Source: Nocardioides aromaticivorans
GTDB taxonomy: Bacteria > Actinomycetota > Actinomycetes > Propionibacteriales > Nocardioidaceae
Reading direction: 5' to 3'
Length of the DNA stretch: 64,000 nt
Assembly (NCBI RefSeq): GCF_013408525.1
Contig: NZ_JACBZM010000001.1
Location: forward strand, 3,038,001-3,102,000
Below the pieces are notes generated by a model. It had not been told where the DNA came from, ran no database searches, and saw only the letters and a list, made by a program, of their open reading frames with translations. Below, in pieces: positions 1 through 64,000 of this stretch. A program made the translations under genes and the position numbers. Numbering within the stretch: the first letter of the stretch is position 1; each line of letters opens with the position of its first letter.

Positions 1-1
1 G

Positions 2-1570
2 CCCGACCCCGACGATCCCGAGCAGCGCGTGGCCTTCGGCACGAGCGGTCATCGTGGGTCGTCGCTGCGGACCTCCTTCAACGAGCACCACATCGCCGCG
101 ACGACGCAGGCGATCTGCGAGTACCGCGCCGGCCAGGGCATCACCGGGCCGCTCTTCCTCGGCCGCGACACCCACGCCCTCTCCGAGCCGGCGTGGGCCA
201 CGGCGCTGGAGGTGCTGGCCGGCAACGACGTGACCGTTCTCGTCGACGACCGTGATGGCTACACGCCGACGCCAGCCGTCTCGCACGCGATCCTGAGGGC
301 CAACGCGGGTCGGGCCCCGGCGGCGCCCGGCCTCGCCGACGGCATCGTGGTCACGCCCTCCCACAACCCGCCCGCCGACGGCGGCTTCAAGTACAACCCG
401 CCGCACGGCGGCCCCGCCGACACCGACGCGACCTCGGTCATCGCGCAGCGCGCCAACGAGCTGATCGCGGCCGGGCTCACCGGCGTACGCCGGGTGCCGT
501 TCGCGCGCGCTCGGGCCGCCGCGTCGGCGTACGACTTCATGGGCACGTACGTCGACGACCTTCCGTCGGTGCTCGACCTCGACCGGGTCCGTGACGCCGG
601 CGTCCGGATCGGCGCCGACCCGCTGGGCGGAGCCAGCGTCGCCTACTGGGCCGAGATCGCCGAGCGGCACCGGCTCGACCTCACGGTCGTCAACCCCCTC
701 GTCGACCCGACCTGGCGGTTCATGACGCTCGACTGGGACGGCAGGATCCGGATGGACTGCTCGTCCCCGGCCGCCATGGCCTCGCTGATCGGGCTGATGG
801 CCGGCGGCGACCGCTACGACCTCGCCACCGGCAACGACGCCGACGCCGACCGGCACGGCATCGTCACGCCCGACGGCGGCCTGCTCAACCCCAACCACTT
901 CCTCGCCGTGGCCATCGGCCACCTGTTCGGCGGCGCCCGGCCCGACTGGCCGGCGCGCGCGAGGATCGGGAAGACGCTCGTCTCGTCGTCGATGATCGAC
1001 CGGGTGGGAGCGGACGTGGGGAGGCCGGTCGTCGAGGTGCCGGTCGGGTTCAAGTGGTTCGTGCCGGGGCTGCTCGACGGCAGCTTCGGCTTCGGCGGCG
1101 AGGAGTCGGCCGGCGCGTCCTTCCTGCGCCGGGACGGGTCGACGTGGACGACCGACAAGGACGGCATCCTGCTCGCCCTCCTCGCCTCGGAGATCCTCGC
1201 TGCCACCGGCTCCACGCCGAGTGAGCTGTACGCCGACCTGGTGGCGCGCCACGGCGACCCGGCCTACGCCCGGGTGGACGCGCCCGCCGACCGCACCCAG
1301 AAGGCGAAGCTGGCCGCTCTCTCGCCCGACGACGTCACCGCCACGGAGCTGGCGGGCGAGCCGATCGTCGCGCGGCTGACGGCGGCGCCCGGCAACGGTG
1401 CGCCGATCGGCGGGCTCAAGGTGACGACCGCGTCGGCGTGGTTCGCGGCGCGCCCCTCGGGCACCGAGGACGTCTACAAGATCTATGCGGAGTCCTTCCG
1501 CGGCCCCGAGCACCTCGCCGAGGTGCAGGCCGAGGCCCGCGAGGTCGTGGCCGCGGCGCTCGGCTCCTGA
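2..1570 (+). CDS. pgm: Phosphoglucomutase (alpha-D-glucose phosphate-specific), 5' end cut by window edge
   Basis: Interconverts glucose-1-phosphate and glucose-6-phosphate, feeding the glgC-glgA genes that converge on it. The frame is open from base 2: residues PDPDDPEQR precede [12 protein letters not shown]. That matches the interior of actinobacterial Pgm, so the GTG at 29 is not the start and roughly 30-35 N-terminal residues lie outside the window. About 523 codons are visible, against roughly 545 in the family. Hallmarks seen are the catalytic phosphoserine loop TPSHNPP, the metal-binding loop [10 protein letters not shown], the sugar-binding loop GEESAGASF, and the phosphate-binding RPSGTED near the C-terminus. 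It ends 38 bases before the convergent glgA stop codon. Confidence 0.96.
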
Positions 1571-1585
1571 CCGGTCGAGCACCCG

Positions 1586-1621
1586 GGCGAGCAGCTCAGG
1601 CGAGCAGCTCAGGCGAGCAGC
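1586..1621. repeat. 13-bp tandem repeat, about 2.8 copies, at the glgA 3' end
   Basis: GGCGAGCAGCTCA occurs at 1586-1598 and 1599-1611, with a partial third copy from 1612. On the minus strand each unit reads Leu-Leu-Ala-stop, so the last codons and stop codon of glgA are copied downstream of the gene. It lies in the short gap between the convergent pgm and glgA genes. Confidence 0.8.
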
Positions 1622-2766
1622 GAGGAGTACAACTCCACCGTGCGGGCCGCGATCGGCTCCCACCCGAAGGCGTCGGTCGCGCGCGCCCTGCCGGCCGCGC
1701 CGAGGGCGCGGGCCCGCTCGGGGTCGGCGACGAGCGTGTTGGCGGCCGCCGCGAACCCGCGCTCGAAGTCCTCGGGCGCCGCGGGGTCGTAGTCGACGAG
1801 GAGCCCGGTCTCGCCGTCCACCACGACGTCCGGGATGCCGCCCACCCGGCTGGCGACGACGGCGGTGCCGCAGGCCATCGCCTCGAGGTTGACGATGCCG
1901 AGCGGCTCGTAGACCGACGGGCAGCAGAAGAACAGCGCGTGGCTGAGGACCTGGCGCACGTCGCCCGGCGGCAGCATCTCGGAGACCACGAAGACGCCCG
2001 TACGCCGGGCGTGGAGCTCGGCGATGGCGGCGTCCGTCTCCGCCTTGAGCTCCGGGGTGTCCGCGGCTCCCGCGAGCAGCACGAGCTGGATCTCCGGCGC
2101 GAAGTCCAGCGCCGCCCGCAGGAGGTGCGCGACGCCCTTCTGCCGGGTGATCCGGCCGACGAAGGCGGCGTAGGGCCGGTCGGGGTCGACACCCAGTCGG
2201 TCGAGCGTGTCCCGCGACGGGTCCGGGTGGTAGAGGTCGGCGTCGATCCCGTTGTGGATCACGTGGACCCGCGACGGGTCGACCGCCGGGTAGGCGCGCA
2301 GGACGTCGTCGTGCATCGCCCGGCTGACCGCGACGACCGCGTCGGCGGACTCGTACGCCGTGCGCTCGGCCCAGCTCGAGAGGGCATAGCCGCCGCCCAG
2401 CTGCTCGGCCTTCCACGGCCGGTCCGGCTCGAGCGAGTGGGCGGTGATGACGTGCGGGACGCCGTAGAGCAGCTTGGCCCAGTGGCCGGCCATGGCGGCG
2501 TACCAGGTGTGGGAGTGCACGATCGCCGCGCCCTCGCAGGCGGCGGTCATCGCGAGGTCGGTGGAGAACACGCGCAGCGCGGGGTTGGCGTCGCTGAGGC
2601 GGGCGTCCTTCTCGGAGTGCGCGGTCGCGCCCGGGCGGGGCTCGCCCATGCACTGCACCCCGACGTCGACGAGCTTGCGCAGCTCGCGGACCAGGAAGTC
2701 GACGTGGACCCCCGCGCCGCCGTACACGTCGGGCGGGAACTCGCGGGTGAGGATCTCGACGCGCAT
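1609..2766 (-). CDS. glgA: GT4 glycogen synthase / alpha-maltose-1-phosphate synthase (GlgA/GlgM type)
   Basis: A retaining GT4 glycosyltransferase of 385 residues that uses ADP-glucose. Proteins of this actinobacterial type were named GlgA; the mycobacterial homologue is now known as GlgM, which makes maltose-1-phosphate for alpha-glucan synthesis, so either product is possible here. The start is ATG at 2766, giving MRVEILTREFPPDVYGG, the donor-site KTGG-equivalent loop. A longer in-frame extension overlaps glgC and is rejected. Other marks are VGRITRQKG and the GT4 E-x7-E loop in YEPLGIVNLEAMACG. It begins 11 bases after the glgC stop, so the two form one operon. It converges on pgm. Confidence 0.93.
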   Translation of the reverse strand: MRVEILTREFPPDVYGGAGVHVDFLVRELRKLVDVGVQCMGEPRPGATAHSEKDARLSDANPALRVFSTDLAMTAACEGAAIVHSHTWYAAMAGHWAKLLYGVPHVITAHSLEPDRPWKAEQLGGGYALSSWAERTAYESADAVVAVSRAMHDDVLRAYPAVDPSRVHVIHNGIDADLYHPDPSRDTLDRLGVDPDRPYAAFVGRITRQKGVAHLLRAALDFAPEIQLVLLAGAADTPELKAETDAAIAELHARRTGVFVVSEMLPPGDVRQVLSHALFFCCPSVYEPLGIVNLEAMACGTAVVASRVGGIPDVVVDGETGLLVDYDPAAPEDFERGFAAAANTLVADPERARALGAAGRARATDAFGWEPIAARTVELYSSLLA

Positions 2767-2777
2767 CTCGGCGGGGC

Positions 2778-3986
2778 TCACAGCACGTGGCCCTTGCCGA
2801 TCGCGACGACGCCCCCGGGGCTGACGGAGAACCCGCGACGGAGGTCCTCGTCCCGGTCGATGCCGATGAGGGTGCCGGGCGGGACGGTGACGTTCTTGTC
2901 GATGATCGCGTTGCGGATGATCGCGCCCTTGCCGATGAGCACGTTGTCCATCAGCACGGATCGCTGCACCGTCGCGCCCTCCTCGACCCGGCTGTTGGTC
3001 CCGATGACGGAGCTCTCGGTGCTGGCCCCCGAGATGATCGACCCGGCGCTGACGATGGAGTCGCGCACCGTGGCGCCGTGCACGAACTTCGCCCCGGGCA
3101 GCTGGGCGGGCAGCGAGTAGATCGGCCACTCCGCGTTGTAGAGGTTGAAGACCGGCTCGGCGGAGACGAGGTCCAGGTGGGCCTCGTGGTAGGAGTCGAT
3201 GGTGCCGACGTCGCGCCAGTAGCCGCGGTCGCGCTCGGAGGTGCCCGGCACGGAGTTGTGCTTGAAGTCGTAGACCGCGGCCATCCTCCTGCGGACGAGT
3301 GCGGGCACGATGTCCCCGCCCATGTCGTGCTTGGAGGCCGGGTCGGCGGCGTCCGCCTCGAGCGCCTCGATGAGGACCTCGGTGCTGAAGACGTAGTTGC
3401 CCATCGAGGCGAGCACCTCGTCGGGGGAGTCCGGGAGGCCGGGCGGGTCGGCGGGCTTCTCGAGGAACTCGTCGATCGCCACGCCGTCGGCGCCGACCTT
3501 GATGACGCCGAACTGGTCGGCCTGGGCGCGGGGCACCCGGATGCCGGCGACCGTGACGCCTGCCCCCGAGGCGAGGTGGGCGTCGACCATCTCGCGGGCG
3601 TTCATGCGGTAGACGTGGTCGGCGCCGAACACGACGATGACGTCGGGCCGCTCGTCGACGATCAGGTTCATCGACTGGTAGATCGCATCGGCGCTGCCCA
3701 TGTACCACTGCTTGCCGCGACGCTGCTGCGCCGGCACGGGGGTGACGTAGTTGCCGAGCATGCTGGACATCCGCCAGGTCAGCGAGATGTGCCGGTCGAG
3801 CGAGTGCGACTTGTACTGGGTGAGCACGGCGCACTTGAGGAACCCGGAGTTGATGAGGTTCGACAGCGCGAAGTCGATCAGCCGGAAGCTCCCCGCGAAC
3901 GGTACGGCGGGCTTCGCCCGGTCCTCGGTCAGGGGCATCAGCCGCTTGCCCTCGCCGCCGGCGAGCACGATGCTCAGCACCTTCAT
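2778..3986 (-). CDS. glgC: Glucose-1-phosphate adenylyltransferase (ADP-glucose pyrophosphorylase)
   Basis: Makes ADP-glucose from glucose-1-phosphate and ATP, the committed step of bacterial glycogen synthesis. The protein has 402 residues, the normal size. The N-terminal nucleotidyltransferase core carries [13 protein letters not shown] and the KPAVPF loop; the C-terminal third is a left-handed beta-helix rich in isoleucine/valine hexapeptides ([15 protein letters not shown]). First gene of the glgC-glgA operon, with a purine-rich ribosome binding site upstream (GGAGGAGCACGACG read on the minus strand). It is divergent from the ROK regulator at 4230, with about 240 bases of shared upstream DNA. 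Confidence 0.97.
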
Positions 3987-4028
3987 CGTCGTGCTCCTCC
4001 GCTGCCGGTGGGGTGCGCGCCTCGCGCA

Positions 4029-4047
4029 GTGACGTGATCGGCGTCAC
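4029..4047. promoter_or_regulatory. Inverted repeat in the glgC / ROK divergent intergenic region
   Basis: GTGACG at 4029-4034 and CGTCAC at 4042-4047 form 6-bp arms spaced by 7 bases. It lies between divergent genes, about 45 bases upstream of glgC, so an operator is possible. The arms are short, and no other copy was found. The rest of the 3987-4229 gap shows nothing I can name. Confidence 0.3.
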
Positions 4048-4229
4048 ATCGGCAGCGTACCCACCTGCCGTCCGACGGCTGCCGGGATTGACGCTCACCT
4101 GCCGTCTCTACCGGTCCGGCGTCGGGCGGCCCGAGGTGCTCCGGTGGAGTCCTCGGGCGGTCCGTCGACCGGTTGCGGCGCGGACGAGCGCCGTCCGTGC
4201 GGTTGGTGGGCTGTGCGATCTTGAGGTGC

Positions 4230-5360
4230 GTGACGACCGGGCTCGACGGCGACGTGCTGCGGCGGCTCCGCGACGCGGGGCCGCAGACCAAGTCACAGCT
4301 CGCGGAGTGGCTGGGCGTGCCGCGGACCACCCTCACCACCTCGCTGCAGTCGCTCGCGGCCTCCGGCCACATCGAGGACGGGCCGCTCGCGCCCAGCTCC
4401 GGTGGCCGGCGCTCGGTGACGGTGCGCACGACGTCCGACCGCGTCGTGGTCGCGCTCTCCCTGGGTGAGCGCCGGGTGCGGATCGCCGTCCTCGACGGGC
4501 ACCTCGCGATCGAGAGCGGCGTGAGCATCGACCTGCAGGACCGCGGGACGGACCCGGACCCGATCACGGCCACCGTCCGGCGCGCGACCGAGCAGGTCCT
4601 CGCCGGCCGCGTCCCGGTGGCGTTCGGCATCGCTGCCGCCGGATCCGCACCCCTGACACCCGAGGACCTGGCCGACTTCCTCGAGGAGGACTATCCCGGT
4701 ACGCCGGTGGCGACCATCCCCGCCGTCCGCGCCATGGCGCTGGGGGAGCACCGCTCGGGCGAGGCCCGCGGCATCGACGACTTCGTGGCCGTGCGCCTCG
4801 GCGACACCGTCACCGTGGCCACGATGGCGGGCGGGCACCTGAGCGCCGGCGGCTCGGGTCGGGCCGGCGAGATCGGCCACCTCCGCGTCGAGGAGTTCGG
4901 GCCGGCCTGCGTGTGCGGCCTGACCGGCTGCCTCGACTCCTTCGTCAGCTCGGTGGCGCTGGTGGCGCAGGCGACCGACCTCGCCCAGCGCGGGCGGTCG
5001 GGCACCCTCGCCAACGTGCTCGCGCGCTCGGGCGCGCTCGACCTCGCCGACCTGGTCGCGGCCGGCCGCGCCGGTGACCCGGCCGTGGCGCAGCTGGCCC
5101 GCGAGCTCGGTCAGCGGCTGGGCGGCGTGCTCGCCACCCTCGTCGCCCAGGGCGACCCGCTGCGCGTGGTCATCGGAGGACCGGTGGCCGCCCTCGGGGC
5201 CCACGTGCTCGGGGACCTGCGGACCACCGTCTACCGGCTGGCGCCGGCGCGGTTGGCCGAGAACCTCGACATCGTGCTCAGCGAGCTCGGCGACCACGCC
5301 GTCCTCATCGGCGCCGGTTCGACGGCGTGGGAGGCGTGGATCGCGGCGCTCGGACGCTGA
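4230..5360 (+). CDS. ROK-family transcriptional regulator (HTH plus ROK sugar-kinase-like domain)
   Basis: A 376-residue regulator. Residues about 1-55 form a MarR/winged-helix HTH (SQLAEWLGVPRTTLTTSLQSL), followed by a ROK domain with the zinc motif CVCGLTGC and the GEIGH loop that coordinates it. Start: GTG at 4230 (MTTGLDGDVLRRL), preceded by a weak GAGG. An upstream ATG at 4173 would add a low-similarity extension. ROK regulators usually repress sugar genes and respond to a sugar or sugar phosphate. Its target is unknown; the neighbours suggest glycogen genes on one side or the sugar importer on the other. A perfect palindrome lies just after its stop (5372-5392). Confidence 0.88.
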   Translation: MTTGLDGDVLRRLRDAGPQTKSQLAEWLGVPRTTLTTSLQSLAASGHIEDGPLAPSSGGRRSVTVRTTSDRVVVALSLGERRVRIAVLDGHLAIESGVSIDLQDRGTDPDPITATVRRATEQVLAGRVPVAFGIAAAGSAPLTPEDLADFLEEDYPGTPVATIPAVRAMALGEHRSGEARGIDDFVAVRLGDTVTVATMAGGHLSAGGSGRAGEIGHLRVEEFGPACVCGLTGCLDSFVSSVALVAQATDLAQRGRSGTLANVLARSGALDLADLVAAGRAGDPAVAQLARELGQRLGGVLATLVAQGDPLRVVIGGPVAALGAHVLGDLRTTVYRLAPARLAENLDIVLSELGDHAVLIGAGSTAWEAWIAALGR

Positions 5361-5371
5361 TCCCGGACAAC

Positions 5372-5392
5372 TTGTGACGATTCTCGTCACAA
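5372..5392. promoter_or_regulatory. Perfect 9-bp-arm palindrome downstream of the first ROK gene
   Basis: TTGTGACGA (5372-5380), TTC spacer, TCGTCACAA (5384-5392). All nine pairs match. There is no T-run, so an operator is as likely as a terminator. It lies in the 307-base gap between two same-strand ROK genes, upstream of the second. The remainder of that gap contains only the XylR-like site at 5473 and the GAGAGGAGG ribosome binding site at 5655-5663. Confidence 0.5.
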
Positions 5393-5472
5393 TGGTGAGA
5401 GGGTTCGTCAGAAGTCGGGAATTCGTCCCGGGCATCTTGCTCAGGTGCCTTGCCGCCCTTCGTTGAGCCGCC

Positions 5473-5498
5473 TTAGTTTGGGCGTCGCCCCAACAAAC
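5473..5498. promoter_or_regulatory. XylR/ROK-type operator candidate
   Basis: TTAGTTTGGGCG followed by TC and then GCCCCAACAAAC forms an imperfect inverted repeat. The outer TTAGTTT and CAACAAA halves are strikingly like the Bacillus XylR operator halves (TTAGTTT...CAACAAACTAA), as I remember them. It is AT-richer than its surroundings and lies 170 bases upstream of a ROK repressor that heads a sugar ABC operon, in a locus with xylA and xylB. Autoregulation by the ROK protein at 5668 is the simplest reading. Confidence 0.5.
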
Positions 5499-5667
5499 AG
5501 GTGACCACGGTCACACAGCCGGGGCACAGCAGCAGGACCGCCTCGCGCATCTCGGGCGCACCGGTCCTGCCACCCCCCAACTCCCACCCCCACCGTCGCC
5601 GACGCCTGCCGTCGGCGCTCTTCTGAGCGCGCCCGCCGGCGTACAGCCCTGCCCGAGAGGAGGCATC

Positions 5668-6914
5668 GTGTCGACCCTCAGCCACACCGCGGACCACAGC
5701 CTCGCCAACCCCGACGTCCGTCGGTCCAACCTCGGCCTGGCGCTGCGCCACCTCCGCGACCACGGGGCGCGGTCACGGGCCGCCCTGGCCGTCGAGCTCG
5801 GCATGACCCGGTCGACGGTCTCCAACCTGGTGAGCGAGCTGATCGAGCGCGGGCTCGTCAGCGACGGGCAGCTGGTGCAGAACACCGTCGGCCGGCCGAG
5901 CACCGCTGTCGAGCTCGACGGCCGCACGGTCTGCGGCATCGGGGCCGAGATCAACGTCAACCACGTCTCCACGATGGCCCTCGACCTGCGCGGCGAGGTG
6001 GTCGAGGAGCGCAAGCTCGCGCTCGACGCCCGCTCGCTCGACGCGGAGCGGGTGCTGTCCCACCTCGCCGACCTGGTCCGCGAGACGGTCGCCGGCCTCG
6101 GGCAGGCCGGCGCCACGCCCGTGGGCCTCACGGTCGGCGTCGCCGGGCTCTACGACCAGACGAGGGACCTGCTCAGCCACGGCCCCAACCTCGGTTGGTA
6201 CGACGTCCCGGTCGGGTCGATCCTCCGTGAGGAGCTCGGGAGCGCCTACCCGATCGTCGTCGACAACGAGGGCAACCTGGCGGCGACCGCCGAGGTCACC
6301 CCGGGCGACCCGGCGCGCCAGGACATCCTCGTCCTGCACGGCGAGGTCGGTGTCGGCGGCGGCATCGTCACCGGAGGCCGCCTGCTGCGGGGCAGCCACG
6401 GCTACGCCGGCGAGTTCGGCCACATGATGGTCGACCCGCGCGGGCGCCAGTGCGGCTGCGGACGGCAGGGCTGCTGGGAGACCGTGAGCGGCCTGCGGGC
6501 CCTGATCGAGAAGGCCGCGGACCCCGACGACCCGATCCGCAACGCGAGCATGGACATCGACGACCGCCTCGCCGAGATCAACCGCAGGGCCGACCTCCGC
6601 GACGCGCGGACCCTGGCCGCCCTCGAGGAGGTCGGCGCCTGGGTCGGGGTGGGCGCATCGATCCTGGCCAACACGCTGAACCCGGCCACCATCGTGCTGA
6701 CCGGCTACTACGCCGCCGTCGGCCACCACATGCGCCCGGCGATCGAGCGCGAGCTCGGCGCGGGCGTGGTCGCCCCCGGTGCCGGCGGCACCCGGGTCGA
6801 GCTGTCGACCCTCGGCTTCAGCGCCGCCGTGCGCGGCGGCGCGACCGCATCCCTCGAGGTGGTCTTCGCCGACCCCACCCGAGTGGCCCGTCGATCGGCG
6901 ACAGGAGACGCGAA

Positions 6915-6918
<4 letters not shown>
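5668..6918 (+). CDS. ROK-family repressor (XylR-like), first gene of the sugar ABC operon
   Basis: A 416-residue ROK regulator. Its N-terminal winged helix (SRAALAVELGMTRSTVSNLVSELIERGLV, residues about 32-60) is followed by the GRPS wing and a full ROK domain with GEFGHMMVD and the zinc motif CGCGRQGC. The start is GTG at 5668, with a strong GAGAGGAGG ribosome binding site 4-5 bases upstream. Its stop overlaps the GTG of the ABC ATPase (GTGA), so it is cotranscribed with the importer. XylR-type ROK repressors release DNA when the sugar binds. The effector could be xylose given xylA and xylB in the locus, but that is inferred from context. Confidence 0.93.
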
Positions 6919-8458
<1,540 letters not shown>

Positions 8459-8462
<4 letters not shown>

Positions 8463-9529
8463 GCGACCAGACCACCAGCGCCGCCGTACCGGCCGTCGCC
8501 TCGACCGAGTCGTCGCAGGCCATGGACGCCCACGGGTCGCACCGCACCAAGGGGAGCACGACGACGTGGCTGGCCGAGGCGGGCTTCTTCCGCATGCTCG
8601 GCCTGATCATCGCGCTCGCGCTGCTGTGCATCGTCGGGGCGGTGACGGCGGGCGACCGGTTCGTCGACAGCGACAACCTGCTCACCATCCTGCGACTCTC
8701 CACGGTGATCGGCGTGGTCGCGATCGGGATGACCTTCGTGATCACGGGCGGCGGTATCGACCTGTCGGTCGGCGCGATCCTCGCCCTCTCCTCCGTGTGG
8801 GCGACCACGCTCGCGACGCGGCAGATGGCCCAGGACACGCACTGGATCGTGATGGTGCTGACCGCCCTCGCGGTCGGCGCCGGGTGCGGTCTCGTGAACG
8901 GCGTCCTGATCGCCTACGGCAAGGTGGTCGCCTTCATCGCCACGCTGGCGATGTTCGTCTCCGCCCGCGGGCTGGCGGAGATCATCTCAGAGAAGAAGAC
9001 GCAGATCGCCACGGACGTCCCGGGGTACTTCGACTTCTTCACCGCCAAGCCGCTCGGCATCGACATGTCCATCTGGATCTTCGCCGTGGTCGCCGTCGCT
9101 GGCTGGGTCCTGCTCAACCGCACGACCTTCGGCCGTCGTACCTTCGCGGTCGGCGGCAACCCGGAGGCCGCCCGCCTGGCCGGCATCAACGTGCGTCGCC
9201 ACACCGTGCTGCTCTACGTCCTGGTCGGCGTCTGCTGCGCCATCGGCGCCCTGCTCATCGTCGCCCGCACCACGACCGGGTCCTCGACGCACGGCCAGCT
9301 GCTCGAGCTGGACGCGATCGCCGCCGTGGTCATCGGCGGCACGCTCCTGGCCGGCGGCCGCGGCACCATCACCGGCACCGTCCTGGGCGTCCTCATCTTC
9401 ACGACCCTCACCAACGTCTTCACGCTCAACAACAGGGACAACTCGGAGCAGTCCCTGCTCAAGGGCGTGATCATCGTCGCCGCCGTCCTGCTCCAGCAGT
9501 GGTTGGCGTCTCGGAAGAGCACCAACTGA
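8459..9529 (+). CDS. Sugar ABC transporter permease (RbsC/XylH-type)
   Basis: Inner-membrane channel subunit of the CUT2 importer, 356 residues. A polar N-terminal tail of about 45 residues precedes eight to ten hydrophobic segments. The family motif ITGGGIDLSVGAILAL is present, as is the cytoplasmic coupling region AVGGNPEAARLAGINV. The ATG at 8459 overlaps the ATPase stop. The downstream binding protein begins 44 bases later, so all three subunits are in one operon behind the ROK gene. Confidence 0.95.
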
Positions 9530-9573
9530 TCCATCCGCACCACTACCCCTCACGCACCACCAAGGAGCACCAC

Positions 9574-10635
9574 ATGTCCCTCAAGCAGATGTCCGCCGTG
9601 CACAAGAAGGCGGCCGCCGCGCTCGCCGTGGTCGCCGTGCTCGGCCTCAGCGCCTGCACCAGCAACGACCCCGACGACGGCAACGACAACCTCAAGGGCG
9701 GCACGTCCGACGCCGAGGCGGGTTCCAACGACGAGGCCGGCGACAAGATCACGATCGGCTTCTCGGCCCCGGCAGCCGACCACGGCTGGATGGCGTCGAT
9801 CACCGAGTCGACCAAGGCCGTCGCCGAGAACTACGAGGACGTGGAGCTGGTGGTCGCCGAGGGGACCAACGACCCGCAGGTCCAGATCCAGCAGATCGAG
9901 ACCTTCATCAACGACAAGGTCGACGCCATCGTGCTGCTGCCGTTCGACGGCGCCGCGCTGACCCCGATCGCCCTGGAGGCGATGGAGGCCGGCATCCCGG
10001 TCGTCAACGTCGACCGAGAGTTCAACGACCCCAACGCCGCCCGCGTGACGGTGCTCGGCGACAACTACGGCATGGGCGTCTCGGCAGGGGAGTACATCTG
10101 CTCCCAGGCCGGCGACGACTCCGACGCGGTCGTGGCCGAGATCGCGGGCATCGACTCGCTGCCCCTGACCCAGGACCGCAGCAAGGGCTTCAAGGACGCC
10201 CTGAAGGAGTGCGGCCTCGACGTCGACAACCGGGTCGCCGCCGACTTCACCGTCCAGGGTGGCGAGGAGGCCGCGACCAACCTCCTGCAGGCCGCGCCGA
10301 AGATCGACTACCTCTGGAACCACGACGACGACCAGGGTGTCGGCGTCCTCGCGGCGATCGACAACGCCGGTCGCGACGAGTTCGTGATGATCGGCGGCGC
10401 CGGCTCGAAGAACGCCATGGAGGCGATCAAGGCCGGCAACAGCGTGCTCAAGGCGACCGTCATCTACCCGTCCACGCAGGGTGCCGACGGCCTCAAGCTG
10501 GCCCGCCTGCTCGCCCAGGAGAAGTCGGTCGACGACCTCGTCGAGGTCGAGGTGCCGCGCCAGGTCCAGCTCTACGCCCCGGTCGTGACCGCGGACAACG
10601 TCGACAAGTACCTGCCGAGCGCCTTCACGTCCTGA
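9574..10635 (+). CDS. Sugar ABC transporter substrate-binding lipoprotein
   Basis: Extracellular sugar-capturing subunit, 353 residues. A positively charged N-terminus and hydrophobic stretch lead to the lipobox LSAC at about residue 28, then a low-complexity acidic linker and a periplasmic-binding-protein type 1 fold (KITIGFSAPAADHGWMA; PVVNVDREF). Substrate class is ribose, xylose or inositol-like; the sequence alone does not decide. The start has a clear AAGGAG 6 bases upstream. A strong hairpin follows the stop at 10649-10678. Confidence 0.94.
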   Translation: MSLKQMSAVHKKAAAALAVVAVLGLSACTSNDPDDGNDNLKGGTSDAEAGSNDEAGDKITIGFSAPAADHGWMASITESTKAVAENYEDVELVVAEGTNDPQVQIQQIETFINDKVDAIVLLPFDGAALTPIALEAMEAGIPVVNVDREFNDPNAARVTVLGDNYGMGVSAGEYICSQAGDDSDAVVAEIAGIDSLPLTQDRSKGFKDALKECGLDVDNRVAADFTVQGGEEAATNLLQAAPKIDYLWNHDDDQGVGVLAAIDNAGRDEFVMIGGAGSKNAMEAIKAGNSVLKATVIYPSTQGADGLKLARLLAQEKSVDDLVEVEVPRQVQLYAPVVTADNVDKYLPSAFTS

Positions 10636-10648
10636 TCCGTCCTGCTCC

Positions 10649-10678
10649 CCCCGGATCGCGCGGCTGCGCGATCCGGGG
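10649..10678 (+). terminator. 13-bp perfect hairpin after the ABC operon
   Basis: CCCCGGATCGCGC (10649-10661), loop GGCT, GCGCGATCCGGGG (10666-10678), 14 bases after the binding-protein stop. No U-tract follows. In high-GC actinobacteria such stems commonly act as terminators or as RNA-stabilising attenuators that let the binding-protein mRNA outlast the rest. Confidence 0.75.
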
Positions 10679-10706
10679 TGGGCACCTGCCAGAAAACAGG
10701 TGAGCC

Positions 10707-11906
10707 ATGTCCTCGGACACCCCCCAGACCAGCGGTTCCACCGGCGCCGTCCTCAACATCGGCATGGTCGGCCACTCGTTCATGGGTGCCGCCCACTCGC
10801 AGGCGTGGCGCTCCGCCGGGCGCTTCTTCGACCTGCCGCTCGCCCCGGTGATGCAGGTCCTCGGCGGGCGCGACGAAGCCCGTACGGCGGCCGCCGCCGC
10901 CCGGCTCGGGTGGAACCAGCACGTCACCGACTGGCGTGAGCTCGTCCACCGCGAGGACGTCGACGTGGTCGACATCTGCACCCCGGGCGACTCGCACGCG
11001 GAGATCGCCATCGCCGCCCTGGCCGCCGGCAAGCACGTCCTGTGCGAGAAGCCGCTGGCCAACTCGGTGGCCGAGGCCGAGGAGATGACCCGTGCCGCCG
11101 CGGAGGCGGCGCAGCGCGGCGTACGCGCGATGGTGGGCTTCACCTACCGCCGGGTGCCGGCGATCGCCCTGGCCCGCAAGCTGGTCGCCGACGGCCGGCT
11201 GGGCACCGTCCGCCACGTCCGCGCGCAGTACCTCCAGGACTGGATCGCCGACCCGGAGGCGCCGCTCTCGTGGCGGCTGCAGAAGGAGCGCGCCGGCTCG
11301 GGGTCGCTGGGCGACATCGGCGCCCACGTCATCGACCTCGCGCAGTACATCACCGGCGACGCGATCACCGAGGTCTCCGGCCACCTGGAGACCTTCGTCA
11401 AGGAGCGCCCCCTCGCGGCCGAGCACGCCGGCCTCTCCGGCACCGCGTCGGAGGAGCGCGGCGAGGTCACCGTCGACGACGCCGCGATGTTCCTGGCCCG
11501 CTTCGCGTCCGGCGCGGCCGGGGTCTTCGAGGCGACCCGCTTCGCGACCGGCCGCAAGAACGCGATCCGGATCGAGGTCAACGGCTCGCTCGGCAGCCTC
11601 GCCTTCGACTTCGAGGACATGAACGTCCTGCAGTTCTTCGACGCGACCCTCGCGGACGAGGAGGCCGGCTTCCGCCGGATCCTCGTCACCGAGCCGACCC
11701 ACCCGTACGTCGCCGCCTGGTGGCCGCCCGGCCACGGGCTGGGCTACGAGCACGGCTTCACCCACCAGGTCGTCGACCTGGTGACCGCCATCGCGGACGG
11801 CACCCAGCCCACGCCGACCTTCGCCGATGGCCTGCAGATCCAGAGAGTGCTCGACGCCGTCGAGACGAGTTCCGCGACCCGCACCTGGCAGGAGATCACC
11901 GCATGA
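10707..11906 (+). CDS. Gfo/Idh/MocA-family NAD(P)-dependent sugar/inositol dehydrogenase
   Basis: A 399-residue oxidoreductase with an N-terminal Rossmann fold ([19 protein letters not shown], a GxGxxG variant) and the family motif [15 protein letters not shown], whose Lys is the conserved catalytic/NAD-contact residue. The C-terminal alpha/beta domain carries [17 protein letters not shown], with the catalytic-type Asp-x3-His. The family oxidises sugars or inositols, or opens and closes 3-keto glycosides. It overlaps xylA by ATGA and follows the ABC operon after a hairpin, so the substrate probably enters through that importer. The precise sugar is not inferable. Confidence 0.92.
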
Positions 11907-13066
11907 CCGACCCGTACCAGCCCGTCCCCGAGGACAAGTTCTCCTTCGGTCTCTGGACCGTCGGATGGGAGGGCGTCGACGTCTTCGGCCCGGCCAGCAG
12001 GCCGCCGCTCGACCCGGTCGAGAGCACCTACAAGCTCGCCGAGCTCGGCGCCGCCGCCGTCACCTTCCACGACGACGACCTGCTGCCCGACGACAGCACC
12101 CGCGACGTGACCCTCAAGCGCTTCGAGCAGGCGCTGTCCGAGAGCGGCCTCCGCTGCGAGATGGTGACCACGAACCTGTTCAGCCACCCGGTCTTCAAGG
12201 AGGGCGGACTCACCGCCAACGACCGGACGGTACGCCGCTACGCGCTCGCCAAGGTGCTGCGCAATATCGACCTGGCGGCCTCGCTCGGCGCGGAGACCTT
12301 CGTGATGTGGGGCGGGCGCGAGGGCGCCGAGCACGGCGCCAGCAAGCACATCCCGGCCGCGCTCGACCGCATGGCCGAGGCGCTCAACATCGTCTGTGCC
12401 TACGTGAAGGAGCAGGGCCACCACCTCCGCTTCGCCCTCGAGCCCAAGCCCAACGAGCCGCGCGGCGACATCCTGCTGCCGACGATCGGGCACGCCCTCG
12501 CCCTCATCTCCGAGCTCGAGCACCCCGAGATGGTCGGCCTGAACCCCGAGGTCGGCCACGAGGAGATGGCGGGACTGAACTTCGCGCACGGCATCGCGCA
12601 GGCGATGTGGCACGGCAAGCTCTTCCACGTCGACCTCAACGGCCAGCACGGCCCGCGCTTCGACCAGGACCTGCGCTTCGGCGCCGGCAACCTGCGGGGG
12701 GCCTTCTGGACCGTGGACACGCTGCTCGGCGGCGGCCAGGCGGCGCCGTACCAGGGCTATGTGCACTTCGACTTCAAGCCGCCCCGGGCCGAGGGCCTCG
12801 ACGGGGTCTGGGAGTCGGCGCGCGGCTGCATGCGCAACTACCTGATCCTGCGGGAGCGGGCGCTCGCCTTCCGCGCCGACCCCGAGGTCCGCGCGGCGCT
12901 CGACGCGGCGCGGGTCGAGGAGCTCTCCACCCCCACCGTGGCGCCGGGCGAGCCGCTGTCGGCGCTGCGTGACGCGGACTACGACCTGGCCGCCCTGACC
13001 GCACGCAGCGTGGCCATGGAGGCGCTCGACCAGCTGGCGATGGACCACCTGCTCGGCGCCCGCTGA
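11903..13066 (+). CDS. xylA: Xylose isomerase
   Basis: Interconverts D-xylose and D-xylulose (and glucose/fructose) in the cytoplasm with two divalent metals. It has 387 residues, close to the Streptomyces/Actinoplanes class I enzyme of about 388. Seen are [10 protein letters not shown] at the N-terminus, the catalytic His in VTFHDDDL, the metal-site Glu in [27 protein letters not shown], and the LFHVDLNGQ metal loop. ATG at 11903 overlaps the dehydrogenase stop as ATGA. The partner kinase xylB is 8.5 kb downstream (21546), separated by the secreted dehydrogenase, a TIM-barrel gene and an HTH gene. Confidence 0.97.
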
Positions 13067-13202
13067 CGCCCGCCGCCCCTGTCCCTCGACCCCCACAGCA
13101 GCACCCGCACCACCAGCACGACCAGCACGACCAGGGCCGAACGCCCGGGGACCCGCCCCGGAACCGATGGAGCGCAATCCGTCACCAACGAAGGGAATCG
13201 TG

Positions 13203-16200
13203 ATGAAGAACGTCATCACGCGGCTACGGAAGGGCTCGCGCGCAACGCTCGGCACGACCGTCGCCATGATCGTGTCGTTGCCCTTGGGCGCGGCAGCCCT
13301 CGCCGTACCAGCCGCGGCAGCCGAGCCGGCACCCGCGGCCGTCGCATCGGCCGAGGGTCCCGCCACCGCGAAGAGTCCTGCGGAGGCGGCTCCTCCGAGC
13401 AACGCCGTTCCGTGGACGGCCGACGAGGTGGCAGCCGCCGCCGAGGCCGACGAGTTCGACGCCCTGGTCTTCTCGAAGACCGCTGCCTTCCGGCACAGCA
13501 ACATCGACGAGGGCATCACCGCCATCCAGCAGCTCGGCACCGCCAACGGCTTCAACGTCACGGCGACCGAGGACGCCGCGGCCTTCACCGACGAGAACCT
13601 CGCCCAGTACGAGGTCGTCATCTTCCTCTCCACCACCGGCGACGTGCTCAACGAGGCCCAGCAGGGCGCGTTCGAGCGCTACATCCAGGCCGGTGGCGGG
13701 TACGCCGGCATCCATGCGGCCTCCGACACCGAGTACTCGTGGCCCTGGTACGGCAACCTGGTCGGCTCCTACTTCAACAACCACCCCGCGGGCACCCCGA
13801 CCGCGACCGTCAAGGTCGAGGACCCGGCCCACGCCTCGACCGCCGGCATCGACCGGCGGTGGGAGCGCACGGACGAGTGGTACAACTTCCGCACGAACCC
13901 GCGCGGCAAGGTCCACGTCCTCGCGTCGATGGACGAGACGACCTACGCGCCGGGCGGCGGCGCGATGGGTGCCGAGCACCCGATCGCCTGGTGCCAGGAC
14001 TACGACGGCGGCCGCAGCTGGTACACCGGCATGGGCCACACCGAGGCGTCCTTCACCGACGCGAAGTTCCTCAAGCACATCCTCGGCGGCATCAAGACCG
14101 CCGCGGGCGTCGTACCGTCCGACTGCAAGGCGACGCTCGAGCCGAGCTTCGAGAAGGTCGCGCTCGACGAGAACACGTCGAACCCGATGGAGCTCGACAT
14201 CGCCGACGACGGCCGGGTCTTCTACATCGACCGCAACGGCGCCGTCCGCATCATCCTCACCAACGGCTCCGTGGTGACGGCGGGCACGATCCCGGTCTAC
14301 ACCGGCCAGGAGTTCGGCCTGCTGGGCATCGCCCTCGACCCGAACTTCTCGACCAACAACTGGGTCTACCTCTACTACTCGCCGACGGGGTCGACCCCGA
14401 CCGACCGCATCGCGCGGTACACGATGTCGGGCAACACGCTGCAGCTCGACAGTGCGACCACGATCCTCGACGTGCCGACGCAGCGCGACCAGTGCTGCCA
14501 CGCCGGCGGGTCGATGGAGTTCGACAAGGACGGCAACCTCTACCTCGCGACGGGTGACAACACGAACCCGTTCGACTCCGGTGGCTACACCCCGATCGAC
14601 GAGCGCCCCGGCCGCAGCGCCTGGGACGCCCAGCGCACGGCGGGCAACACCAACAGCCTCAACGGCAAGGTGCTGCGCATCAAGCCGCTCCCGGCCGGCG
14701 GCTACTCGATCCCGGCGGGCAACCTGTTCGACGAGGCCAGCGACACCGACCAGAAGACCCGGCCCGAGATCTACGCGATGGGCTTCCGCAACCCCTTCCG
14801 GATCGGCCTGGACGAGCAGAACAACCACCTGCTCGTGGCCGACTACGGCCCGGACGCCGGTTCGGTGAGCGACACCCGTGGCCCGAACGGCCGCGTCGAG
14901 TGGAACGTGCTCGCCGAGCCCGGCAACTACGGCTGGCCCTACTGCGTCGGCGACAACGCGGCGTACAACGACTACAACTTCGCCAGCAGCACCGCGGGTG
15001 CGGCGTTCAACTGCGCCAACCCCGTCAACGACTCGCCGAACAACACCGGCCGGACGCAGCTCCCGCCGGCGAAGCGCGCGGTCATGTGGCAGAGCAACAA
15101 CGGCTCGATCACCGGCACCCCGGAGATCGGCGCCAGCGGTGCCCCGATGACCTCGGGCACCTACTCGTACGACGCCGACCTGGTCTCCGACCGCAAGTGG
15201 CCGGCGTACTTCGACAGCAAGGCGATCTGGGCGGACTGGAACAACAGCCGCCTGTTCACCGTGCAGATGAACGAGGGCGGCACCGGTTACACCGACATCA
15301 ACCGCTTCCTGCCCAACCTGCCGATGGTCCGGCCGCACGCGCTGCAGTTCGGTCCCGACGGTGCGCTCTACATGATCGAGTGGGGCAGCGGCTTCAACGG
15401 GAACAACGCCGACTCGGGCATCTACCGGATCGACTACGTCGAGGGCAACCGCGCCCCGGTGGCCCGGGCGACGACCGACAAGACGTCGGGTCCGGCGCCG
15501 CTGACGGTCCAGTTCGACGGCTCCGACTCCTTCGACCCCGACACCGGGGACGCGACCGGGATGTCGTACGCCTGGGACTTCGACGGCGACGGTGACACCG
15601 ACGCCACGACGCCGACGGGCAGCCACACCTACACCGAGGCCGGCAACTACACCGCCCGCCTCACGGTGACCGACGAGGGCGGTCGCACCGGGACGACGAA
15701 CATCGACATCGTCGCCGGCAACACCGCTCCGACCGTGGAGCTGCTCGCTCCGCCGGACGGTGGCTTCTTCGACTTCGGCGACACCCTGAAGTACGAGGTC
15801 AAGGTGACCGACCCGGAGGACGGGGCGATCGACTGCGACCGCGTCGTCGTACAGCCGGGCCTCGGCCACGACCAGCACTCGCACGACTACGAGCAGTACC
15901 ACGGGTGCAGCGGCTCCCTGGCGCTCCCGGGCGACGTCGGCCACGTCGGCGCGAACATCTTCGGCACGATCAAGGCCACCTACACCGACGACGGTGCGGG
16001 TGCGGCCGGAGAGCTGACCGGTGTCGACGGCATCGTCGTCCACACGAAGCACAAGGAGGCGGAGTTCTTCGACGAGACCGGGCGCACCGGGACCGGCACC
16101 GGCACGGCCGGTGTGACGACCCAGACCACCACCGACTCCGGCGGCGGCCTCAACGTCACCGGCGTGGAGACCGGCGACTGGTTCCGCTGGGACGTCATGA

Positions 16201-19200
16201 ACCTGACCGGCATCACCGGCGCGAAGCTGCGCGTCGCCTCGACCACCACCGGCGCGGAGTTCGCGATCCGGCAGGGGTCGCCGACCGGCACCACGATCGG
16301 CACCGTCACGGTCCCGAACACCGGTGGGGCGCAGACCTTCCAGGACGTCTCGACCACCTTCACCGGCGCCACGACGGACAGCGCACCGCTGTACTTCGTC
16401 GCGACGACGGGTGGCGCGAACGTCAACTGGATCGAGTTCGCAGGCCGCGGCATCACCGACAACCAGCCGCCGACGGTCGCCATCGAGGCCAGCACGCTCC
16501 GTGGCGAGGCGCCGCTGCCGGTGCAGTTCACCAGCACGGTGAACGACCCCGACGGTGACACCCCGGTCGAGTACGAGTGGGACTTCGGCGACAACGCCAC
16601 CTCCACCGAGGCGAACCCGAGCCACACCTTCACCACGCCGGGCAAGTACGTCGTCTCGCTGACCGCGACCGACGCCCGGGGAGCGAAGAGCAACCGCACG
16701 CTCGAGGTGACCGTCCTGCAGGCGCTGGACATCTGCTTCAGCGGTCGCTCGGACGACTTCGTGGGCGACGCCCTCGACACCGACCGCTGGAACCGCAGCG
16801 TTCGCGTCGACCAGTCGCTGACGGTGGCGGACGGGACGCTCAACATCCCGATCACCGCGACCGACATCTACCAGACCACCAACACCACGCCGAACATCGT
16901 GCTGCAGGACCTCCCTGCCGGTGCCTTCGAGGCGACGACGCGGCTCACGCTGCCGGCGGTGCGGTCGTACCAGCAGGCCGGACTGGTGGTCTACGGCGAC
17001 GACAACAACTACCTGAAGCTCGTCTACTCGGGACGCTCCAGCTCCCCGGACAAGGCGAGCAACGTCATCCAGGTCGCCAAGGAGGTCAACGCCACCGCGT
17101 CGGAGACCAACTCCGCCAACCTCGGGGCCGACTTCCCCGACACGGTGTGGTTGCGGATCTCGAGCACGAACGGGAACGCCGTCACCACGTCGTACAGCAC
17201 CGATGGTGCGACCTGGACGACGTTGTCGACGAACCGTGACCTGACCGGCATCACCGCGCCCAAGGTCGGACTGCTCGCGCTGGGCAACCAGGCCGCCGCG
17301 GTCGGGATCACCGCCCAGTTCGACTACTTCACCCTCACCCCCGACGACACGGCCGAGCCGTGCGCCCCGGACTGCCTCGTCGAGAACTTCGACGGGAACG
17401 CCCTGGGTGAGGGCTGGGACGTCGTCCGGCCGAGCGGCAACCTCTCGGTCTCCGGCGGCTCGGTGAAGATCCCGCTCGAGGCGACGGACCTCTACCAGGG
17501 CACGAACACCGCACGGGACCTGGTCCTCACCGACCTGCCCGACGGCCCGTTCGTGGTCACGACCAAGGTCAGCGCCCCGATCAACCGGTCCTACCAGTCG
17601 GCGGGCCTGCTGCTCTACGGCAATGACGACAACTACATCAAGCACGTGTTCCAGGGCCGCAGCAGCGACCCGAGCGCGGCGTCCAACATCATCCAGACGG
17701 CGAAGGAGGTCGGCGGCACCGCCACCGAGACCAACACCCCGGGCCTCGGGGCGAGCTTCCCGAGCACCGTGTGGCTGCGCCTCACCAGCGACGACGGTGA
17801 GCAGGTCATCGGTTCCTACAGCACCGACGGCGAGACCTGGACGGAGATGTCCGGCGGGTACGACCTGACCGGCATCACCAACCCCCGGGTCGGCCTGCTG
17901 GCCGCGGCCAACACCGCGAACGGCGCCGGCATCACCGCCAGCTTCGACTGGTTCACGCTCGGCGAGGACGCCACCTGTGAGCCGGACGGCGGGGAGCCGA
18001 CCGACACCACCGCACCGACCACGACCATCACGGTCCCGGCGGCGGACGGCGAGGCCGGCTGGCACACCACCCGGCCGTCGTTCACCCTGACGGCCACCGA
18101 CGGTGCGGAGGGCTCGGGCGTCGCATCGGTCGAGTACCGCATCGCCGGAGGTGCCTGGACGCCGTACACCACGGCGGTCGAGGTGAGCGGTGAGGGCGAG
18201 CGCCTGGTCGAGTTCCGTGCGACGGACGAGGCCGGCAACGTCGAGGAGACCAGGTCCAGCACGGTCAAGGTCGACACCGTCGTCCCGACCGTCACCGCGG
18301 ACGAGACGGGCACCCGGACCAAGACGCTGACGCTCAGCGCCAGCGACGCGACGTCCGGAGTGGACCGGATCGAGTACCAGGTCGGCACCGCGACCACGTG
18401 GTCGGACTACAGCTCGCCGCTGTCGTTCGAGGACGTCGGCACCCACGTCGTGCGCTACCGCGCGGTCGACGTGGCGGGCAACGTCTCCGCGGTGGGCACC
18501 TCCACCGTCGAGGTCGGGCCCATCACCGCCCCGAAGGTCACCGTCACGACCGACCCCGCCGCTCCGAACGGGCGCAAGGGCTGGTTCGCCGGACCCGTCA
18601 CGGTCACCCTGACCGGGACCGGCGGCGACGGCGACCTGACGCTGGAGTACCGCACCGGCAAGGGCTCGTGGACGACGTACACCGCTCCGTTCCGCATCAC
18701 CAAGGACGGTGTCACGAAGCTCGAGGCCCGGGCGCGCGACGAGGCGGGCACCGTCTCGGCGGTCGTCGGCAAGACGTTCAAGATCGACGACACCGCACCG
18801 GCGCTGAGCGTCAGCGGGATCGCGAACGGCGCGCAGCTGAGCGTGGCGACGGTCCGCACGGTGCAGGTCACGGCAGCGGACCCGACGTCCGGCGTCGTGA
18901 GCAGGTCGGTCCGCCTCGACGGCAAGGTCGTGGCGTCCCGGACGCGCATCGATGCACTGGTGCTGCGGACCGGTACCCACCGCCTGGCGGTCGTCGTCAC
19001 CGACGAGGCCGGCAACCAGCGGACGCGGACGGTCACCTTCAAGGTGGTCGCCACGTACGCCGGCGGCAGGGCGTTGGTCGACCGGCTCGACCGTGAGAAC
19101 CGGATCGGAGCCCGGCTCGCCGGGAAGCTCGAGAGCGCCCTCATCACGGCGCAGCGAGCCGACGGACGCGGGGACGAGCGTCAGGCCAGCCAGGCCCTGA

Positions 19201-19292
19201 CCAGGTTCCGGGTCCTCGCCTCCGGCATCCGGAGCACCGTGGTGAGGACCGCTCTCACGGACCTCGCCCGCCGGCTGGATGCCCAGCTGTAG
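13203..19292 (+). CDS. Secreted multidomain ThuA - sorbosone/glucose dehydrogenase - PKD - carbohydrate-binding protein
   Basis: A 2029-residue exported protein. Start: ATG at 13203 with AAGGGA upstream, giving a signal peptide (MKNVITRLRKGSR, hydrophobic core, cut near AAAAEPAP). Approximate domains are ThuA-like (80-300), a six-bladed glucose/sorbosone dehydrogenase-like propeller (312-750), PKD (750-840), a His-rich module (841-945), CBM6-like (950-1085), PKD (1087-1173), and two homologous about 200-residue jelly-roll modules (1184-1383 and 1394-1593). Ig-like repeats with DEAGNV motifs (1600-1950) and a C-terminal helical module resembling FIMAH (1953-2029) complete it. ThuA-type proteins act in trehalose/3-keto-sugar metabolism; the propeller family includes PQQ sugar dehydrogenases. 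An extracellular enzyme attacking plant or microbial glycans is likely; its substrate is unknown. Confidence 0.9.
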   Translation: MKNVITRLRKGSRATLGTTVAMIVSLPLGAAALAVPAAAAEPAPAAVASAEGPATAKSPAEAAPPSNAVPWTADEVAAAAEADEFDALVFSKTAAFRHSNIDEGITAIQQLGTANGFNVTATEDAAAFTDENLAQYEVVIFLSTTGDVLNEAQQGAFERYIQAGGGYAGIHAASDTEYSWPWYGNLVGSYFNNHPAGTPTATVKVEDPAHASTAGIDRRWERTDEWYNFRTNPRGKVHVLASMDETTYAPGGGAMGAEHPIAWCQDYDGGRSWYTGMGHTEASFTDAKFLKHILGGIKTAAGVVPSDCKATLEPSFEKVALDENTSNPMELDIADDGRVFYIDRNGAVRIILTNGSVVTAGTIPVYTGQEFGLLGIALDPNFSTNNWVYLYYSPTGSTPTDRIARYTMSGNTLQLDSATTILDVPTQRDQCCHAGGSMEFDKDGNLYLATGDNTNPFDSGGYTPIDERPGRSAWDAQRTAGNTNSLNGKVLRIKPLPAGGYSIPAGNLFDEASDTDQKTRPEIYAMGFRNPFRIGLDEQNNHLLVADYGPDAGSVSDTRGPNGRVEWNVLAEPGNYGWPYCVGDNAAYNDYNFASSTAGAAFNCANPVNDSPNNTGRTQLPPAKRAVMWQSNNGSITGTPEIGASGAPMTSGTYSYDADLVSDRKWPAYFDSKAIWADWNNSRLFTVQMNEGGTGYTDINRFLPNLPMVRPHALQFGPDGALYMIEWGSGFNGNNADSGIYRIDYVEGNRAPVARATTDKTSGPAPLTVQFDGSDSFDPDTGDATGMSYAWDFDGDGDTDATTPTGSHTYTEAGNYTARLTVTDEGGRTGTTNIDIVAGNTAPTVELLAPPDGGFFDFGDTLKYEVKVTDPEDGAIDCDRVVVQPGLGHDQHSHDYEQYHGCSGSLALPGDVGHVGANIFGTIKATYTDDGAGAAGELTGVDGIVVHTKHKEAEFFDETGRTGTGTGTAGVTTQTTTDSGGGLNVTGVETGDWFRWDVMNLTGITGAKLRVASTTTGAEFAIRQGSPTGTTIGTVTVPNTGGAQTFQDVSTTFTGATTDSAPLYFVATTGGANVNWIEFAGRGITDNQPPTVAIEASTLRGEAPLPVQFTSTVNDPDGDTPVEYEWDFGDNATSTEANPSHTFTTPGKYVVSLTATDARGAKSNRTLEVTVLQALDICFSGRSDDFVGDALDTDRWNRSVRVDQSLTVADGTLNIPITATDIYQTTNTTPNIVLQDLPAGAFEATTRLTLPAVRSYQQAGLVVYGDDNNYLKLVYSGRSSSPDKASNVIQVAKEVNATASETNSANLGADFPDTVWLRISSTNGNAVTTSYSTDGATWTTLSTNRDLTGITAPKVGLLALGNQAAAVGITAQFDYFTLTPDDTAEPCAPDCLVENFDGNALGEGWDVVRPSGNLSVSGGSVKIPLEATDLYQGTNTARDLVLTDLPDGPFVVTTKVSAPINRSYQSAGLLLYGNDDNYIKHVFQGRSSDPSAASNIIQTAKEVGGTATETNTPGLGASFPSTVWLRLTSDDGEQVIGSYSTDGETWTEMSGGYDLTGITNPRVGLLAAANTANGAGITASFDWFTLGEDATCEPDGGEPTDTTAPTTTITVPAADGEAGWHTTRPSFTLTATDGAEGSGVASVEYRIAGGAWTPYTTAVEVSGEGERLVEFRATDEAGNVEETRSSTVKVDTVVPTVTADETGTRTKTLTLSASDATSGVDRIEYQVGTATTWSDYSSPLSFEDVGTHVVRYRAVDVAGNVSAVGTSTVEVGPITAPKVTVTTDPAAPNGRKGWFAGPVTVTLTGTGGDGDLTLEYRTGKGSWTTYTAPFRITKDGVTKLEARARDEAGTVSAVVGKTFKIDDTAPALSVSGIANGAQLSVATVRTVQVTAADPTSGVVSRSVRLDGKVVASRTRIDALVLRTGTHRLAVVVTDEAGNQRTRTVTFKVVATYAGGRALVDRLDRENRIGARLAGKLESALITAQRADGRGDERQASQALTRFRVLASGIRSTVVRTALTDLARRLDAQL

Positions 19293-19425
19293 GCGAGCGG
19301 AACCGGAGAGGAGAACGTTCGCCGATGGGATCGCCCCGCCACGTCGCACCACCAGGTGAGGCAGCCGACGGCCAGCAGGATCGGCCCTGCCGGCCGGCCG
19401 GTGGGTGGGGTCCCCGTCCCGGACG

Positions 19426-19455
19426 GGGGAGCGGCGCCGCGAGGCGCCGCTCCCC
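19426..19455 (+). terminator. 13-bp perfect hairpin downstream of the giant secreted protein gene
   Basis: GGGGAGCGGCGCC (19426-19438), loop GCGA, GGCGCCGCTCCCC (19443-19455). A shorter hairpin, CCCCGTC/GACGGGG at 19412-19428, overlaps its left arm, so the two stems are mutually exclusive. It lies 134 bases after the stop within a 278-base gap that otherwise shows no gene. The gap leads into the ribosome binding site GAGGAGAC before 19571. Confidence 0.7.
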
Positions 19456-19570
19456 GCGGCCCGGTGCCGGGACCGTGCGCTCCGTCCCGGCACCGGCCCG
19501 CACGGGCTGCCCGCCGACCAGAACCTGAACCACCACCACCCGCACATCCACCGCAACCCGAGGAGACGCC

Positions 19571-20578
19571 ATGGCACGCCCGATCACCCTGTTCACCGGC
19601 CAGTGGGCCGACCTGCCCTTCGAGGAGGTCTGCAGTCTCGCCTCCGAGTGGGGGTACGACGGCCTGGAGATCGCCTGCTGGGGCGACCACCTCGACCCGT
19701 GGCGGGCCGCCGAGGACGACGCCTACGTCCAGGAGAAGCTCGACCTGCTCGAGAAGTACAACCTCCGCACCTGGGCCATCTCCAACCACCTGACCGGCCA
19801 GGCCGTCTGCGACGACCCGATCGACGGGCGCCACCAGGCGATCCTCTCCGACCGGGTCTGGGGCGACGGCGACGCCGAGGGCGTGCGCCGGCGCGCGGCC
19901 GAGGAGATCACGATGACCGCGCGCAGCGCGCAGCGGCTGGGCGTGAAGACCGTCATCGGCTTCACCGGCTCGGCCATCTGGAAGTACGTCGCCATGTTCC
20001 CGCCCGCGACCGAGGAGATGGTGGCCGCCGGCTACCGCGACTTCGCCGACCGCTGGAACCCGATCCTCGACGTGTTCGACGAGTGCGGCGTCCGCTTCGC
20101 CCACGAGGTGCACCCCTCCGAGATCGCCTACGACTACTGGACCACGGTCGCGACCCTCGACGCGATCGGCCACCGCGAGGCCTTCGGCCTCAACTGGGAC
20201 CCGTCGCACTTCGTGTGGCAGGACCTCGACCCGGTCGGCTTCCTCTGGGACTTCAAGGACCGGATCTACCACGTCGACTGCAAGGACGCGAAGAAGCAGG
20301 TCGGCAACGGCCGCAACGGCCGAATGGGCTCGCACCTGCCGTGGGCCGACCCGCGTCGCGGCTGGGACTTCGTCTCGACCGGGCACGGCGACGTCCCGTG
20401 GGAGGCGTCCTTCCGGATGCTCAACACGATCGGGTACGACGGCCCCATCTCGGTCGAGTGGGAGGACGCCGGCATGGACCGCCTCGTCGGCGCCCCCGAG
20501 GCGCTCGCGTTCGTCCGTCGCCTCGCCTTCGACCCGCCGAGCGCGGCGTTCGACGCGGCCTTCTCCTCCTCGTCGTGA
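19571..20578 (+). CDS. Sugar phosphate isomerase/epimerase (AP endonuclease 2-type TIM barrel, IolE/xylose-isomerase-like)
   Basis: A 335-residue TIM-barrel enzyme. It opens with [16 protein letters not shown] and [17 protein letters not shown]. Metal-binding residues of the fold are visible in [27 protein letters not shown] and SVEWED. Relatives isomerise, epimerise or dehydrate sugars and keto-inositols, often beside Gfo/Idh/MocA and ThuA-type genes. That combination occurs here and supports a role in keto-sugar processing. GAGGAGAC lies just upstream. Its stop is close to or overlaps the next gene. Confidence 0.92.
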
Positions 20579-20592
20579 GGCCGGGACCGGTC

Positions 20593-21549
20593 ATGCAGGC
20601 AGCGTCGGCGGACCTCGGGGCGACGGCCGTCGCGCCGCTGGACCTGCGGTCGCGGCGCGGCGAGCTCGGGCTCTCCGCGCCGGACGTCGCGAGGTCGGTC
20701 GGCGTGCAGACCGCGACGGTGCTGCGCTGGGAGCGCGGGGAGAGGCTGCCCGGGCCGAGCGTCATCGACCGCCTCGCCCAGGTGCTCGCGGCCGACCGTG
20801 CCGCGGTGGTCCGCTTCTTCGACGCGCACCGTCCTCCGGCCGCCCCGAGGACGCGGGTCAGGGCGACCGGGCTGCGTGGCCTACGGCGCCGGCAGGGCTG
20901 GTCGGCCGCGTACGTCGCCGACCGGCTGGGCGTGCCCGTGGCGACCGTCTTCAACTGGGAGGCGGGCCGGGCGGGCATGCCGGTCGCCATGGTCCCCCGT
21001 GTCGTGGACCTCATGAGCGGGCGCGACGACGCCCTCACGCCGCACACCGTGCGCACCCTGCTCACCCGCCCCCGGGCGCAGCGGCCGATGCGGCACGGGC
21101 CGCTGCGCCGGGCGCGGGGGAGGCGGGGGCTCTCGCAGCAGCGCCTCGCCGACGAGCTCGGGGTCTCCCGCCAGCTCGTGGGGTGCTGGGAGCGCGGCCT
21201 CGCGCCGCACATCGCCCACCAGCGCCGGCTCGCCCGCGTCCTCGGCACCGACGTCGCGACGGTCAGCGGGTGGTTCGCCACCCCGCCGCCGATCGGACTC
21301 CGGCCGGCCCTCTGGCGCCCCGGCGACCTGGGCCAGGTGCTGCGGGACCTCCGCGCGTGGAGCGGCCTGCGGCAGTGCGACGTCGCCCGGCACTGCGGCC
21401 GCTCGACCGCGACGGTCCGGGCATGGGAGACGGGGCGCACGGTGCCCCCGGCCGGGCAGCGCGAGCTGCTCGCGGACCTCTTCCGGCTGCCGCCGACGGC
21501 CTTCGACGCGGCACTCCCGCAGGCGCCGGGCGGGGGAGACGAGCGATGA
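20593..21549 (+). CDS. Protein made of four tandem XRE-type helix-turn-helix domains
   Basis: A 318-residue protein with four helix-turn-helix units and no other recognisable domain. Unit 1, about residues 16-76: APDVARSVGVQTATVLRWERG. Unit 2, about 95-145: AAYVADRLGVPVATVFNWEAG. Unit 3, about 170-230: QQRLADELGVSRQLVGCWERG. Unit 4, about 245-305: QCDVARHCGRSTATVRAWETG. Each unit ends in the W-E-x-G signature of XRE proteins and is followed by a 'RLA..L' helix. Start: ATG 20593; an in-frame GTG at 20575 overlapping the previous stop (GTGA) would add six residues. It is coupled to xylB by ATGA. A DNA-binding regulator of the surrounding sugar genes is likely but unproven. Confidence 0.85.
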   Translation: MQAASADLGATAVAPLDLRSRRGELGLSAPDVARSVGVQTATVLRWERGERLPGPSVIDRLAQVLAADRAAVVRFFDAHRPPAAPRTRVRATGLRGLRRRQGWSAAYVADRLGVPVATVFNWEAGRAGMPVAMVPRVVDLMSGRDDALTPHTVRTLLTRPRAQRPMRHGPLRRARGRRGLSQQRLADELGVSRQLVGCWERGLAPHIAHQRRLARVLGTDVATVSGWFATPPPIGLRPALWRPGDLGQVLRDLRAWSGLRQCDVARHCGRSTATVRAWETGRTVPPAGQRELLADLFRLPPTAFDAALPQAPGGGDER

Positions 21550-22937
21550 CACTCGTCCTCGGTGTCGACTCCTCGACCCAGTCCACCAAGGCCGTCCTCG
21601 TCGACGTCGACGACGGCATGGTCGTCGACTCGCGCACGGCGCCCCACCCCGCCGGCACCGAGGTCGATCCCCGGGCCTGGCTGGCGGCGTACGACGACGC
21701 GGCGGGGCCGCTGCTCCACCGCGCCGCCGCGGTGTCGGTCGCCGGCCAGCAGCACGGCATGGTCGCCCTCGACGCCGTGGGTGACCCGGTCCGTCCCGCC
21801 CTGCTGTGGAACGACATCCGCTCCGCGGGCGCGGCCCGCACGCTCGTCGAGGAGATGGGCGGTGCGCAGGCGTGTGCCGAGGCCGTCGGGAGCGTGCTGG
21901 TGGCGTCGTTCACCTCGACCAAGCTGCGCTGGCTCCGCGACCACGAGCCGGCCGCCGCCGACCGCGTGGCGGAGGTGCTCCTCCCGCACGACTTCGTCGC
22001 CCGGCACGCGGCGGCACCCGGGACGCGGTCCTTCACCGACCGCGGCGACGCGTCGGGGACGGGCTACTACGACACGGCCGGCGGCACCTGGCGCCCCGAC
22101 CTCCTGGCGGCGGCGCTCGGCCACGACGCCGCGCTGCCCGAGGTGGTGGCCGGCGGTGCCGTCGCGGCCACGACGCAGGACGGCGCCGTCGTCGCCGCGG
22201 GCACCGGCGACAACATGGGCGGTGCGCTGGGCATGGCGCTGGAGCCCGGTGACCTCCTCGTCTCGGTGGGGACGAGCGGCGTGGTCTCCGCCATCAGCCC
22301 CCGCCCGGTCGCGGACGGGTCCGGTGTCGTCACCGGCTTCGCCGACGCCCACGCCGGCTTCCTGCCGATGGTCACGACCATGAACGCCGCCGGGATCCTC
22401 GACCTCCAGGCGCGCTGGCTCGGCGTCGACCACGCCGCGCTCGCCTCGCTCGCGCTGTCCGCGCCGTGGGGGTCCGGGGGAGTGAGCCTGCTGCCCTACT
22501 ACGGGGGAGAGCGCACGCCGAACCGCCCCGACGCGGTCGGGACCTGGCACGGCCTGACCTCCACGACGACCCGTGCCGAGCTCGCCCGAGCGGCCTTCGA
22601 GGCCCTGCTCTGCTCGCTCGCCGACGCCGTCGACCAGCTCATCGCCACCACCGGCCTCGAGCCGAACCGCCTGTTCCTGGTCGGTGGTGCCACCCGCAGC
22701 CCCGCCCTCCGGGCGATGGCGCCGGCCCTGCTCGGCCGCGCCGTGACGCTCCCGCCCCCCGGTGAGTACGTCGCCCTCGGCGCCGCCCGCCAGGCGGCAT
22801 GGGCCCTCGCCGGCACCGCCGACCCGCCGTCGTGGGGACGGCGCTCCGTCGAGGAGCTGGCCCCGCCCGGCGACAGCGACGAGGCAGCAGCCGCCGAGGT
22901 GCGGGCGGCGTACGCCCGTCTCCGCGACCGCACCTGA
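21546..22937 (+). CDS. xylB: Xylulokinase (FGGY carbohydrate kinase)
   Basis: Phosphorylates D-xylulose with ATP to xylulose-5-phosphate for the pentose phosphate pathway. It has 463 residues. The phosphate loop GVDSSTQSTKAVL and substrate loop GQQHGMVALD match XylB, along with the adenosine motif LVGGATRSPALRAMAPALLG. GTSGVVS corresponds to the phosphate-2 region. The ATG at 21546 overlaps the four-HTH gene stop. It completes the xylose-to-pentose-phosphate route begun by xylA. The next gene starts 45 bases on, so transcription may continue into the ebo-like cluster. Confidence 0.95.
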   Translation: MTLVLGVDSSTQSTKAVLVDVDDGMVVDSRTAPHPAGTEVDPRAWLAAYDDAAGPLLHRAAAVSVAGQQHGMVALDAVGDPVRPALLWNDIRSAGAARTLVEEMGGAQACAEAVGSVLVASFTSTKLRWLRDHEPAAADRVAEVLLPHDFVARHAAAPGTRSFTDRGDASGTGYYDTAGGTWRPDLLAAALGHDAALPEVVAGGAVAATTQDGAVVAAGTGDNMGGALGMALEPGDLLVSVGTSGVVSAISPRPVADGSGVVTGFADAHAGFLPMVTTMNAAGILDLQARWLGVDHAALASLALSAPWGSGGVSLLPYYGGERTPNRPDAVGTWHGLTSTTTRAELARAAFEALLCSLADAVDQLIATTGLEPNRLFLVGGATRSPALRAMAPALLGRAVTLPPPGEYVALGAARQAAWALAGTADPPSWGRRSVEELAPPGDSDEAAAAEVRAAYARLRDRT

Positions 22938-22981
22938 CCGACCCCGCGGCTCCCGCCGCCCCACGAGATTCGAGGACCCCC

Positions 22982-24133
22982 ATGACCAGCAACGACCTTC
23001 CCGTGAACGCCCCGACGACCGGCAACACCGGCGTGTGGTTCATCGGTGCGCGCGGCTCGGTCGCGACGACCGCGGTGGTGGGTGCCCTCGGCGCGAGCCA
23101 CGGGCTGGTCCCTGCGACGGGGCTCGTGACCGAGCTGCCCGAGCTCCACCCGGAGGGGCTCCCCGACCTGTCCAGCCTGTTCTTCGGTGGGCACGAGGTC
23201 GGCGGTGGGTCGCTGGCCAAGAAGGCCGAGGCGCTCGTGGCGGGCGGCGTGCTCCCGGCGGCCGTCGTCAGCGCCGTGGCGGCTGACCTGGAGGCCGTCG
23301 ACGTGGCGATCCGGCCGGGGCACGTCGCGGGCGAGGAGACCGCTGCCGCCGCCGTCGAACGGCTCGCCGCCGACATCTCCGGGTTCCGGGAGCGGCACCG
23401 GCTCGACCGGGTCGTCGTGGTCGACGTCGCCAGCACCCAGCCGCCGGTCGACGACCCGGTGCAGGTGCGGGGCGTCACGGACGGCCTGCCGGTCACCGCG
23501 GTCTACGCGCTCGCCGCGTTCCGGGCCGGGGCGTCGTACGTCTCGTTCACGCCCAGCCCGTGCCTGCGCCTGCCGGTGGTGCTGGAGGCAGCCGAGCGCA
23601 GCGGGCTTCCCTACGCGGGCTGCGACGGCAAGACGGGGGAGACCCTGGTGAAGTCGGCGCTCGCACCGATGTTCGCGATGCGCGCCCTCGACCTGCGCTC
23701 CTGGACGTCGATCAACCTCCTCGGTGGCGGCGACGGCGCGACCCTGGCGGACCCCGCCGCGGCGCGGAGCAAGACGGTCGCCAAGCGCAGCGGCCTCGAC
23801 GCGATCGTCGGCCGGCCGGTCCCGGGCCCGATGCACATCGACAACGTCGAGGACCTCGGCGAGTGGAAGACGGCCTGGGACCACGTCCGGTTCGACGGCT
23901 TCCTCGGCACGCGGATGACCCTGCAGTTCACCTGGCAGGGCTGCGACTCGGCCCTGGCCGCGCCACTCGTCCTCGACCTGGTGCGCCTGATGTCCACCGC
24001 GCACGCGGCCGGCCGGACCGGGCCGCAGGCCGAGCTCGCCTTCTTCTTCAAGGACCCCGTCGGTGCGACGGAGCACCGGCTCTCCGAGCAGTGGCGGGCG
24101 CTGGTCGAGTGGCGTGAGGGGCTGGACGCGTGA
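22982..24133 (+). CDS. Inositol-3-phosphate synthase-like NAD-dependent cyclase
   Basis: A 383-residue member of the myo-inositol-1(3)-phosphate synthase family. The N-terminal Rossmann motif GVWFIGARGSVATTAVVGAL is followed by the central SINLLGGGDGATLADP, where the family binds nicotinamide and phosphate. The catalytic region has YAGCDGKTGETLVKSALAPMF, and MHIDNVEDLGEWKTAWDHV comes near the end. MIPS cyclises glucose-6-phosphate. Here it heads an ebo-type operon that lacks EboD (a dehydroquinate-synthase-like sugar cyclase), so it may make a specialised cyclitol phosphate rather than housekeeping inositol. ATG at 22982 follows a GAGG; the stop overlaps the next gene as GTGA. Confidence 0.88.
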   Translation: MTSNDLPVNAPTTGNTGVWFIGARGSVATTAVVGALGASHGLVPATGLVTELPELHPEGLPDLSSLFFGGHEVGGGSLAKKAEALVAGGVLPAAVVSAVAADLEAVDVAIRPGHVAGEETAAAAVERLAADISGFRERHRLDRVVVVDVASTQPPVDDPVQVRGVTDGLPVTAVYALAAFRAGASYVSFTPSPCLRLPVVLEAAERSGLPYAGCDGKTGETLVKSALAPMFAMRALDLRSWTSINLLGGGDGATLADPAAARSKTVAKRSGLDAIVGRPVPGPMHIDNVEDLGEWKTAWDHVRFDGFLGTRMTLQFTWQGCDSALAAPLVLDLVRLMSTAHAAGRTGPQAELAFFFKDPVGATEHRLSEQWRALVEWREGLDA

Positions 24134-25008
24134 CCGCCCTGCCTGCCGCACGGGACCTGGCCGAGCTGGTCCGGCTGCCGGCTGCGCTGACGGTGCCGGG
24201 CGACGCGTGGTCCGGGGCCGCGTGGGCCGGGACGTCCGCCGCCGGCAGCGGGCTGATGCCGGTCGGCTCCGTGCTCCTGTACTGGTCGGGCATGGCGCTC
24301 AACGACTGGGCCGACCGAGCGGTCGACGCCGTCGAGCGGCCCGAGCGGGTCATCCCGTCCGGTCGCGTGCAGGCGCCGACGGCCCTGGCGATCGCGGCCG
24401 GCCTCGGCGTCGCCGGCGTGGCCGTGACCGCCGCGGTGGGTGGGCGCCGGGCACTGCGGGTCAGCGTCCCGCTCGCCGCGCTCGTCGCCACCTACGACGT
24501 CCTCGCCAAGGACTCACCTGCCGGGCCCGTCGTCATGGCCTCGACGCGGGGGCTCGACGTCCTGCTCGCCGCTGCGGCCGCCCCCGGCGCGGCGGCCCGA
24601 CCCGCCGCTGCCGTGGCCGTCCACACGGCCGGGGTCACCCTGCTCAGCAGGGGAGAGGTGCACGGCGCGACGCCGGCGACGGCAGGCGCCGCCCTCGCCG
24701 CCACGGGCACCGCGCTCGGCATCCTGGCGTCGTCACTGCGCCGGGGGTCCGGGATCCCGCCCGGCCGGCGGCGTACCGCCGCGGCGTTCGCGCTCCTCTA
24801 CGCAGCCCGGGTCGGTGTCGCACAGGCCCGCGCGGCCGCGTCCCCCGATGCCGGTACGGTCCGGGCCGCGACCGGCGCCGGCATCGGCGGCCTGACCTTC
24901 CTCCAGGCGGCCTGGCTCGCGGCTCGCGGCCGGTTCCTCCCGGCGGTCGTCGTGGCCGGCGCGAGCCCCGCCTTCCGTCGGGCGGCGCGGGCGGTGAGCC
25001 CGACATGA
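24130..25008 (+). CDS. eboC: UbiA-family prenyltransferase (EboC-like)
   Basis: A membrane prenyltransferase of 292 residues with many hydrophobic segments. The first Asp-rich motif is visible as NDWADRAVDAVERPERVIPSG, the UbiA N-D-x2-D-x3-D site that binds prenyl diphosphate through magnesium. The second site is weaker (ATYDVLAKD). It corresponds to EboC of ebo clusters, and I recall a related Streptomyces family named after SCO3242. The polyprenyl synthase at 29980 could supply its isoprenoid donor; the acceptor might be the product of the neighbouring cyclase. GTG start overlaps the previous stop, and the end overlaps the next ATG. Confidence 0.85.
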   Translation: MTALPAARDLAELVRLPAALTVPGDAWSGAAWAGTSAAGSGLMPVGSVLLYWSGMALNDWADRAVDAVERPERVIPSGRVQAPTALAIAAGLGVAGVAVTAAVGGRRALRVSVPLAALVATYDVLAKDSPAGPVVMASTRGLDVLLAAAAAPGAAARPAAAVAVHTAGVTLLSRGEVHGATPATAGAALAATGTALGILASSLRRGSGIPPGRRRTAAAFALLYAARVGVAQARAAASPDAGTVRAATGAGIGGLTFLQAAWLAARGRFLPAVVVAGASPAFRRAARAVSPT

Positions 25009-25874
25009 CGGTGCGCCTCGGCTACGGCCTCAACGGGTTCGCCGGCCACCGGCTGGCCGACGCGTGCGCCGTCGTCTCCTCGATCGGCTACGAGGGCGTG
25101 GGCCTCACCCTCGACCAGCCGCACCTCGACCCCTTCGGCGACCTTCCCGGCCAGGTCGCCCAGGCGCGCCGCTGCCTGGAGGCGAACGGCCTCGCATCGG
25201 TCGTCGAGACCGGGTCGCGCTACGTGCTCGACCCCTGGCACAAGCACGAGCCGACGCTGGTCAGCGACGAGGGGCGCGAGCGCCGTGTCGAGCTGCTCCG
25301 CCGTGCGGTGCGCATCGCCTTCGAGCTCGGCTCGGAGGCCGTCTCCTGCTGGTCGGGCACGGCGCCCGCGGGCACCGGCCCGGAGGCGCTGTGGCAGCGG
25401 GTGGTCGACGGACTCGGCCCGGTCCTCGACGACGCGGCCGACCTCGGCGTCAGCGTCTGCGTCGAGCCCGAGCCGGGGATGTTCCTGGCGACCCTCGACG
25501 ACGTCCTCGCCCTCCGGGAGCGGCTCGGTCGTCCCGAGCACCTGCGGGTGACCCTCGACCTGGGCCACCTCGTCTGCAACGAGCCGCGGACCCCTGCGGA
25601 CACCGTGCGGCAGGCAGGCGCGCTCCTCGGCAACGTCCAGGTCGACGACATGGTCCGCGACGTCCACGAGCACCTCGAGCTGGGGACGGGCGAGCTCGAC
25701 CTCGAAGCGGTGCTGGGCGCCCTCCTGGAGATCGGGTACGACGGCCTCGCCTGCGTCGAGCTGCCCCGGCACTCGCACGCCGCCCCTGCGGTGGCGGCGT
25801 CGAGCATGGTGGCGCTCCGGGCCTCGCTTGCCCGCATCGGCCATGCGTCCGGCGTCGCCGGGGGTGTGCGATGA
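25005..25874 (+). CDS. TIM-barrel sugar phosphate isomerase/epimerase-like protein of the ebo-like operon
   Basis: A 289-residue AP-endonuclease-2-type TIM barrel. Seen are LGYGLNGFAGHRLADACAVVSSIGYEGVGLT, split by strand 1 and helix 1, then SVCVEPEPGMF (metal Glu), TLDLGHLVCNE (Asp/His), VQVDDMVRDVHEH (Asp/His), and CVELPRHSHAAP (Glu). The full set of expected metal ligands looks present, so it is probably an active isomerase or epimerase. It is a different gene from EboE at 27389, so this operon carries two TIM barrels. ATGA overlaps occur on both sides. Confidence 0.85.
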   Translation: MTVRLGYGLNGFAGHRLADACAVVSSIGYEGVGLTLDQPHLDPFGDLPGQVAQARRCLEANGLASVVETGSRYVLDPWHKHEPTLVSDEGRERRVELLRRAVRIAFELGSEAVSCWSGTAPAGTGPEALWQRVVDGLGPVLDDAADLGVSVCVEPEPGMFLATLDDVLALRERLGRPEHLRVTLDLGHLVCNEPRTPADTVRQAGALLGNVQVDDMVRDVHEHLELGTGELDLEAVLGALLEIGYDGLACVELPRHSHAAPAVAASSMVALRASLARIGHASGVAGGVR

Positions 25875-26509
25875 CGTCCGTGGCGCTGCTGGTCCGTCCC
25901 GGTGAGCTCAGGGCCGTGCTCGGAGCAGGCCGGGCCGACGCGCTCGACGAGCTCGTGGCCGGGGTCGTGGCCGACCCGGGCACCCTCGGCCGGGTCTTCC
26001 CCGCGGCGGCCCGGCGTACGGCGCGCGGCGAGCTCCCCGGCGGCGGACGCATCGAGGACGCCGTCCGGGTGGAGCTGGTCGCGGCTGCCGCGTCGGTCCT
26101 GACCCCGGGCGCGCTCGTCGAGGAGCTGGGCCTCGTCTACCACCACGGCGACGCCGACGAGCGACGCGCCGTGCTGCTGGGGCTCTCCGCCCTCGACGAC
26201 CCGCAGGTCGACGGCTCGGCGATCCTCCTCGACGCGCTGCGGACCAACGACATCCGCCTGGTGACCGCCGCGATGGGCCGGCACGCGCGGACGCTGTCCC
26301 TCCACGACTGGCGCCACGGCGTCCTCAAGTGCCTCTTCGTCGGGGCTCCGCTGGCGCAGGTCGCCGACCTGGCCGAGCGCGCGGACGACGAGCTCGGCGC
26401 GATGGTCCGTCGCTACGTCCTCGAGCGGCAGGCAGCGGGCCGGTCGGTCCCCGACGACGCCCACCTCGTGCTCGAGCTGACCCACCCCACCCCTCCCCGG
26501 GAGTCCTGA
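25871..26509 (+). CDS. eboA: EboA-domain protein
   Basis: A 212-residue soluble, helix-rich, alanine/leucine-rich protein with no enzyme motif that I recognise. The conserved-looking stretch LLDALRTNDIRLVTAAMGRHA, followed by LHDWRHGVLKCLFVGAPL, fits the EboA family (it is normally paired with TatD-like EboB, as here). The repeated helices resemble a scaffold or adaptor. It begins at ATG 25871 overlapping the TIM-barrel stop and is followed one base later by EboB. Its function in any ebo cluster is not known to me. Confidence 0.8.
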   Translation: MTSVALLVRPGELRAVLGAGRADALDELVAGVVADPGTLGRVFPAAARRTARGELPGGGRIEDAVRVELVAAAASVLTPGALVEELGLVYHHGDADERRAVLLGLSALDDPQVDGSAILLDALRTNDIRLVTAAMGRHARTLSLHDWRHGVLKCLFVGAPLAQVADLAERADDELGAMVRRYVLERQAAGRSVPDDAHLVLELTHPTPPRES

Positions 26510-26510
26510 C

Positions 26511-27392
26511 ATGCGCATCTTCGATCCCCACATCCACATGACCTCGCGCACGACCGACGACTACGAGCGGATGTACGACGCCGGCGTCCGCGCGCTCGTC
26601 GAGCCGGCCTTCTGGCTCGGGCAGCCTCGCACCAACGTCGGCTCCTTCACCGACTACTTCGACGCGCTGGTCGGCTGGGAGCGGTTCCGCGCAGCGCAGT
26701 TCGGCATCGCCCACCACTGCACGATCGCGCTCAACCCCAAGGAGGCCAACGACCCGCGCTGCACGGGGGTCCTCGACGTCCTGCCCCGCTACCTGGCCAA
26801 GGACGGCGTGGTCGCCGTCGGCGAGATCGGGTTCGACTCGATGACCGCGGAGGAGGAGAAGGCGTTCGTCCGGCAGCTCGAGCTGGCGGTCGAGTTCGAG
26901 CTGCCCGCGATGGTGCACACCCCGCACCGCGACAAGGAGGGCGGCACCCGGCGCACGCTGGAGCTCGTCGAGGCCTCCGGGCTCGCCCCGCACCGGGTCG
27001 TCGTCGACCACCTCAACGAGATGACGGTGGGGCAGGTCGCCGAGAGCGGCTGCTGGATGGGCTTCTCGATCTACCCGGACACCAAGATGGACGAGCACCG
27101 GATGGTGCGCATCCTCGAGGAGCGCGGCCTCGACCGGGTCCTCGTGAACTCCGCCGCCGACTGGGGCCGCAGCGACCCGCTCAAGACCGCCTCCACGGGC
27201 CGGGCGATGCTCGCCGCGGGCTTCTCCACGGACGACGTGGACCGGGTGCTGTGGCGCAACCCGCTGGAGTTCTTCGGGCAGAGCGGCCGGCTGCTGCTCG
27301 ACGACCTGACGGAGACCACTGGCGGCATGCCGGACGGGGTGTCGACCTTCGAGGGCAACTCCGTGCTCCGCGGGGCGAGGGCCGACGCATGA
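26511..27392 (+). CDS. eboB: TatD-family metal-dependent hydrolase (EboB)
   Basis: An amidohydrolase-superfamily TIM barrel of 293 residues. The opening metal motif is FDPHIHM (H-x-H after strand 1). Next come the bridging acid in VGEIGFD, PAMVHTPHRDKEGGTRRTLEL with a metal His, VVDHLNE, and NSAADWGRSDP with the last Asp. TatD proteins are nucleases, but the EboB subgroup is tied to the ebo operon and its substrate is unknown. ATG starts one base after the EboA stop; the end overlaps EboE as ATGA. Confidence 0.88.
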   Translation: MRIFDPHIHMTSRTTDDYERMYDAGVRALVEPAFWLGQPRTNVGSFTDYFDALVGWERFRAAQFGIAHHCTIALNPKEANDPRCTGVLDVLPRYLAKDGVVAVGEIGFDSMTAEEEKAFVRQLELAVEFELPAMVHTPHRDKEGGTRRTLELVEASGLAPHRVVVDHLNEMTVGQVAESGCWMGFSIYPDTKMDEHRMVRILEERGLDRVLVNSAADWGRSDPLKTASTGRAMLAAGFSTDDVDRVLWRNPLEFFGQSGRLLLDDLTETTGGMPDGVSTFEGNSVLRGARADA

Positions 27393-28555
27393 GGTTCCGC
27401 CACCCCGACGGCTCGGTCGTCCACCTCGCCTACGGCACCAACGTGCTGCCTGCGCAGGACGTCGACGGCATCGTGGCGCAGGCGTCGGGGCTCGGCGACC
27501 GGCTGCGCGCGCACCTCGACGTCGACCGCGTGGGGCTCGGCATGTGGTTGCCCGCGACGGCGGCGTACCGGCTGATCGCGGACCCGGGCGACCTGGAGCG
27601 GCTGCGCAAGAGCCTCGACCACCACGGGGTCGAGGTGGTCACCGTGAACGCCTTCCCCCACGCCGACTTCCAGGGCGAGGTCGTCAAGAAGGCCGTCTAC
27701 CACCCGGCGTGGAGCGAGCCCGAGCGGCTGCGCTACACCCTGGCGGCGGCACAGGTGCTGGCGGCGCTCCTGCCCGACGACGTCGACCGCGGGACGATCT
27801 CGACCCTGCCCCTGGGCTGGCGCGCGCCCTGGCTGGTGGACCGCCAGCACGCGGCGGAGCGCCATCTCGCCCAGCTCGCGGAGGGTCTCTCCACGATCGC
27901 CGGGGAGACCGGCCGCGCCGTCCGGGTCGGCCTCGAGCCGGAGCCCGGTTGTGCCGTCGAGACGGTCGACGAGGCCGTGGCCCGCCTCGCCGGGGTGGAC
28001 CGGGACTGGATCGGTGTCTGCCTCGACCTGTGCCACCTGGCCGTCGGCTTCGACACGGCCGCCGCCGCCCTCGAGCGACTCGACGAGGCGGGCCTGGCGG
28101 TGGTCAAGGCCCAGCCGGCTGCCGCGCTGGTCGTCGACGACCCCGGCGACACGACCACGCGCTCCGCGCTCGCGGCGTACGCCGAGGACCGCTTCCTCCA
28201 CCAGGTGCGCCAGGAGACCGGCGGCCGCCTGACCGGGCGCGACGACCTGCCCGACGCTCTCGACGGTCCGCGGAGCCTGCGCACCGGCCGGCCGTGGCGG
28301 GTCCACTTTCACGTGCCGGTGCACGCCGACCCGGCCCCGCCGCTGCGCAGCAGCCGCGACGAGCTGCGCGCCTCGCTGGCCGCCCTCGTGGGCGGGCCTC
28401 GCGCGCGCGTCCACCACCTGGAGGTCGAGACCTACACCTGGTCGGTCCTTCCCGGTGGCGGCCCGACCGACGACGACGCCTTCGCGGCAGCGCTCGCCGC
28501 CGAGCTCGCCTGGGTGCGCGCGGAGCTCCTCGACCTCGGCCTGACCGCCCTCTGA
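27389..28555 (+). CDS. eboE: Metabolite traffic protein EboE (TIM-barrel family)
   Basis: A 388-residue protein that matches the EboE family in its opening (HLAYGTNVLPAQDVDGIVAQ). It continues with VVTVNAFPHADFQGEVVKKAVYHPAW and with RVGLEPEPGCAVET and VCLDLCHLAVGF, the metal-ligand strands of the xylose-isomerase-like fold. The C-terminal third (TGRPWRVHFHVPVHA, EVETYTW) supplies further potential ligands. In cyanobacteria the ebo genes are reported to help move scytonemin precursors into the periplasm. The biochemical step of EboE is unknown. It overlaps EboB by ATGA. Confidence 0.88.
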   Translation: MRFRHPDGSVVHLAYGTNVLPAQDVDGIVAQASGLGDRLRAHLDVDRVGLGMWLPATAAYRLIADPGDLERLRKSLDHHGVEVVTVNAFPHADFQGEVVKKAVYHPAWSEPERLRYTLAAAQVLAALLPDDVDRGTISTLPLGWRAPWLVDRQHAAERHLAQLAEGLSTIAGETGRAVRVGLEPEPGCAVETVDEAVARLAGVDRDWIGVCLDLCHLAVGFDTAAAALERLDEAGLAVVKAQPAAALVVDDPGDTTTRSALAAYAEDRFLHQVRQETGGRLTGRDDLPDALDGPRSLRTGRPWRVHFHVPVHADPAPPLRSSRDELRASLAALVGGPRARVHHLEVETYTWSVLPGGGPTDDDAFAAALAAELAWVRAELLDLGLTAL

Positions 28556-28585
28556 ACCCATCCCCACGACCCCCTGGAGATCCCC

Positions 28586-29980
28586 ATGGACAAGCTCCTC
28601 GTCGCCGACGTCGTCGGCCTCACCCCCGACCTGCTCCAGCACATGCCCCGGCTCCAGCGCCTGGCGGCGAAGGGCTCGTCCGCGGTCCTCGACCCCGTGC
28701 TGCCGGCGGTCACCTGCTCGGTGCAGTCGACCTTCCTCACCGGCCTCACCCCGGCCGAGCACGGCATCGTCGGCAACGGGTGGTACTTCCGCGACCTCGG
28801 CGAGGTGCACCTGTGGCGCCAGCACAACCGCCTCGTCCAGGGCGAGAAGGTCTGGGAGACCATCCGGCGCCAGGTCCCCGACTACACCGTCGCCAACGTC
28901 TGCTGGTGGTACGCCATGGGTGCGTCGACCGACTGGACCGTCACGCCGCGGCCGATCTACTACGCCGACGGCAAGAAGGCGCCCGACTGCTACACCCGCC
29001 CGCCCGAGCTCCACGACGAGCTGGTGCACGAGCTGGGCGAGTTCCCCCTCTTCCAGTACTGGGGGCCGACTGCGTCCCTCCGCTCGACCGAGTGGATCGT
29101 CGGCGCGGCCCGCCGCCTCCTGCCGCGGGCCGACCTGACCCTCGCCTACCTCCCGCACCTCGACTACGACCTCCAGCGGTTCGGGCCCGACTCGGCCCAG
29201 GCCCGCCGGGCCGCGCACGACGTCGACGCGGCGCTGGCGCCCCTGCTCGACGACGCGGAGCTGATGGACGCGCGCGTGGTCGTCCTGTCCGAGTACGGCA
29301 TCACCCGGGCGGACACGCCGGTCGACATCAACCGGGCCCTGCGCGCCGCCGGCCTGCTGAACGTCCACACCCAGGACGGCATGGAGTACCTCGACCCCTG
29401 GACGTCGCGGGCCTTCGCCGTCGCCGACCACCAGGTCGCCCACGTGTACGTCGCCGACCCGACCGACCTCGAGCAGGTCGGCGCGCTGTGCGCGGGCGTG
29501 CGCGGCGTGGCGCAGGTGCTGGACCGGGCCGGCCAGGCCGCCGTCGGCCTCGACCACGAGCGTGCGGGCGAGCTCGTGCTGGTGGCGGAGCCGACCGCGT
29601 GGTTCACCTACTACTACTGGGAGGACGACGACCGGGCGCCGGACTTCGCGCGCGGCGTCGAGATCCACCGCAAGCCCGGCTACGACCCGGCCGAGCTCTT
29701 CTTCGACCCGAAGGACCGGCTGGTCAAGGCCCGCGCGGCCCTGACCCTGGCCCGCAAGGCCGCCGGCCTCCGCTACTCGATGAAGGTGGTGCCGCTCGAC
29801 CCGGCGCCGGTGCGGGGCACCCACGGTCGCCTTCCGCTCCGCGACGAGGAGGGGCCCATGGTGATCTGCGACCGGCCCGACACGCTGGGCAGCCGACTGG
29901 CCGCGACGCAGGTGCGGGACCTGCTGCTCGACCTGGCCGGCGCCAGCGCCGCGACCCCGACGGTGTCGACGGTGTCGTGA
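28586..29980 (+). CDS. eboF: Alkaline-phosphatase-superfamily nucleotide pyrophosphatase/phosphodiesterase (EboF)
   Basis: A 464-residue member of the type I phosphodiesterase/nucleotide pyrophosphatase group. Expected metal Asp in KLLVADVVGLTPD, nucleophile Thr in LPAVTCSVQSTFLTGLTPAEHGIVGNGW, and further ligands in LPHLDYDLQRFG and VVLSEYGITR. There is no signal peptide, so it is probably cytoplasmic or peripheral. In ebo clusters this gene ends the set; it may remove a phosphate or diphosphate from the pathway intermediate. The start has GGAG 7 bases upstream. The stop shares a base with the next start. Confidence 0.87.
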   Translation: MDKLLVADVVGLTPDLLQHMPRLQRLAAKGSSAVLDPVLPAVTCSVQSTFLTGLTPAEHGIVGNGWYFRDLGEVHLWRQHNRLVQGEKVWETIRRQVPDYTVANVCWWYAMGASTDWTVTPRPIYYADGKKAPDCYTRPPELHDELVHELGEFPLFQYWGPTASLRSTEWIVGAARRLLPRADLTLAYLPHLDYDLQRFGPDSAQARRAAHDVDAALAPLLDDAELMDARVVVLSEYGITRADTPVDINRALRAAGLLNVHTQDGMEYLDPWTSRAFAVADHQVAHVYVADPTDLEQVGALCAGVRGVAQVLDRAGQAAVGLDHERAGELVLVAEPTAWFTYYYWEDDDRAPDFARGVEIHRKPGYDPAELFFDPKDRLVKARAALTLARKAAGLRYSMKVVPLDPAPVRGTHGRLPLRDEEGPMVICDRPDTLGSRLAATQVRDLLLDLAGASAATPTVSTVS

Positions 29981-30945
29981 TGGTCGACGAGGTGCTGGGC
30001 GCGGTGCGTGAACGGCTCCGGACACCGCCGTCGTGCGGGGTCGCCGGCCTCGACCGCGTGGTCGCCGACGCCCTGCGCCCGGGCAAGCTGCTCAGGCCCG
30101 GGCTCGTGGTCGGCAGTGCGGCGGCGGCCGGCGCCGGGCTGGCCGACCGTGCCCTGCGGAACCGGGTGGTGCTGGCGGCGGAGGCGATGGAGCTGCTGCA
30201 CGTGGCCACGCTCGTCCACGACGACATCATCGACGGGTCCCCGCTCCGCCGCGGCCGGCCCTCGGTCGTCGCGAGCGCCGGTGTGGCGTCCGCGCTCGTC
30301 ATCGGTGACCTGCTCCTCGCCCGGGGCGCCCTCGCCGCGGCCGGCGCGGCGCCGAACGGCCCGCTCGTCTGGGCGCGTGCCCTGGCGTGCATGGCGAGGG
30401 GCCAGCTCCTCGAGGGCGATCTCCGGGGCGCTCCGTCGGTCGAGGCGCACCGGGAGTACGCCGCCCTCAAGACCGCCGAGCTGTTCCGGGCGAGTGCCGA
30501 GATCGGCGCCCTCGCGGTGGACGCCGAGCCGGACGTCGTCCGCGCGCACGGGGAGTTCGGGCTCCACTTCGGCATCGCCTTCCAGCATGTCGACGACCTG
30601 CTCGACGTGGTCGGCGACCCGGCCCGGACCGGCAAGCCGGCCGGCCTGGATGCCGCCAACGGCGTACCGACGACCGCCGCGCTCCTCCTCGAGGTGCCCT
30701 CGCCCGGTGGCCTCGCCACCCTGGTGGCCGCCGAGCTGGAGGACGCCTCGGCGTCGCTGCCCCCGGGGCGGGGCTCGGCCGAGCTCCGGGCCTGGGCGGC
30801 CGACGCCCTGCGCAGGACCCTCCACGCCGCCGACGACAGGCCCCGCCGCACGCTCGTCCAGCTCTCCGCCGTGCTGGACCGGTTCGAGCACGACATCCAC
30901 CCAGTCAGGGAGACCACGCCATGCACGCCTACGCCCGTCCTGTGA
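29980..30945 (+). CDS. Polyprenyl diphosphate synthase (trans-isoprenyl synthase)
   Basis: Builds an all-trans isoprenoid diphosphate from IPP and an allylic starter. Length 321 residues. The first Asp-rich motif is LVHDDIIDGSPLRRGRPS and the second is QHVDDLLDVVGD; GKLLRPGL near the N-terminus and GKPAGLDAANGVPT after the second motif are standard. The residues just before DDIID (LLHVATLVH) are small, which would permit long chains, but chain length cannot be fixed by eye. ATG at 29980 overlaps the EboF stop; an in-frame GTG three bases earlier is possible. A likely donor-maker for the UbiA enzyme at 24130. Confidence 0.9.
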   Translation: MVDEVLGAVRERLRTPPSCGVAGLDRVVADALRPGKLLRPGLVVGSAAAAGAGLADRALRNRVVLAAEAMELLHVATLVHDDIIDGSPLRRGRPSVVASAGVASALVIGDLLLARGALAAAGAAPNGPLVWARALACMARGQLLEGDLRGAPSVEAHREYAALKTAELFRASAEIGALAVDAEPDVVRAHGEFGLHFGIAFQHVDDLLDVVGDPARTGKPAGLDAANGVPTTAALLLEVPSPGGLATLVAAELEDASASLPPGRGSAELRAWAADALRRTLHAADDRPRRTLVQLSAVLDRFEHDIHPVRETTPCTPTPVL

Positions 30946-31451
30946 GCTCCAGCCGGCTCGTCCGCTGGGTCGCCGTCGCCCTGGTGGCCGCCCTGCTCGG
31001 CCTCCTGCCTGCACCTCCTGCGTCGGCCCACGACGAGCTCGTCTCCTCCGACCCCGCCGAGTCGAGCGTGGTCGAGACGCTGCCGTCGCGGGCCACCCTG
31101 ACCCTGAGCGGCAAGGTCCGCAAGGTCCGCTCGGTCACGGTGACCGGACCCGACGGCGACGTCGCCAACGGCAAGGCGACCTTCCGGGACGACGAGGTGC
31201 GCCAGAACCTGTGGTCCGGACCCGACGGCGAGTACGTACTCGCCTACGACGTCGTCTCGGCCGACGGCCACCAGGTCACCGGCGAGGTCCACTTCGAGGT
31301 CGGCCCGGTCTCCGGGCCGACGGACAGCGGACCGCGCGCCACGGTGAAGCAGGATGCCGGCGGTGGGCAGCGCGGCATCCTGCTGGTCGGTGTGGTGCTC
31401 CTGGCGGGTGCGGGCGGGCTGGTGGCGCTGCGGCGGCGCCGGCTCGGGTGA
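30921..31451 (+). CDS. CopC-domain copper-binding protein, exported and membrane anchored
   Basis: A 176-residue protein with a signal peptide cut after PASA, leaving His37 as the N-terminal residue (HDELVSSDPAES), the classic CopC copper ligand. A second ligand candidate is the His in SADGHQVTGEVHF. A C-terminal transmembrane helix (ILLVGVVLLAGAGGLVAL) is followed by RRRRLG, anchoring it outside the cell. It overlaps the polyprenyl synthase by 25 bases, so it is the last gene of the ebo-like operon. It could supply copper to an exported oxidase or simply be a passenger. Confidence 0.9.
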   Translation: MHAYARPVSSSRLVRWVAVALVAALLGLLPAPPASAHDELVSSDPAESSVVETLPSRATLTLSGKVRKVRSVTVTGPDGDVANGKATFRDDEVRQNLWSGPDGEYVLAYDVVSADGHQVTGEVHFEVGPVSGPTDSGPRATVKQDAGGGQRGILLVGVVLLAGAGGLVALRRRRLG

Positions 31452-31482
31452 GCGCCGACGGCGCGCTCTCGACGACCTGCGA

Positions 31483-31533
31483 AGGGCCGCCGGCGAAGTT
31501 GATTGACGTCAATCAATTTCGCCGGCGGGCCCT
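31483..31533. terminator. Long near-perfect inverted repeat between convergent operons
   Basis: Arms of about 25 bases meet at 31507/31508. The centre TTGATTGACGTCAATCAA (31499-31516) is perfectly symmetric, flanked by AGGGCCGCCGGCGAAG on the left and TTTCGCCGGCGGGCCCT on the right, with one mismatch and one extra G. It lies between the CopC stop and the permease stop, so a bidirectional terminator is likely. The AT-rich core also resembles a regulator site. Confidence 0.65.
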
Positions 31534-31571
31534 CGTCGATCGTGCCGCGACCGGACCGTCGCGCCGCGAGA

Positions 31572-32567
31572 CTAGGCGGGCACCGGGACCGGCTTCGGTG
31601 CCTCCGGTCGTGGCGCGGTCATCGCCTCCAGCCTCGGGCTGAGGTAGGCGAGGCCGGCGGCCACGATCAGGGCGACGCCCTGGGCGACCTGCTGCCAGAA
31701 GGTGGGGACGCCGAGCAGGGTCAGGCCGTTCTGGAGGATGCCGAGGAAGGCGACGCCCAGGACCACCCCGACCAGCGAGCCGGAGCCCCCGGCGAGCGCC
31801 ACCCCGCCGACCAGCACGGCGGTCAGCACCGCGAGCTCGAACCCGAGGCCCGCCGTACCGGACTGCACGGCGCCGAGGACGGAGGCCTTGATCGCGCCGG
31901 CGAGCGCGGCCAGGGCACCGGTCAGCAGGAAGAGGCCGAAGGGCACCATGCGCACCCGCACGCCCGAGAGGTACGCCGCCTCCCGGGAAACCCCGATGGC
32001 GTAGATGTGGCGCCCGAGGGGCGTGGCGACGAGGACGAAGCCGGCGACGAGGACCACCAGGATCGCGATGATGACGGGGGAGGGCAGGCCCGCGACCTTG
32101 GACCCGCCGAGCCAGGCGAAGGACTCGGAGAAGCCGGTCTGCGGCAGGGGCGCGAGCTGCTGGGCGATGCCGCGCACGGCGGTCAGCGTGCCGAGCGTGA
32201 CGATGAACGGCGACAGGCCCAGTCCGCAGCACAGGAGGCCGTTGACCGCGCCGACGGCGACGCCGGCGAGCAGGGCCAGCAGCACGCAGCCCAGCATGCT
32301 GCCGTTGTGCTCGGAGGCCAGCCAACCGGCGGCGACCGCGCCGAGGGCGTAGGTGGAGCCGACCGACAGGTCGAGGTAGCCGCTGATGACGAGCATCGCC
32401 GTCGGGACGGCGACGATCGCGAGGGTGGCGCTGTCGGTGGCGATGCCGAGCAGGTTCTGCTGGCCGACGAAGCTGCCGGTGCTGGCCTCGAAGGCGATCG
32501 CCATCACGATGATGACGGGGATCAGCGGGTAGCGCGCGAGCTGGCGCACGGACTGGGGTGTGCTCAT
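31572..32567 (-). CDS. Ribose-type ABC transporter permease
   Basis: A CUT2-class membrane permease of 331 residues with about ten hydrophobic segments. The family motif ISGYLDLSVGSTYALGAVAAG is present, as is the coupling region AIGVSREAAYLSGV. It starts at ATG 32567, overlapping the ATPase stop by ATGA, and is the last gene of a minus-strand operon. Its C-terminus is Pro-rich (PEAPKPVPVPA). It converges on the ebo-like operon across a long inverted repeat. Confidence 0.94.
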   Translation of the reverse strand: MSTPQSVRQLARYPLIPVIIVMAIAFEASTGSFVGQQNLLGIATDSATLAIVAVPTAMLVISGYLDLSVGSTYALGAVAAGWLASEHNGSMLGCVLLALLAGVAVGAVNGLLCCGLGLSPFIVTLGTLTAVRGIAQQLAPLPQTGFSESFAWLGGSKVAGLPSPVIIAILVVLVAGFVLVATPLGRHIYAIGVSREAAYLSGVRVRMVPFGLFLLTGALAALAGAIKASVLGAVQSGTAGLGFELAVLTAVLVGGVALAGGSGSLVGVVLGVAFLGILQNGLTLLGVPTFWQQVAQGVALIVAAGLAYLSPRLEAMTAPRPEAPKPVPVPA

Positions 32568-34063
32568 GACGGAACCTCCATGGGAGTGGGGCGGTGGACG
32601 GCTGCCAGGAGCGCGTCCTCGGTGAGGTCGGGGCCGGCGATGGTCGCGACCACGCGGCCCTGGTCCATCACGAGGCAGCGGTCGGCGAGCGTCACCACCT
32701 CCTCGGGATCGGTCGAGGCGAAGAGCACGGCCGCGCGGCGCTCGCTGGCGATCGTCCGGACGACGCGGTAGATCTCGTGGCGGGCGTTGACGTCGACGCC
32801 CTGGGTCGGCTCGTCGAGCAGCAGGACCGTGGTCGGCAGGACGCCGTTGATCCACCGGCCGAGGAGCAGCTTCTGCTGGTTGCCGCCCGAGAACGCGCGG
32901 GCCGGTGCCACCGCCGAGGCAGGCCGCACCTTCAGGGAGTCGGTCAGCGAGGCGAAGGTCTCGCGCTCGCGCCGGCGGTTGCGGACGCCGAAGCGGGACA
33001 GCGCGCGCTGCGCCGGGAGCAGGGCGTTGTCGAGCGCGGAGAGCGAGGCGAACAGCCCCTGCCGGCCGCGGTCCCCGGGCACGAGCGCCAGGCCGGCCGC
33101 GAGCCCGCCGCGTGGGCCGCGCCGGGTCACCGGGCGCCCGCCGACGCTCACCGTGCCGTGGCGCCGGTAGCGGCCGAAGACGGTCTCGATGGTGCGGGTG
33201 CGGCCGGAGCCGATCAGGCCGTAGAGGCCGACGATCTCGCCGGGCCGGACGTCGAGGTCGATCGGGCCGATGCCCGGCCCGGTCAGGCCACGCAGCTGCA
33301 GCTGGGGCGGGTCCGCCTCCAGGATCGGCGCGCGCTCGGGCAGCTCCGAGGAGGGCTCCGCGATCGCCTCGATGATGTCGCGCCGCGACTTGCCGGCCAG
33401 TGACGTGGCGACGTGGACCTGCCCGTCGCGCAGCACCGTCATCCGGTCGGCGAGCCGCTCGACCTCCCCGAGCAGGTGGGTGACATAGCAGATCGCGAGG
33501 CCGTCGCGCTTCAGCGCGAGGACGGTGCGCTCGAGCGCCTGGATCTCGTGCACGGACAGGGCCGCCGTGGGCTCGTCGAGGATGAGGACGGCGGGGTCGC
33601 GGCTCAACGCCTTGGCGATCTCCACCAGCTGCCGCTGGCCCATCGGCAGGGTGCCGACCCGGGCGTCCACCGCGACGTTGGCGCCGAGGCGGTCGAGCAG
33701 CCCGCGGGCCTGCTCGCGCTGGCTCCCGCGGCTGACGATGCCGCCGCGGTGCTCCTCCTGGCCGAGGAAGATGTTGTCGACGACCGACAGCGAGTCGACC
33801 AGGCTGAGGTGCTGGAAGATGATCGCGATGCCGGCGTCGATCGACTTGCGGGGCGACAGGGCGTCGTACGTGTGCCCGGCGACCTCGATCGTCCCGCTGT
33901 CGGGCGAGAAGGCGCCGCCGAGCGCCTTGATCAGTGTGGACTTCCCCGCGCCGTTGTGGCCGAGGAGGGCGTGGACCTCACCGCTCTCGATGGTGAGGTC
34001 CACGCCGCGCAGGGCGTGCACGCCGCCGAAGGACTTCGCGAGTCCGGTGACCCTGAGTGTCAT
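32564..34063 (-). CDS. Ribose-type ABC transporter ATP-binding protein (two ABC domains)
   Basis: Two fused ABC domains in 499 residues. Domain 1: Walker A GHNGAGKST, Q-loop FQHLSLVDSLSV, Walker B VLILDEPTAALS. Domain 2: GLIGSGRTR in place of Walker A, FSGGNQQK signature, Walker B LLLDEPTQGVD. That pattern is normal for RbsA/MglA types. It has its own permease and Tat-exported binding protein. Cargo is unknown; the adjoining amidohydrolase hints at an acylated amine or sugar amide. Confidence 0.95.
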   Translation of the reverse strand: MTLRVTGLAKSFGGVHALRGVDLTIESGEVHALLGHNGAGKSTLIKALGGAFSPDSGTIEVAGHTYDALSPRKSIDAGIAIIFQHLSLVDSLSVVDNIFLGQEEHRGGIVSRGSQREQARGLLDRLGANVAVDARVGTLPMGQRQLVEIAKALSRDPAVLILDEPTAALSVHEIQALERTVLALKRDGLAICYVTHLLGEVERLADRMTVLRDGQVHVATSLAGKSRRDIIEAIAEPSSELPERAPILEADPPQLQLRGLTGPGIGPIDLDVRPGEIVGLYGLIGSGRTRTIETVFGRYRRHGTVSVGGRPVTRRGPRGGLAAGLALVPGDRGRQGLFASLSALDNALLPAQRALSRFGVRNRRRERETFASLTDSLKVRPASAVAPARAFSGGNQQKLLLGRWINGVLPTTVLLLDEPTQGVDVNARHEIYRVVRTIASERRAAVLFASTDPEEVVTLADRCLVMDQGRVVATIAGPDLTEDALLAAVHRPTPMEVPS

Positions 34064-34087
34064 GACGTGTCCGCCTCGGTCCTCGGG

Positions 34088-35104
34088 TCAGGCGTACTGC
34101 GAGATGATCTCGTCGAGCAGGCTGTCGCCCTGCTTGACGAGCGCGATCGGCACGTCGGCGCTGGCGTCCGCGTCGCTCTTGCCGTCCGCGACGGCCAGCG
34201 GTACGTCGATGACCGCGTTGCCGATGTCGCGCAGCTGGAGTGCGGCCGAGGCCCGGTAGAAGGTGCCCTTCTTGATCAGCTCGAGCGAGCCGAGGTCGCC
34301 GTCCTGGCCGCCGACGTAGGTCTTCGCGTCGCTCTCCGCGCGACCGGCCTCGACGAGCGCCTTGTAGCCACCGAAGGCGGCGCCGTCGGTGATGCCCAGG
34401 ACCATGTTGAGGTCGGGGTGCTTCGCCAGGATCGCCTTGATCTTCGACAGGCCGGTGTCGGGGTCGATGGCCTGCTCGCGGCCGACGACCTCCATGTCCG
34501 GGGCAGCCTTGGTGAAGGCGTCCATCATGCCCTTGGTCCGCTCGCGGCCGAGCTGGATCGTGTCGTCGACGAGGAACGCGATCTTGCCCTTGCCGCCGAG
34601 GTTCTCCTTCGCCCAGGTGGCGGCGTCCTCGCCGAGCAGCCGGCCGCCCTCCTCGAAGCTGAAGGTGATCGAGGCGCTCTGGTTCTTCAGCGTCCCTCCG
34701 TAGGTGACCCAGATCAGGCCGGCGCTGCGCGCAGCCGCGGCCTGCGTCTCGAGCGCCTCGAAGACCATCGGGAACGACACGATCGCCGGGACCTTCTGGG
34801 CGATCAGGGTGTCGAGGTTGGACGTCTGGACGTCGGGGCGGCCGTTGTCGCTGGTCTGGGTCAGGTCGACGCCGACCTCCTTGGCCCGGGCCTTGGCGAA
34901 CTTCGTGACGCCGGCGTACACGGGCAGGAAGGTGAAGGGGTAGTCGAAGCCGATCTTGTCGACGTCCTTGCTGGACTTGGCGACCTTGTCCTTGGCGTCG
35001 GAGGAGCTGGACGGGGCCGAGCAGGCCGCCAGGAGCACGGCGGCGCCGGCGCCGCCGGTCCAGCCGAGGAAGCGGCGGCGCGAGAGGTCAGCGGGCTGGG
35101 ACAT
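34088..35104 (-). CDS. ABC transporter substrate-binding lipoprotein with Tat-type signal
   Basis: A 338-residue binding protein. The N-terminus has the twin-arginine motif RRRFLGW, a hydrophobic core, and lipobox LAAC followed by a Ser-rich linker, so it is a Tat-exported lipoprotein. The mature part is a periplasmic-binding type 1 fold (KIGFDYPFTFLPVYAGVTKFA; LGITDGAAFGGYKALVEAG). AGGGAG lies 7-8 bases upstream of the ATG at 35104. It is followed 24 bases later by the ATPase gene. Confidence 0.93.
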   Translation of the reverse strand: MSQPADLSRRRFLGWTGGAGAAVLLAACSAPSSSSDAKDKVAKSSKDVDKIGFDYPFTFLPVYAGVTKFAKARAKEVGVDLTQTSDNGRPDVQTSNLDTLIAQKVPAIVSFPMVFEALETQAAAARSAGLIWVTYGGTLKNQSASITFSFEEGGRLLGEDAATWAKENLGGKGKIAFLVDDTIQLGRERTKGMMDAFTKAAPDMEVVGREQAIDPDTGLSKIKAILAKHPDLNMVLGITDGAAFGGYKALVEAGRAESDAKTYVGGQDGDLGSLELIKKGTFYRASAALQLRDIGNAVIDVPLAVADGKSDADASADVPIALVKQGDSLLDEIISQYA

Positions 35105-35161
35105 GGTGGTTCTCCCTTGGAGTGGTGCCGAGTGGTGCGGAGGGTGGTGGGTGGAGCGGGA

Positions 35162-36289
35162 TCAGGCGCGGTTGCCGGAGCCGATGGCGTCGAGGAGCGG
35201 CACGACCTGGTCGAGCAGCGCGGTCTGGTGGGGCTGCAGCTCGAGCTGGCCCATCCCGCCGAAGATCGGCTCGTAGGGGTCGGCGAGGGGCTCGGTCACG
35301 CCCGCGAGGGCCTCGATGACGGCCAGGCCGCAGAACGGCACGTAGACCGGGTTGTAGCCGCCCTCGTGGCTCATCGCCAGGCGGCCGCCGGCGTGCTGGC
35401 CGGCCACCTCGAGCAGCCGCTCGGTCATCGTCCGGTAGGCGCTGCTGGTGAGGCCCTGGCGGGCGAGCGGGTCGGCGGCGTTGGCGTCGAACCCGCTGGC
35501 GACGAGGACGAGGTCCGGCTGGAACCGGTCGATGGCCGGTGCGATCACGCGGTCCATCGCCGCCAGGTAGCCGCCGTGCCCGGTGCCGGGCGGGAGCGGG
35601 ATGTTCAGCGCGTAGCCCTCGCCGGCGCCGGTCCCGCGCTCCTCGACGAGCCCGGTGTCGGGCGGGAAGACGCGGTCCTGGTGGATCGAGATCGTCAGCG
35701 TGTCCGGGTCGTCGTAGAACGCCGCCTGCGTGCCGTTGCCGTGGTGGACGTCCCAGTCGACGATCGCGATCCGCTCGACACCGCGGCTGTGGCGTACCGC
35801 CTTGGCGGCGATCGCGAGGTTGGCGAACATGCAGAAGCCCATGCCGTGCTCCGGCACGGCGTGGTGGCCCGGCGGGCGGACCAGGGCGTAGCCGTTGTCG
35901 ACCGCGCCGTCGACGACCTGCTCGACGAGGGCGATGACCCCGCCCGCCGCGAGCCGGCCGATCTCGATGCCGCCGGGGCCGAACGGGCTGAGGCCGTCGC
36001 CGGAGTCGCCGCCCTTGGGGTGGTCGCTGCCGGCCTGGATCCGGGCCAGGTGCTCCTCGGTGTGCACGAGGAGGATCTCCTCGTCGGTGGCCTTGCGCGG
36101 GCGCACCGGGGTCAGCTGGTCGATCAGGCCCGAGACGACCACCAGCTCGTGGAGCCGCCGCTTCGTCTCGGCGTTCTCGAAGTGCTGGAAGGGCTGGATG
36201 CCCAGGCGGTGGTCCGCCGGGAAGAGGCCTGCGTTGGTGCCGGTGTCGTGCCAGCCGAAGACCTCGTTGTAGACGTACCCGGTCGTCAT
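35162..36289 (-). CDS. Class II histone-deacetylase-family amidohydrolase (acetylpolyamine/acetoin-utilisation type)
   Basis: A zinc-dependent deacetylase of 375 residues. Catalytic His pair in RPPGHHAVPEHGMGF, zinc ligands in DWDVHHGNGTQ and in ASGFDANAADPLA, and a His/Gly loop in MSHEGGYNP. The start is ATG at 36289 (MTTGYVYNEVFGWHDTG); a longer in-frame form lacks similarity. Bacterial members remove acyl groups from polyamines or related amides. It sits 57 bases upstream of a ribose-type importer and downstream of a LuxR regulator, so it probably processes what the importer brings in. Confidence 0.92.
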   Translation of the reverse strand: MTTGYVYNEVFGWHDTGTNAGLFPADHRLGIQPFQHFENAETKRRLHELVVVSGLIDQLTPVRPRKATDEEILLVHTEEHLARIQAGSDHPKGGDSGDGLSPFGPGGIEIGRLAAGGVIALVEQVVDGAVDNGYALVRPPGHHAVPEHGMGFCMFANLAIAAKAVRHSRGVERIAIVDWDVHHGNGTQAAFYDDPDTLTISIHQDRVFPPDTGLVEERGTGAGEGYALNIPLPPGTGHGGYLAAMDRVIAPAIDRFQPDLVLVASGFDANAADPLARQGLTSSAYRTMTERLLEVAGQHAGGRLAMSHEGGYNPVYVPFCGLAVIEALAGVTEPLADPYEPIFGGMGQLELQPHQTALLDQVVPLLDAIGSGNRA

Positions 36290-36365
36290 CGTCGCTCCCG
36301 TGGTCGGGCGCCGGTGTGCCCGGCGCGGTCGGACCATCGTGGGACCGGGGTGTCCCGCGTCACAT

Positions 36366-36379
36366 TGGCAGAATTGCCA
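36366..36379. promoter_or_regulatory. Inverted repeat upstream of the deacetylase/ABC operon
   Basis: TGGCA GAAT TGCCA, 5-bp arms, about 80 bases upstream of the deacetylase ATG and just after the LuxR stop codon. It is an AT-richer patch in GC-rich DNA. It could bind the adjacent LuxR-type protein, but no second copy was found. Confidence 0.35.
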
Positions 36380-36386
36380 GTCTTCG

Positions 36387-37466
36387 TCAGACGACGGGGC
36401 GGCGCAGCACGGCCGAGAGCGAGCGCACGGAGTCGGGCCGGCCCGACGGCAGGAGTACGCCGGCCGCGGTCGCCTTGGCCGCGGCACCCGCCCGCGACGG
36501 GGCGTCCAGGCGGGTCAGGATCGCCTCGACGTGCGCCGCCACGGTGCGCTGGGTGAGGAAGAGCTCCTCCGCGATCTCGCGGTTGCCGGCGCCGGTCGCG
36601 ACGGCCGTGAGCACCTCGAGCTGGCGCATGGTCAGGCCGAGCGTCGACTCGGCGGGACGGGTCGCGACGACATACGGCTGGTGCACCGTGCTGCGCCCCT
36701 CCGGCGCGTGGACCCGGACCTCGACCAGGCGGCCGTCCTGCTGGTGGAGGAAGCCCGCGAAGCGCACCCCGGTCGACAGGATGTCGTGCAAGATCGCCAG
36801 CACGTCGTCGTCGAGGTCGAGGTGCAGCGGGTCCCGGCCGACGACCGGACGGACCCGTCCCTGGGCGTCGACCCGCACCACGGCGTACTCCGGCGGGAGG
36901 GTGACGTCGCGGACCGTGCAGGACGCGACCTCCGTGACGCGCGCCAGCACGCGCCCGATCGCCGGCAACGCCGCCAGCGTCTCGGTGCGCAGGTCGTCGG
37001 CCGAGCAGGCCGACAGGTGGACGATCCCGACCACGACGTCGTCCGGCGAGCGGAGCGCGAGGGAGATCCCGTCGTCGTACCCGGCGGGCTGGAGCACGTC
37101 GTGGAAGTGCGTCGTGCCGCGGAAGTCATGGGTGTCGGCCTCGATCCGCAGCGGGTCACGGCTCTCGAGCACCAGGCGGCCGTGGGCGGAGTGGAGGAAC
37201 TCCCCGCCGAGGTGGCGGGACACCGGTCGCGCGTAGCCGATGCTGGCGAGGGTCTGCCAGTGCTTCGTCGCGGTGCCTCGACTGGTGGTCGTCGCGGCGT
37301 CGACCTGGCAGGCGTTGGCGCCGACCTCGTCGGCCAGGCGGTCGAGCATCTGGGGGAGCCGGGCGGTCGTGTCGTCCGGCGACCCGAGCGTCGCGAGGTC
37401 GGCGACGAGCTCGAGCATCGACACGTCCGGGACTGCCGGAACGGGGGCGTCGTCGACAACTGCCAT
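36387..37466 (-). CDS. LuxR-family transcriptional regulator with N-terminal GAF-like domain
   Basis: A 359-residue regulator. Residues about 20-170 look GAF-like (sensor; GIVHLSACSADDLRTETLAAL). The C-terminus is a LuxR HTH: LTMRQLEVLTAVATGAGNREIAEELFLTQRTVAAHVEAIL. There is no phosphoreceiver Asp pattern, so it probably responds to a ligand. Start: ATG at 37466; other upstream starts have little support. It lies immediately upstream of the deacetylase-ABC operon on the same strand and divergent from the amidase, so it may control either. Confidence 0.88.
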   Translation of the reverse strand: MAVVDDAPVPAVPDVSMLELVADLATLGSPDDTTARLPQMLDRLADEVGANACQVDAATTTSRGTATKHWQTLASIGYARPVSRHLGGEFLHSAHGRLVLESRDPLRIEADTHDFRGTTHFHDVLQPAGYDDGISLALRSPDDVVVGIVHLSACSADDLRTETLAALPAIGRVLARVTEVASCTVRDVTLPPEYAVVRVDAQGRVRPVVGRDPLHLDLDDDVLAILHDILSTGVRFAGFLHQQDGRLVEVRVHAPEGRSTVHQPYVVATRPAESTLGLTMRQLEVLTAVATGAGNREIAEELFLTQRTVAAHVEAILTRLDAPSRAGAAAKATAAGVLLPSGRPDSVRSLSAVLRRPVV

Positions 37467-37618
37467 GGAACCGCCATTGCTCAGGCCCGAGAACGTTAGG
37501 AGCCAAATCGTAAGAGGGCCGTCGCGTGCTGGCAACGGTTCGGTCCGGCCCTCGGATGCCAAGCCCTCGCCGAAACCCGGCAGTCGAACGCCCTCTTGCG
37601 TGATCCGCGCCATACCAA

Positions 37619-37638
37619 TACGTTCGGGTCCAAACGAA
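37619..37638. promoter_or_regulatory. Palindromic operator copy A of the amine/aromatic regulon
   Basis: TACGTTCGGGTCCAAACGAA, a diverged copy of the 20-bp palindrome ATCGTTCGGNTCCGAACGAT. It lies 46 bases upstream of the amidase start and is directly adjacent to copy B with a 20-base period, so the two sit on the same helix face about two turns apart. Confidence 0.7.
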
Positions 37639-37658
37639 ATCGTTCGCATCAAAACGAT
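37639..37658. promoter_or_regulatory. Palindromic operator copy B of the amine/aromatic regulon
   Basis: ATCGTTCGCATCAAAACGAT, 26 bases upstream of the amidase ATG and touching copy A. The outer arms ATCGTTCG and AACGAT are conserved. Confidence 0.72.
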
Positions 37659-37683
37659 CTGGCATCCGCGAGAGGACGACGCG

Positions 37684-39366
37684 ATGGCATCCCAGCAGCC
37701 CAGTGGCCCCCGATCCGACGTGCAGGGCGGCCTGGGGCGCCTGTCCCGCCGCTCCCTGGTCGCCGGTGCGACGACCGCCGCCGTGACGGTGGGTGTCGCC
37801 GGCGCCGCCCGTGCCGCGGCGCCCGAGGTGGCGTGGCCGAAGGTCGAGCGGCCGGCCGACCTGCGCCGCATCGTCTGGTGGTCGGCGGCCGAGCTCGCCG
37901 TCGCGATCCGGCAGCGCAAGGTCAGCTGCGTCGAGGTGATGACCGCCTACCTCGACCACATCGACGAGGTGAACCCGGCGGTCAACGCCATCGTGGCGCT
38001 GCGCCCGCGGGCCGAGCTGCTCGCCGAGGCCGCGGAGAAGGACGCGCTGCTCGCGAAGGGCACCTACCAGGGCTGGATGCACGGCTTCCCGCAGGCCGTG
38101 AAGGACCAGTGGAACGTCAAGGGCATGACCACGACGGTCGGCTTCTTCGGCCAGCCGGGCGTGCCGTTCAACCCGCCGGCCACGAGCGACGCGCTCCTGG
38201 TCGAGCGGATCCGCGCCGCGGGCGCGATCTTCATCGGCAAGACCAACCTCCCCGAGTTCGGCGTCGGGTCGCACACGTACAACCTCGTCTACGGGACGAC
38301 GGGCAACGCCTACGACCCGACCAAGTCGGCCGGCGGCAGCAGCGGCGGCGCCGCGGCGGCCGTGGCGCTGCGGATGCTGCCTGTCGCGGACGGCAGCGAC
38401 TTCTTCGGCTCGCTGCGCAACCCGCCGGGCTGGAACAACGTGCTCGGCCTGCGGCCCTCCTTCGGGCGCACGCCCGAGCTGGGCGGGGAGCAGTTCGTCC
38501 AGCACGGCGGCGCGACGGGCCCGATCGCCCGCGACGCCCGCGACCTCTCGCTCCTGCTCTCCACCATGGCCGGGTACGACGCCCGGGTGCCGCTGTCCCT
38601 CGAGGACGACCCCAAGGCCTTCACCACGGTCCGCCGCACGTCGCTGCGTGGGGTGAAGGTGGCCTGGATGGCGGACCTCGGTGGCTACCTGCCCACGGAG
38701 CCGGAGGTGCTGGCCGTCACCGGCGCGGCCGTCGACAGGATGCGGGCCCTCGGCGCCAAGGTGGACCGGATCGACAAGCTCAACCAGGTGGGCGGGACCT
38801 TCACGAACGCCGACCTGTGGCCGACCTGGCTGGTCTTCCGGCACTGGATCAGCGGCAGCCTGAACTTCCCCGTCTACGCCAACCCGGCGTGGAAGCCGTA
38901 CGTGAAGCCGGAGACGACCTACGAGGTCGAGGGCCTGCTCAACGGCATCGACGGCCAGGGGCCGATCACCGCGCAGGAGGTCTGGAACGCGTCGTCGAAG
39001 CGCACGGCGCTCTACCAGAGCTTCCGCCTCCTGTTCGAGAAGTACGACTACGTGCTGCTGCCGACGGCGCAGGTGATGCCCTTCGACAACGTCGACGGCG
39101 AGGGCAACGAGGTGCACTGGCCGAAGGAGATCAACGGCGTGCCGATGGCGACGTACCACCGCTGGATGGAGGTCACCGCGATCGGCACCCTGCTCGGGGC
39201 GCCGACCCTGGCGATGCCGGCCGGCTTCGGCACCTCCGGCATGCCGATCGGCTTCCAGGTCATCGGCCGCAACCACGATGATGCCGGTGTGATCGAGTTC
39301 GCCGCGGCCTGGGAGCGGGAGACGCGCTTCGTGCAGGAGCACCTCCCGCCGCTGATCGCGCCATGA
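37684..39366 (+). CDS. Amidase-signature-family amidase with Tat signal
   Basis: Hydrolyses C-N amide bonds; 560 residues. The N-terminus carries RRSLVAGATTAAVTVGVAGAA, a twin-arginine export signal, so it probably acts outside the membrane. The catalytic triad is visible as Lys140 (AVKDQW), cis-Ser in GGSSGG at 217-222, and nucleophile Ser243 (FFGSLRNP). The start at 37684 follows GAGAGGACG. Two regulon operators precede it. The stop overlaps the next start as ATGA, tying it to the gamma-glutamyl hydrolase. It could release amines or carboxylates from external amides for this catabolic cluster. Confidence 0.93.
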   Translation: MASQQPSGPRSDVQGGLGRLSRRSLVAGATTAAVTVGVAGAARAAAPEVAWPKVERPADLRRIVWWSAAELAVAIRQRKVSCVEVMTAYLDHIDEVNPAVNAIVALRPRAELLAEAAEKDALLAKGTYQGWMHGFPQAVKDQWNVKGMTTTVGFFGQPGVPFNPPATSDALLVERIRAAGAIFIGKTNLPEFGVGSHTYNLVYGTTGNAYDPTKSAGGSSGGAAAAVALRMLPVADGSDFFGSLRNPPGWNNVLGLRPSFGRTPELGGEQFVQHGGATGPIARDARDLSLLLSTMAGYDARVPLSLEDDPKAFTTVRRTSLRGVKVAWMADLGGYLPTEPEVLAVTGAAVDRMRALGAKVDRIDKLNQVGGTFTNADLWPTWLVFRHWISGSLNFPVYANPAWKPYVKPETTYEVEGLLNGIDGQGPITAQEVWNASSKRTALYQSFRLLFEKYDYVLLPTAQVMPFDNVDGEGNEVHWPKEINGVPMATYHRWMEVTAIGTLLGAPTLAMPAGFGTSGMPIGFQVIGRNHDDAGVIEFAAAWERETRFVQEHLPPLIAP

Positions 39367-40094
39367 GCCGCCGACCGCTGATCGTGGTGCCGGCGCGGTT
39401 CTCCGCGTCCGCATCCGCCCTGAGGTACGGCGCCGACGTGGCCGCGCGTGCGCTGGTGGAGGCCGTGCACGCGGCCGGTGGCGAGCCGCTGGTCGTCCAC
39501 CCCGCCGCTCCCGGGGCTGCCGTGGACGTCGACGAGGTCCGCGAGCGCCTGTGGTTCGCCGACGGCGTGCTCCTCCCGGGCGGGGGCGACCTGGCCGCAC
39601 ACTGGTCCGGTCAGCAGCCCCACCCCTCGCAGTACGACGTCGACGAGGAGCAGGACGCCTTCGACCTCGCCGTCGCGCGGCACGCACTGGCGGCCGGCCT
39701 GCCGATGCTGGCGGTGTGCCGGGGCAACCAGGTGGTGAACGTCGCCCTGGGGGGTGACCTGGTCCAGGACCTGGGGGAGCGGATCCACCGCCACGTGGTC
39801 CAGGAGATCGCGGTCGACCCCGGCACGGCGCTCGCGCGCCTCGTCGGGACCGCGCCGACGATCTCCTGCTACCACCACCAGGGCATCGGCCGGCTGGGCG
39901 CCGGTCTCCGCGCGGTGGCGCACGCCCCGGACGGCGTCATCGAGGCGGTCGAGCTCGAGGGCTCGACCGGCTGGTACCTCGGCGTCCAGTGGCACCCGGA
40001 GGACACCGCCGCCCACGATCCCGTCCAGGCCGGGCTCTTCGGGGAGCTGGTCGCTCAGGCCTCGGCGCGGGCTTCGTCGCGCGCTTCGTGCTGA
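39363..40094 (+). CDS. Class I glutamine-amidotransferase-like gamma-glutamyl hydrolase (PuuD/peptidase C26 type)
   Basis: A 243-residue protein. The nucleophile elbow is LAVCRGNQVVNVALGG and the catalytic His/Glu are in QWHPEDT, as in gamma-glutamyl-GABA hydrolase PuuD. It would remove glutamate from gamma-glutamyl intermediates made by the glutamine-synthetase-like enzyme at 42226. ATG overlaps the amidase stop. Its 3' end overlaps the convergent MarR gene by 40 bases (40055-40094). The overlap could allow antisense effects. Confidence 0.9.
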   Translation: MSRRPLIVVPARFSASASALRYGADVAARALVEAVHAAGGEPLVVHPAAPGAAVDVDEVRERLWFADGVLLPGGGDLAAHWSGQQPHPSQYDVDEEQDAFDLAVARHALAAGLPMLAVCRGNQVVNVALGGDLVQDLGERIHRHVVQEIAVDPGTALARLVGTAPTISCYHHQGIGRLGAGLRAVAHAPDGVIEAVELEGSTGWYLGVQWHPEDTAAHDPVQAGLFGELVAQASARASSRASC

Positions 40095-40585
40095 GCCTCG
40101 ACGGCATTCACCACGTCGCGCAGGGTGCGCGTGAACGCGCTGACCTTGCGGTCGGACAGCTGGCTGACGATCTCGGACTCGACGGCGTTGAACTCGGGGT
40201 AGATCTCCTCCATCAGCCGCACGCCCTCCTCGGTGAGCCGCAGGCGGACCAGCCTCCGGTCGTGCTCGTCGCCCTCGCGCAGGATCAGGCCGCGGCCCTC
40301 GAGCGTCTTGACGACGCCGGTCAGGGTCGCCTTGGAGATGTCGGCCGAGTCGGCCACGTGGCGCGTCTCCATGCCGTCCCAGATCCACACCACCCAGAGC
40401 ACGACGAAGCCGGTCCAGGTCATGTCGTGCTGGCGCAGGACCCGGTTCGTCAGCTCCGTCCGCACCGCGTTGGCGGCGCGGAAGAGGTTGGAGAGGGCGT
40501 TCGCGGCGGCGAAGTCGAGGGGCAGCGCCCCGACGTGGTCCTTCATCGCACGTTCGGTCTCTTCGAGCGTGTGGCGGTCCGGCAT
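40055..40585 (-). CDS. MarR-family transcriptional regulator
   Basis: A 176-residue winged-helix regulator. The recognition region is TRHVADSADISKATLTGVVKTLEGRGLI, then the beta-wing REGDEHDRRLVRLRLTEEG, typical of MarR. Its promoter faces that of the APC permease, and two copies of the 20-bp palindrome lie between them (40620-40639, 40690-40709). The same palindrome appears in front of the amidase and the P450/decarboxylase pair, so this protein is the best candidate for the regulon's ligand-responsive repressor. It overlaps the gamma-glutamyl hydrolase at its 3' end. Confidence 0.93.
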   Translation of the reverse strand: MPDRHTLEETERAMKDHVGALPLDFAAANALSNLFRAANAVRTELTNRVLRQHDMTWTGFVVLWVVWIWDGMETRHVADSADISKATLTGVVKTLEGRGLILREGDEHDRRLVRLRLTEEGVRLMEEIYPEFNAVESEIVSQLSDRKVSAFTRTLRDVVNAVEAQHEARDEARAEA

Positions 40586-40619
40586 GTGGCCAGCCTAACC
40601 ATCCTCATGTGACCACCTA

Positions 40620-40639
40620 ATCGTTCGGGGCCAAACATT
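40620..40639. promoter_or_regulatory. Palindromic operator copy C
   Basis: ATCGTTCGGGGCCAAACATT, 35 bases upstream of the MarR start on the minus strand. It probably mediates MarR autoregulation. Its centre is 70 bases from copy D. Confidence 0.7.
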
Positions 40640-40689
40640 TCTAGGGAAATTTGTCCTGAGGGGATGGTGCCCTGGGTCACAACGTGGTT

Positions 40690-40709
40690 ATCGTACGGAT
40701 CCGAACGAT
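40690..40709. promoter_or_regulatory. Palindromic operator copy D
   Basis: ATCGTACGGATCCGAACGAT, 37 bases upstream of the APC permease start. Identical to copy F at 48820; identity extends to 23 bases with flanking T and CT. Confidence 0.78.
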
Positions 40710-40746
40710 CTCGCGTGGAGGTCGCCGCGACAGTGAAGGAGTCCCG

Positions 40747-42192
40747 ATGTCGGACACCGTCAACACCACACTCCGCAAGGACGCGCTCGGCGTCGGCGCC
40801 ATCGTGTTCCTCGTCCTTGCGGCGGTGGCGCCCCTGACGGGCATGGTGGTGGTCGCCTCGCTGGCCATCGCCTTCGGGAACGGCGGAGGGGCTCCCTTCT
40901 CGTTCCTCGCGGTCGCCGCGGTGCTCCTGCTCTTCGCCATCGGCTACGGCAGGATGTCGAGCCAGCTGGTCAACGCCGGCGGGTTCTACGCCTTCGTCGT
41001 GAAGGGCCTCGGCCGTCCGGCCGGCCTGGCCGCCGGCTACATCGCCACCCTCGGCTACAACTTCTTCGTCGTCGGGACGATCGGCACCAGCGGCTTCTTC
41101 ATGATGGTCCTCATCGACTTCCTGTTCGGCCTCAGCCTCAACTGGTTCCTGTGGGGCGCGGCCTCGATGGTCGTCGCCTACCTGATGGCCGTGAAGGGCA
41201 TCGACTTCAGCTCCAAGGTGCTCGGCGTCTCGCTGGTCCTGGAGACCTCGATCCTCGTCATCTTCGACGTCGCGGTGCTGTTCAAGCACGGCTACGACTT
41301 CTCCGCCTTCTCCGGCGACGCGATCACCTCGGGCTCGCTCTCGATCGGCCTGCTGCTCGCCGCCACCGGCTTCCTCGGCTTCGAGGCGACCTCGCTGTTC
41401 AGCGAGGAGGCGCGCAACCCGCTGAAGACGATCCCGCGGGCGACCTACCTCGCCATCACGATCATCGGCCTGCTGCTCGCCGTCACCACCTGGGCCGTCG
41501 TGAGCGCGACCGGCGTCGCGGAGGCCCAGCAGACCAGCATCGACCACCTGGAGACCGGTGACCTCGTGTTCAGCCTGGGCGCCGAGTACCTCGGCGAGTT
41601 CATGATGAAGGTGATGATGGTGCTGCTGCTGGTCAGCCTGTTCGCCGCGATGCTCGCCTTCCACAACTCCGCGACCCGCTACCTCTTCTCGCTCGGTCGT
41701 GCCGGCGTCCTGCCGAAGGCGCTGTCCCGCACCAGCTCGACCGGCTCGCCCGTCCTGGCCGGCACCCTGCAGGCCGGCTTCGCCCTGCTGGTCGCGGCGG
41801 CCTTCCGGATCGCCGACCTCGACCCGATCCTGCAGGTGGTGCCCGCGATGCTCGGCTTCGGGACCCTGGCGATCGTCGTCCTGCAGGCGCTCGCCGCGCT
41901 CTCGATCGTCGTCCACTTCCGCCGCACGGGCGACCCGCACCTCGGCAGCACCTTCGTCGCCCCGGCGATCGGGTTCGTCGGCCTGTCCTTCATCGTCGTC
42001 ATGGCGGTCACGCACTTCGACGTGGTCGCGGGCTCGACGGAGAAGGCGATCACCAACCTGCCCTGGCTCCTGGTCCTGGCTCTGGTCATCGGCGTGGCGC
42101 AGGCGTTGTATCTCAAGAGCAACCAGCCTGATGCCTACGACGGCCTCAACTCCGACCTCGAGCGGTTCGACACCGCCGACGCCACCCACTGA
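40747..42192 (+). CDS. APC-superfamily amino acid/amine permease
   Basis: A 12-helix-type transporter of 481 residues. N-terminal LGVGAIVFLVLAAVAPLTGM is the conserved unwound helix-1 region of APC carriers, and FLGFEATSLFSEEARNPLKTIPRAT is the helix-6/7 region that contacts substrate. Start: ATG 40747 after AAGGAG; an upstream ATG at 40684 would overlap operator D. It precedes the gamma-glutamyl ligase gene by 33 bases, an arrangement like puuP-puuA, so it probably imports the amine that is then glutamylated. Confidence 0.94.
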   Translation: MSDTVNTTLRKDALGVGAIVFLVLAAVAPLTGMVVVASLAIAFGNGGGAPFSFLAVAAVLLLFAIGYGRMSSQLVNAGGFYAFVVKGLGRPAGLAAGYIATLGYNFFVVGTIGTSGFFMMVLIDFLFGLSLNWFLWGAASMVVAYLMAVKGIDFSSKVLGVSLVLETSILVIFDVAVLFKHGYDFSAFSGDAITSGSLSIGLLLAATGFLGFEATSLFSEEARNPLKTIPRATYLAITIIGLLLAVTTWAVVSATGVAEAQQTSIDHLETGDLVFSLGAEYLGEFMMKVMMVLLLVSLFAAMLAFHNSATRYLFSLGRAGVLPKALSRTSSTGSPVLAGTLQAGFALLVAAAFRIADLDPILQVVPAMLGFGTLAIVVLQALAALSIVVHFRRTGDPHLGSTFVAPAIGFVGLSFIVVMAVTHFDVVAGSTEKAITNLPWLLVLALVIGVAQALYLKSNQPDAYDGLNSDLERFDTADATH

Positions 42193-42225
42193 CCGCCTGA
42201 CTGACAGGGGAGAGGGACACCTCCG

Positions 42226-43578
42226 ATGGGACACTTTGACGAAGACTCCCTGCGCCAGCTCGCGGAGCAGCTCCGGGCCGATGGCATCGACATCGTCCGG
42301 ATCGGCTACAGCGACCTGATCGGCACCGAGCGTGGCCGGGACGTGCTGGTCGACCGCTTCGACCGGACCGTCGGTGACGGCGTGGCGTTCTGCCGCTCGG
42401 TCTACGGGACCTCACCGATGGGCGACGTGGTCGACATCGCGGGTGGGCTCTCGGCCGGCCTGCCCGACATCGTCGCCTTCCCCGACGTCGCCACGGCGCG
42501 GAAGGTGCCGTGGGAGCCGGGCGTGGCGCACGTGATCGCCGACGTCCACAACCCCGACGGCTCGCCGTCGGAGGAGAGCCCGCGGATGGTGCTGCGGCGC
42601 GTCGTGGAGCGGTTCTCCGAGCTGGGCATGACGCCCATCGCGGGGCCCGAGCTCGAGTTCTACGTCGTCGAGAAGGACGACGCGGCCGCCAACGGCTACC
42701 GGCGCTACGGCGAGGCGACCGGCAACGTCTACGTGTCCGGCCTGAAGGGGGACCCCGAGAACCTGCTGCTGGGCTCGCTGCGCGAGCTGGCGGCGTACGA
42801 CATCGACGTGGTGGCCGCCAACCACGAGTTCTCCAGCGGCCAGTTCGAGATCAACCTGTGGCACTCGGAGGCGCTCGACGCCGCCGACCGCGCGTTCCGG
42901 TTCAAGACGGCCGTCAAGGAGCTCGCCCGCCGCCAGGGCAAGATGGCGACCTTCATGGCCAAGCCGTTCAACGACGAGGGCGGGTCCGGCTTCCACATCC
43001 ACTTCTCGACCGTCGACGACGAGGGCCGGCCGCTGTTCGACGACCCGGCCGGCGAGGACGGGCTCTCGAAGACCGCCCGGTCGGCGATCGCGGGCGTGCT
43101 GGCGCACGCGCCGGCGCTGGCCGCGATCAGCAACCCGACCATCAACTCCTACAAGCGCTTCGGTCCCGACACGCTCGCGCCGTGGCTGGTCGACTGGGGC
43201 CTCGACAACCGCAGCGCGATGGTCCGCATCCCGCCGGAGCGGGGCCGTGCCTCCCGCATGGAGCTGCGCCTGGGCGACGCGTCGGCGAACCCGTACCTCG
43301 CGATCGCCGGCCTGCTGGCAGCGGCGTACCTCGGCATCCGCGACGGCCTCGAGCCGCCGGCCAAGCTCGAGGGCTACGGCTACGACCCGACCAGGGCCGA
43401 CAAGCTGCCGGGCGACCTGGGCACCGCGCTGGCGGCGCTCGAGGAGGACAAGGACCTCGCCGAGATCCTCGGGCCGGAGTTCGTGTCCACCTTCGTCGCC
43501 TACAAGCGCAACGAGCTCGAGCGGTTCGGCCAGTACGTGACCGACTGGGAGTTCCGGGAGTACGCCTACCACCTGTGA
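42226..43578 (+). CDS. Glutamine-synthetase-like gamma-glutamyl-amine ligase (PuuA/IpuC/aniline-type)
   Basis: A 450-residue GS-fold ligase. Catalytic and metal motifs are visible: AGPELEFYVV, ANHEFSSGQFEINL, GGSGFHIHFS, NPTINSYKRF, and RIPPERGRASRMELRLGDASANPYL. It differs from housekeeping GlnA in length and neighbours. Enzymes of this group join glutamate to putrescine, isopropylamine or aniline. The permease upstream and the gamma-glutamyl hydrolase at 39363 support amine activation as its job. A redox pair follows (43604, 44580), as in aniline dioxygenase clusters. A GGGGAGAGGG sequence precedes the ATG. Confidence 0.92.
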   Translation: MGHFDEDSLRQLAEQLRADGIDIVRIGYSDLIGTERGRDVLVDRFDRTVGDGVAFCRSVYGTSPMGDVVDIAGGLSAGLPDIVAFPDVATARKVPWEPGVAHVIADVHNPDGSPSEESPRMVLRRVVERFSELGMTPIAGPELEFYVVEKDDAAANGYRRYGEATGNVYVSGLKGDPENLLLGSLRELAAYDIDVVAANHEFSSGQFEINLWHSEALDAADRAFRFKTAVKELARRQGKMATFMAKPFNDEGGSGFHIHFSTVDDEGRPLFDDPAGEDGLSKTARSAIAGVLAHAPALAAISNPTINSYKRFGPDTLAPWLVDWGLDNRSAMVRIPPERGRASRMELRLGDASANPYLAIAGLLAAAYLGIRDGLEPPAKLEGYGYDPTRADKLPGDLGTALAALEEDKDLAEILGPEFVSTFVAYKRNELERFGQYVTDWEFREYAYHL

Positions 43579-43603
43579 GTGGGGGCTGGAGGAGAGATCT
43601 GTC

Positions 43604-44569
43604 GTGACGACCCAACCGATCGTCCGTGAGTTCGAGGCGGACCTGACCATCGTCGAGGCCGTCGAGTCGGCCACCGACGTGCTGACCCTGACCCTCGCCG
43701 CGAGCGACGGGTCGGCGCTGCCGCCGTGGACGCCGGGCGCCCACGTGGACCTCGTCCTCGGACCGGACCTGGTCCGCCAGTACTCCCTGTGCGGGAGCCC
43801 GGCGGACAGCGGTCGGTGGCGCGTCGGCGTGCTGCGCACCCCCGACAGCCGGGGCGGCTCGAAGGCCGTCCACGAGCTCACCGCGGGCGCGGCCGTGCGG
43901 GTCCGCGGCCCGCGCAACCACTTCCCGATGGTGGCCTCGCCGCGCTACCTCTTCATCGCCGGCGGCATCGGCATCACGCCGATGCTGCCGATGATCGCCG
44001 AGGCCGAGGCCTCCGGTGCCGACTGGCGCCTCGTGTACGGCGGCCGCACGCGCTCCTCGATGGCCTTCGTCGACGAGCTCGCGGTGTACGGCGACAAGGT
44101 GACCCTGCTGCCCCAGGACGAGGCCGGCCTCCCCGACCTCGACGCCCTCCTCGGCACGCCCGAGCCGGGCACGCTCGTCTACACCTGCGGCCCCACCGGC
44201 CTGCTCGACGCGGTCGAGGCCGGCTGCGCCGGGTGGCCCCCGGGTAGCCTCCACCTCGAGCGCTTCTCCGCGAAGGCCGCCGAGCCGGCCGAGGGTGGCG
44301 ACAAGGAGTTCGAGCTGGTCCTCCAGCGCTCCGGCCTCACCCTGACCGTGCCGCCGGACAAGTCGATCTTCGAGGTCTGCCGGGCGGCCGGCGTCAGCGT
44401 CGTCGGCTCCTGCCTCGAGGGCGTGTGCGGCACCTGCGAGACCGAGATCATCGAGGGGGAGGTGGACCACCGCGACTCGATCCTCAACGACGAGGAGAAG
44501 GAGTCCAACGAGTTCCTGATGATCTGCGTGTCCCGCTGCCGCGAGGACCGCCTGACCCTGGACCTCTGA
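43604..44569 (+). CDS. Phthalate-dioxygenase-type reductase (flavin plus plant-type 2Fe-2S ferredoxin)
   Basis: A 321-residue electron-transfer protein of the PDR/VanB family: flavin-binding RQYSLCGSPAD, pyridine-nucleotide region GGIGITPMLPMI and YGGRTRSSMAF, and a C-terminal ferredoxin with all cysteines intact (GSCLEGVCGTCETE and MICVSRC). It passes electrons from NAD(P)H to a partner oxygenase. GTG start at 43604 with GGAGGAGAG upstream. Its obvious partner, 11 bases downstream, is a Rieske-like protein that has lost most cluster ligands. The actual electron acceptor may therefore be that protein's remaining site, the P450 at 47453, or something else. Confidence 0.93.
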   Translation: MTTQPIVREFEADLTIVEAVESATDVLTLTLAASDGSALPPWTPGAHVDLVLGPDLVRQYSLCGSPADSGRWRVGVLRTPDSRGGSKAVHELTAGAAVRVRGPRNHFPMVASPRYLFIAGGIGITPMLPMIAEAEASGADWRLVYGGRTRSSMAFVDELAVYGDKVTLLPQDEAGLPDLDALLGTPEPGTLVYTCGPTGLLDAVEAGCAGWPPGSLHLERFSAKAAEPAEGGDKEFELVLQRSGLTLTVPPDKSIFEVCRAAGVSVVGSCLEGVCGTCETEIIEGEVDHRDSILNDEEKESNEFLMICVSRCREDRLTLDL

Positions 44570-44579
44570 GGGGATCGCC

Positions 44580-45611
44580 ATGAGAGAGCCGAGAGAGCAC
44601 CGCAGCACCGGCCACCCGCGCAACGCGTGGTACGCCCTCGCCGCCTCCACCGAGGTCGGCGCCAGCCCGTTCGGCACCCGCGCCCTCGGTGCGCCGATCG
44701 TCCTGTTCCGTGCCTCCGACGGCTCCGTCGTCGCGCTCGGCGACCGCGACGCCCACCGGCCCTACCCGCTGAGCCTGGGCCGGGTCGAGGGCGACACGAT
44801 CGTCTCCGGCTACTCGGGCTTCGCCTACGACCGCACCGGTGCCTGCGTGCGCGTGCCGTCGCAGGCCCAGGTGCCCTACGGCGCGCGGGTGCCGTCGTAC
44901 CCGGTGCTGGAAGAGGGCGGCCTGGTCTGGGTGTGGCTGGGGGAGCCGTCCCTGGCCGACCGCCGTCCGCCGGTCGCGACGCCGTGGCTCACCGACGACG
45001 CCTGGGAGACCTTCGGTGGCCAGTGGGAGACCGCCGCCGACGTGCGCCTGCTGCACGACAACTTCGCCGACATCACCCACGTGGCCGTGGTCGACCCCGT
45101 CATCTCGCCGCCGGCGCTCTCCGGCGTCGCGCCCGCGCTCCAGGTCGAGATCACCGAGACGACCGTGCACTTCCACCGGGACTGGCCGGCCGCGCCGGTG
45201 CCGGAGTGGCAGGCCAAGCTGACCGACATCGCGCCCGATGCCGCCTTCCCGCAGCGGGAGGAGGGCGCCTTCCTCGCGCCGGGCCTGTGGGCCGACCGCT
45301 GGGACGTGCTGGTGCCGGACGAGCAGGGCGGGCCGCAGTGCTTCCGGTTCACCCACGCCGTGACGCCCGTCGAGGACGGCCGGACCCGCCACATCTGGCG
45401 GGTGAGCCGCAACTTCGCGCCGGGTGCGGAGGTGACCGACGTGCTGCGGCCGATCTTCGAGTCCTACTACCTCAAGGTCCGCGAGATCCTGGAGACCATG
45501 CAGCAGGTCATCGACCGCGACGGGTACGGCGACGACGTCAACGTCGCCGCGGACGCGGCTGCGCTGCAGGTGCGCAAGATCCTGCGGCGGCTGGTGGCCG
45601 ACGAGGGCTGA
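44580..45611 (+). CDS. Rieske-oxygenase-like protein (VanA family) with degenerate metal sites
   Basis: A 343-residue protein that aligns by eye along the whole VanA-type alpha subunit (RNAWYALAA; LSLGRVEGDTI; GLVWVWLGEP). The Rieske motif C-x-H...C-x2-H reads D57-A58-H59 and S76-G-Y-S79, so three of four cluster ligands are replaced. The mononuclear iron motif D-x2-H-x4-H reads DITHVAVVD, with H167 kept and the second His replaced by D172. The reading frame is intact, with no stop or shift. Either it is a non-redox homologue with a new role, or it binds metal differently. It lies 11 bases after its reductase and converges on the LLM gene. Confidence 0.88.
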   Translation: MREPREHRSTGHPRNAWYALAASTEVGASPFGTRALGAPIVLFRASDGSVVALGDRDAHRPYPLSLGRVEGDTIVSGYSGFAYDRTGACVRVPSQAQVPYGARVPSYPVLEEGGLVWVWLGEPSLADRRPPVATPWLTDDAWETFGGQWETAADVRLLHDNFADITHVAVVDPVISPPALSGVAPALQVEITETTVHFHRDWPAAPVPEWQAKLTDIAPDAAFPQREEGAFLAPGLWADRWDVLVPDEQGGPQCFRFTHAVTPVEDGRTRHIWRVSRNFAPGAEVTDVLRPIFESYYLKVREILETMQQVIDRDGYGDDVNVAADAAALQVRKILRRLVADEG

Positions 45612-45620
45612 GCCGCCGGC

Positions 45621-46724
45621 TCAGTCGGCGAACCGGCCGGGGTTGACCGCCACGGGCCGGGCCAGCTCGGGCCGCACCGCGCGGTAGGCCTCGACGATCG
45701 GCGCCAGCTCGTGCGGCTCCGCGCCGTGCAGGATGACCGAGTGGCAGCCGAGCTCGAGCTCGCGCACGATGGTCGCGGCCGCCTCGGCGGACGTGCCGTG
45801 GGCCGAGGCCTCGAGCCACTCCTCGGGGACCAGCTCGGCGATGCGGTGCAGGGTCTCGGCGTCGGCGGTGGCGTCGATCGCGCCCGCGGCAGCGGCCTCG
45901 GTGAAGACCTCGGAGGTGCGCAGGCGCTCCCACGCGGCGGGGTCCCAGCCGTTCACCGACACCAGCACGTCGCCGTACGCCTGGAAGTAGGTCACCAGCC
46001 GGCCAACGCCGCGGCGTACCCTGTCGTCGTCGGAGAGCCCGTCGGGCACGGTCGCCAGGCACGACCAGATCCGGATGCCGTCGGGGTCGCGGCCGGCACG
46101 CTCGGCGCCGCGACGGACCGCCTCGATCGAGGAGCGGGTCGCCTGCTCGCCGAAGAAGGTGTGCATGACCACCCAGTCGCAGATCTCGCCGGCCAGCTCC
46201 ATCGTCCGCGGTCCGACCGCGACCAGCCCGACGGGCGGTCCCTCGCCCAGCCCGCTCAGGTTGTGCACGACCGGCCAGGATCCCGACGGGCCCTGGTGGT
46301 CGACGACGTAGCCGTCGGACCAGACCTTGCGCAGCAGGCCGATGAAGTCGCGCAGGGCCGCCTCGGTGACGACGGGCAGCCCGATCGCCTTCCAGTGCTG
46401 TGACGAGCCGCGGCCGAAGGCCATGGCGTACCTGCCCTCGGTCATCTGGTGCATCGTCGAGCCGAGGGTCGCGGTGATCATCGGGTGCCGGGTGTGGTGG
46501 TTGATCGCGGCGCTGGCGATGCCCAGTGAGGGTGCCCGCCCGGCCACCCCGCCGGCCAGTGAGCCCGCCTCCTTCACCGTGAACCTCTCGCTGATGTGGC
46601 AGGAGCCCAGCCCGAGCTCCTCGGCGGAGGTGGCCTCGGGGAAGAGCACCCGCGCGTCGGCGGGGTGGTGGGTCACGGCGTAGTAGCCGAGCTCGTTGAG
46701 CTGTGGCAGCGCGCTGGTCGTCAT
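45621..46724 (-). CDS. Luciferase-like (LLM) flavin/F420-dependent oxidoreductase
   Basis: A 367-residue TIM-barrel LLM protein. The start is ATG at 46724; the longer ATG at 46760 would place a palindromic operator inside the coding region and is rejected. Motifs seen: SCHISERF, MTEGRYAMAFGRGS, and the C-terminal SVILHGAEPHELAPIV. Such enzymes use FMN or F420; an F420:NADP reductase gene is in the window (56865). It is divergent from a TetR gene and shares a 22-bp palindrome with it, so it is probably repressed by that TetR. Confidence 0.88.
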   Translation of the reverse strand: MTTSALPQLNELGYYAVTHHPADARVLFPEATSAEELGLGSCHISERFTVKEAGSLAGGVAGRAPSLGIASAAINHHTRHPMITATLGSTMHQMTEGRYAMAFGRGSSQHWKAIGLPVVTEAALRDFIGLLRKVWSDGYVVDHQGPSGSWPVVHNLSGLGEGPPVGLVAVGPRTMELAGEICDWVVMHTFFGEQATRSSIEAVRRGAERAGRDPDGIRIWSCLATVPDGLSDDDRVRRGVGRLVTYFQAYGDVLVSVNGWDPAAWERLRTSEVFTEAAAAGAIDATADAETLHRIAELVPEEWLEASAHGTSAEAAATIVRELELGCHSVILHGAEPHELAPIVEAYRAVRPELARPVAVNPGRFAD

Positions 46725-46731
46725 GGCCGGT

Positions 46732-46753
46732 AGTCTTATCAAGTGATTAGACT
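46732..46753. promoter_or_regulatory. TetR operator between the LLM and TetR genes
   Basis: AGTCTTATCA, AG, TGATTAGACT: 10-bp arms with a single mismatch, AT-rich inside a GC-rich genome, centred in the 59-base divergent gap. On the minus strand TTGACC followed 16 bases later by TAAGAC is a plausible promoter overlapped by it. Confidence 0.72.
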
Positions 46754-46783
46754 CGGTCAAGGGGTCCTAGGATCGACCTCGCC

Positions 46784-47437
46784 ATGACTGCCCGTACGAC
46801 GCCCACCCGCCCCGGGCCCCGCACCGACGTCGACGTGCGCACCCGGCTGCTCGACGTGGCCGAACGACTCTTCGCCGCCAACGGCGTGGGCGCCGACTCG
46901 CTGCGCGCCATCGGGCGCGAGGCCGGCGTGTCGTCGGCGGCGGTGCCCTACCACTTCGCGACCAAGCAGGCGCTGGTCGACGCCGTCGTCGCGCGGCGGG
47001 GCGAGGAGCTGACCCGGCACGCCCGGGACCGGCTCGCCGTACTGCTGGACCGTCCCGAGGGGACGGTGGGCACGCGCGACGTGGTCGACGCCGTGCTGGT
47101 GCCGCTGGTCGCGATGATCGACGCCGACCCGGACGGCGGCCTGGCCTGGGTCAAGGTGGTCACCCAGCTCGCCAACAACCGTGACGTGGCCTGGGCCGAC
47201 CTCGCCGACGGCGGACCGACCGCATCGGAGCTGTTCCACGCCGCCGCTGTACGGGCGCTGCCGCGGTACGAGTCCACGGCCGTGCAGTTCCGCCTCGGGA
47301 TCGCGATGTTCTCGATGCTCGGCTCGCTCGCGGGAGCCGACCAGGGCAAGCCCGGCGGGAAGTTCGGCCCGGCGGGCCTGGACCCGGTCTTCGTGGAGGA
47401 GCTGGGCCGCTTCACCGCGGCCGGGCTGGCCGGCTGA
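46784..47437 (+). CDS. TetR/AcrR-family transcriptional regulator
   Basis: A 217-residue regulator. N-terminal HTH: RLLDVAERLFAANGVGADSLRAIGREAGVSSAAVPYHFATKQALVDAVV, conforming to TetR. The C-terminal helical half would bind the ligand. ATG at 46784, 30 bases from its candidate operator. It is divergent from the LLM oxidoreductase, its likely target, and convergent with the P450, with only 15 bases between stop codons. Confidence 0.93.
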   Translation: MTARTTPTRPGPRTDVDVRTRLLDVAERLFAANGVGADSLRAIGREAGVSSAAVPYHFATKQALVDAVVARRGEELTRHARDRLAVLLDRPEGTVGTRDVVDAVLVPLVAMIDADPDGGLAWVKVVTQLANNRDVAWADLADGGPTASELFHAAAVRALPRYESTAVQFRLGIAMFSMLGSLAGADQGKPGGKFGPAGLDPVFVEELGRFTAAGLAG

Positions 47438-47452
47438 CGGCGGGATGGGGAA

Positions 47453-48721
47453 TCAGTCGTTGGTGGTGACCTTGACCGGCAGGGTCTTGATGCCGTTGAC
47501 GAAGTTGCTGCGGACGCGGCGTACCTCGCCGTTGAGCTCGACCGTCTTCAAGCGGGGGATCAGCTCCTCGAACATCAGGCGGATCTCCATGCGGGCCAGG
47601 TTGTTGCCCATGCACAGGTGCGGGCTGCCCTTGCCGAAGGTGACGTGGTCGATGTCGGAGCGGGTGACGTCGAAGTCGTAGGGGTCCTCGAAGACCTCCT
47701 CGTCGCGGTTGCCCGAGGCGAACCACATGACGACCTTGTCGCCCTCCTTGATCTGCTGGCCGCCGAGCTCGACGTCGCGGGTGGCGGTCCGCCGGAAGTG
47801 GTAGACCGGCGAGGCCCAACGGAGGAACTCCTCGACCGCGTCGGGGATCAGGTCCGGGTTGGCCTGCAGCTTGGCGAGCTGCTCGGGGTGCTCGATCAGC
47901 GCCAGCATCGAGTGCGTGATCGTGTGGCGGGTGGTCTCGTTGCCGGCGACGACGAGCAGCAGGAAGTACGAGTCGTACTCCGAGGCCGACATGGCCCGGC
48001 CGTCCTCGGGGATCTTGTTGACGAGCTGGCTGACCAGGTCCGTGCCGTCCCCGCCCTTGCGGTCGGCCGCGAGCTCGCGGCCGTAGTCGAAGACCTCCTG
48101 CGAGACGGGGGAGCGGAACGGCAGGTGCTTGTACTTCTCGCTCTCGGGGTCCGAGATCAGCACCCGGGCGTGCTCGGGGTCGGAGAAGCCGACGATCTCG
48201 TTGCCCCAGTCGATCAGCTGGCCGGTCTTCTCCTGGGGTACGTCGAGCAGGCGGGCCAGCACCTGGATCGGGAAGTCGGCGCTGACCTCCTCGACGAAGT
48301 CGAACTCGCCCTTGGCGAGGGCGGCGTCGACCGTCGCCCGCGTGATGTCGCGCAGCAGCGCCTCGTAGTTCCTCATCAGGTTGGGGCGGCTGAACTCGCG
48401 CGAGATGAGCTTGCGCAGCGCGCGGTGGCGCAGGCCGTCCATCTCCAGGATCGAGCGGCGCGCCTCGCGCAGGTCCTCGTCGACCTCCTCGAGGTTCACG
48501 AAGCCGGTCGACGTGTAGGTCTCCGGGTCCTTGTCGACCTCGCAGATGTCGGCGTGCCGGGTGACGGCCCAGAAGCCCTTGCCGCCGTCGGTCTCGCGCT
48601 GGAAGTGGACGGGCGACTCCTTGCGCAGCGTGTCGAGCATGCCCCAGGCCTCGGGGCCCTGGAAGCGGTCGAGGTCGACGAGGTCGACGTCGGCCAGCGG
48701 GATGTACGGGGGCTTCTCCAC
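47453..48721 (-). CDS. Cytochrome P450
   Basis: A soluble actinobacterial P450 of 422 residues. The I-helix oxygen motif is VVAGNETTRHT and the heme loop is FGKGSPHLCMG with Cys370 as ligand; the one-residue-longer loop (G-S-P-H) recurs in other actinobacterial P450s. The K-helix has VEEFLRWASP with its E-x2-R. Start: GTG at 48721 preceded by GGAGACC. A regulon operator (copy E) lies 28 bases upstream and copy F is shared with the divergent decarboxylase operon. No dedicated ferredoxin is adjacent; the reductase at 43604 could be a partner. Substrate is probably the amine or aromatic compound handled here. Confidence 0.95.
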   Translation of the reverse strand: MEKPPYIPLADVDLVDLDRFQGPEAWGMLDTLRKESPVHFQRETDGGKGFWAVTRHADICEVDKDPETYTSTGFVNLEEVDEDLREARRSILEMDGLRHRALRKLISREFSRPNLMRNYEALLRDITRATVDAALAKGEFDFVEEVSADFPIQVLARLLDVPQEKTGQLIDWGNEIVGFSDPEHARVLISDPESEKYKHLPFRSPVSQEVFDYGRELAADRKGGDGTDLVSQLVNKIPEDGRAMSASEYDSYFLLLVVAGNETTRHTITHSMLALIEHPEQLAKLQANPDLIPDAVEEFLRWASPVYHFRRTATRDVELGGQQIKEGDKVVMWFASGNRDEEVFEDPYDFDVTRSDIDHVTFGKGSPHLCMGNNLARMEIRLMFEELIPRLKTVELNGEVRRVRSNFVNGIKTLPVKVTTND

Positions 48722-48748
48722 GGCAGGTCTCCATCCGTTCTCGAGTAG

Positions 48749-48768
48749 ATCGTTCGGGTCCGAACAAT
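48749..48768. promoter_or_regulatory. Palindromic operator copy E
   Basis: ATCGTTCGGGTCCGAACAAT, 28 bases upstream of the P450 GTG. It differs from the full palindrome at only two positions. Its centre is 71 bases from copy F. Confidence 0.75.
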
Positions 48769-48819
48769 ATCTCCTGAGAAGTTTGCCCGCAAGGGTGGTC
48801 TTCGGGCCGATGGCTGGCT

Positions 48820-48839
48820 ATCGTACGGATCCGAACGAT
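48820..48839. promoter_or_regulatory. Palindromic operator copy F
   Basis: ATCGTACGGATCCGAACGAT, 29 bases upstream of the acetoacetate-decarboxylase-like start. It is identical to copy D at 40690. Confidence 0.78.
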
Positions 48840-48867
48840 CTTTCGCACCGACCTGATCTGAGGCCCG

Positions 48868-49689
48868 ATGAACAACATGGAGGGGTTCTTCTTCCCCCGC
48901 ACCGCGACCGGCCAGTCCTCCCTCATCCCGTCGCCTCCGTGGTCGTACTCGGGTGACCTGCTGACGGTCGAGTACCGCACCGACCCCGAGCGCGTGGCCG
49001 AGCTGCTCCCCGAGCCGCTCGAGCTCGCCCCGGAGGACCCGGGCGCCGTCGCGCTGATCTGGGCCGACTGGCAGTCGTGCTCCAGCAGCCGCGAGGAGCT
49101 GCTCGACCCGGTGCGCTCGCAGTACAAGGAGGCGTTCGTCGTCGTCCGGTGCGCGTTCGAGGGCGTGACCTACTCGCGCTGCGTGTACATCTGGGTCGAC
49201 AAGGACTTCGCCTTCGCCCGCGGCATGCACCAGGGCTACCCGAAGAAGTTCGGGTCGATGTGGCAGACCCGGCCGCACCCGTTCGGCCAGGCTGCGCCCC
49301 AGGTCGCCGCCGGCGGCGTCTTCGGTGCCACCCTCGCGGCCGGCGACCGGCGCCTCGCCCAGGCCGTGCTGACGCTGCGCGAGGAGTCGCCGCACAACGG
49401 CTTCGTCAACGGCCACCCGATGGCCCACCACCGCGTCTACCCGGGCATCGCCAAGGGCAGCCCGGATGCCTACGCCGAGCTGATCTCGTCGGGAGCCAGC
49501 TCCTTCGAGGCCGGTCCGGCCTGGACCGGTGACGTCGAGCTGGAGCTCTTCGAGTCCCCCACCGAGGAGCTGCACCGCCTGCCGGTGCGCGAGGTGATCG
49601 GCGGCTACTACCGCCAGGTCGGCGTCGTCTGGGACGGCGGCGCGACCCTCGCCACCGCCGGTGCCGCCGGATGGGAGTCGGCCCGATGA
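48868..49689 (+). CDS. Acetoacetate-decarboxylase-fold protein
   Basis: A 273-residue member of the ADC family. The Schiff-base region is GYPKKFGSMW, where the first Lys corresponds to the catalytic Lys of acetoacetate decarboxylase and the second tunes it. Family members decarboxylate beta-keto acids or catalyse aldol-type reactions. It starts the operon that runs to the F420 reductase, with operator F just upstream, and overlaps the next gene by ATGA. It probably processes an open-chain keto acid from ring cleavage. Confidence 0.88.
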   Translation: MNNMEGFFFPRTATGQSSLIPSPPWSYSGDLLTVEYRTDPERVAELLPEPLELAPEDPGAVALIWADWQSCSSSREELLDPVRSQYKEAFVVVRCAFEGVTYSRCVYIWVDKDFAFARGMHQGYPKKFGSMWQTRPHPFGQAAPQVAAGGVFGATLAAGDRRLAQAVLTLREESPHNGFVNGHPMAHHRVYPGIAKGSPDAYAELISSGASSFEAGPAWTGDVELELFESPTEELHRLPVREVIGGYYRQVGVVWDGGATLATAGAAGWESAR

Positions 49690-51182
49690 GCGAGCACCTC
49701 GATCACATCGCGATCGTCGAGGGTGTCGAGGTCGACACCCGCCACTGGATCGGCGGCCAGCGGGTCGCCTCGGCCAGCACGTTCACCGACATCTCGCCGA
49801 TCGACGAGACGCCGCTCGCCGAGGTCCACGCCGGTACGGCGACCGAGGTCGACGCCGCGGTCGCGGCTGCCCGAGCGGCCTTCCCCGCGTGGGCGGCCCT
49901 GTCGGTCAAGGAGCGCAGCGACATCCTGCGCCGGGTGGCCGACGGCATCGAGGCCCGGATCGAGGACCTCTCGCTCGTCGAGACCCGCGACAACGGCTCG
50001 CTCATCCGCAGCCACCGCCGCGGTGTCATGCCGCGGGTGGCCATGAACTTCCGCGCCTTCGCCGACTTCGCGGAGCACCAGCTCGGCCACCCCGACATGG
50101 AGGTCCCGGGCCGCGGCCACCGCGAGCGGATCACCTACGACCCGGCCGGCGTCGTCGCGGTCATCACGCCGTGGAACGCGCCGCTGATGCTCGCCAGCTG
50201 GCGGATCGGTCCGGCCATGGCCGCCGGCAACACCGTCGTGGTCAAGCCGCCGGAGTGGGCCCCGCTCACCGCGAGTCTGCTGGCCGACATCATGCACGAG
50301 GCCGGCGTCCCGGCCGGTGTGTTCAACGTCGTCCAGGGCACCGGCGCCGACGCCGGCGCGCCGCTCACCGCGCACCCCGACATCAACCGCCTCGCCTTCA
50401 CCGGCTCGGTCCCGACCGCGGGCGTGATCGCCAAGGCGGCCGCCACCAACATCGTGCCGCTGTCCTACGAGCTCGGCGGCAAGTCGCCGCTGCTCGTCTT
50501 CGAGGACGCCGACCTCGACCTCGCCGTCGAGATCGCCGTGGAGCAGTTCGACAACGCCGGCCAGGTCTGCCTCAAGGCGGCCCGGATGTACGTGCACTCC
50601 TCGCTCGCCGACGAGTTCACGCGCCGCGTCGTCGAGGGTGCCTCGAAGCTGGTCCAGGGCGACCCGCGCGACGAGTCCACGGACGTGTCCGCGCTCGTCG
50701 CCCGGCGCCACTTCGAGCAGGTGTCCGGCTTCGTCGAGCGGGCGGTCGCCGACGGTGCGCGCCCGCTGCTCGGTGGGGGTCCCAACCGCGAGCTCGGCGG
50801 TCTCTACTACCGGCCGACGATCCTGGTCGACGCCCGCGACGACTCCGAGATCATGACCGAGGAGGTCTTCGGCCCGGTCGTCACGATCAGCACCTTCGAG
50901 ACCGAGGAGGAGGCCGTCACCAAGGCCAACGACACCCCCTTCGGCCTCGCCGCCACGATCGTCACCGGCGACAAGGACCGCGCCGAGCGGGTCTCGGCCG
51001 CGCTCGACGCGGGCACGGTGTGGGTCAACTGCTTCTTCGTCCGCGACCTCAACGCGCCCTTCGGCGGCAACGGCAAGTCCGGCATCGGCCGCGAGGGCGG
51101 CATCTGGTCGTTCGACTTCTACACCGACATCAAGAACAGCGTGTTCTCCCCGACCGGCTGGACCGACAAGGGTGGTGAGTGA
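49686..51182 (+). CDS. hpaE: Aldehyde dehydrogenase, HpaE-like (5-carboxymethyl-2-hydroxymuconic semialdehyde dehydrogenase type)
   Basis: NAD(P)-dependent aldehyde dehydrogenase of 498 residues. Catalytic Cys in DNAGQVCLKAARM, general-base Glu in YELGGKSPLLVFEDADLDLA, and cofactor motif VITPWNAPLM. Many stretches resemble E. coli HpaE, including HWIGGQ, AVAAARAAFPAW, and the ending FGGNGKSGIGREGGIWSF. It would oxidise the semialdehyde produced by the next-door extradiol dioxygenase. Start: ATG 49686 (MSEHLDHIAIVEG), overlapping the previous stop; the end overlaps hpaD by GTGA. Confidence 0.92.
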   Translation: MSEHLDHIAIVEGVEVDTRHWIGGQRVASASTFTDISPIDETPLAEVHAGTATEVDAAVAAARAAFPAWAALSVKERSDILRRVADGIEARIEDLSLVETRDNGSLIRSHRRGVMPRVAMNFRAFADFAEHQLGHPDMEVPGRGHRERITYDPAGVVAVITPWNAPLMLASWRIGPAMAAGNTVVVKPPEWAPLTASLLADIMHEAGVPAGVFNVVQGTGADAGAPLTAHPDINRLAFTGSVPTAGVIAKAAATNIVPLSYELGGKSPLLVFEDADLDLAVEIAVEQFDNAGQVCLKAARMYVHSSLADEFTRRVVEGASKLVQGDPRDESTDVSALVARRHFEQVSGFVERAVADGARPLLGGGPNRELGGLYYRPTILVDARDDSEIMTEEVFGPVVTISTFETEEEAVTKANDTPFGLAATIVTGDKDRAERVSAALDAGTVWVNCFFVRDLNAPFGGNGKSGIGREGGIWSFDFYTDIKNSVFSPTGWTDKGGE

Positions 51183-52144
51183 CCATGGGTGAGGTCGTCG
51201 GAGCGGGCTTGATCGCCCACGTCCCCACGATCGTGCTCCCGGAGGAGATCCGGCGCGAGCTCAACGACGGCGAGGACACGACCCTGGTGTCCGGCCTGCG
51301 GCAGCTGCGCCGCGAGGTGTTCGACGTCCTGGACTACGACACGGTCGTCGTCCTCGACTCGCACTGGGCCACCACCGTGGAGTGGGTCGTCACCGCGCAG
51401 GACCGCCGCAGCGGGCTGTTCACGTCCGAGGAGCTGCCCCGCGGCATGACCCGGCGGCACTACGACTTCCCGGGCGACCCCGAGCTGGCGCAGCTGGTCG
51501 CGAGCAAGGCCGAGGAGAACTCGACCTGGATCACCGCGATCGACGACCACTCGCTGCCGATCTTCTACGCGACCACCAACGTGTGGGAGTACCTCGGCCA
51601 GGGCCTGCCGGACAAGAAGTGGATCTCGATCGGCGTCTGCCAGACCGCCGACGGCGAGGACGCGCTGCGGCTGGGCCGAGCGCTCGGGGCGGCGATCGCC
51701 GAGTCCGACCGCAAGGTCCTGCTCGTGGCGTCCGGCGCGATGTCGCACACCTTCTGGTCGCTGCGGCAGCTGCGCGACCACGAGGCGTCCGGCGTCGAGC
51801 ACATCTTCACCCCGGAGGCGGCGGCCGCCGACGCCGAGCGGATCGGCTGGTTCAAGCAGGGTGACCACGCCCGCGTCCTCGACACGATGGACGAGTTCTA
51901 CCGGTTCAAGCCGGAGGCCCGCTTCCAGCACTACCTGATGATGATGGGCGCGATCGGCGAGGGCGACTGCACCGCCCCCGGCCGCCAGTACGGCGAGTAC
52001 GAGAACTCCATCGGCACCGGCCAGGTGCACATCTGGTTCGACCGTCCCGAGGGAGGCTTCCCCGCCGCCCGCACCACCCCGACCGACCCCGACTACGTCC
52101 GCCAGATGAGCGGTTCCGGCGCCGACGTACCGGCTGCCGGCTGA
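51179..52144 (+). CDS. hpaD: Class III extradiol ring-cleavage dioxygenase (3,4-dihydroxyphenylacetate 2,3-dioxygenase-like)
   Basis: A 321-residue LigB-fold dioxygenase. Iron-ligand His residues are expected in GLIAHVPTI and LDSHWATTVEW; SGAMSHTFWSLRQ carries the later conserved Ser/His. Alignment by eye with E. coli HpaD is good (VFDxHW, YTSxELPR, GxxGTGQVxxxF). It opens a catechol-type ring next to the hydroxyls, giving a muconic semialdehyde for HpaE. The true substrate could be a homoprotocatechuate analogue. GTG at 51179 overlaps the dehydrogenase stop; ATG 51185 is an alternative. Confidence 0.88.
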   Translation: MTMGEVVGAGLIAHVPTIVLPEEIRRELNDGEDTTLVSGLRQLRREVFDVLDYDTVVVLDSHWATTVEWVVTAQDRRSGLFTSEELPRGMTRRHYDFPGDPELAQLVASKAEENSTWITAIDDHSLPIFYATTNVWEYLGQGLPDKKWISIGVCQTADGEDALRLGRALGAAIAESDRKVLLVASGAMSHTFWSLRQLRDHEASGVEHIFTPEAAAADAERIGWFKQGDHARVLDTMDEFYRFKPEARFQHYLMMMGAIGEGDCTAPGRQYGEYENSIGTGQVHIWFDRPEGGFPAARTTPTDPDYVRQMSGSGADVPAAG

Positions 52145-52169
52145 CCCCTGGCTGAGAGGAAGACCTGCG

Positions 52170-53030
52170 ATGACCACCGAGTACCGCCGCATCCTGCTGG
52201 ACGGCAACGCCGTCGACGTACGACGGGAGGGCGAGACCCTCGTCGCCGGTGACGGCCGCACCGTCGCCGTCGCCGACGCCACGCACCTGCCGCCGGTGAC
52301 GCCGAGCAAGATCGTCTGCGTCCACCTCAACTACTCCTCGCGCGTCGAGGAGATGATGACGACGCTGCCGCCGGCTCCGACCTACTTCCACAAGCCGGTC
52401 TCGGCGCTGAACGCGCACGAGTCGGCCGTGGTCCGACCGCAGGGCTGCAAGTGGCTCAACTACGAGGGCGAGATCGCCATCGTGATCGGCAGGACGGCGC
52501 GCAACATCTCGCCCGAGGAGGCCGGCGACTACATCCGCGGCTACTCCATCGGCAACGACTACGGCCTGCACGACTTCCGTGACACCGACTCCGGCTCGAT
52601 GCTGCGGGTCAAGGGTGCCGACACGCTGTGCCCGATCGGCCCCGGCATCGTCGAGGGCTGGGACTTCCGCGACAAGCGGATCCGCACCATCGTCAACGGT
52701 GAGGTCCGCCAGGACGGCAACACCAACGAGATGAAGTGGGACATGCACTACCTGGTCGCCGACATCGCGCGGACGATCACGCTGCACCCCGGCGACATCC
52801 TGATGTCCGGCACGCCGGCGATCTCGCGCACCGTCTACCCGGGCGACGTCGTCGAGGTCGAGGTCGAGGGCCTCGGCACGCTGCGCAACCACATCGTCGA
52901 GGGACCCACGCCGATCCGCAGCGACGTCGGCGCGCAGCCCACGGAGAGCGAGGAGGTCCTCTCGACCGCCAAGGGCGGCGACTGGGAGTTCCGCGGGATC
53001 CGCAAGCCCGACCTGTCCAACACCCACTGA
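52170..53030 (+). CDS. Fumarylacetoacetate-hydrolase-family isomerase/decarboxylase (HpaG-like)
   Basis: A 286-residue FAH-fold enzyme. Substrate and metal motifs: SKIVCVHLNYSSR, TYFHKPVSAL, LNYEGEIAIVIG with the metal Glu residues, NDYGLHDFRDTD, and LMSGTPA. In homoprotocatechuate degradation such proteins decarboxylate the oxo-pentene-tricarboxylate and isomerise the product. Genes for the tautomerase HpaF, hydratase HpaH and aldolase HpaI are not in the window. AGAGGAAGA precedes ATG 52170. Confidence 0.9.
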   Translation: MTTEYRRILLDGNAVDVRREGETLVAGDGRTVAVADATHLPPVTPSKIVCVHLNYSSRVEEMMTTLPPAPTYFHKPVSALNAHESAVVRPQGCKWLNYEGEIAIVIGRTARNISPEEAGDYIRGYSIGNDYGLHDFRDTDSGSMLRVKGADTLCPIGPGIVEGWDFRDKRIRTIVNGEVRQDGNTNEMKWDMHYLVADIARTITLHPGDILMSGTPAISRTVYPGDVVEVEVEGLGTLRNHIVEGPTPIRSDVGAQPTESEEVLSTAKGGDWEFRGIRKPDLSNTH

Positions 53031-53061
53031 CCGTCGTACACGACGACCGAAGGACCGCACC

Positions 53062-53994
53062 GTGCCCGCACCCCGCATGCTGATGATCCTCAGCGAGAAC
53101 TGGACGCTCACCGACGGCCGCAGCCTGAACGACCTGGTGACCTGGGCCCGGATCGCCGAGGACACCGGCTTCGACTCGGTGATGATCTCCGAGCACGTCG
53201 TCCTCGGCCCCGACGCCAGCGACAAGGGCGTCATGGGCAACCCGCGTGACTACGCGGCGCCCGGCAACCAGGACCCGCTGATGCCCTGGCCGAACTCGCT
53301 CATGCTGTTCTCCGCGATCGCCAGCGTCACCGAGCGGATCCGCCTGGTGGGAGCGGCCGTCCTCGCGCCGCTGCGCCACCCGCTGCTGCTCGCCCGCGAG
53401 CTCGGCACCCTCGACCTCATCTCCGAGGGGCGTCTGGTCGTGCAACCGAACGTCAGCTGGAGCAAGGACGAGTACGCCGCCATGGGCGTGCCCTTCCGCG
53501 AGCGCGGCAAGATCCTGAGCGAGCAGCTCGAGGTGATGAAGCTGGTGTTCGAGCAGTCGCCGGCGACCCACCACGGCCACTACTTCGACTTCGAGGACAT
53601 CTACCTCGAGCCGAAGGCGTTCCGGCCCGAGGGCCCGCGGATGTGGTTCGGCGGGCAGAAGGCGCACGGAGCCGTCGTCGAGCGGATCGTGAAGTACGGC
53701 CACGGCTTCCACCCGTTCGGCCGCCCGACCGAGGAGGACCTGCGGATCATCCGCGAGGCGATGGCCGAGGCGGGGCGCGACATGGCCGAGCTCGAGATGG
53801 TCGGTGGCGTGCGCTACTCCTTCCCGGACGACCACTCGCTTGCGGACCTGGGGGAGTCGATGGACTCGATCCCCGAGCAGCTCGAGCAGGGCTTCACCAC
53901 CATCTGCATCAAGCCGTCGATGTATATCAACGACAAAGCCGAACTCGAGTCCTTCTGCAAGGACGTCATGAAGCGCGCGGAGGCGATGGGCTGA
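53062..53994 (+). CDS. LLM-class flavin/F420-dependent oxidoreductase
   Basis: A 310-residue luciferase-like TIM barrel. Features: FDSVMISEHVVLGP (active-site loop), IRLVGAAVLAPLRHPLLLARELGTLDLISEGRLVVQPN, WSKDEYAAMGVPF, and MWFGGQKAHGAVVERI. These match F420/FMN-dependent LLM enzymes. It shares an operon with an F420:NADP oxidoreductase (56865), which makes reduced F420 a plausible cofactor. GTG start at 53062; the stop overlaps the next start by one base (TGATG). Confidence 0.9.
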   Translation: MPAPRMLMILSENWTLTDGRSLNDLVTWARIAEDTGFDSVMISEHVVLGPDASDKGVMGNPRDYAAPGNQDPLMPWPNSLMLFSAIASVTERIRLVGAAVLAPLRHPLLLARELGTLDLISEGRLVVQPNVSWSKDEYAAMGVPFRERGKILSEQLEVMKLVFEQSPATHHGHYFDFEDIYLEPKAFRPEGPRMWFGGQKAHGAVVERIVKYGHGFHPFGRPTEEDLRIIREAMAEAGRDMAELEMVGGVRYSFPDDHSLADLGESMDSIPEQLEQGFTTICIKPSMYINDKAELESFCKDVMKRAEAMG

Positions 53995-54698
53995 TGGGCA
54001 AGCGCCTGCTCGTCATCGGCCACGACTACCTCGAGACCTCCGGCGCGATCGAGGGGCGCTTCGTCGAGCGTGGCTACGACGTCGAGGGCCTGCGGGTGGT
54101 CCCGTCGGACCGCTTCGACGACCCCGGCGTCGACGTGGAGTTCCCCGACCCCCGCGAGTACGACGCCGTGCTGGTCCTCGGCGCCCGCTGGAGCGCCTAC
54201 AGCGACGCCGTCGCGTCGTGGGTGAAGCCGGAGACCGAGCTGCTGCAGGCCGCCGACGAGGCCGGTGTGCCGGTCTTCGGCATCTGCTTCGGCGGCCAGA
54301 TGCTGGCCCAGGCGCACGGCGGGCAGGTCGTGCCGTCGCCGGTTCCGGAGGTCGGCCCCAGCGTCGTCACCGGCGTCCCGGCGGTGAGCGGCGTGTGGAC
54401 CCAGTGGCACTACGACCGGTTCGTGCCGCCGGCCGACGCGACCGTGGTCGGCGCCAACGCCGCGGCGCCGCAGGCGTTCGTCCTGCGGCGCAACCTCGCC
54501 GTCCAGTTCCACCCCGAGGTCGACGCGGCGAACGTGCAGGGCTGGCTGGACGACGGCGGCACCGAGGACGCACGGGGTCACGGCTTCGACCCCGAGGTGC
54601 TCATCGAGCACGTCCGCTCGCTCGACGGCGAGGTCCCGGCGCGCGCGGCCGCCCTGGTCGACTGGTTCCTCGACGAGGTCGCCGAGGCGCCGCGATGA
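53994..54698 (+). CDS. Type 1 glutamine-amidotransferase-domain protein (GMP-synthase-like class)
   Basis: A 234-residue class I GATase. The nucleophile elbow is FGICFGGQMLAQAHGG, and VQFHPEVDAANVQGWL supplies the catalytic His-Pro-Glu. It stands alone, with no synthetase domain. In this operon it might hydrolyse a gamma-glutamyl conjugate or supply ammonia. It parallels the glutamine amidotransferase-like gene found in aniline-degradation operons, but that is an inference. It is coupled to both neighbours by overlapping stop/start codons. Confidence 0.88.
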   Translation: MGKRLLVIGHDYLETSGAIEGRFVERGYDVEGLRVVPSDRFDDPGVDVEFPDPREYDAVLVLGARWSAYSDAVASWVKPETELLQAADEAGVPVFGICFGGQMLAQAHGGQVVPSPVPEVGPSVVTGVPAVSGVWTQWHYDRFVPPADATVVGANAAAPQAFVLRRNLAVQFHPEVDAANVQGWLDDGGTEDARGHGFDPEVLIEHVRSLDGEVPARAAALVDWFLDEVAEAPR

Positions 54699-55528
54699 GC
54701 ACCGCCACGAGGTCCGGCGGCAAGGTCGTCCTCGTCACCGGCGGCGGCACCGGGATCGGGGCCGCGATCGCACGGCTGCTCGCAGCCACGGGCGACCAGG
54801 TCGTCATCTGCGGCCGCCGGGAGGCGCCGCTGCGCGCGGTGGCCGAGGAGACCGGCGCCCACGTCGTCGTCGCCGACGTCGCCGAGAACGCCGGTGTGGA
54901 GCGGGTCGTCGCGGACACGGTCGCCACCTTCGGGCGGCTCGACGGCCTCGTGGTCAACCACGGCATCATCCACGTCGGCCGGGTCGACGAGGTCACCCCC
55001 GAGCAGTGGGACGACACGATCCGGGTCAACCTGACCTCGCCCTTCCTCCTCGTCCGGGCCGCCCTGCCGCACCTGCTGGCCGCCCGCGGCGCGGTCGTCG
55101 CCGTGTCCTCCGTCGCCGCGCTGCGCGCCAGCGACGGGATGGCGGCGTACTCGGCCAGCAAGGCGGGCCTGCTCCTGCTCACCCAGTCGCTCGCGGTCGA
55201 CCACGGCCGGGACGGGCTGCGCGCGAACGCGGTCTGCCCGGGCTGGACCGCCACCGAGATGGGTGACATGGAGATGGCCGAGCTCGGTGCCGAGCGGGGG
55301 ATCAGCGCGGACGAGGCCTACCGGCTCGCCACCGCGATCGTCCCGCAGCGCCGCGCCGCGCAGCCCGAGGAGATCGCGGGCGTCGTCGCCTGGCTGCTCT
55401 CCGGCGCGGCGTCGTACGTCAACGGCACGGTGCTGCCCGTCGACGGCGGCTCCTGCATCGTCGACCCCGGCACCGTCGCGCTCGACCCCCGCGTCTCCAT
55501 CGACCTCTCTCCCAGGAGTCCTGAATGA
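54695..55528 (+). CDS. Short-chain dehydrogenase/reductase
   Basis: A classical SDR of 277 residues. Cofactor loop VTGGGTGIGAAIA, NHG (NNAG equivalent) with catalytic Ser in VAVSSVAAL, and Y-x3-K in AYSASKAG. RR after the second strand (CGRREAP) suggests an NADPH preference, although the following VVADV acid could allow NAD. The substrate is probably an alcohol or ketone of the ring-cleavage route. ATGA overlaps on both sides. Confidence 0.92.
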   Translation: MSTATRSGGKVVLVTGGGTGIGAAIARLLAATGDQVVICGRREAPLRAVAEETGAHVVVADVAENAGVERVVADTVATFGRLDGLVVNHGIIHVGRVDEVTPEQWDDTIRVNLTSPFLLVRAALPHLLAARGAVVAVSSVAALRASDGMAAYSASKAGLLLLTQSLAVDHGRDGLRANAVCPGWTATEMGDMEMAELGAERGISADEAYRLATAIVPQRRAAQPEEIAGVVAWLLSGAASYVNGTVLPVDGGSCIVDPGTVALDPRVSIDLSPRSPE

Positions 55529-56868
55529 GCAAGTACGCCGTCTGCAACCCCGCGACCGGAGAGGTCGTCGAGACCTTCCCGTCGGCCACCGACGAGGAGG
55601 TCGCCGCCGCGGTCGCCTCGGCCCACGACGCCTACACCGGCTGGGGGCGCACGTCGACCGTGGCCGAGCGCGCCGCCCTGGTGCGCCGGGTCGCCGAGCT
55701 GCACCGCGAGCGCGCCGGGGAGCTGGCGAAGGCGATCAACGAGGAGATGGGCAAGGCCCTGGCGGCGGCCGAGGGCGAGGTCCTCTTCTCGGCCGACATC
55801 TACCAGTACTACGCCGACCGGGCCGAGGAGTTCCTCGCCGACCAGGAGATCGAGCTGCTCGGCGGCGAGGGACGTGCGCTGCTGCGCCGCCAGCCTGTCG
55901 GTGCGCTGCTCGGCATCATGCCGTGGAACTACCCCGTCTACCAGGTCGCCCGCTTCGCCGCGCCCAACCTCGTCACCGGCAACACGATCGTGCTCAAGCA
56001 CGCCGCCCAGTGCCCCCGCTCGGCCGCCCTCCAGGCCGCGATCTTCCGCGACGCCGGACTGCCGGAGGGCGCCTACGTCAACGTCTACGCGACGAACGAC
56101 CAGATCGCCGACGTGATCGCCGACCCACGGATCCAGGGCGTCTCGCTCACCGGCTCCGAGCGCGCGGGCTCGATCATCGGGGAGATCGCGGGCCGCAACC
56201 TCAAGAAGTGCGTCCTCGAGCTCGGCGGCGCCGACCCGTTCGTGCTGCTGTCCACCGACGACCTCGACGGCGCCGTCGACGACGCGCTGTCCGCGCGGAC
56301 CGGCAACGTCGGCCAGGCCTGCAACGGCGCCAAGCGGTTCGTCGTCGTCGACGACCTGTACGACGACTTCGTCGCCACGCTGCACGAGCGGGTCGCCGCC
56401 GCGGTGGCCGGAGCGCCGCTGTCCTCGCTCGCGGCGGCCGAGGGGCTGGCCGAGCAGGTCGACGCGGCGGTCGCCGCCGGCGCCCACCTGGTCACCTCCG
56501 GCGAGCGCAACGGTGCCTTCCACCCCGTCGGCGTGCTGACCGACGTCACGCCGGACAACCCGGCGTACCACCAGGAGTTCTTCGGGCCGGTGGCGATGGT
56601 GTTCCGGGCCGCCGACGAGGCGGACGCGGTCCGGATCGCCAACGACACGCCCTACGGCCTCGGGTCCTACGTCTACTCGACCGACCCGGAGCAGGCCGAC
56701 CGCGTCGCGAGCGCGCTCGAGGTCGGGATGGTCTTCGTCAACGGTGTCGGCCTCGAGGCCGTGGAGCTGCCCTTCGGGGGCGTCCGGCTCTCCGGCTACG
56801 GCCGCGAGCTCGGGAGCCTCGGGATCGAGGAGTTCGTGAACAAGAAGATGATCAGGATCGCCCGATGA
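55525..56868 (+). CDS. Aldehyde dehydrogenase, succinate-semialdehyde-type
   Basis: A 447-residue ALDH with catalytic Cys in GQACNGAKRFVV, Glu in VLELGGADPFVLL and cofactor region IMPWNYPVYQVARFAAPNL. The length and the MPWNYP motif resemble the GabD2/succinate semialdehyde dehydrogenase branch. It is the second ALDH of the operon and probably acts on the short aldehyde left after cleavage or deamination. Overlaps SDR and F420-reductase genes by ATGA. Confidence 0.92.
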   Translation: MSKYAVCNPATGEVVETFPSATDEEVAAAVASAHDAYTGWGRTSTVAERAALVRRVAELHRERAGELAKAINEEMGKALAAAEGEVLFSADIYQYYADRAEEFLADQEIELLGGEGRALLRRQPVGALLGIMPWNYPVYQVARFAAPNLVTGNTIVLKHAAQCPRSAALQAAIFRDAGLPEGAYVNVYATNDQIADVIADPRIQGVSLTGSERAGSIIGEIAGRNLKKCVLELGGADPFVLLSTDDLDGAVDDALSARTGNVGQACNGAKRFVVVDDLYDDFVATLHERVAAAVAGAPLSSLAAAEGLAEQVDAAVAAGAHLVTSGERNGAFHPVGVLTDVTPDNPAYHQEFFGPVAMVFRAADEADAVRIANDTPYGLGSYVYSTDPEQADRVASALEVGMVFVNGVGLEAVELPFGGVRLSGYGRELGSLGIEEFVNKKMIRIAR

Positions 56869-57551
56869 CGACGCACCACACGGTCGCCGTGATCGGTGGC
56901 ACCGGTCCGCAGGGCAAGGGGCTGGGCTACCGGTTCGCGCGCCAGGGCCATGACATCGTGCTGGGCTCGCGTGCCGCGGAGAAGGCCGAGGCCGTCGCGG
57001 CCGAGGTGACCGAGCGGCTGGCGGGTGTCGAGGGCGCCGGGTCGGCGCGTGGTGCGGCCAACGAGGACGCGGTGGCGGCGGCCGACGTGGTGCTGCTGGC
57101 GGTGCCCTACGACGGGCACGACGAGCTGGTCGCGTCGCTGGCGGGGGCGCTGGCGGGCAAGACGGTGATCTCGTGCGTGAACCCGCTGGCCTTCGACAAG
57201 CGCGGCGCGCACGGGCGGGTCGTCAACGGCGGTGAGGGCTCGGCGGCGGAGTCGGCGGCCGAGTTGGCTCCCGAGGCCGTGGTCGTCGGCGCGTTCCACA
57301 ACGTGTCGGCGGTGGGCCTGTGGGGCGATGAGGAGTTCCTCGACGAGGACGTGATCGTGGTGGGTGACTCGGTCGAGGGCAAGCAGGTCGCGATCGACCT
57401 CGCTGCTGCGGTGACGGGTCGTCCGGGTGTGGATGGCGGGAAGCTGCGCCTGGCGCGGGTGCTGGAGCCGTTCACGGCGGTGCTGATCTCGATCAACCGG
57501 AAGTACAAGGCGCACTCGGGCATCCGGGTCACCGGGCTCGACGCCCACTGA
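56865..57551 (+). CDS. F420H2:NADP+ oxidoreductase (NADPH-dependent F420 reductase)
   Basis: A 228-residue Rossmann protein. N-terminal AVIGGTGPQGKGLGYRFARQGHDIVLGSR closely fits the NPD signature of F420-dependent NADP reductase; later VLLAVPYDGHDELV, VNPL and HNVSA also match. It transfers hydride between NADP(H) and coenzyme F420, so it can supply reduced F420 to the LLM enzyme at 53062 and perhaps the one at 45621. It is the last gene of the operon and is followed by a strong hairpin. Confidence 0.93.
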   Translation: MTTHHTVAVIGGTGPQGKGLGYRFARQGHDIVLGSRAAEKAEAVAAEVTERLAGVEGAGSARGAANEDAVAAADVVLLAVPYDGHDELVASLAGALAGKTVISCVNPLAFDKRGAHGRVVNGGEGSAAESAAELAPEAVVVGAFHNVSAVGLWGDEEFLDEDVIVVGDSVEGKQVAIDLAAAVTGRPGVDGGKLRLARVLEPFTAVLISINRKYKAHSGIRVTGLDAH

Positions 57552-57569
57552 CGCCGGCGTACGACAGGT

Positions 57570-57594
57570 CGCCCCGGGACTCGGACCCGGGGCG
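57570..57594 (+). terminator. 9-bp perfect GC hairpin after the meta-cleavage operon
   Basis: CGCCCCGGG (57570-57578), loop ACTCGGA, CCCGGGGCG (57586-57594), 18 bases after the F420 reductase stop. It has no T-run, as is common in this kind of genome. Confidence 0.8.
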
Positions 57595-57649
57595 GCCGCC
57601 GTGATGGTTCGATGCATCCCATGACCGACCCGGTGATCGGAGCACGAGC

Positions 57650-58795
57650 ATGAGCGGCCCCCTCGACGGCGTGCTGGTGGCCGACTTCAGCCGGGTGCTC
57701 GCCGGCCCCCTGGCGACGGCGACGCTGGCCGACCTCGGCGCCGAGGTGGTCAAGGTCGAGCGGCCCGGCACCGGCGACGACACCCGCCACTGGGGGCCGC
57801 CGTGGAGCGTGGACTCCAGCTCGTACTTCGAGGCGGCCAACCGCTCGAAGAGGTCGGTCGAGCTCGACCTCGCCGACCCCGCGGACCTCGCCGTCGCCCA
57901 GGAGTTGGCGGCGCGGTGCGACGTGCTGGTCGAGAACTTCCGGACCGGTTCGCTCGACCGCCTCGGCCTCGGGTACGACGACGTGGCGGCCCGCAACCCC
58001 GGCGTCGTCTACACCTCGATCACCGGCTTCGGCAGCCATGAGGGCGCGGACCTCGCCGGCTACGACTTCCTCGTGCAGGCCGTCGGCGGCCTGATGAGCG
58101 TGACCGGCCCGCCGGGGGAGCCGACGAAGGTGGGCGTCGCGCTGGTCGACGTACTCACGTCGAAGGACGCGGTCGTCGGGATCCTCGCGGCGCTGCGGGC
58201 CCGCGACCAGCAGGGAGGGCGCGGGCAGCGGGTCGAGGTCAACCTCCTCTCCAGCCTGCTGGGGTCGATGGCCAACCAGGCCTCGGCCTTCCTTGCGACC
58301 GGCGAGGCACCCGGTGCGATGGGCAACCGGCACCCGTCCATCGCGCCCTACGAGACCCTGCACGCGAGCGACGGGCAGGTCGCCGTCTGCTGCGGCAACG
58401 ACCGCCAGTTCGCCGTCCTGGCCGGGGTCCTGGGACTGCCGGCGCTGGCGGCGGACCGGCGGTTCGCGACCAACGCCGACCGCGTGGCCCACCGCGACGC
58501 GCTGGTCGCCACGCTGGAGGCGGCCCTCGCCACCGACACCGTGGACGCCTGGGTCGAGCGGCTGTCCGCGGCCGGCCTGCCCGTGGGCCAGGTCGGCACG
58601 GTCGCCGACGCGTTCGCGCTCGCCGAGCGCCTCGGCCTCGCCCCCACCGTGGAGGTCGGCGAGGGTCGGCCGCCGCAGGTCCGCAGCCCGCTCACCTTCT
58701 CGGAGACGCCCGTCACGGGCTACGTCCGGCCGCCGCGGCTGGGGGAGCACAACGACGAGGTGCGCGGCTGGCTCGGCCGGACGGCTACGCCGTGA
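57650..58795 (+). CDS. CaiB/BaiF-type (family III) CoA transferase
   Basis: A 381-residue acyl-CoA transferase. N-terminal GPLDGVLVADFSRVLAGPLATATLADLGAEVVKVERPG is the CoA-binding signature, with DDTRHWGPP next. NRSKRSVELDL follows, and the catalytic Asp lies in LAGYDFLVQAVGGLM. It moves CoA between carboxylic acids, activating one for further breakdown. It begins 98 bases after the previous operon, beyond its terminator, and its 3' end overlaps the convergent DJ-1-like gene by 11 bases. Confidence 0.94.
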   Translation: MSGPLDGVLVADFSRVLAGPLATATLADLGAEVVKVERPGTGDDTRHWGPPWSVDSSSYFEAANRSKRSVELDLADPADLAVAQELAARCDVLVENFRTGSLDRLGLGYDDVAARNPGVVYTSITGFGSHEGADLAGYDFLVQAVGGLMSVTGPPGEPTKVGVALVDVLTSKDAVVGILAALRARDQQGGRGQRVEVNLLSSLLGSMANQASAFLATGEAPGAMGNRHPSIAPYETLHASDGQVAVCCGNDRQFAVLAGVLGLPALAADRRFATNADRVAHRDALVATLEAALATDTVDAWVERLSAAGLPVGQVGTVADAFALAERLGLAPTVEVGEGRPPQVRSPLTFSETPVTGYVRPPRLGEHNDEVRGWLGRTATP

Positions 58796-59474
58796 GCAGC
58801 GCGGCCACCTTCGTCGCCGTCTCCTTCGCCGATCCCGGGTTCTGCCCGGTGACCAGGTTGCCGTCGACGACGGCGTACGAGACGAACGGCAGCCTCGCCT
58901 TCTCGTAGAGGGCACCGCGCTCCTTCGCCCGCTCCTCGGCGTTGTAGGGCACGAGCTTGTCGACGCGCGCGAGGACCTCCTCGGTCCAGGCGAAGCCGGT
59001 CATCCGCTTGCCCGCGATCAGGTAGGAGCCGTCGGAGAGCTTCGTTTCGAGCAGGCCGCAGTAGCCGTGGCAGACGGACGAGACGATGCCCCCGCGCTCC
59101 CAGATCTCGCGAGTGATCCGCTGCAGGCCCTCGCTGCCGGGGAAGTCGTACATGACCGCGTGGCCGCCGGTGAAGTAGATGGCGTCGTACTCCGACGAGT
59201 CGACCTCCTCGGGCGCCAGCGTGGTCTTCAGGAGCGCCATCCTCTCGGGATCGGCCCGCCACGCCTTGGCTGTCCTGTCGTAGTTCGGGAACTTCAGGGC
59301 GCGGGGCTCCAGCGGCACCCCGCCGCCGGCCGGACTCACGAGAGTCTGCTCGAAGCCGGCCTCCTCGAACACGTGCCAGGCATGGGTCAGCTCGGAGAGC
59401 CAGAGGCCTGTCGGGTGGGACGGGTCGTCGTAGTGGCTGACGTTGGTGACGACGTTGAGGATGCGCTTGGTCAT
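58785..59474 (-). CDS. DJ-1/PfpI-family protein (class I glutamine-amidotransferase-like, Hsp31-type)
   Basis: A 229-residue protein. The nucleophile elbow is GIVSSVCHGYCGLLE, and YFTGGHAVMYDFPG is the family's metal/acid loop. The C-terminus LVTGQNPGSAKETATKVAALL is typical. Members act as glyoxalases, chaperone/deglycases or isonitrile hydratases. It lies 28 bases downstream of the acetoacetate-decarboxylase-fold gene on the same strand, so it belongs to the TetR-controlled minus-strand unit. Confidence 0.9.
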   Translation of the reverse strand: MTKRILNVVTNVSHYDDPSHPTGLWLSELTHAWHVFEEAGFEQTLVSPAGGGVPLEPRALKFPNYDRTAKAWRADPERMALLKTTLAPEEVDSSEYDAIYFTGGHAVMYDFPGSEGLQRITREIWERGGIVSSVCHGYCGLLETKLSDGSYLIAGKRMTGFAWTEEVLARVDKLVPYNAEERAKERGALYEKARLPFVSYAVVDGNLVTGQNPGSAKETATKVAALLTA

Positions 59475-59502
59475 GGTTCCTCCTGACGGGTCGACGGGTG
59501 GG

Positions 59503-60417
59503 TCAACGGGTGGCGACGGACGTGGGGACGGGCATGTGCAGGGCCAGCTGGCCCTCCGCGACGACGTCCAGCTGGACGGACCGGATCGGCTTCAGCGAGC
59601 GCAGGTCGTCGGACATCCGGCCCTCGCCGAGCTGCAGGTCCACGCGTCGCGGCAGCACGGCGGTTCCGGACGACAGCACGTTGGTCTGGCTGAAGGTCGA
59701 GTGCCACGCCCCACCGATCGTCGTGTACGACGTCAGCGCGGTCACGCGCGATCCGTCGGCGTGCGAGGTCTGCGCCGGCGTGGCCACGGACAGCGCGACA
59801 TCGGTGCCGCCGTCGTCGTTGGCCACCCGGGCGGTGGTCCGCTCGGTGTCGATCGCGACATCGAGGCCCGTCACCCACTTCGGGAACCCGTAGCCGTCGT
59901 GGCCCCGGACCTGGGCGATCTGGCTGCTGACGGGCAGCGACAGCACGTAGCTGTGCACGTCGTCGTTCTTCAGCGCGGCGACCGTGTCGACCAGACCGAG
60001 CCCGCCGTGCCGGGCCGGGCGGACGGCGATGCCGACGGCCGCCTCGGTGTAGAAGTCGATGTCGCAGACGTCGTACCGGAAGAACATGAGGGAGATCAGG
60101 CCCAGGCCCGGGGCGACCTCGAGCGGGGCCAGCTCGTCGGGCAGGCGCCGACGGACCGCTCGGGACGGCGCGAGCATGGTGAGCCGCGCGGTCGAGATCC
60201 AGTAGTAGAAGTTCGGTGTCAGGGTCTCGCCGATGGGGGAGTCCACACGCGCCTTCGGCAGCTGCCGGAAGAAGTCGACACTGCTCACGCGCGGGTCCGC
60301 AGCGACGGCGTCCAGGTCGGTGTCCATGCGGTAGCGGTCATAGAGGCCGCCCTTCGGCACGTCGACCGGGCGGCCGCCCACGTCGACCCGGACCGTCTGC
60401 TGCGTCTGCTGGACCAT
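59503..60417 (-). CDS. Second acetoacetate-decarboxylase-fold protein
   Basis: A 304-residue ADC-like protein that is clearly diverged from the one at 48868. The Lys-containing segment reads DGYGFPKWVTGLDVAI: one Lys follows the Pro but the second Lys of the KK pair is Trp. That favours a changed reaction. Two copies of the TGTAAGCA-type operator lie in the gap upstream (60433-60485), so it is probably a target of the TetR protein at 60525. First gene of a pair with the DJ-1-like gene. Confidence 0.82.
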   Translation of the reverse strand: MVQQTQQTVRVDVGGRPVDVPKGGLYDRYRMDTDLDAVAADPRVSSVDFFRQLPKARVDSPIGETLTPNFYYWISTARLTMLAPSRAVRRRLPDELAPLEVAPGLGLISLMFFRYDVCDIDFYTEAAVGIAVRPARHGGLGLVDTVAALKNDDVHSYVLSLPVSSQIAQVRGHDGYGFPKWVTGLDVAIDTERTTARVANDDGGTDVALSVATPAQTSHADGSRVTALTSYTTIGGAWHSTFSQTNVLSSGTAVLPRRVDLQLGEGRMSDDLRSLKPIRSVQLDVVAEGQLALHMPVPTSVATR

Positions 60418-60432
60418 CGTGCGCTCCTGAAT

Positions 60433-60449
60433 GTTGACAATGCTTACAT
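60433..60449. promoter_or_regulatory. TetR operator copy 1
   Basis: GTTGACAATGCTTACAT, 16 bases upstream of the decarboxylase-like start codon. It has the same sequence as copies 2 and 3 apart from the central base. Confidence 0.75.
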
Positions 60450-60468
60450 GGAGGAGGCTAGGGAGTCG

Positions 60469-60485
60469 ATGTAAGCAGTGTCAAC
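60469..60485. promoter_or_regulatory. TetR operator copy 2
   Basis: ATGTAAGCAGTGTCAAC, the inverted orientation of copy 3 and 36 bases from copy 1. It lies between the TetR stop and the decarboxylase-like start. Confidence 0.75.
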
Positions 60486-60524
60486 ACTGCATGCCGTGAT
60501 CGCGACCACCTCCGGCGTGACGAT

Positions 60525-61100
60525 TCAGGCGGCCAGCGAGAGCATCGCCCCGAAGGCGGTGCGAACCCGGTCGGCGACCTCCTGGTCGGAGCCGGCGGAC
60601 AGCTTGCCGTCGAGGTGGAGGTAGGCCATGCCGTGCGCGAACGCCCACCCGGCGGACGCGAGCGCCTCGGCGTCGCCGTCGGGGAAGACCGTCGTCATCG
60701 CGATGCCGAGCAGGTCGTGGATCTCGCCCGCGGCCCGCACGCGCTCCTCGTTGCCCTCGTCGCAGGCGTTGCCGAACATGAGCCGGAAGAGTGCCGGCCG
60801 ACGGCGCGCGAAGTCGACGTACGCGACGGCCAGCTCGGCCAGGTCGTCGGGGGTCGCCGGCAGCTCGCGGCCGCGGGTCAGGTCCTCCTTGAGGTCGCGC
60901 AGGCCCTCGGCGGCCAGGGCCGACTCGAGCGCGTCACGGTCGGTGAAGTGACGGTACGGCGCGGTCGGCGAGACCCCGGCCTCGCGGGCGATCGCGCGCA
61001 GCGAGAACGGCTCGCCCGCCTCCAGCATGTGCATCGCGGCGGTCAGGAGCGCGGTCCGCAGATCGCCGTGGTGGTAGCCGCTCCGCGTTGAAGTTGACAC
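60525..61100 (-). CDS. TetR/AcrR-family transcriptional regulator
   Basis: A 191-residue regulator. HTH in YHHGDLRTALLTAAMHMLEAG and FSLRAIAREAGVSPTAPYRHFTDRDAL; C-terminal TetR_C region ends LSLAA. The only workable start is GTG at 61100, with AAAAGGG about 8 bases upstream. The operator at 61093-61109 covers the start codon itself, so binding would block its own expression. It is divergent from the Old Yellow Enzyme gene. Confidence 0.92.
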   Translation of the reverse strand: MSTSTRSGYHHGDLRTALLTAAMHMLEAGEPFSLRAIAREAGVSPTAPYRHFTDRDALESALAAEGLRDLKEDLTRGRELPATPDDLAELAVAYVDFARRRPALFRLMFGNACDEGNEERVRAAGEIHDLLGIAMTTVFPDGDAEALASAGWAFAHGMAYLHLDGKLSAGSDQEVADRVRTAFGAMLSLAA

Positions 61101-61109
61101 TGCTTACAT
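61093..61109. promoter_or_regulatory. TetR operator copy 3, overlapping the tetR start codon
   Basis: GTTGACACTGCTTACAT. It spans the GTG start of the TetR gene and the space up to its ribosome binding site. It is identical to copy 2 read on the other strand. Confidence 0.78.
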
Positions 61110-61124
61110 CCCTTTTCTAGCCTT

Positions 61125-61141
61125 ATGTGAGCAACGTAAAC
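61125..61141. promoter_or_regulatory. Diverged TetR operator copy 4
   Basis: ATGTGAGCAACGTAAAC, matching copy 2 at 13 of 17 positions, 28 bases upstream of the Old Yellow Enzyme start. Probably a weaker site. Confidence 0.5.
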
Positions 61142-61168
61142 ATACCGCATCCAAGGAGCGCAGCAACG

Positions 61169-62407
<1,239 letters not shown>

Positions 62408-62460
62408 GGGGGAACGACCGCCGTCGGTATGCCGTCGTACGACCGGGGTACCGACCCGCC

Positions 62461-62477
62461 GTCGCGGTCGCCGCGAC
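62461..62477 (+). terminator. Short hairpin after the Old Yellow Enzyme gene
   Basis: GTCGCGG (62461-62467), TCG, CCGCGAC (62471-62477), 7-bp perfect arms 54 bases after the stop. Weak evidence, because GC-rich DNA makes short stems by chance. Confidence 0.35.
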
Positions 62478-62502
62478 CCATGGGGTGAGAACGGAGAAGC
62501 CG

Positions 62503-62661
62503 ATGAAGGTCGTCGCCAGCAGCATGAGTTCCGGTGCCTCCGGTCGTCCGGCAGGCCAGGGGAGCGCGCACCCGTGGCGGGACGAGGTCGCCCGGATGAG
62601 GAGCCTCGTCGCGCGGTGGATCTGCACCTGGGGCGGTCCGAGCGCGGGAGCGGCCCGGTGA
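62503..62661 (+). CDS. Small ORF, 52 residues, unrecognised
   Basis: ATG at 62503 with ACGGAGAAG 3-10 bases upstream, encoding MKVVASSMSSGASGRPAGQG and then a basic/aromatic half (HPWRDEVARMRSLVARWICTW). Its stop overlaps the next start as GTGA, the same coupling used by real operons in this window. There is no similarity I recognise. It might be a true small protein between an OYE gene and an AraC gene, or chance. Confidence 0.4.
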   Translation: MKVVASSMSSGASGRPAGQGSAHPWRDEVARMRSLVARWICTWGGPSAGAAR

Positions 62662-62801
62662 CCGCCGTCGCCGAGCTGCCCGGCCCGGGGCAGCCGCGCC
62701 TCATCGTCGACTTCCTCGAGGCGATGATCGTCGACGTCGGCACGCTCGCCCGGCGCGACGCGCTGCTCGACCCGCGCCCCGAGGTCGAGCCGCCGGACTG
62801 A
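62658..62801 (+). CDS. Small ORF, 47 residues, unrecognised
   Basis: GTG at 62658 overlapping the stop of the previous small ORF. The sequence contains a plausible amphipathic helix (LIVDFLEAMIVDVGTLARRDALL) and ends with an acidic, Pro-rich tail. It stops 3 bases before the convergent AraC gene end. The balanced composition, rather than the Arg/Pro-rich look of chance frames, gives some support. Confidence 0.4.
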   Translation: MTAVAELPGPGQPRLIVDFLEAMIVDVGTLARRDALLDPRPEVEPPD

Positions 62802-62804
62802 CGG

Positions 62805-63743
62805 CTACGCGCGGGCCGTGCGGCGCAGCTCGCCGGGGGACACCCCGAAGCGCTTCTTGAACATCCTGCTGAAGTGCGCCGGGTCCGTGATGCCCCACCG
62901 CTCCGCCACGTGCGCCACCGGCTCCTCGACGGCTGCCTCGAGCAGGTCGCGGTGGACCGCCTGCAGACGCTGCTCCCGCACGTAGCCGGCGACCGTCGCG
63001 TCGTCGTTGGCGAACAGGCGGTGCAGGTAGCTGAGCGAGATGTTGCACGCGGCCGCGACGTCGGCCGGGGTCAGTCGCGGGTCGCCCAGGTTGCGCGCGA
63101 TGAAGGACTTCGCCAGGGAGAGGTTGACCGCCGGCGGGTTGCCGCCGAGCCCGGCCTCCGAGAGCAGCGCGACGTACATGCTGACCATCGCCTGCTGCAG
63201 GGCGAGCTGCTGGGCGGCATCGGCGTCGGAGCTGGCCCGGGCGAGTGAGCAGAGGAAGGGCGCGACCGCAGCGGCGACGCCTCCGCTCGTGGGCAGCGCG
63301 CGTGCGGTCCACTGGCGCTGCACCCGCTCGGGGACGGGCAGCAGCCGCTTGGGCAGCAGGCAGATGGTGAACTGGAAGTCGTCGTCGGTGCGGAACCGGA
63401 ACGGGCGCGTGCTGTCGTAGAGCAGCAGGTCGCCGGCGCGCACCGGCGCGGTGCGGTCGTCCTGCTCGACCAGCGTCTCGCCGTGGTCCATGTGCAGCAG
63501 GTGCAGCACCTCGGGGTCGGTCTGGGCGATGTCGGCGTCGCGACGCTCGAACCGGTGGCGGGTCGCCCGCATCCGGCGCATCCGGATCTCGGCCACGTTG
63601 CCGCCCGCGACCCGGCCGCGCAGCGCATCGCCCGCCGGCTCGACCGCGAGGGGGACGAACTGGTCGCACACGCTGGTGCGCCAGTACTCCGCCCGTTCCG
63701 TGGCGGGCCGGTCCGCGGCACTGATCTCGAACCACTCCGACAT
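62805..63743 (-). CDS. AraC-family transcriptional regulator
   Basis: A 312-residue activator-type protein. The N-terminal half is a cupin-like AraC-binding domain (VRAGDLLLYDSTRPFRFRTDDDFQFT). The C-terminal double HTH reads LTPADVAAACNISLSYLHRLF and VAHVAERWGITDPAHFSRMFKKRFGVSPGELRR. Divergent from the gene starting at 63944, which is probably its target. The gap between contains a near-palindrome at 63870. Confidence 0.93.
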   Translation of the reverse strand: MSEWFEISAADRPATERAEYWRTSVCDQFVPLAVEPAGDALRGRVAGGNVAEIRMRRMRATRHRFERRDADIAQTDPEVLHLLHMDHGETLVEQDDRTAPVRAGDLLLYDSTRPFRFRTDDDFQFTICLLPKRLLPVPERVQRQWTARALPTSGGVAAAVAPFLCSLARASSDADAAQQLALQQAMVSMYVALLSEAGLGGNPPAVNLSLAKSFIARNLGDPRLTPADVAAACNISLSYLHRLFANDDATVAGYVREQRLQAVHRDLLEAAVEEPVAHVAERWGITDPAHFSRMFKKRFGVSPGELRRTARA

Positions 63744-63869
63744 GGCTCAACAGTGAGCGCGCCGTGACCGGCGGTCAAGGGTCCACCTCCCTTTGTGACC
63801 ACCGTCCTGCACCTGCGTCGCCTCGCCTTGACCGTCCCTATCCAGAACCCGGCCGGGGGCCGGTCGGCC

Positions 63870-63887
63870 GTTGACCCCGGGGTCGAC
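63870..63887. promoter_or_regulatory. Near-perfect palindrome in the AraC divergent gap
   Basis: GTTGACCCCGGGGTCGAC, 9-bp arms with one mismatch, 57 bases upstream of the gene at 63944. Possible operator; no second copy seen. Confidence 0.35.
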
Positions 63888-63943
63888 GGGGGCGTTCGCT
63901 CTGCCGCCAGGGAACGACCGACAGAGCATCAGGAGGAACTGCC

Positions 63944-64000
63944 ATGGACCTGCCGTCCCGAGCGGCGATCGACGACCTGGCGGACGAGCTGCGGCTCGGC
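63944..64000 (+). CDS. Start of an unidentified gene cut by the window edge
   Basis: Strong AGGAGGA at 63931-63937 followed by ATG at 63944. Nineteen residues are visible (MDLPSRAAIDDLADELRLG), too few to name. It is divergent from the AraC regulator. Confidence 0.75.
   Translation, partial: MDLPSRAAIDDLADELRLG

What the first reader, a model, noticed from the sequence alone, without database searches (positions are those of the whole stretch)
22982..30945. Ebo-type metabolite-traffic cluster with a swapped cyclase and its own prenyl-donor synthase
Eight tightly overlapping genes encode a MIPS-like cyclase, UbiA prenyltransferase (EboC-like), a TIM barrel, EboA, EboB, EboE, EboF and a polyprenyl diphosphate synthase. 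In ebo clusters as I know them, EboD is a dehydroquinate-synthase-like, NAD-dependent sugar-phosphate cyclase. Here that gene is missing, and another NAD-dependent sugar-phosphate cyclase family stands first. I infer a non-orthologous replacement: a cyclitol phosphate is made, epimerised by the TIM barrels, prenylated by UbiA using the local donor, and dephosphorylated by EboF. That would be a prenylated-cyclitol carrier or lipid, a concrete model for a system whose chemistry is unknown.
Basis: partly seen in the sequence, partly recalled or inferred. Interest (0 to 1): 0.85.

Follow-up and report, generated by a model that had tools for sequence, protein, structure and literature searches.

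The report
Inositol-type ebo metabolite cluster
This actinobacterium carries a version of the widespread but unsolved 'ebo' gene cluster in which the usual ring-making enzyme is replaced by one of the inositol-synthase family, a swap also found in many related bacteria and some salt-loving archaea, which gives a concrete handle on what the cluster makes.

Summary
Eight near-overlapping genes at 22982-30945 encode a MIPS-type cyclase, a UbiA prenyltransferase (SCO3242 family), a TIM barrel, EboA, EboB, EboE, EboF and a polyprenyl synthase; no EboD. The swap is general: in 394 sampled genomes of the class the ebo-type MIPS occurs in 84, all among the 90 with EboE over cut-off, linked in 80; in 80 genomes tested, no dehydroquinate-synthase-family gene lies within 79 kb of EboE on the same contig. 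This MIPS is a clade far from the housekeeping Ino1, which the genome also has, and keeps its catalytic lysines. Of 29 fetched non-actinobacterial clusters with EboE, EboF and UbiA, 28 have EboD, none MIPS. The MIPS type also occurs in three haloarchaea and on a Gemmatimonadota plasmid. Corrections: isoprenoid-cyclitol and lipid-carrier ideas are already in print (2016, 2018); the prenyl synthase is a recurrent minority add-on; EboF has lost most metal ligands of its superfamily, so dephosphorylation is doubtful. New lead: secreted GSDH/ThuA proteins lie beside 28 of 55 inspected actinobacterial loci. Verdict: new variant of a known kind; chemistry unproven, a prenylated hexose-derived cyclitol is the best guess.

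The parts
22982..24133 (+). MIPS-type sugar-phosphate cyclase (383 aa), the gene that stands in for EboD
   Evidence: PF07994/PF01658; clade apart from housekeeping Ino1; catalytic positions kept; only 24.7 bits to the mycothiol Ino1 model with cut-off 638
24130..25008 (+). UbiA prenyltransferase, SCO3242 family (EboC counterpart)
   Evidence: NF045897 306.5 bits, cut-off 260; NDxxDxxxD at residue 58 and DVLAKD at 123
25005..25874 (+). TIM barrel (TIM1), xylose-isomerase-like; an extra gene tied to the MIPS type
   Evidence: PF01261; detected in 55 of 58 inspected loci, no hit above 80 bits in 80 non-actinobacterial loci
25871..26509 (+). EboA-domain protein
   Evidence: NF035938 131.5 bits, cut-off 50; predicted all-helical, pLDDT 94.7
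26511..27392 (+). EboB, TatD-like metal-dependent hydrolase
   Evidence: PF01026; 58% to Azospirillum EboB; HxH, E, H, H, D positions invariant in 12 rows
27389..28555 (+). EboE, TIM barrel
   Evidence: NF035939 379.5 bits, cut-off 250
28586..29980 (+). EboF, alkaline-phosphatase-superfamily protein with altered metal site
   Evidence: PF01663; fold match to Xac NPP, E 4.7e-20; ligand positions changed
29980..30945 (+). polyprenyl diphosphate synthase, local prenyl-donor synthase
   Evidence: PF00348; DDIID and DDLLD motifs, Ala five residues before the first
30921..31451 (+). CopC-domain protein overlapping the synthase; possible ninth gene
   Evidence: PF04234 76.9 bits; 25-base overlap
21546..22937 (+). 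xylulokinase-like FGGY kinase, 44 bases upstream of MIPS
   Evidence: TIGR01312 380.9 bits, cut-off 380.25; gap
19571..20578 (+). upstream TIM barrel (upTIM), recurrent neighbour
   Evidence: PF01261, weak IolE similarity; in the stretch held of 19 of 58 inspected loci
13167..19292 (+). large protein ThuA + GSDH + PKD + CBM6 with a signal-like N-terminus, recurrent neighbour
   Evidence: Pfam; GSDH homologue in the stretch held of 28 of 55 inspected actinobacterial loci, this one included
10707..11906 (+). Gfo/Idh/MocA oxidoreductase, recurrent neighbour
   Evidence: Pfam; 16 of 58 loci

Best explanation
This is a MIPS-type ebo cluster, a second form of the ebo pathway. Its first enzyme cyclises a hexose phosphate (probably glucose 6-phosphate) to a cyclitol phosphate, replacing the EboD ring. 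The ring is reworked by the TIM barrels and EboB, and the membrane enzyme UbiA joins a prenyl chain to it; here the chain is supplied by the local synthase, in most relatives by the general pool. The product would be a membrane-anchored prenylated cyclitol used in steps outside the cytoplasm, as the Nostoc ebo mutants suggest. Shown by sequence: gene set, order, swap, linkage, intact MIPS catalytic residues and UbiA motifs. Inferred: substrate, order of steps, prenylation of the cyclitol, and role. The stated confidence is for 'MIPS does the job of EboD in making the ring that UbiA prenylates'.
For: In 394 genomes of the class, ebo-type MIPS is in 84, EboE over cut-off in 90, SCO3242 UbiA over cut-off in 84; no genome has that MIPS or that UbiA without EboE; MIPS and EboE lie within 12 kb on one strand in 80 genomes. 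I set the MIPS threshold (299 bits) after seeing the gap to the next scores (205 bits and less, a third MIPS type and weaker); 9 further genomes have only such weaker matches. Order MIPS-UbiA-TIM1-EboA-EboB-EboE-EboF in 50 of 58 inspected loci, EboD in 0 of 58. Outside actinobacteria the reverse: of 80 loci fetched by EboB, 37 have EboD near and 0 MIPS; of the 29 with EboE, EboF and UbiA, 28 have EboD. All eight annotated non-actinobacterial bacterial plasmid loci that I fetched have a '3-dehydroquinate synthase' and no inositol-phosphate synthase in the stretch. MIPS sits with TIM1-like barrels, UbiA, EboB-like and EboF-like genes in three haloarchaea and on a Gemmatimonadota plasmid, there with EboE. 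Nine of ten active-site positions checked against the Archaeoglobus enzyme are kept in 40 of 40 ebo MIPS; position 259 is not. Polyprenyl synthases recur beside the cluster in four families, at different places.
Against: No product is known. G028 has the cluster without MIPS or TIM1 (a different MIPS type lies elsewhere), and second cluster copies in G057 and G301 lack MIPS. In G136 a close relative of the window's MIPS stands beside Gfo-ThuA-GSDH-upTIM with no ebo gene found in the 20 kb (L192), so it may serve the sugar module. TIM1 was not detected in 3 of 58 loci. Of the 80 non-actinobacterial loci, 43 show neither cyclase in the stretch held, and the four haloarchaeal clusters include one without MIPS in the stretch. 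The products of EboD (predicted) and MIPS would differ in phosphate and carbon number, yet EboB and EboF stay 55-58% identical across types. Ubi-297, an EboC relative, farnesylated quinolines in vitro; the acceptors named in the parts I read were all aromatic, so cyclitols seem untested (PMC9235831).
Confidence: 0.55

Rival explanations
1. The MIPS belongs to the neighbouring sugar module (ABC transporter, binding protein, Gfo/Idh/MocA, ThuA-GSDH, upTIM, FGGY kinase) and feeds inositol metabolism; its seat in the ebo operon is convenience, and the ebo product no longer needs an EboD-like ring.
For: G136:C11 has Gfo-ThuA-GSDH-upTIM-MIPS with no ebo gene found in 20 kb, and that MIPS groups with the window's. 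upTIM, Gfo and GSDH recur beside MIPS-type loci: 19 of 58, 16 of 58 and 28 of 55.
Against: GSDH and upTIM were not found in about half or more of the inspected stretches while MIPS stays first in the operon (50 of 58 in the full order); none of the 394 sampled genomes has this MIPS without EboE.
Confidence: 0.17
2. The product is a redox cofactor or electron carrier for secreted sugar- or pigment-oxidising enzymes rather than a translocation carrier: the ring is dehydrated towards an aromatic or quinone-like head before prenylation.
For: GSDH-family proteins beside 28 of 55 inspected actinobacterial loci, 14 genera, and beside a haloarchaeal one, though the own genome has only about four GSDH genes; ScyD/ScyE-family genes directly upstream of MIPS in three loci; a PQQ dehydrogenase two genes from the Salipiger EboB; EboC relatives prenylate aromatic acceptors in vitro (PMC9235831).
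Against: GSDH was not found beside the 80 EboB loci (one weak ThuA hit). ScyD/ScyE adjacency is confined to one genus and one plasmid (listing, cut at the weak end). In Nostoc, ebo mutants keep the monomer in the cytoplasm, which points to transport (PMC6282210). Loci were chosen for spread, not drawn at random.
Confidence: 0.18
3. The MIPS-like enzyme makes another carbocycle, such as the five-membered cyclitol phosphate of aristeromycin synthesis, not an inositol phosphate.
For: The five-membered-cyclitol-phosphate synthase 6k96 is a relative (E 7e-15), so the family is known to make more than one ring.
Against: Nearest solved relative is the Archaeoglobus MIPS (E 1.5e-58), far above 6k96, and its catalytic residues are kept.
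Confidence: 0.1

Closest known systems
ebo cluster (eboABCDEF; Yurchenko 2016 PMC5133447, Klicki 2018 PMC6282210)
   Same: EboA, EboB, EboE, EboF and a UbiA prenyltransferase in one operon with a sugar-phosphate cyclase; same predicted class of product. The 2016 paper already notes a few clusters without EboD and actinobacterial EboA fused to a xylose-isomerase-like domain (data not shown there)
   Different: EboD replaced by a MIPS-family cyclase; an extra TIM barrel; UbiA of the SCO3242 family; sometimes a polyprenyl synthase
SCO3242/SCO3243 genes of the Streptomyces coelicolor CDA region (PMC3610822, passages seen)
   Same: SCO3243 is listed as myo-inositol phosphate synthase and SCO3242 as putative transferase, neighbours by number; SCO3242 names the NCBIfam family of the window's UbiA
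   Different: Listed there as CDA cluster genes; the passages do not call them ebo genes. The region itself was not fetched
Archaeal-type myo-inositol-1-phosphate synthase (Archaeoglobus fulgidus, PDB 1u1i)
   Same: Nearest solved structure to the cyclase; catalytic lysines kept
   Different: Position 259 is Gly in the window; here the gene leads a biosynthetic operon
Haloarchaeal TatD-TIM-UbiA-TIM and MIPS-EboF clusters (Halobaculum, Halocatena, Natronococcus plasmids)
   Same: MIPS, UbiA, EboB-like, EboF-like and TIM1-like genes together, no EboD
   Different: No EboA and no EboE annotated or matched; two TIM1-like barrels; other gene order, divergent in two of three

Membership tests
canonical ebo cluster | EboA, EboB, EboE, EboF encoded together | tested here: met
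   EboA domain and EboE over curated cut-offs; EboB, EboF 55-58% to an EboD-type cluster
canonical ebo cluster | EboC: UbiA of the EboC family | tested here: not met
   121 bits against cut-off 250; instead SCO3242 family 306.5 against 260
canonical ebo cluster | EboD: DHQ-synthase-like sugar-phosphate cyclase | tested here: not met
   None in the cluster; single PF01761 gene 1.8 Mb away; nearest on the same contig in 80 genomes 79,974 bases
canonical ebo cluster | role in metabolite translocation | not testable with these tools
   needs mutants
housekeeping actinobacterial Ino1 (TIGR03450) | score over curated cut-off and grouping with housekeeping copies | tested here: not met
   24.7 bits against 638; 15 housekeeping rows form another clade
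MIPS superfamily, archaeal type | catalytic Lys274, 278, 306, 367, Asn255, Asp261, Asp332 (Archaeoglobus numbering; roles recalled) | tested here: met
   kept in 40 of 40 ebo MIPS
MIPS superfamily, archaeal type | converts glucose 6-phosphate to inositol 1-phosphate | not testable with these tools
   needs an assay
NPP-type two-metal phosphodiesterase (for EboF) | fold | tested here: met
   model pLDDT 91; best match Xac NPP, E 4.7e-20
NPP-type two-metal phosphodiesterase (for EboF) | Asp/His metal ligands (ligand numbering recalled) | tested here: not met
   Four of six ligands changed: Asp to Val (Ala once), His to Gln or Leu, Asp-His to Glu-Tyr, in 13 of 13 and 29 of 29; nucleophile Thr, one Asp and one His kept, the last placed by a weak alignment

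The most novel reading that the evidence does not exclude
The ebo pathway exists in two forms across Bacteria and Archaea, one starting from an EboD ring and one from a MIPS ring plus a TIM barrel; both make a prenylated, enolised or aromatised cyclitol that is a membrane cofactor or carrier for secreted oxidising enzymes (ScyD/E-type in cyanobacteria, GSDH/ThuA-type in actinobacteria and haloarchaea). EboF, its metal site remodelled, is a binding or non-canonical enzyme rather than a phosphodiesterase.
Probability: 0.15. Interest if true: 0.85.

Novelty: new variant of a known kind. Interest (0 to 1): 0.6.

Why it matters
The ebo cluster is widespread, and each ebo gene deleted in Nostoc was needed for scytonemin export (PMC6282210), yet its product is unknown. 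A natural swap of its first enzyme for MIPS, a family with known chemistry and assays, turns 'unknown ring' into a testable one: label inositol or glucose and look for a labelled prenyl lipid that depends on the UbiA gene. The same swap in haloarchaea and the recurrent secreted oxidoreductase-like proteins beside it suggest where to look for the role. The altered metal site of EboF warns against the published reading of it as a phosphate hydrolase.

Tried and rejected
Considered and rejected: (1) MIPS as the only Ino1 of the genome: a housekeeping copy exists. (2) EboD near the cluster: no. (3) EboE alone as a marker of ebo: five genomes (G040, G068, G177, G256, G295) have EboE over cut-off but neither SCO3242 UbiA over cut-off nor such a MIPS. 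In three of them (G068, G177, G295) keto-acid dehydrogenase genes lie near EboE; for G040 only one neighbour was scanned (a DNA polymerase) and for G256 none. I read these as not-ebo neighbourhoods. (4) ScyD/ScyE genes as general partners: over cut-off in 35 of 80 genomes, but in the listed rows beside MIPS only in G354 and G241, one genus, and in Streptomyces camelliae. (5) EboA as a known fold: no PDB match at E 0.001; the best weak hits are mostly HEAT/TOG-like helical repeats. (6) The first MIPS tree used wrong reading frames for housekeeping rows and is discarded; one search replaces it. (7) A first DHQ-synthase distance check used only part of the listed rows; one search uses all 110. 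The MIPS listing was cut, so adjacency is taken.

Dropped before counts: 8 genomes with EboE only below cut-off are not in the 90; genomes with UbiA matches below cut-off (167 have any, 84 over) and MIPS matches under 299 bits (93 genomes have any, 84 over) are not counted. The genome searches score only the first few candidates per genome, so misses are possible.

Literature: searches joining MIPS or inositol with ebo, or using the NCBI names, gave 0 papers each; SCO3242/SCO3243 gave 2 papers, both transcriptomics by title; 'prenylated cyclitol' and like terms gave 3, among them PMC5133447 and PMC6092422, the latter seen as a listing only; some searches were listings. The library holds open-licence PubMed Central papers only. 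Figure 3 of PMC9235831, which shows Saccharomonospora clusters, could not be seen, so a MIPS gene may be drawn there. Papers seen: PMC5133447 abstract, sections 12 (part 1 of 2), 15, 16, 17, 21 and passages; PMC6282210 abstract, section 6 (part 1 of 2), section 8; PMC9235831 parts 1-2 of 4; PMC3610822 passages; all others search listings only.
Full report
WHAT IS THERE. The window lies in a 5.26 Mb genome; named relatives of its proteins are mostly Nocardioides, so the genus is inferred. Eight genes at 22982-30945 run on the plus strand with gaps of -4, -4, -4, +1, -4, +30 and -1 bases. Pfam and NCBIfam give MIPS-type cyclase, UbiA prenyltransferase of the SCO3242 family, TIM barrel (here TIM1), EboA domain, TatD-like hydrolase (EboB), EboE, Phosphodiest-family protein (EboF) and polyprenyl synthase. 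A CopC-domain gene overlaps the last by 25 bases.

IS EBOD REALLY REPLACED? The genome has one DHQ-synthase-family gene, 1.8 Mb away, and two MIPS genes, one in this cluster. I sampled 394 genomes of the same class. EboE scores over its cut-off in 90, the SCO3242-family UbiA in 84, and a MIPS like the window's (at least 299 bits, a threshold set at a gap in the scores) in 84. Every genome with that MIPS or that UbiA has EboE; six EboE genomes lack the MIPS. MIPS and EboE lie within 12 kb on the same strand in 80 genomes; in four others they are on different contigs, and in one of these, G191, a fragment of MIPS remains in the cluster and a full copy lies elsewhere. Among loci read in full, EboD is in 0 of 58. 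The sample leans to some genera, so these are not independent events; by genus, 32 of 137 had an EboE match at E 0.001. Searches score only a few candidates per genome, so misses are possible.

OUTSIDE ACTINOBACTERIA. A scan of named genomes with an EboB alignment led by the Gemmatirosa sequence kept the best 80 of 582 loci, with record titles from Gemmatimonadetes, Thermomicrobiales, Abditibacterium, Acidobacteria, Chthonomonas, Rhodothermales, Verrucomicrobia and Planctomycetota; cyanobacteria and most Bacteroidota are thus not in this sample. EboD lies near EboB in 37, MIPS in 0, and 43 show neither in the stretch held. Of the 29 with EboE, EboF and UbiA, 28 have EboD. Eight annotated plasmid clusters of proteobacteria, a cyanobacterium, a bacteroidete and a deinococcus all carry '3-dehydroquinate synthase' and no inositol-phosphate synthase in the stretch. 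So in what I read EboD and MIPS exclude each other. Two cases widen the MIPS type: a Gemmatirosa plasmid with TIM1, MIPS, UbiA, EboF, EboB, EboE and an upTIM relative, and three haloarchaeal plasmids with TatD, two TIM barrels, UbiA, MIPS and EboF, without EboA, EboE or EboD. A fourth haloarchaeon, Haladaptatus, has the set without MIPS in the stretch. Two Halomarina plasmids have a MIPS; in the annotated one no ebo gene is near. I found no report of this; searches gave no paper, in a library limited to open-licence texts.

THE CYCLASE. In a tree of 63 rows the actinobacterial ebo MIPS form one group (94/99 support, 36 rows plus a copy from G136), and 15 housekeeping Ino1 form another across a very long branch. 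The ebo group lies on the archaeal-type side with haloarchaeal and Archaeoglobus MIPS; long rows make the finer placing unsure, and the Gemmatirosa MIPS does not fall inside the actinobacterial group. The nearest solved structure is Archaeoglobus MIPS, E 1.5e-58; the five-membered-cyclitol synthase 6k96 gives 7e-15 and the tubercle-bacillus Ino1 4.9e-7. Nine of ten positions checked, four lysines among them, are kept in 40 of 40 ebo MIPS; position 259 is changed; the roles are recalled. An active cyclase on a hexose phosphate is likely.

THE OTHER STEPS. UbiA keeps the first Asp-rich motif and has DVLAKD as a second; across 12 UbiA of both types N58, D59, D62 and D66 are invariant and the second motif varies. 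TIM1 resembles IolI, epimerases and an archaeal protein of unknown role, so isomerisation, epimerisation or dehydration are all open. EboB keeps HxH, E, H, H and D in 12 rows. EboF folds like Xac NPP (pLDDT 91, E 4.7e-20), but of seven NPP active-site positions only Thr, one Asp and one His remain; the rest are Val, Gln or Leu, Glu and Tyr in 13 of 13 EboF of both cluster types and archaea and, with one Ala, in 29 of 29 of a second set that shares only the window with the first. Ligand numbering is recalled, and the kept His rests on a weak alignment. EboA is predicted all-helical with high confidence and has no significant PDB match.

PRENYL DONOR. A polyprenyl synthase lies by the cluster in 8 of 58 inspected loci: the own genus, and three other families where the gene sits upstream of MIPS or downstream of EboF. 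Seven were rechecked as PF00348, the window's. Two of five own-genus loci have it. Repeated, differently placed association supports a prenyl step; Ala five residues before DDIID suggests a chain longer than C20 (rule recalled, weak). It is not a fixed part.

A NEIGHBOUR THAT MAY TELL THE ROLE. Upstream in the window lie a sugar-type ABC ATPase, a binding protein, Gfo/Idh/MocA, a 2041-aa protein with ThuA, GSDH, PKD and CBM6 domains, upTIM and an FGGY kinase. A GSDH homologue lies in the stretch held of 28 of 55 inspected actinobacterial loci, 14 genera, and beside the Natronococcus cluster; the own genome has about four GSDH genes. upTIM is found in 19 of 58 and Gfo in 16 of 58. The loci were picked for spread, not at random, and flanks differ in length. 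Against a tight link: G136 has MIPS with this module and no ebo gene found in 20 kb (L192), and the loci show no GSDH. ScyD/ScyE-family genes stand directly upstream of MIPS in one plasmid and two genomes of one genus, which echoes the scytonemin setting of cyanobacterial ebo.

HOW IT MOST LIKELY WORKS. MIPS makes a cyclitol phosphate from a hexose phosphate (likely); TIM1, EboE and EboB remodel it (inferred); UbiA prenylates it at the membrane (inferred from family and from the recurrent prenyl synthases); the lipid serves a step outside the cytoplasm (inferred from Nostoc mutants, PMC6282210). Against: Ubi-297, an EboC relative, farnesylates quinolines in vitro (PMC9235831), and EboB/EboF similarity across types asks for products that converge although the rings would start from different sugars. 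TIM1, found in 55 of 58 MIPS-type loci and with no hit above 80 bits in the 80 loci, is the natural candidate for bringing the rings to a common form.

VERDICT. A real, general and, as far as searched, undescribed variant of ebo. Interest 0.6; the bolder reading, a two-domain pathway for a redox or carrier lipid serving secreted oxidases, 0.85 if true, probability 0.15.

Noticed in passing
window 20593-21549 +: A 318-aa protein with four helix-turn-helix stretches of HTH_31/HTH_3 type in a row between upTIM and the FGGY kinase; an unusual regulator layout.
   Followed up: partly
window 13167-19292 +: 2041-aa protein joining ThuA, GSDH, PKD, CBM6 and FIMAH domains behind a signal-like N-terminus.
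   Followed up: partly
window 31575-36487 -: A second sugar-type ABC transporter (permease, ATPase, Tat-signal binding protein) runs towards the cluster's end, next to a histone-deacetylase-family gene.
   Followed up: no
L192 (G136:C11:30001-50000): Gfo, ThuA-GSDH, upTIM and a MIPS 78% identical to the window's, with no ebo gene found, while the same genome has a full ebo cluster with a different MIPS on another contig.
   Followed up: partly
L034, L036-L039: EboE-like genes over the NCBIfam cut-off (NF035939) in genomes without UbiA or MIPS of the ebo type, three of five beside 2-oxoacid dehydrogenase genes; the EboE model may catch a second family.
   Followed up: partly
L054, L055, L057 and G093:C1:15963: A third MIPS type (38-44% to the window's) in a few actinobacteria; the three put in the tree group with a Methylobacterium plasmid gene.
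   Followed up: no
L077 533-2579: Two Gfo/Idh/MocA genes directly before EboD in the Ketogulonicigenium cluster, and a sugar epimerase after EboB.
   Followed up: no
L078, L080, L081: Ferritin-like protein genes near EboD-type clusters in Mycetohabitans, Gloeothece and Aureibacter.
   Followed up: no
L074 4435-5226; L195: A Tat-signal protein without Pfam match stands before MIPS in Streptomyces NBC_01592, three genes from an adenylation-domain gene's neighbourhood, and a 65% identical one in L195.
   Followed up: no
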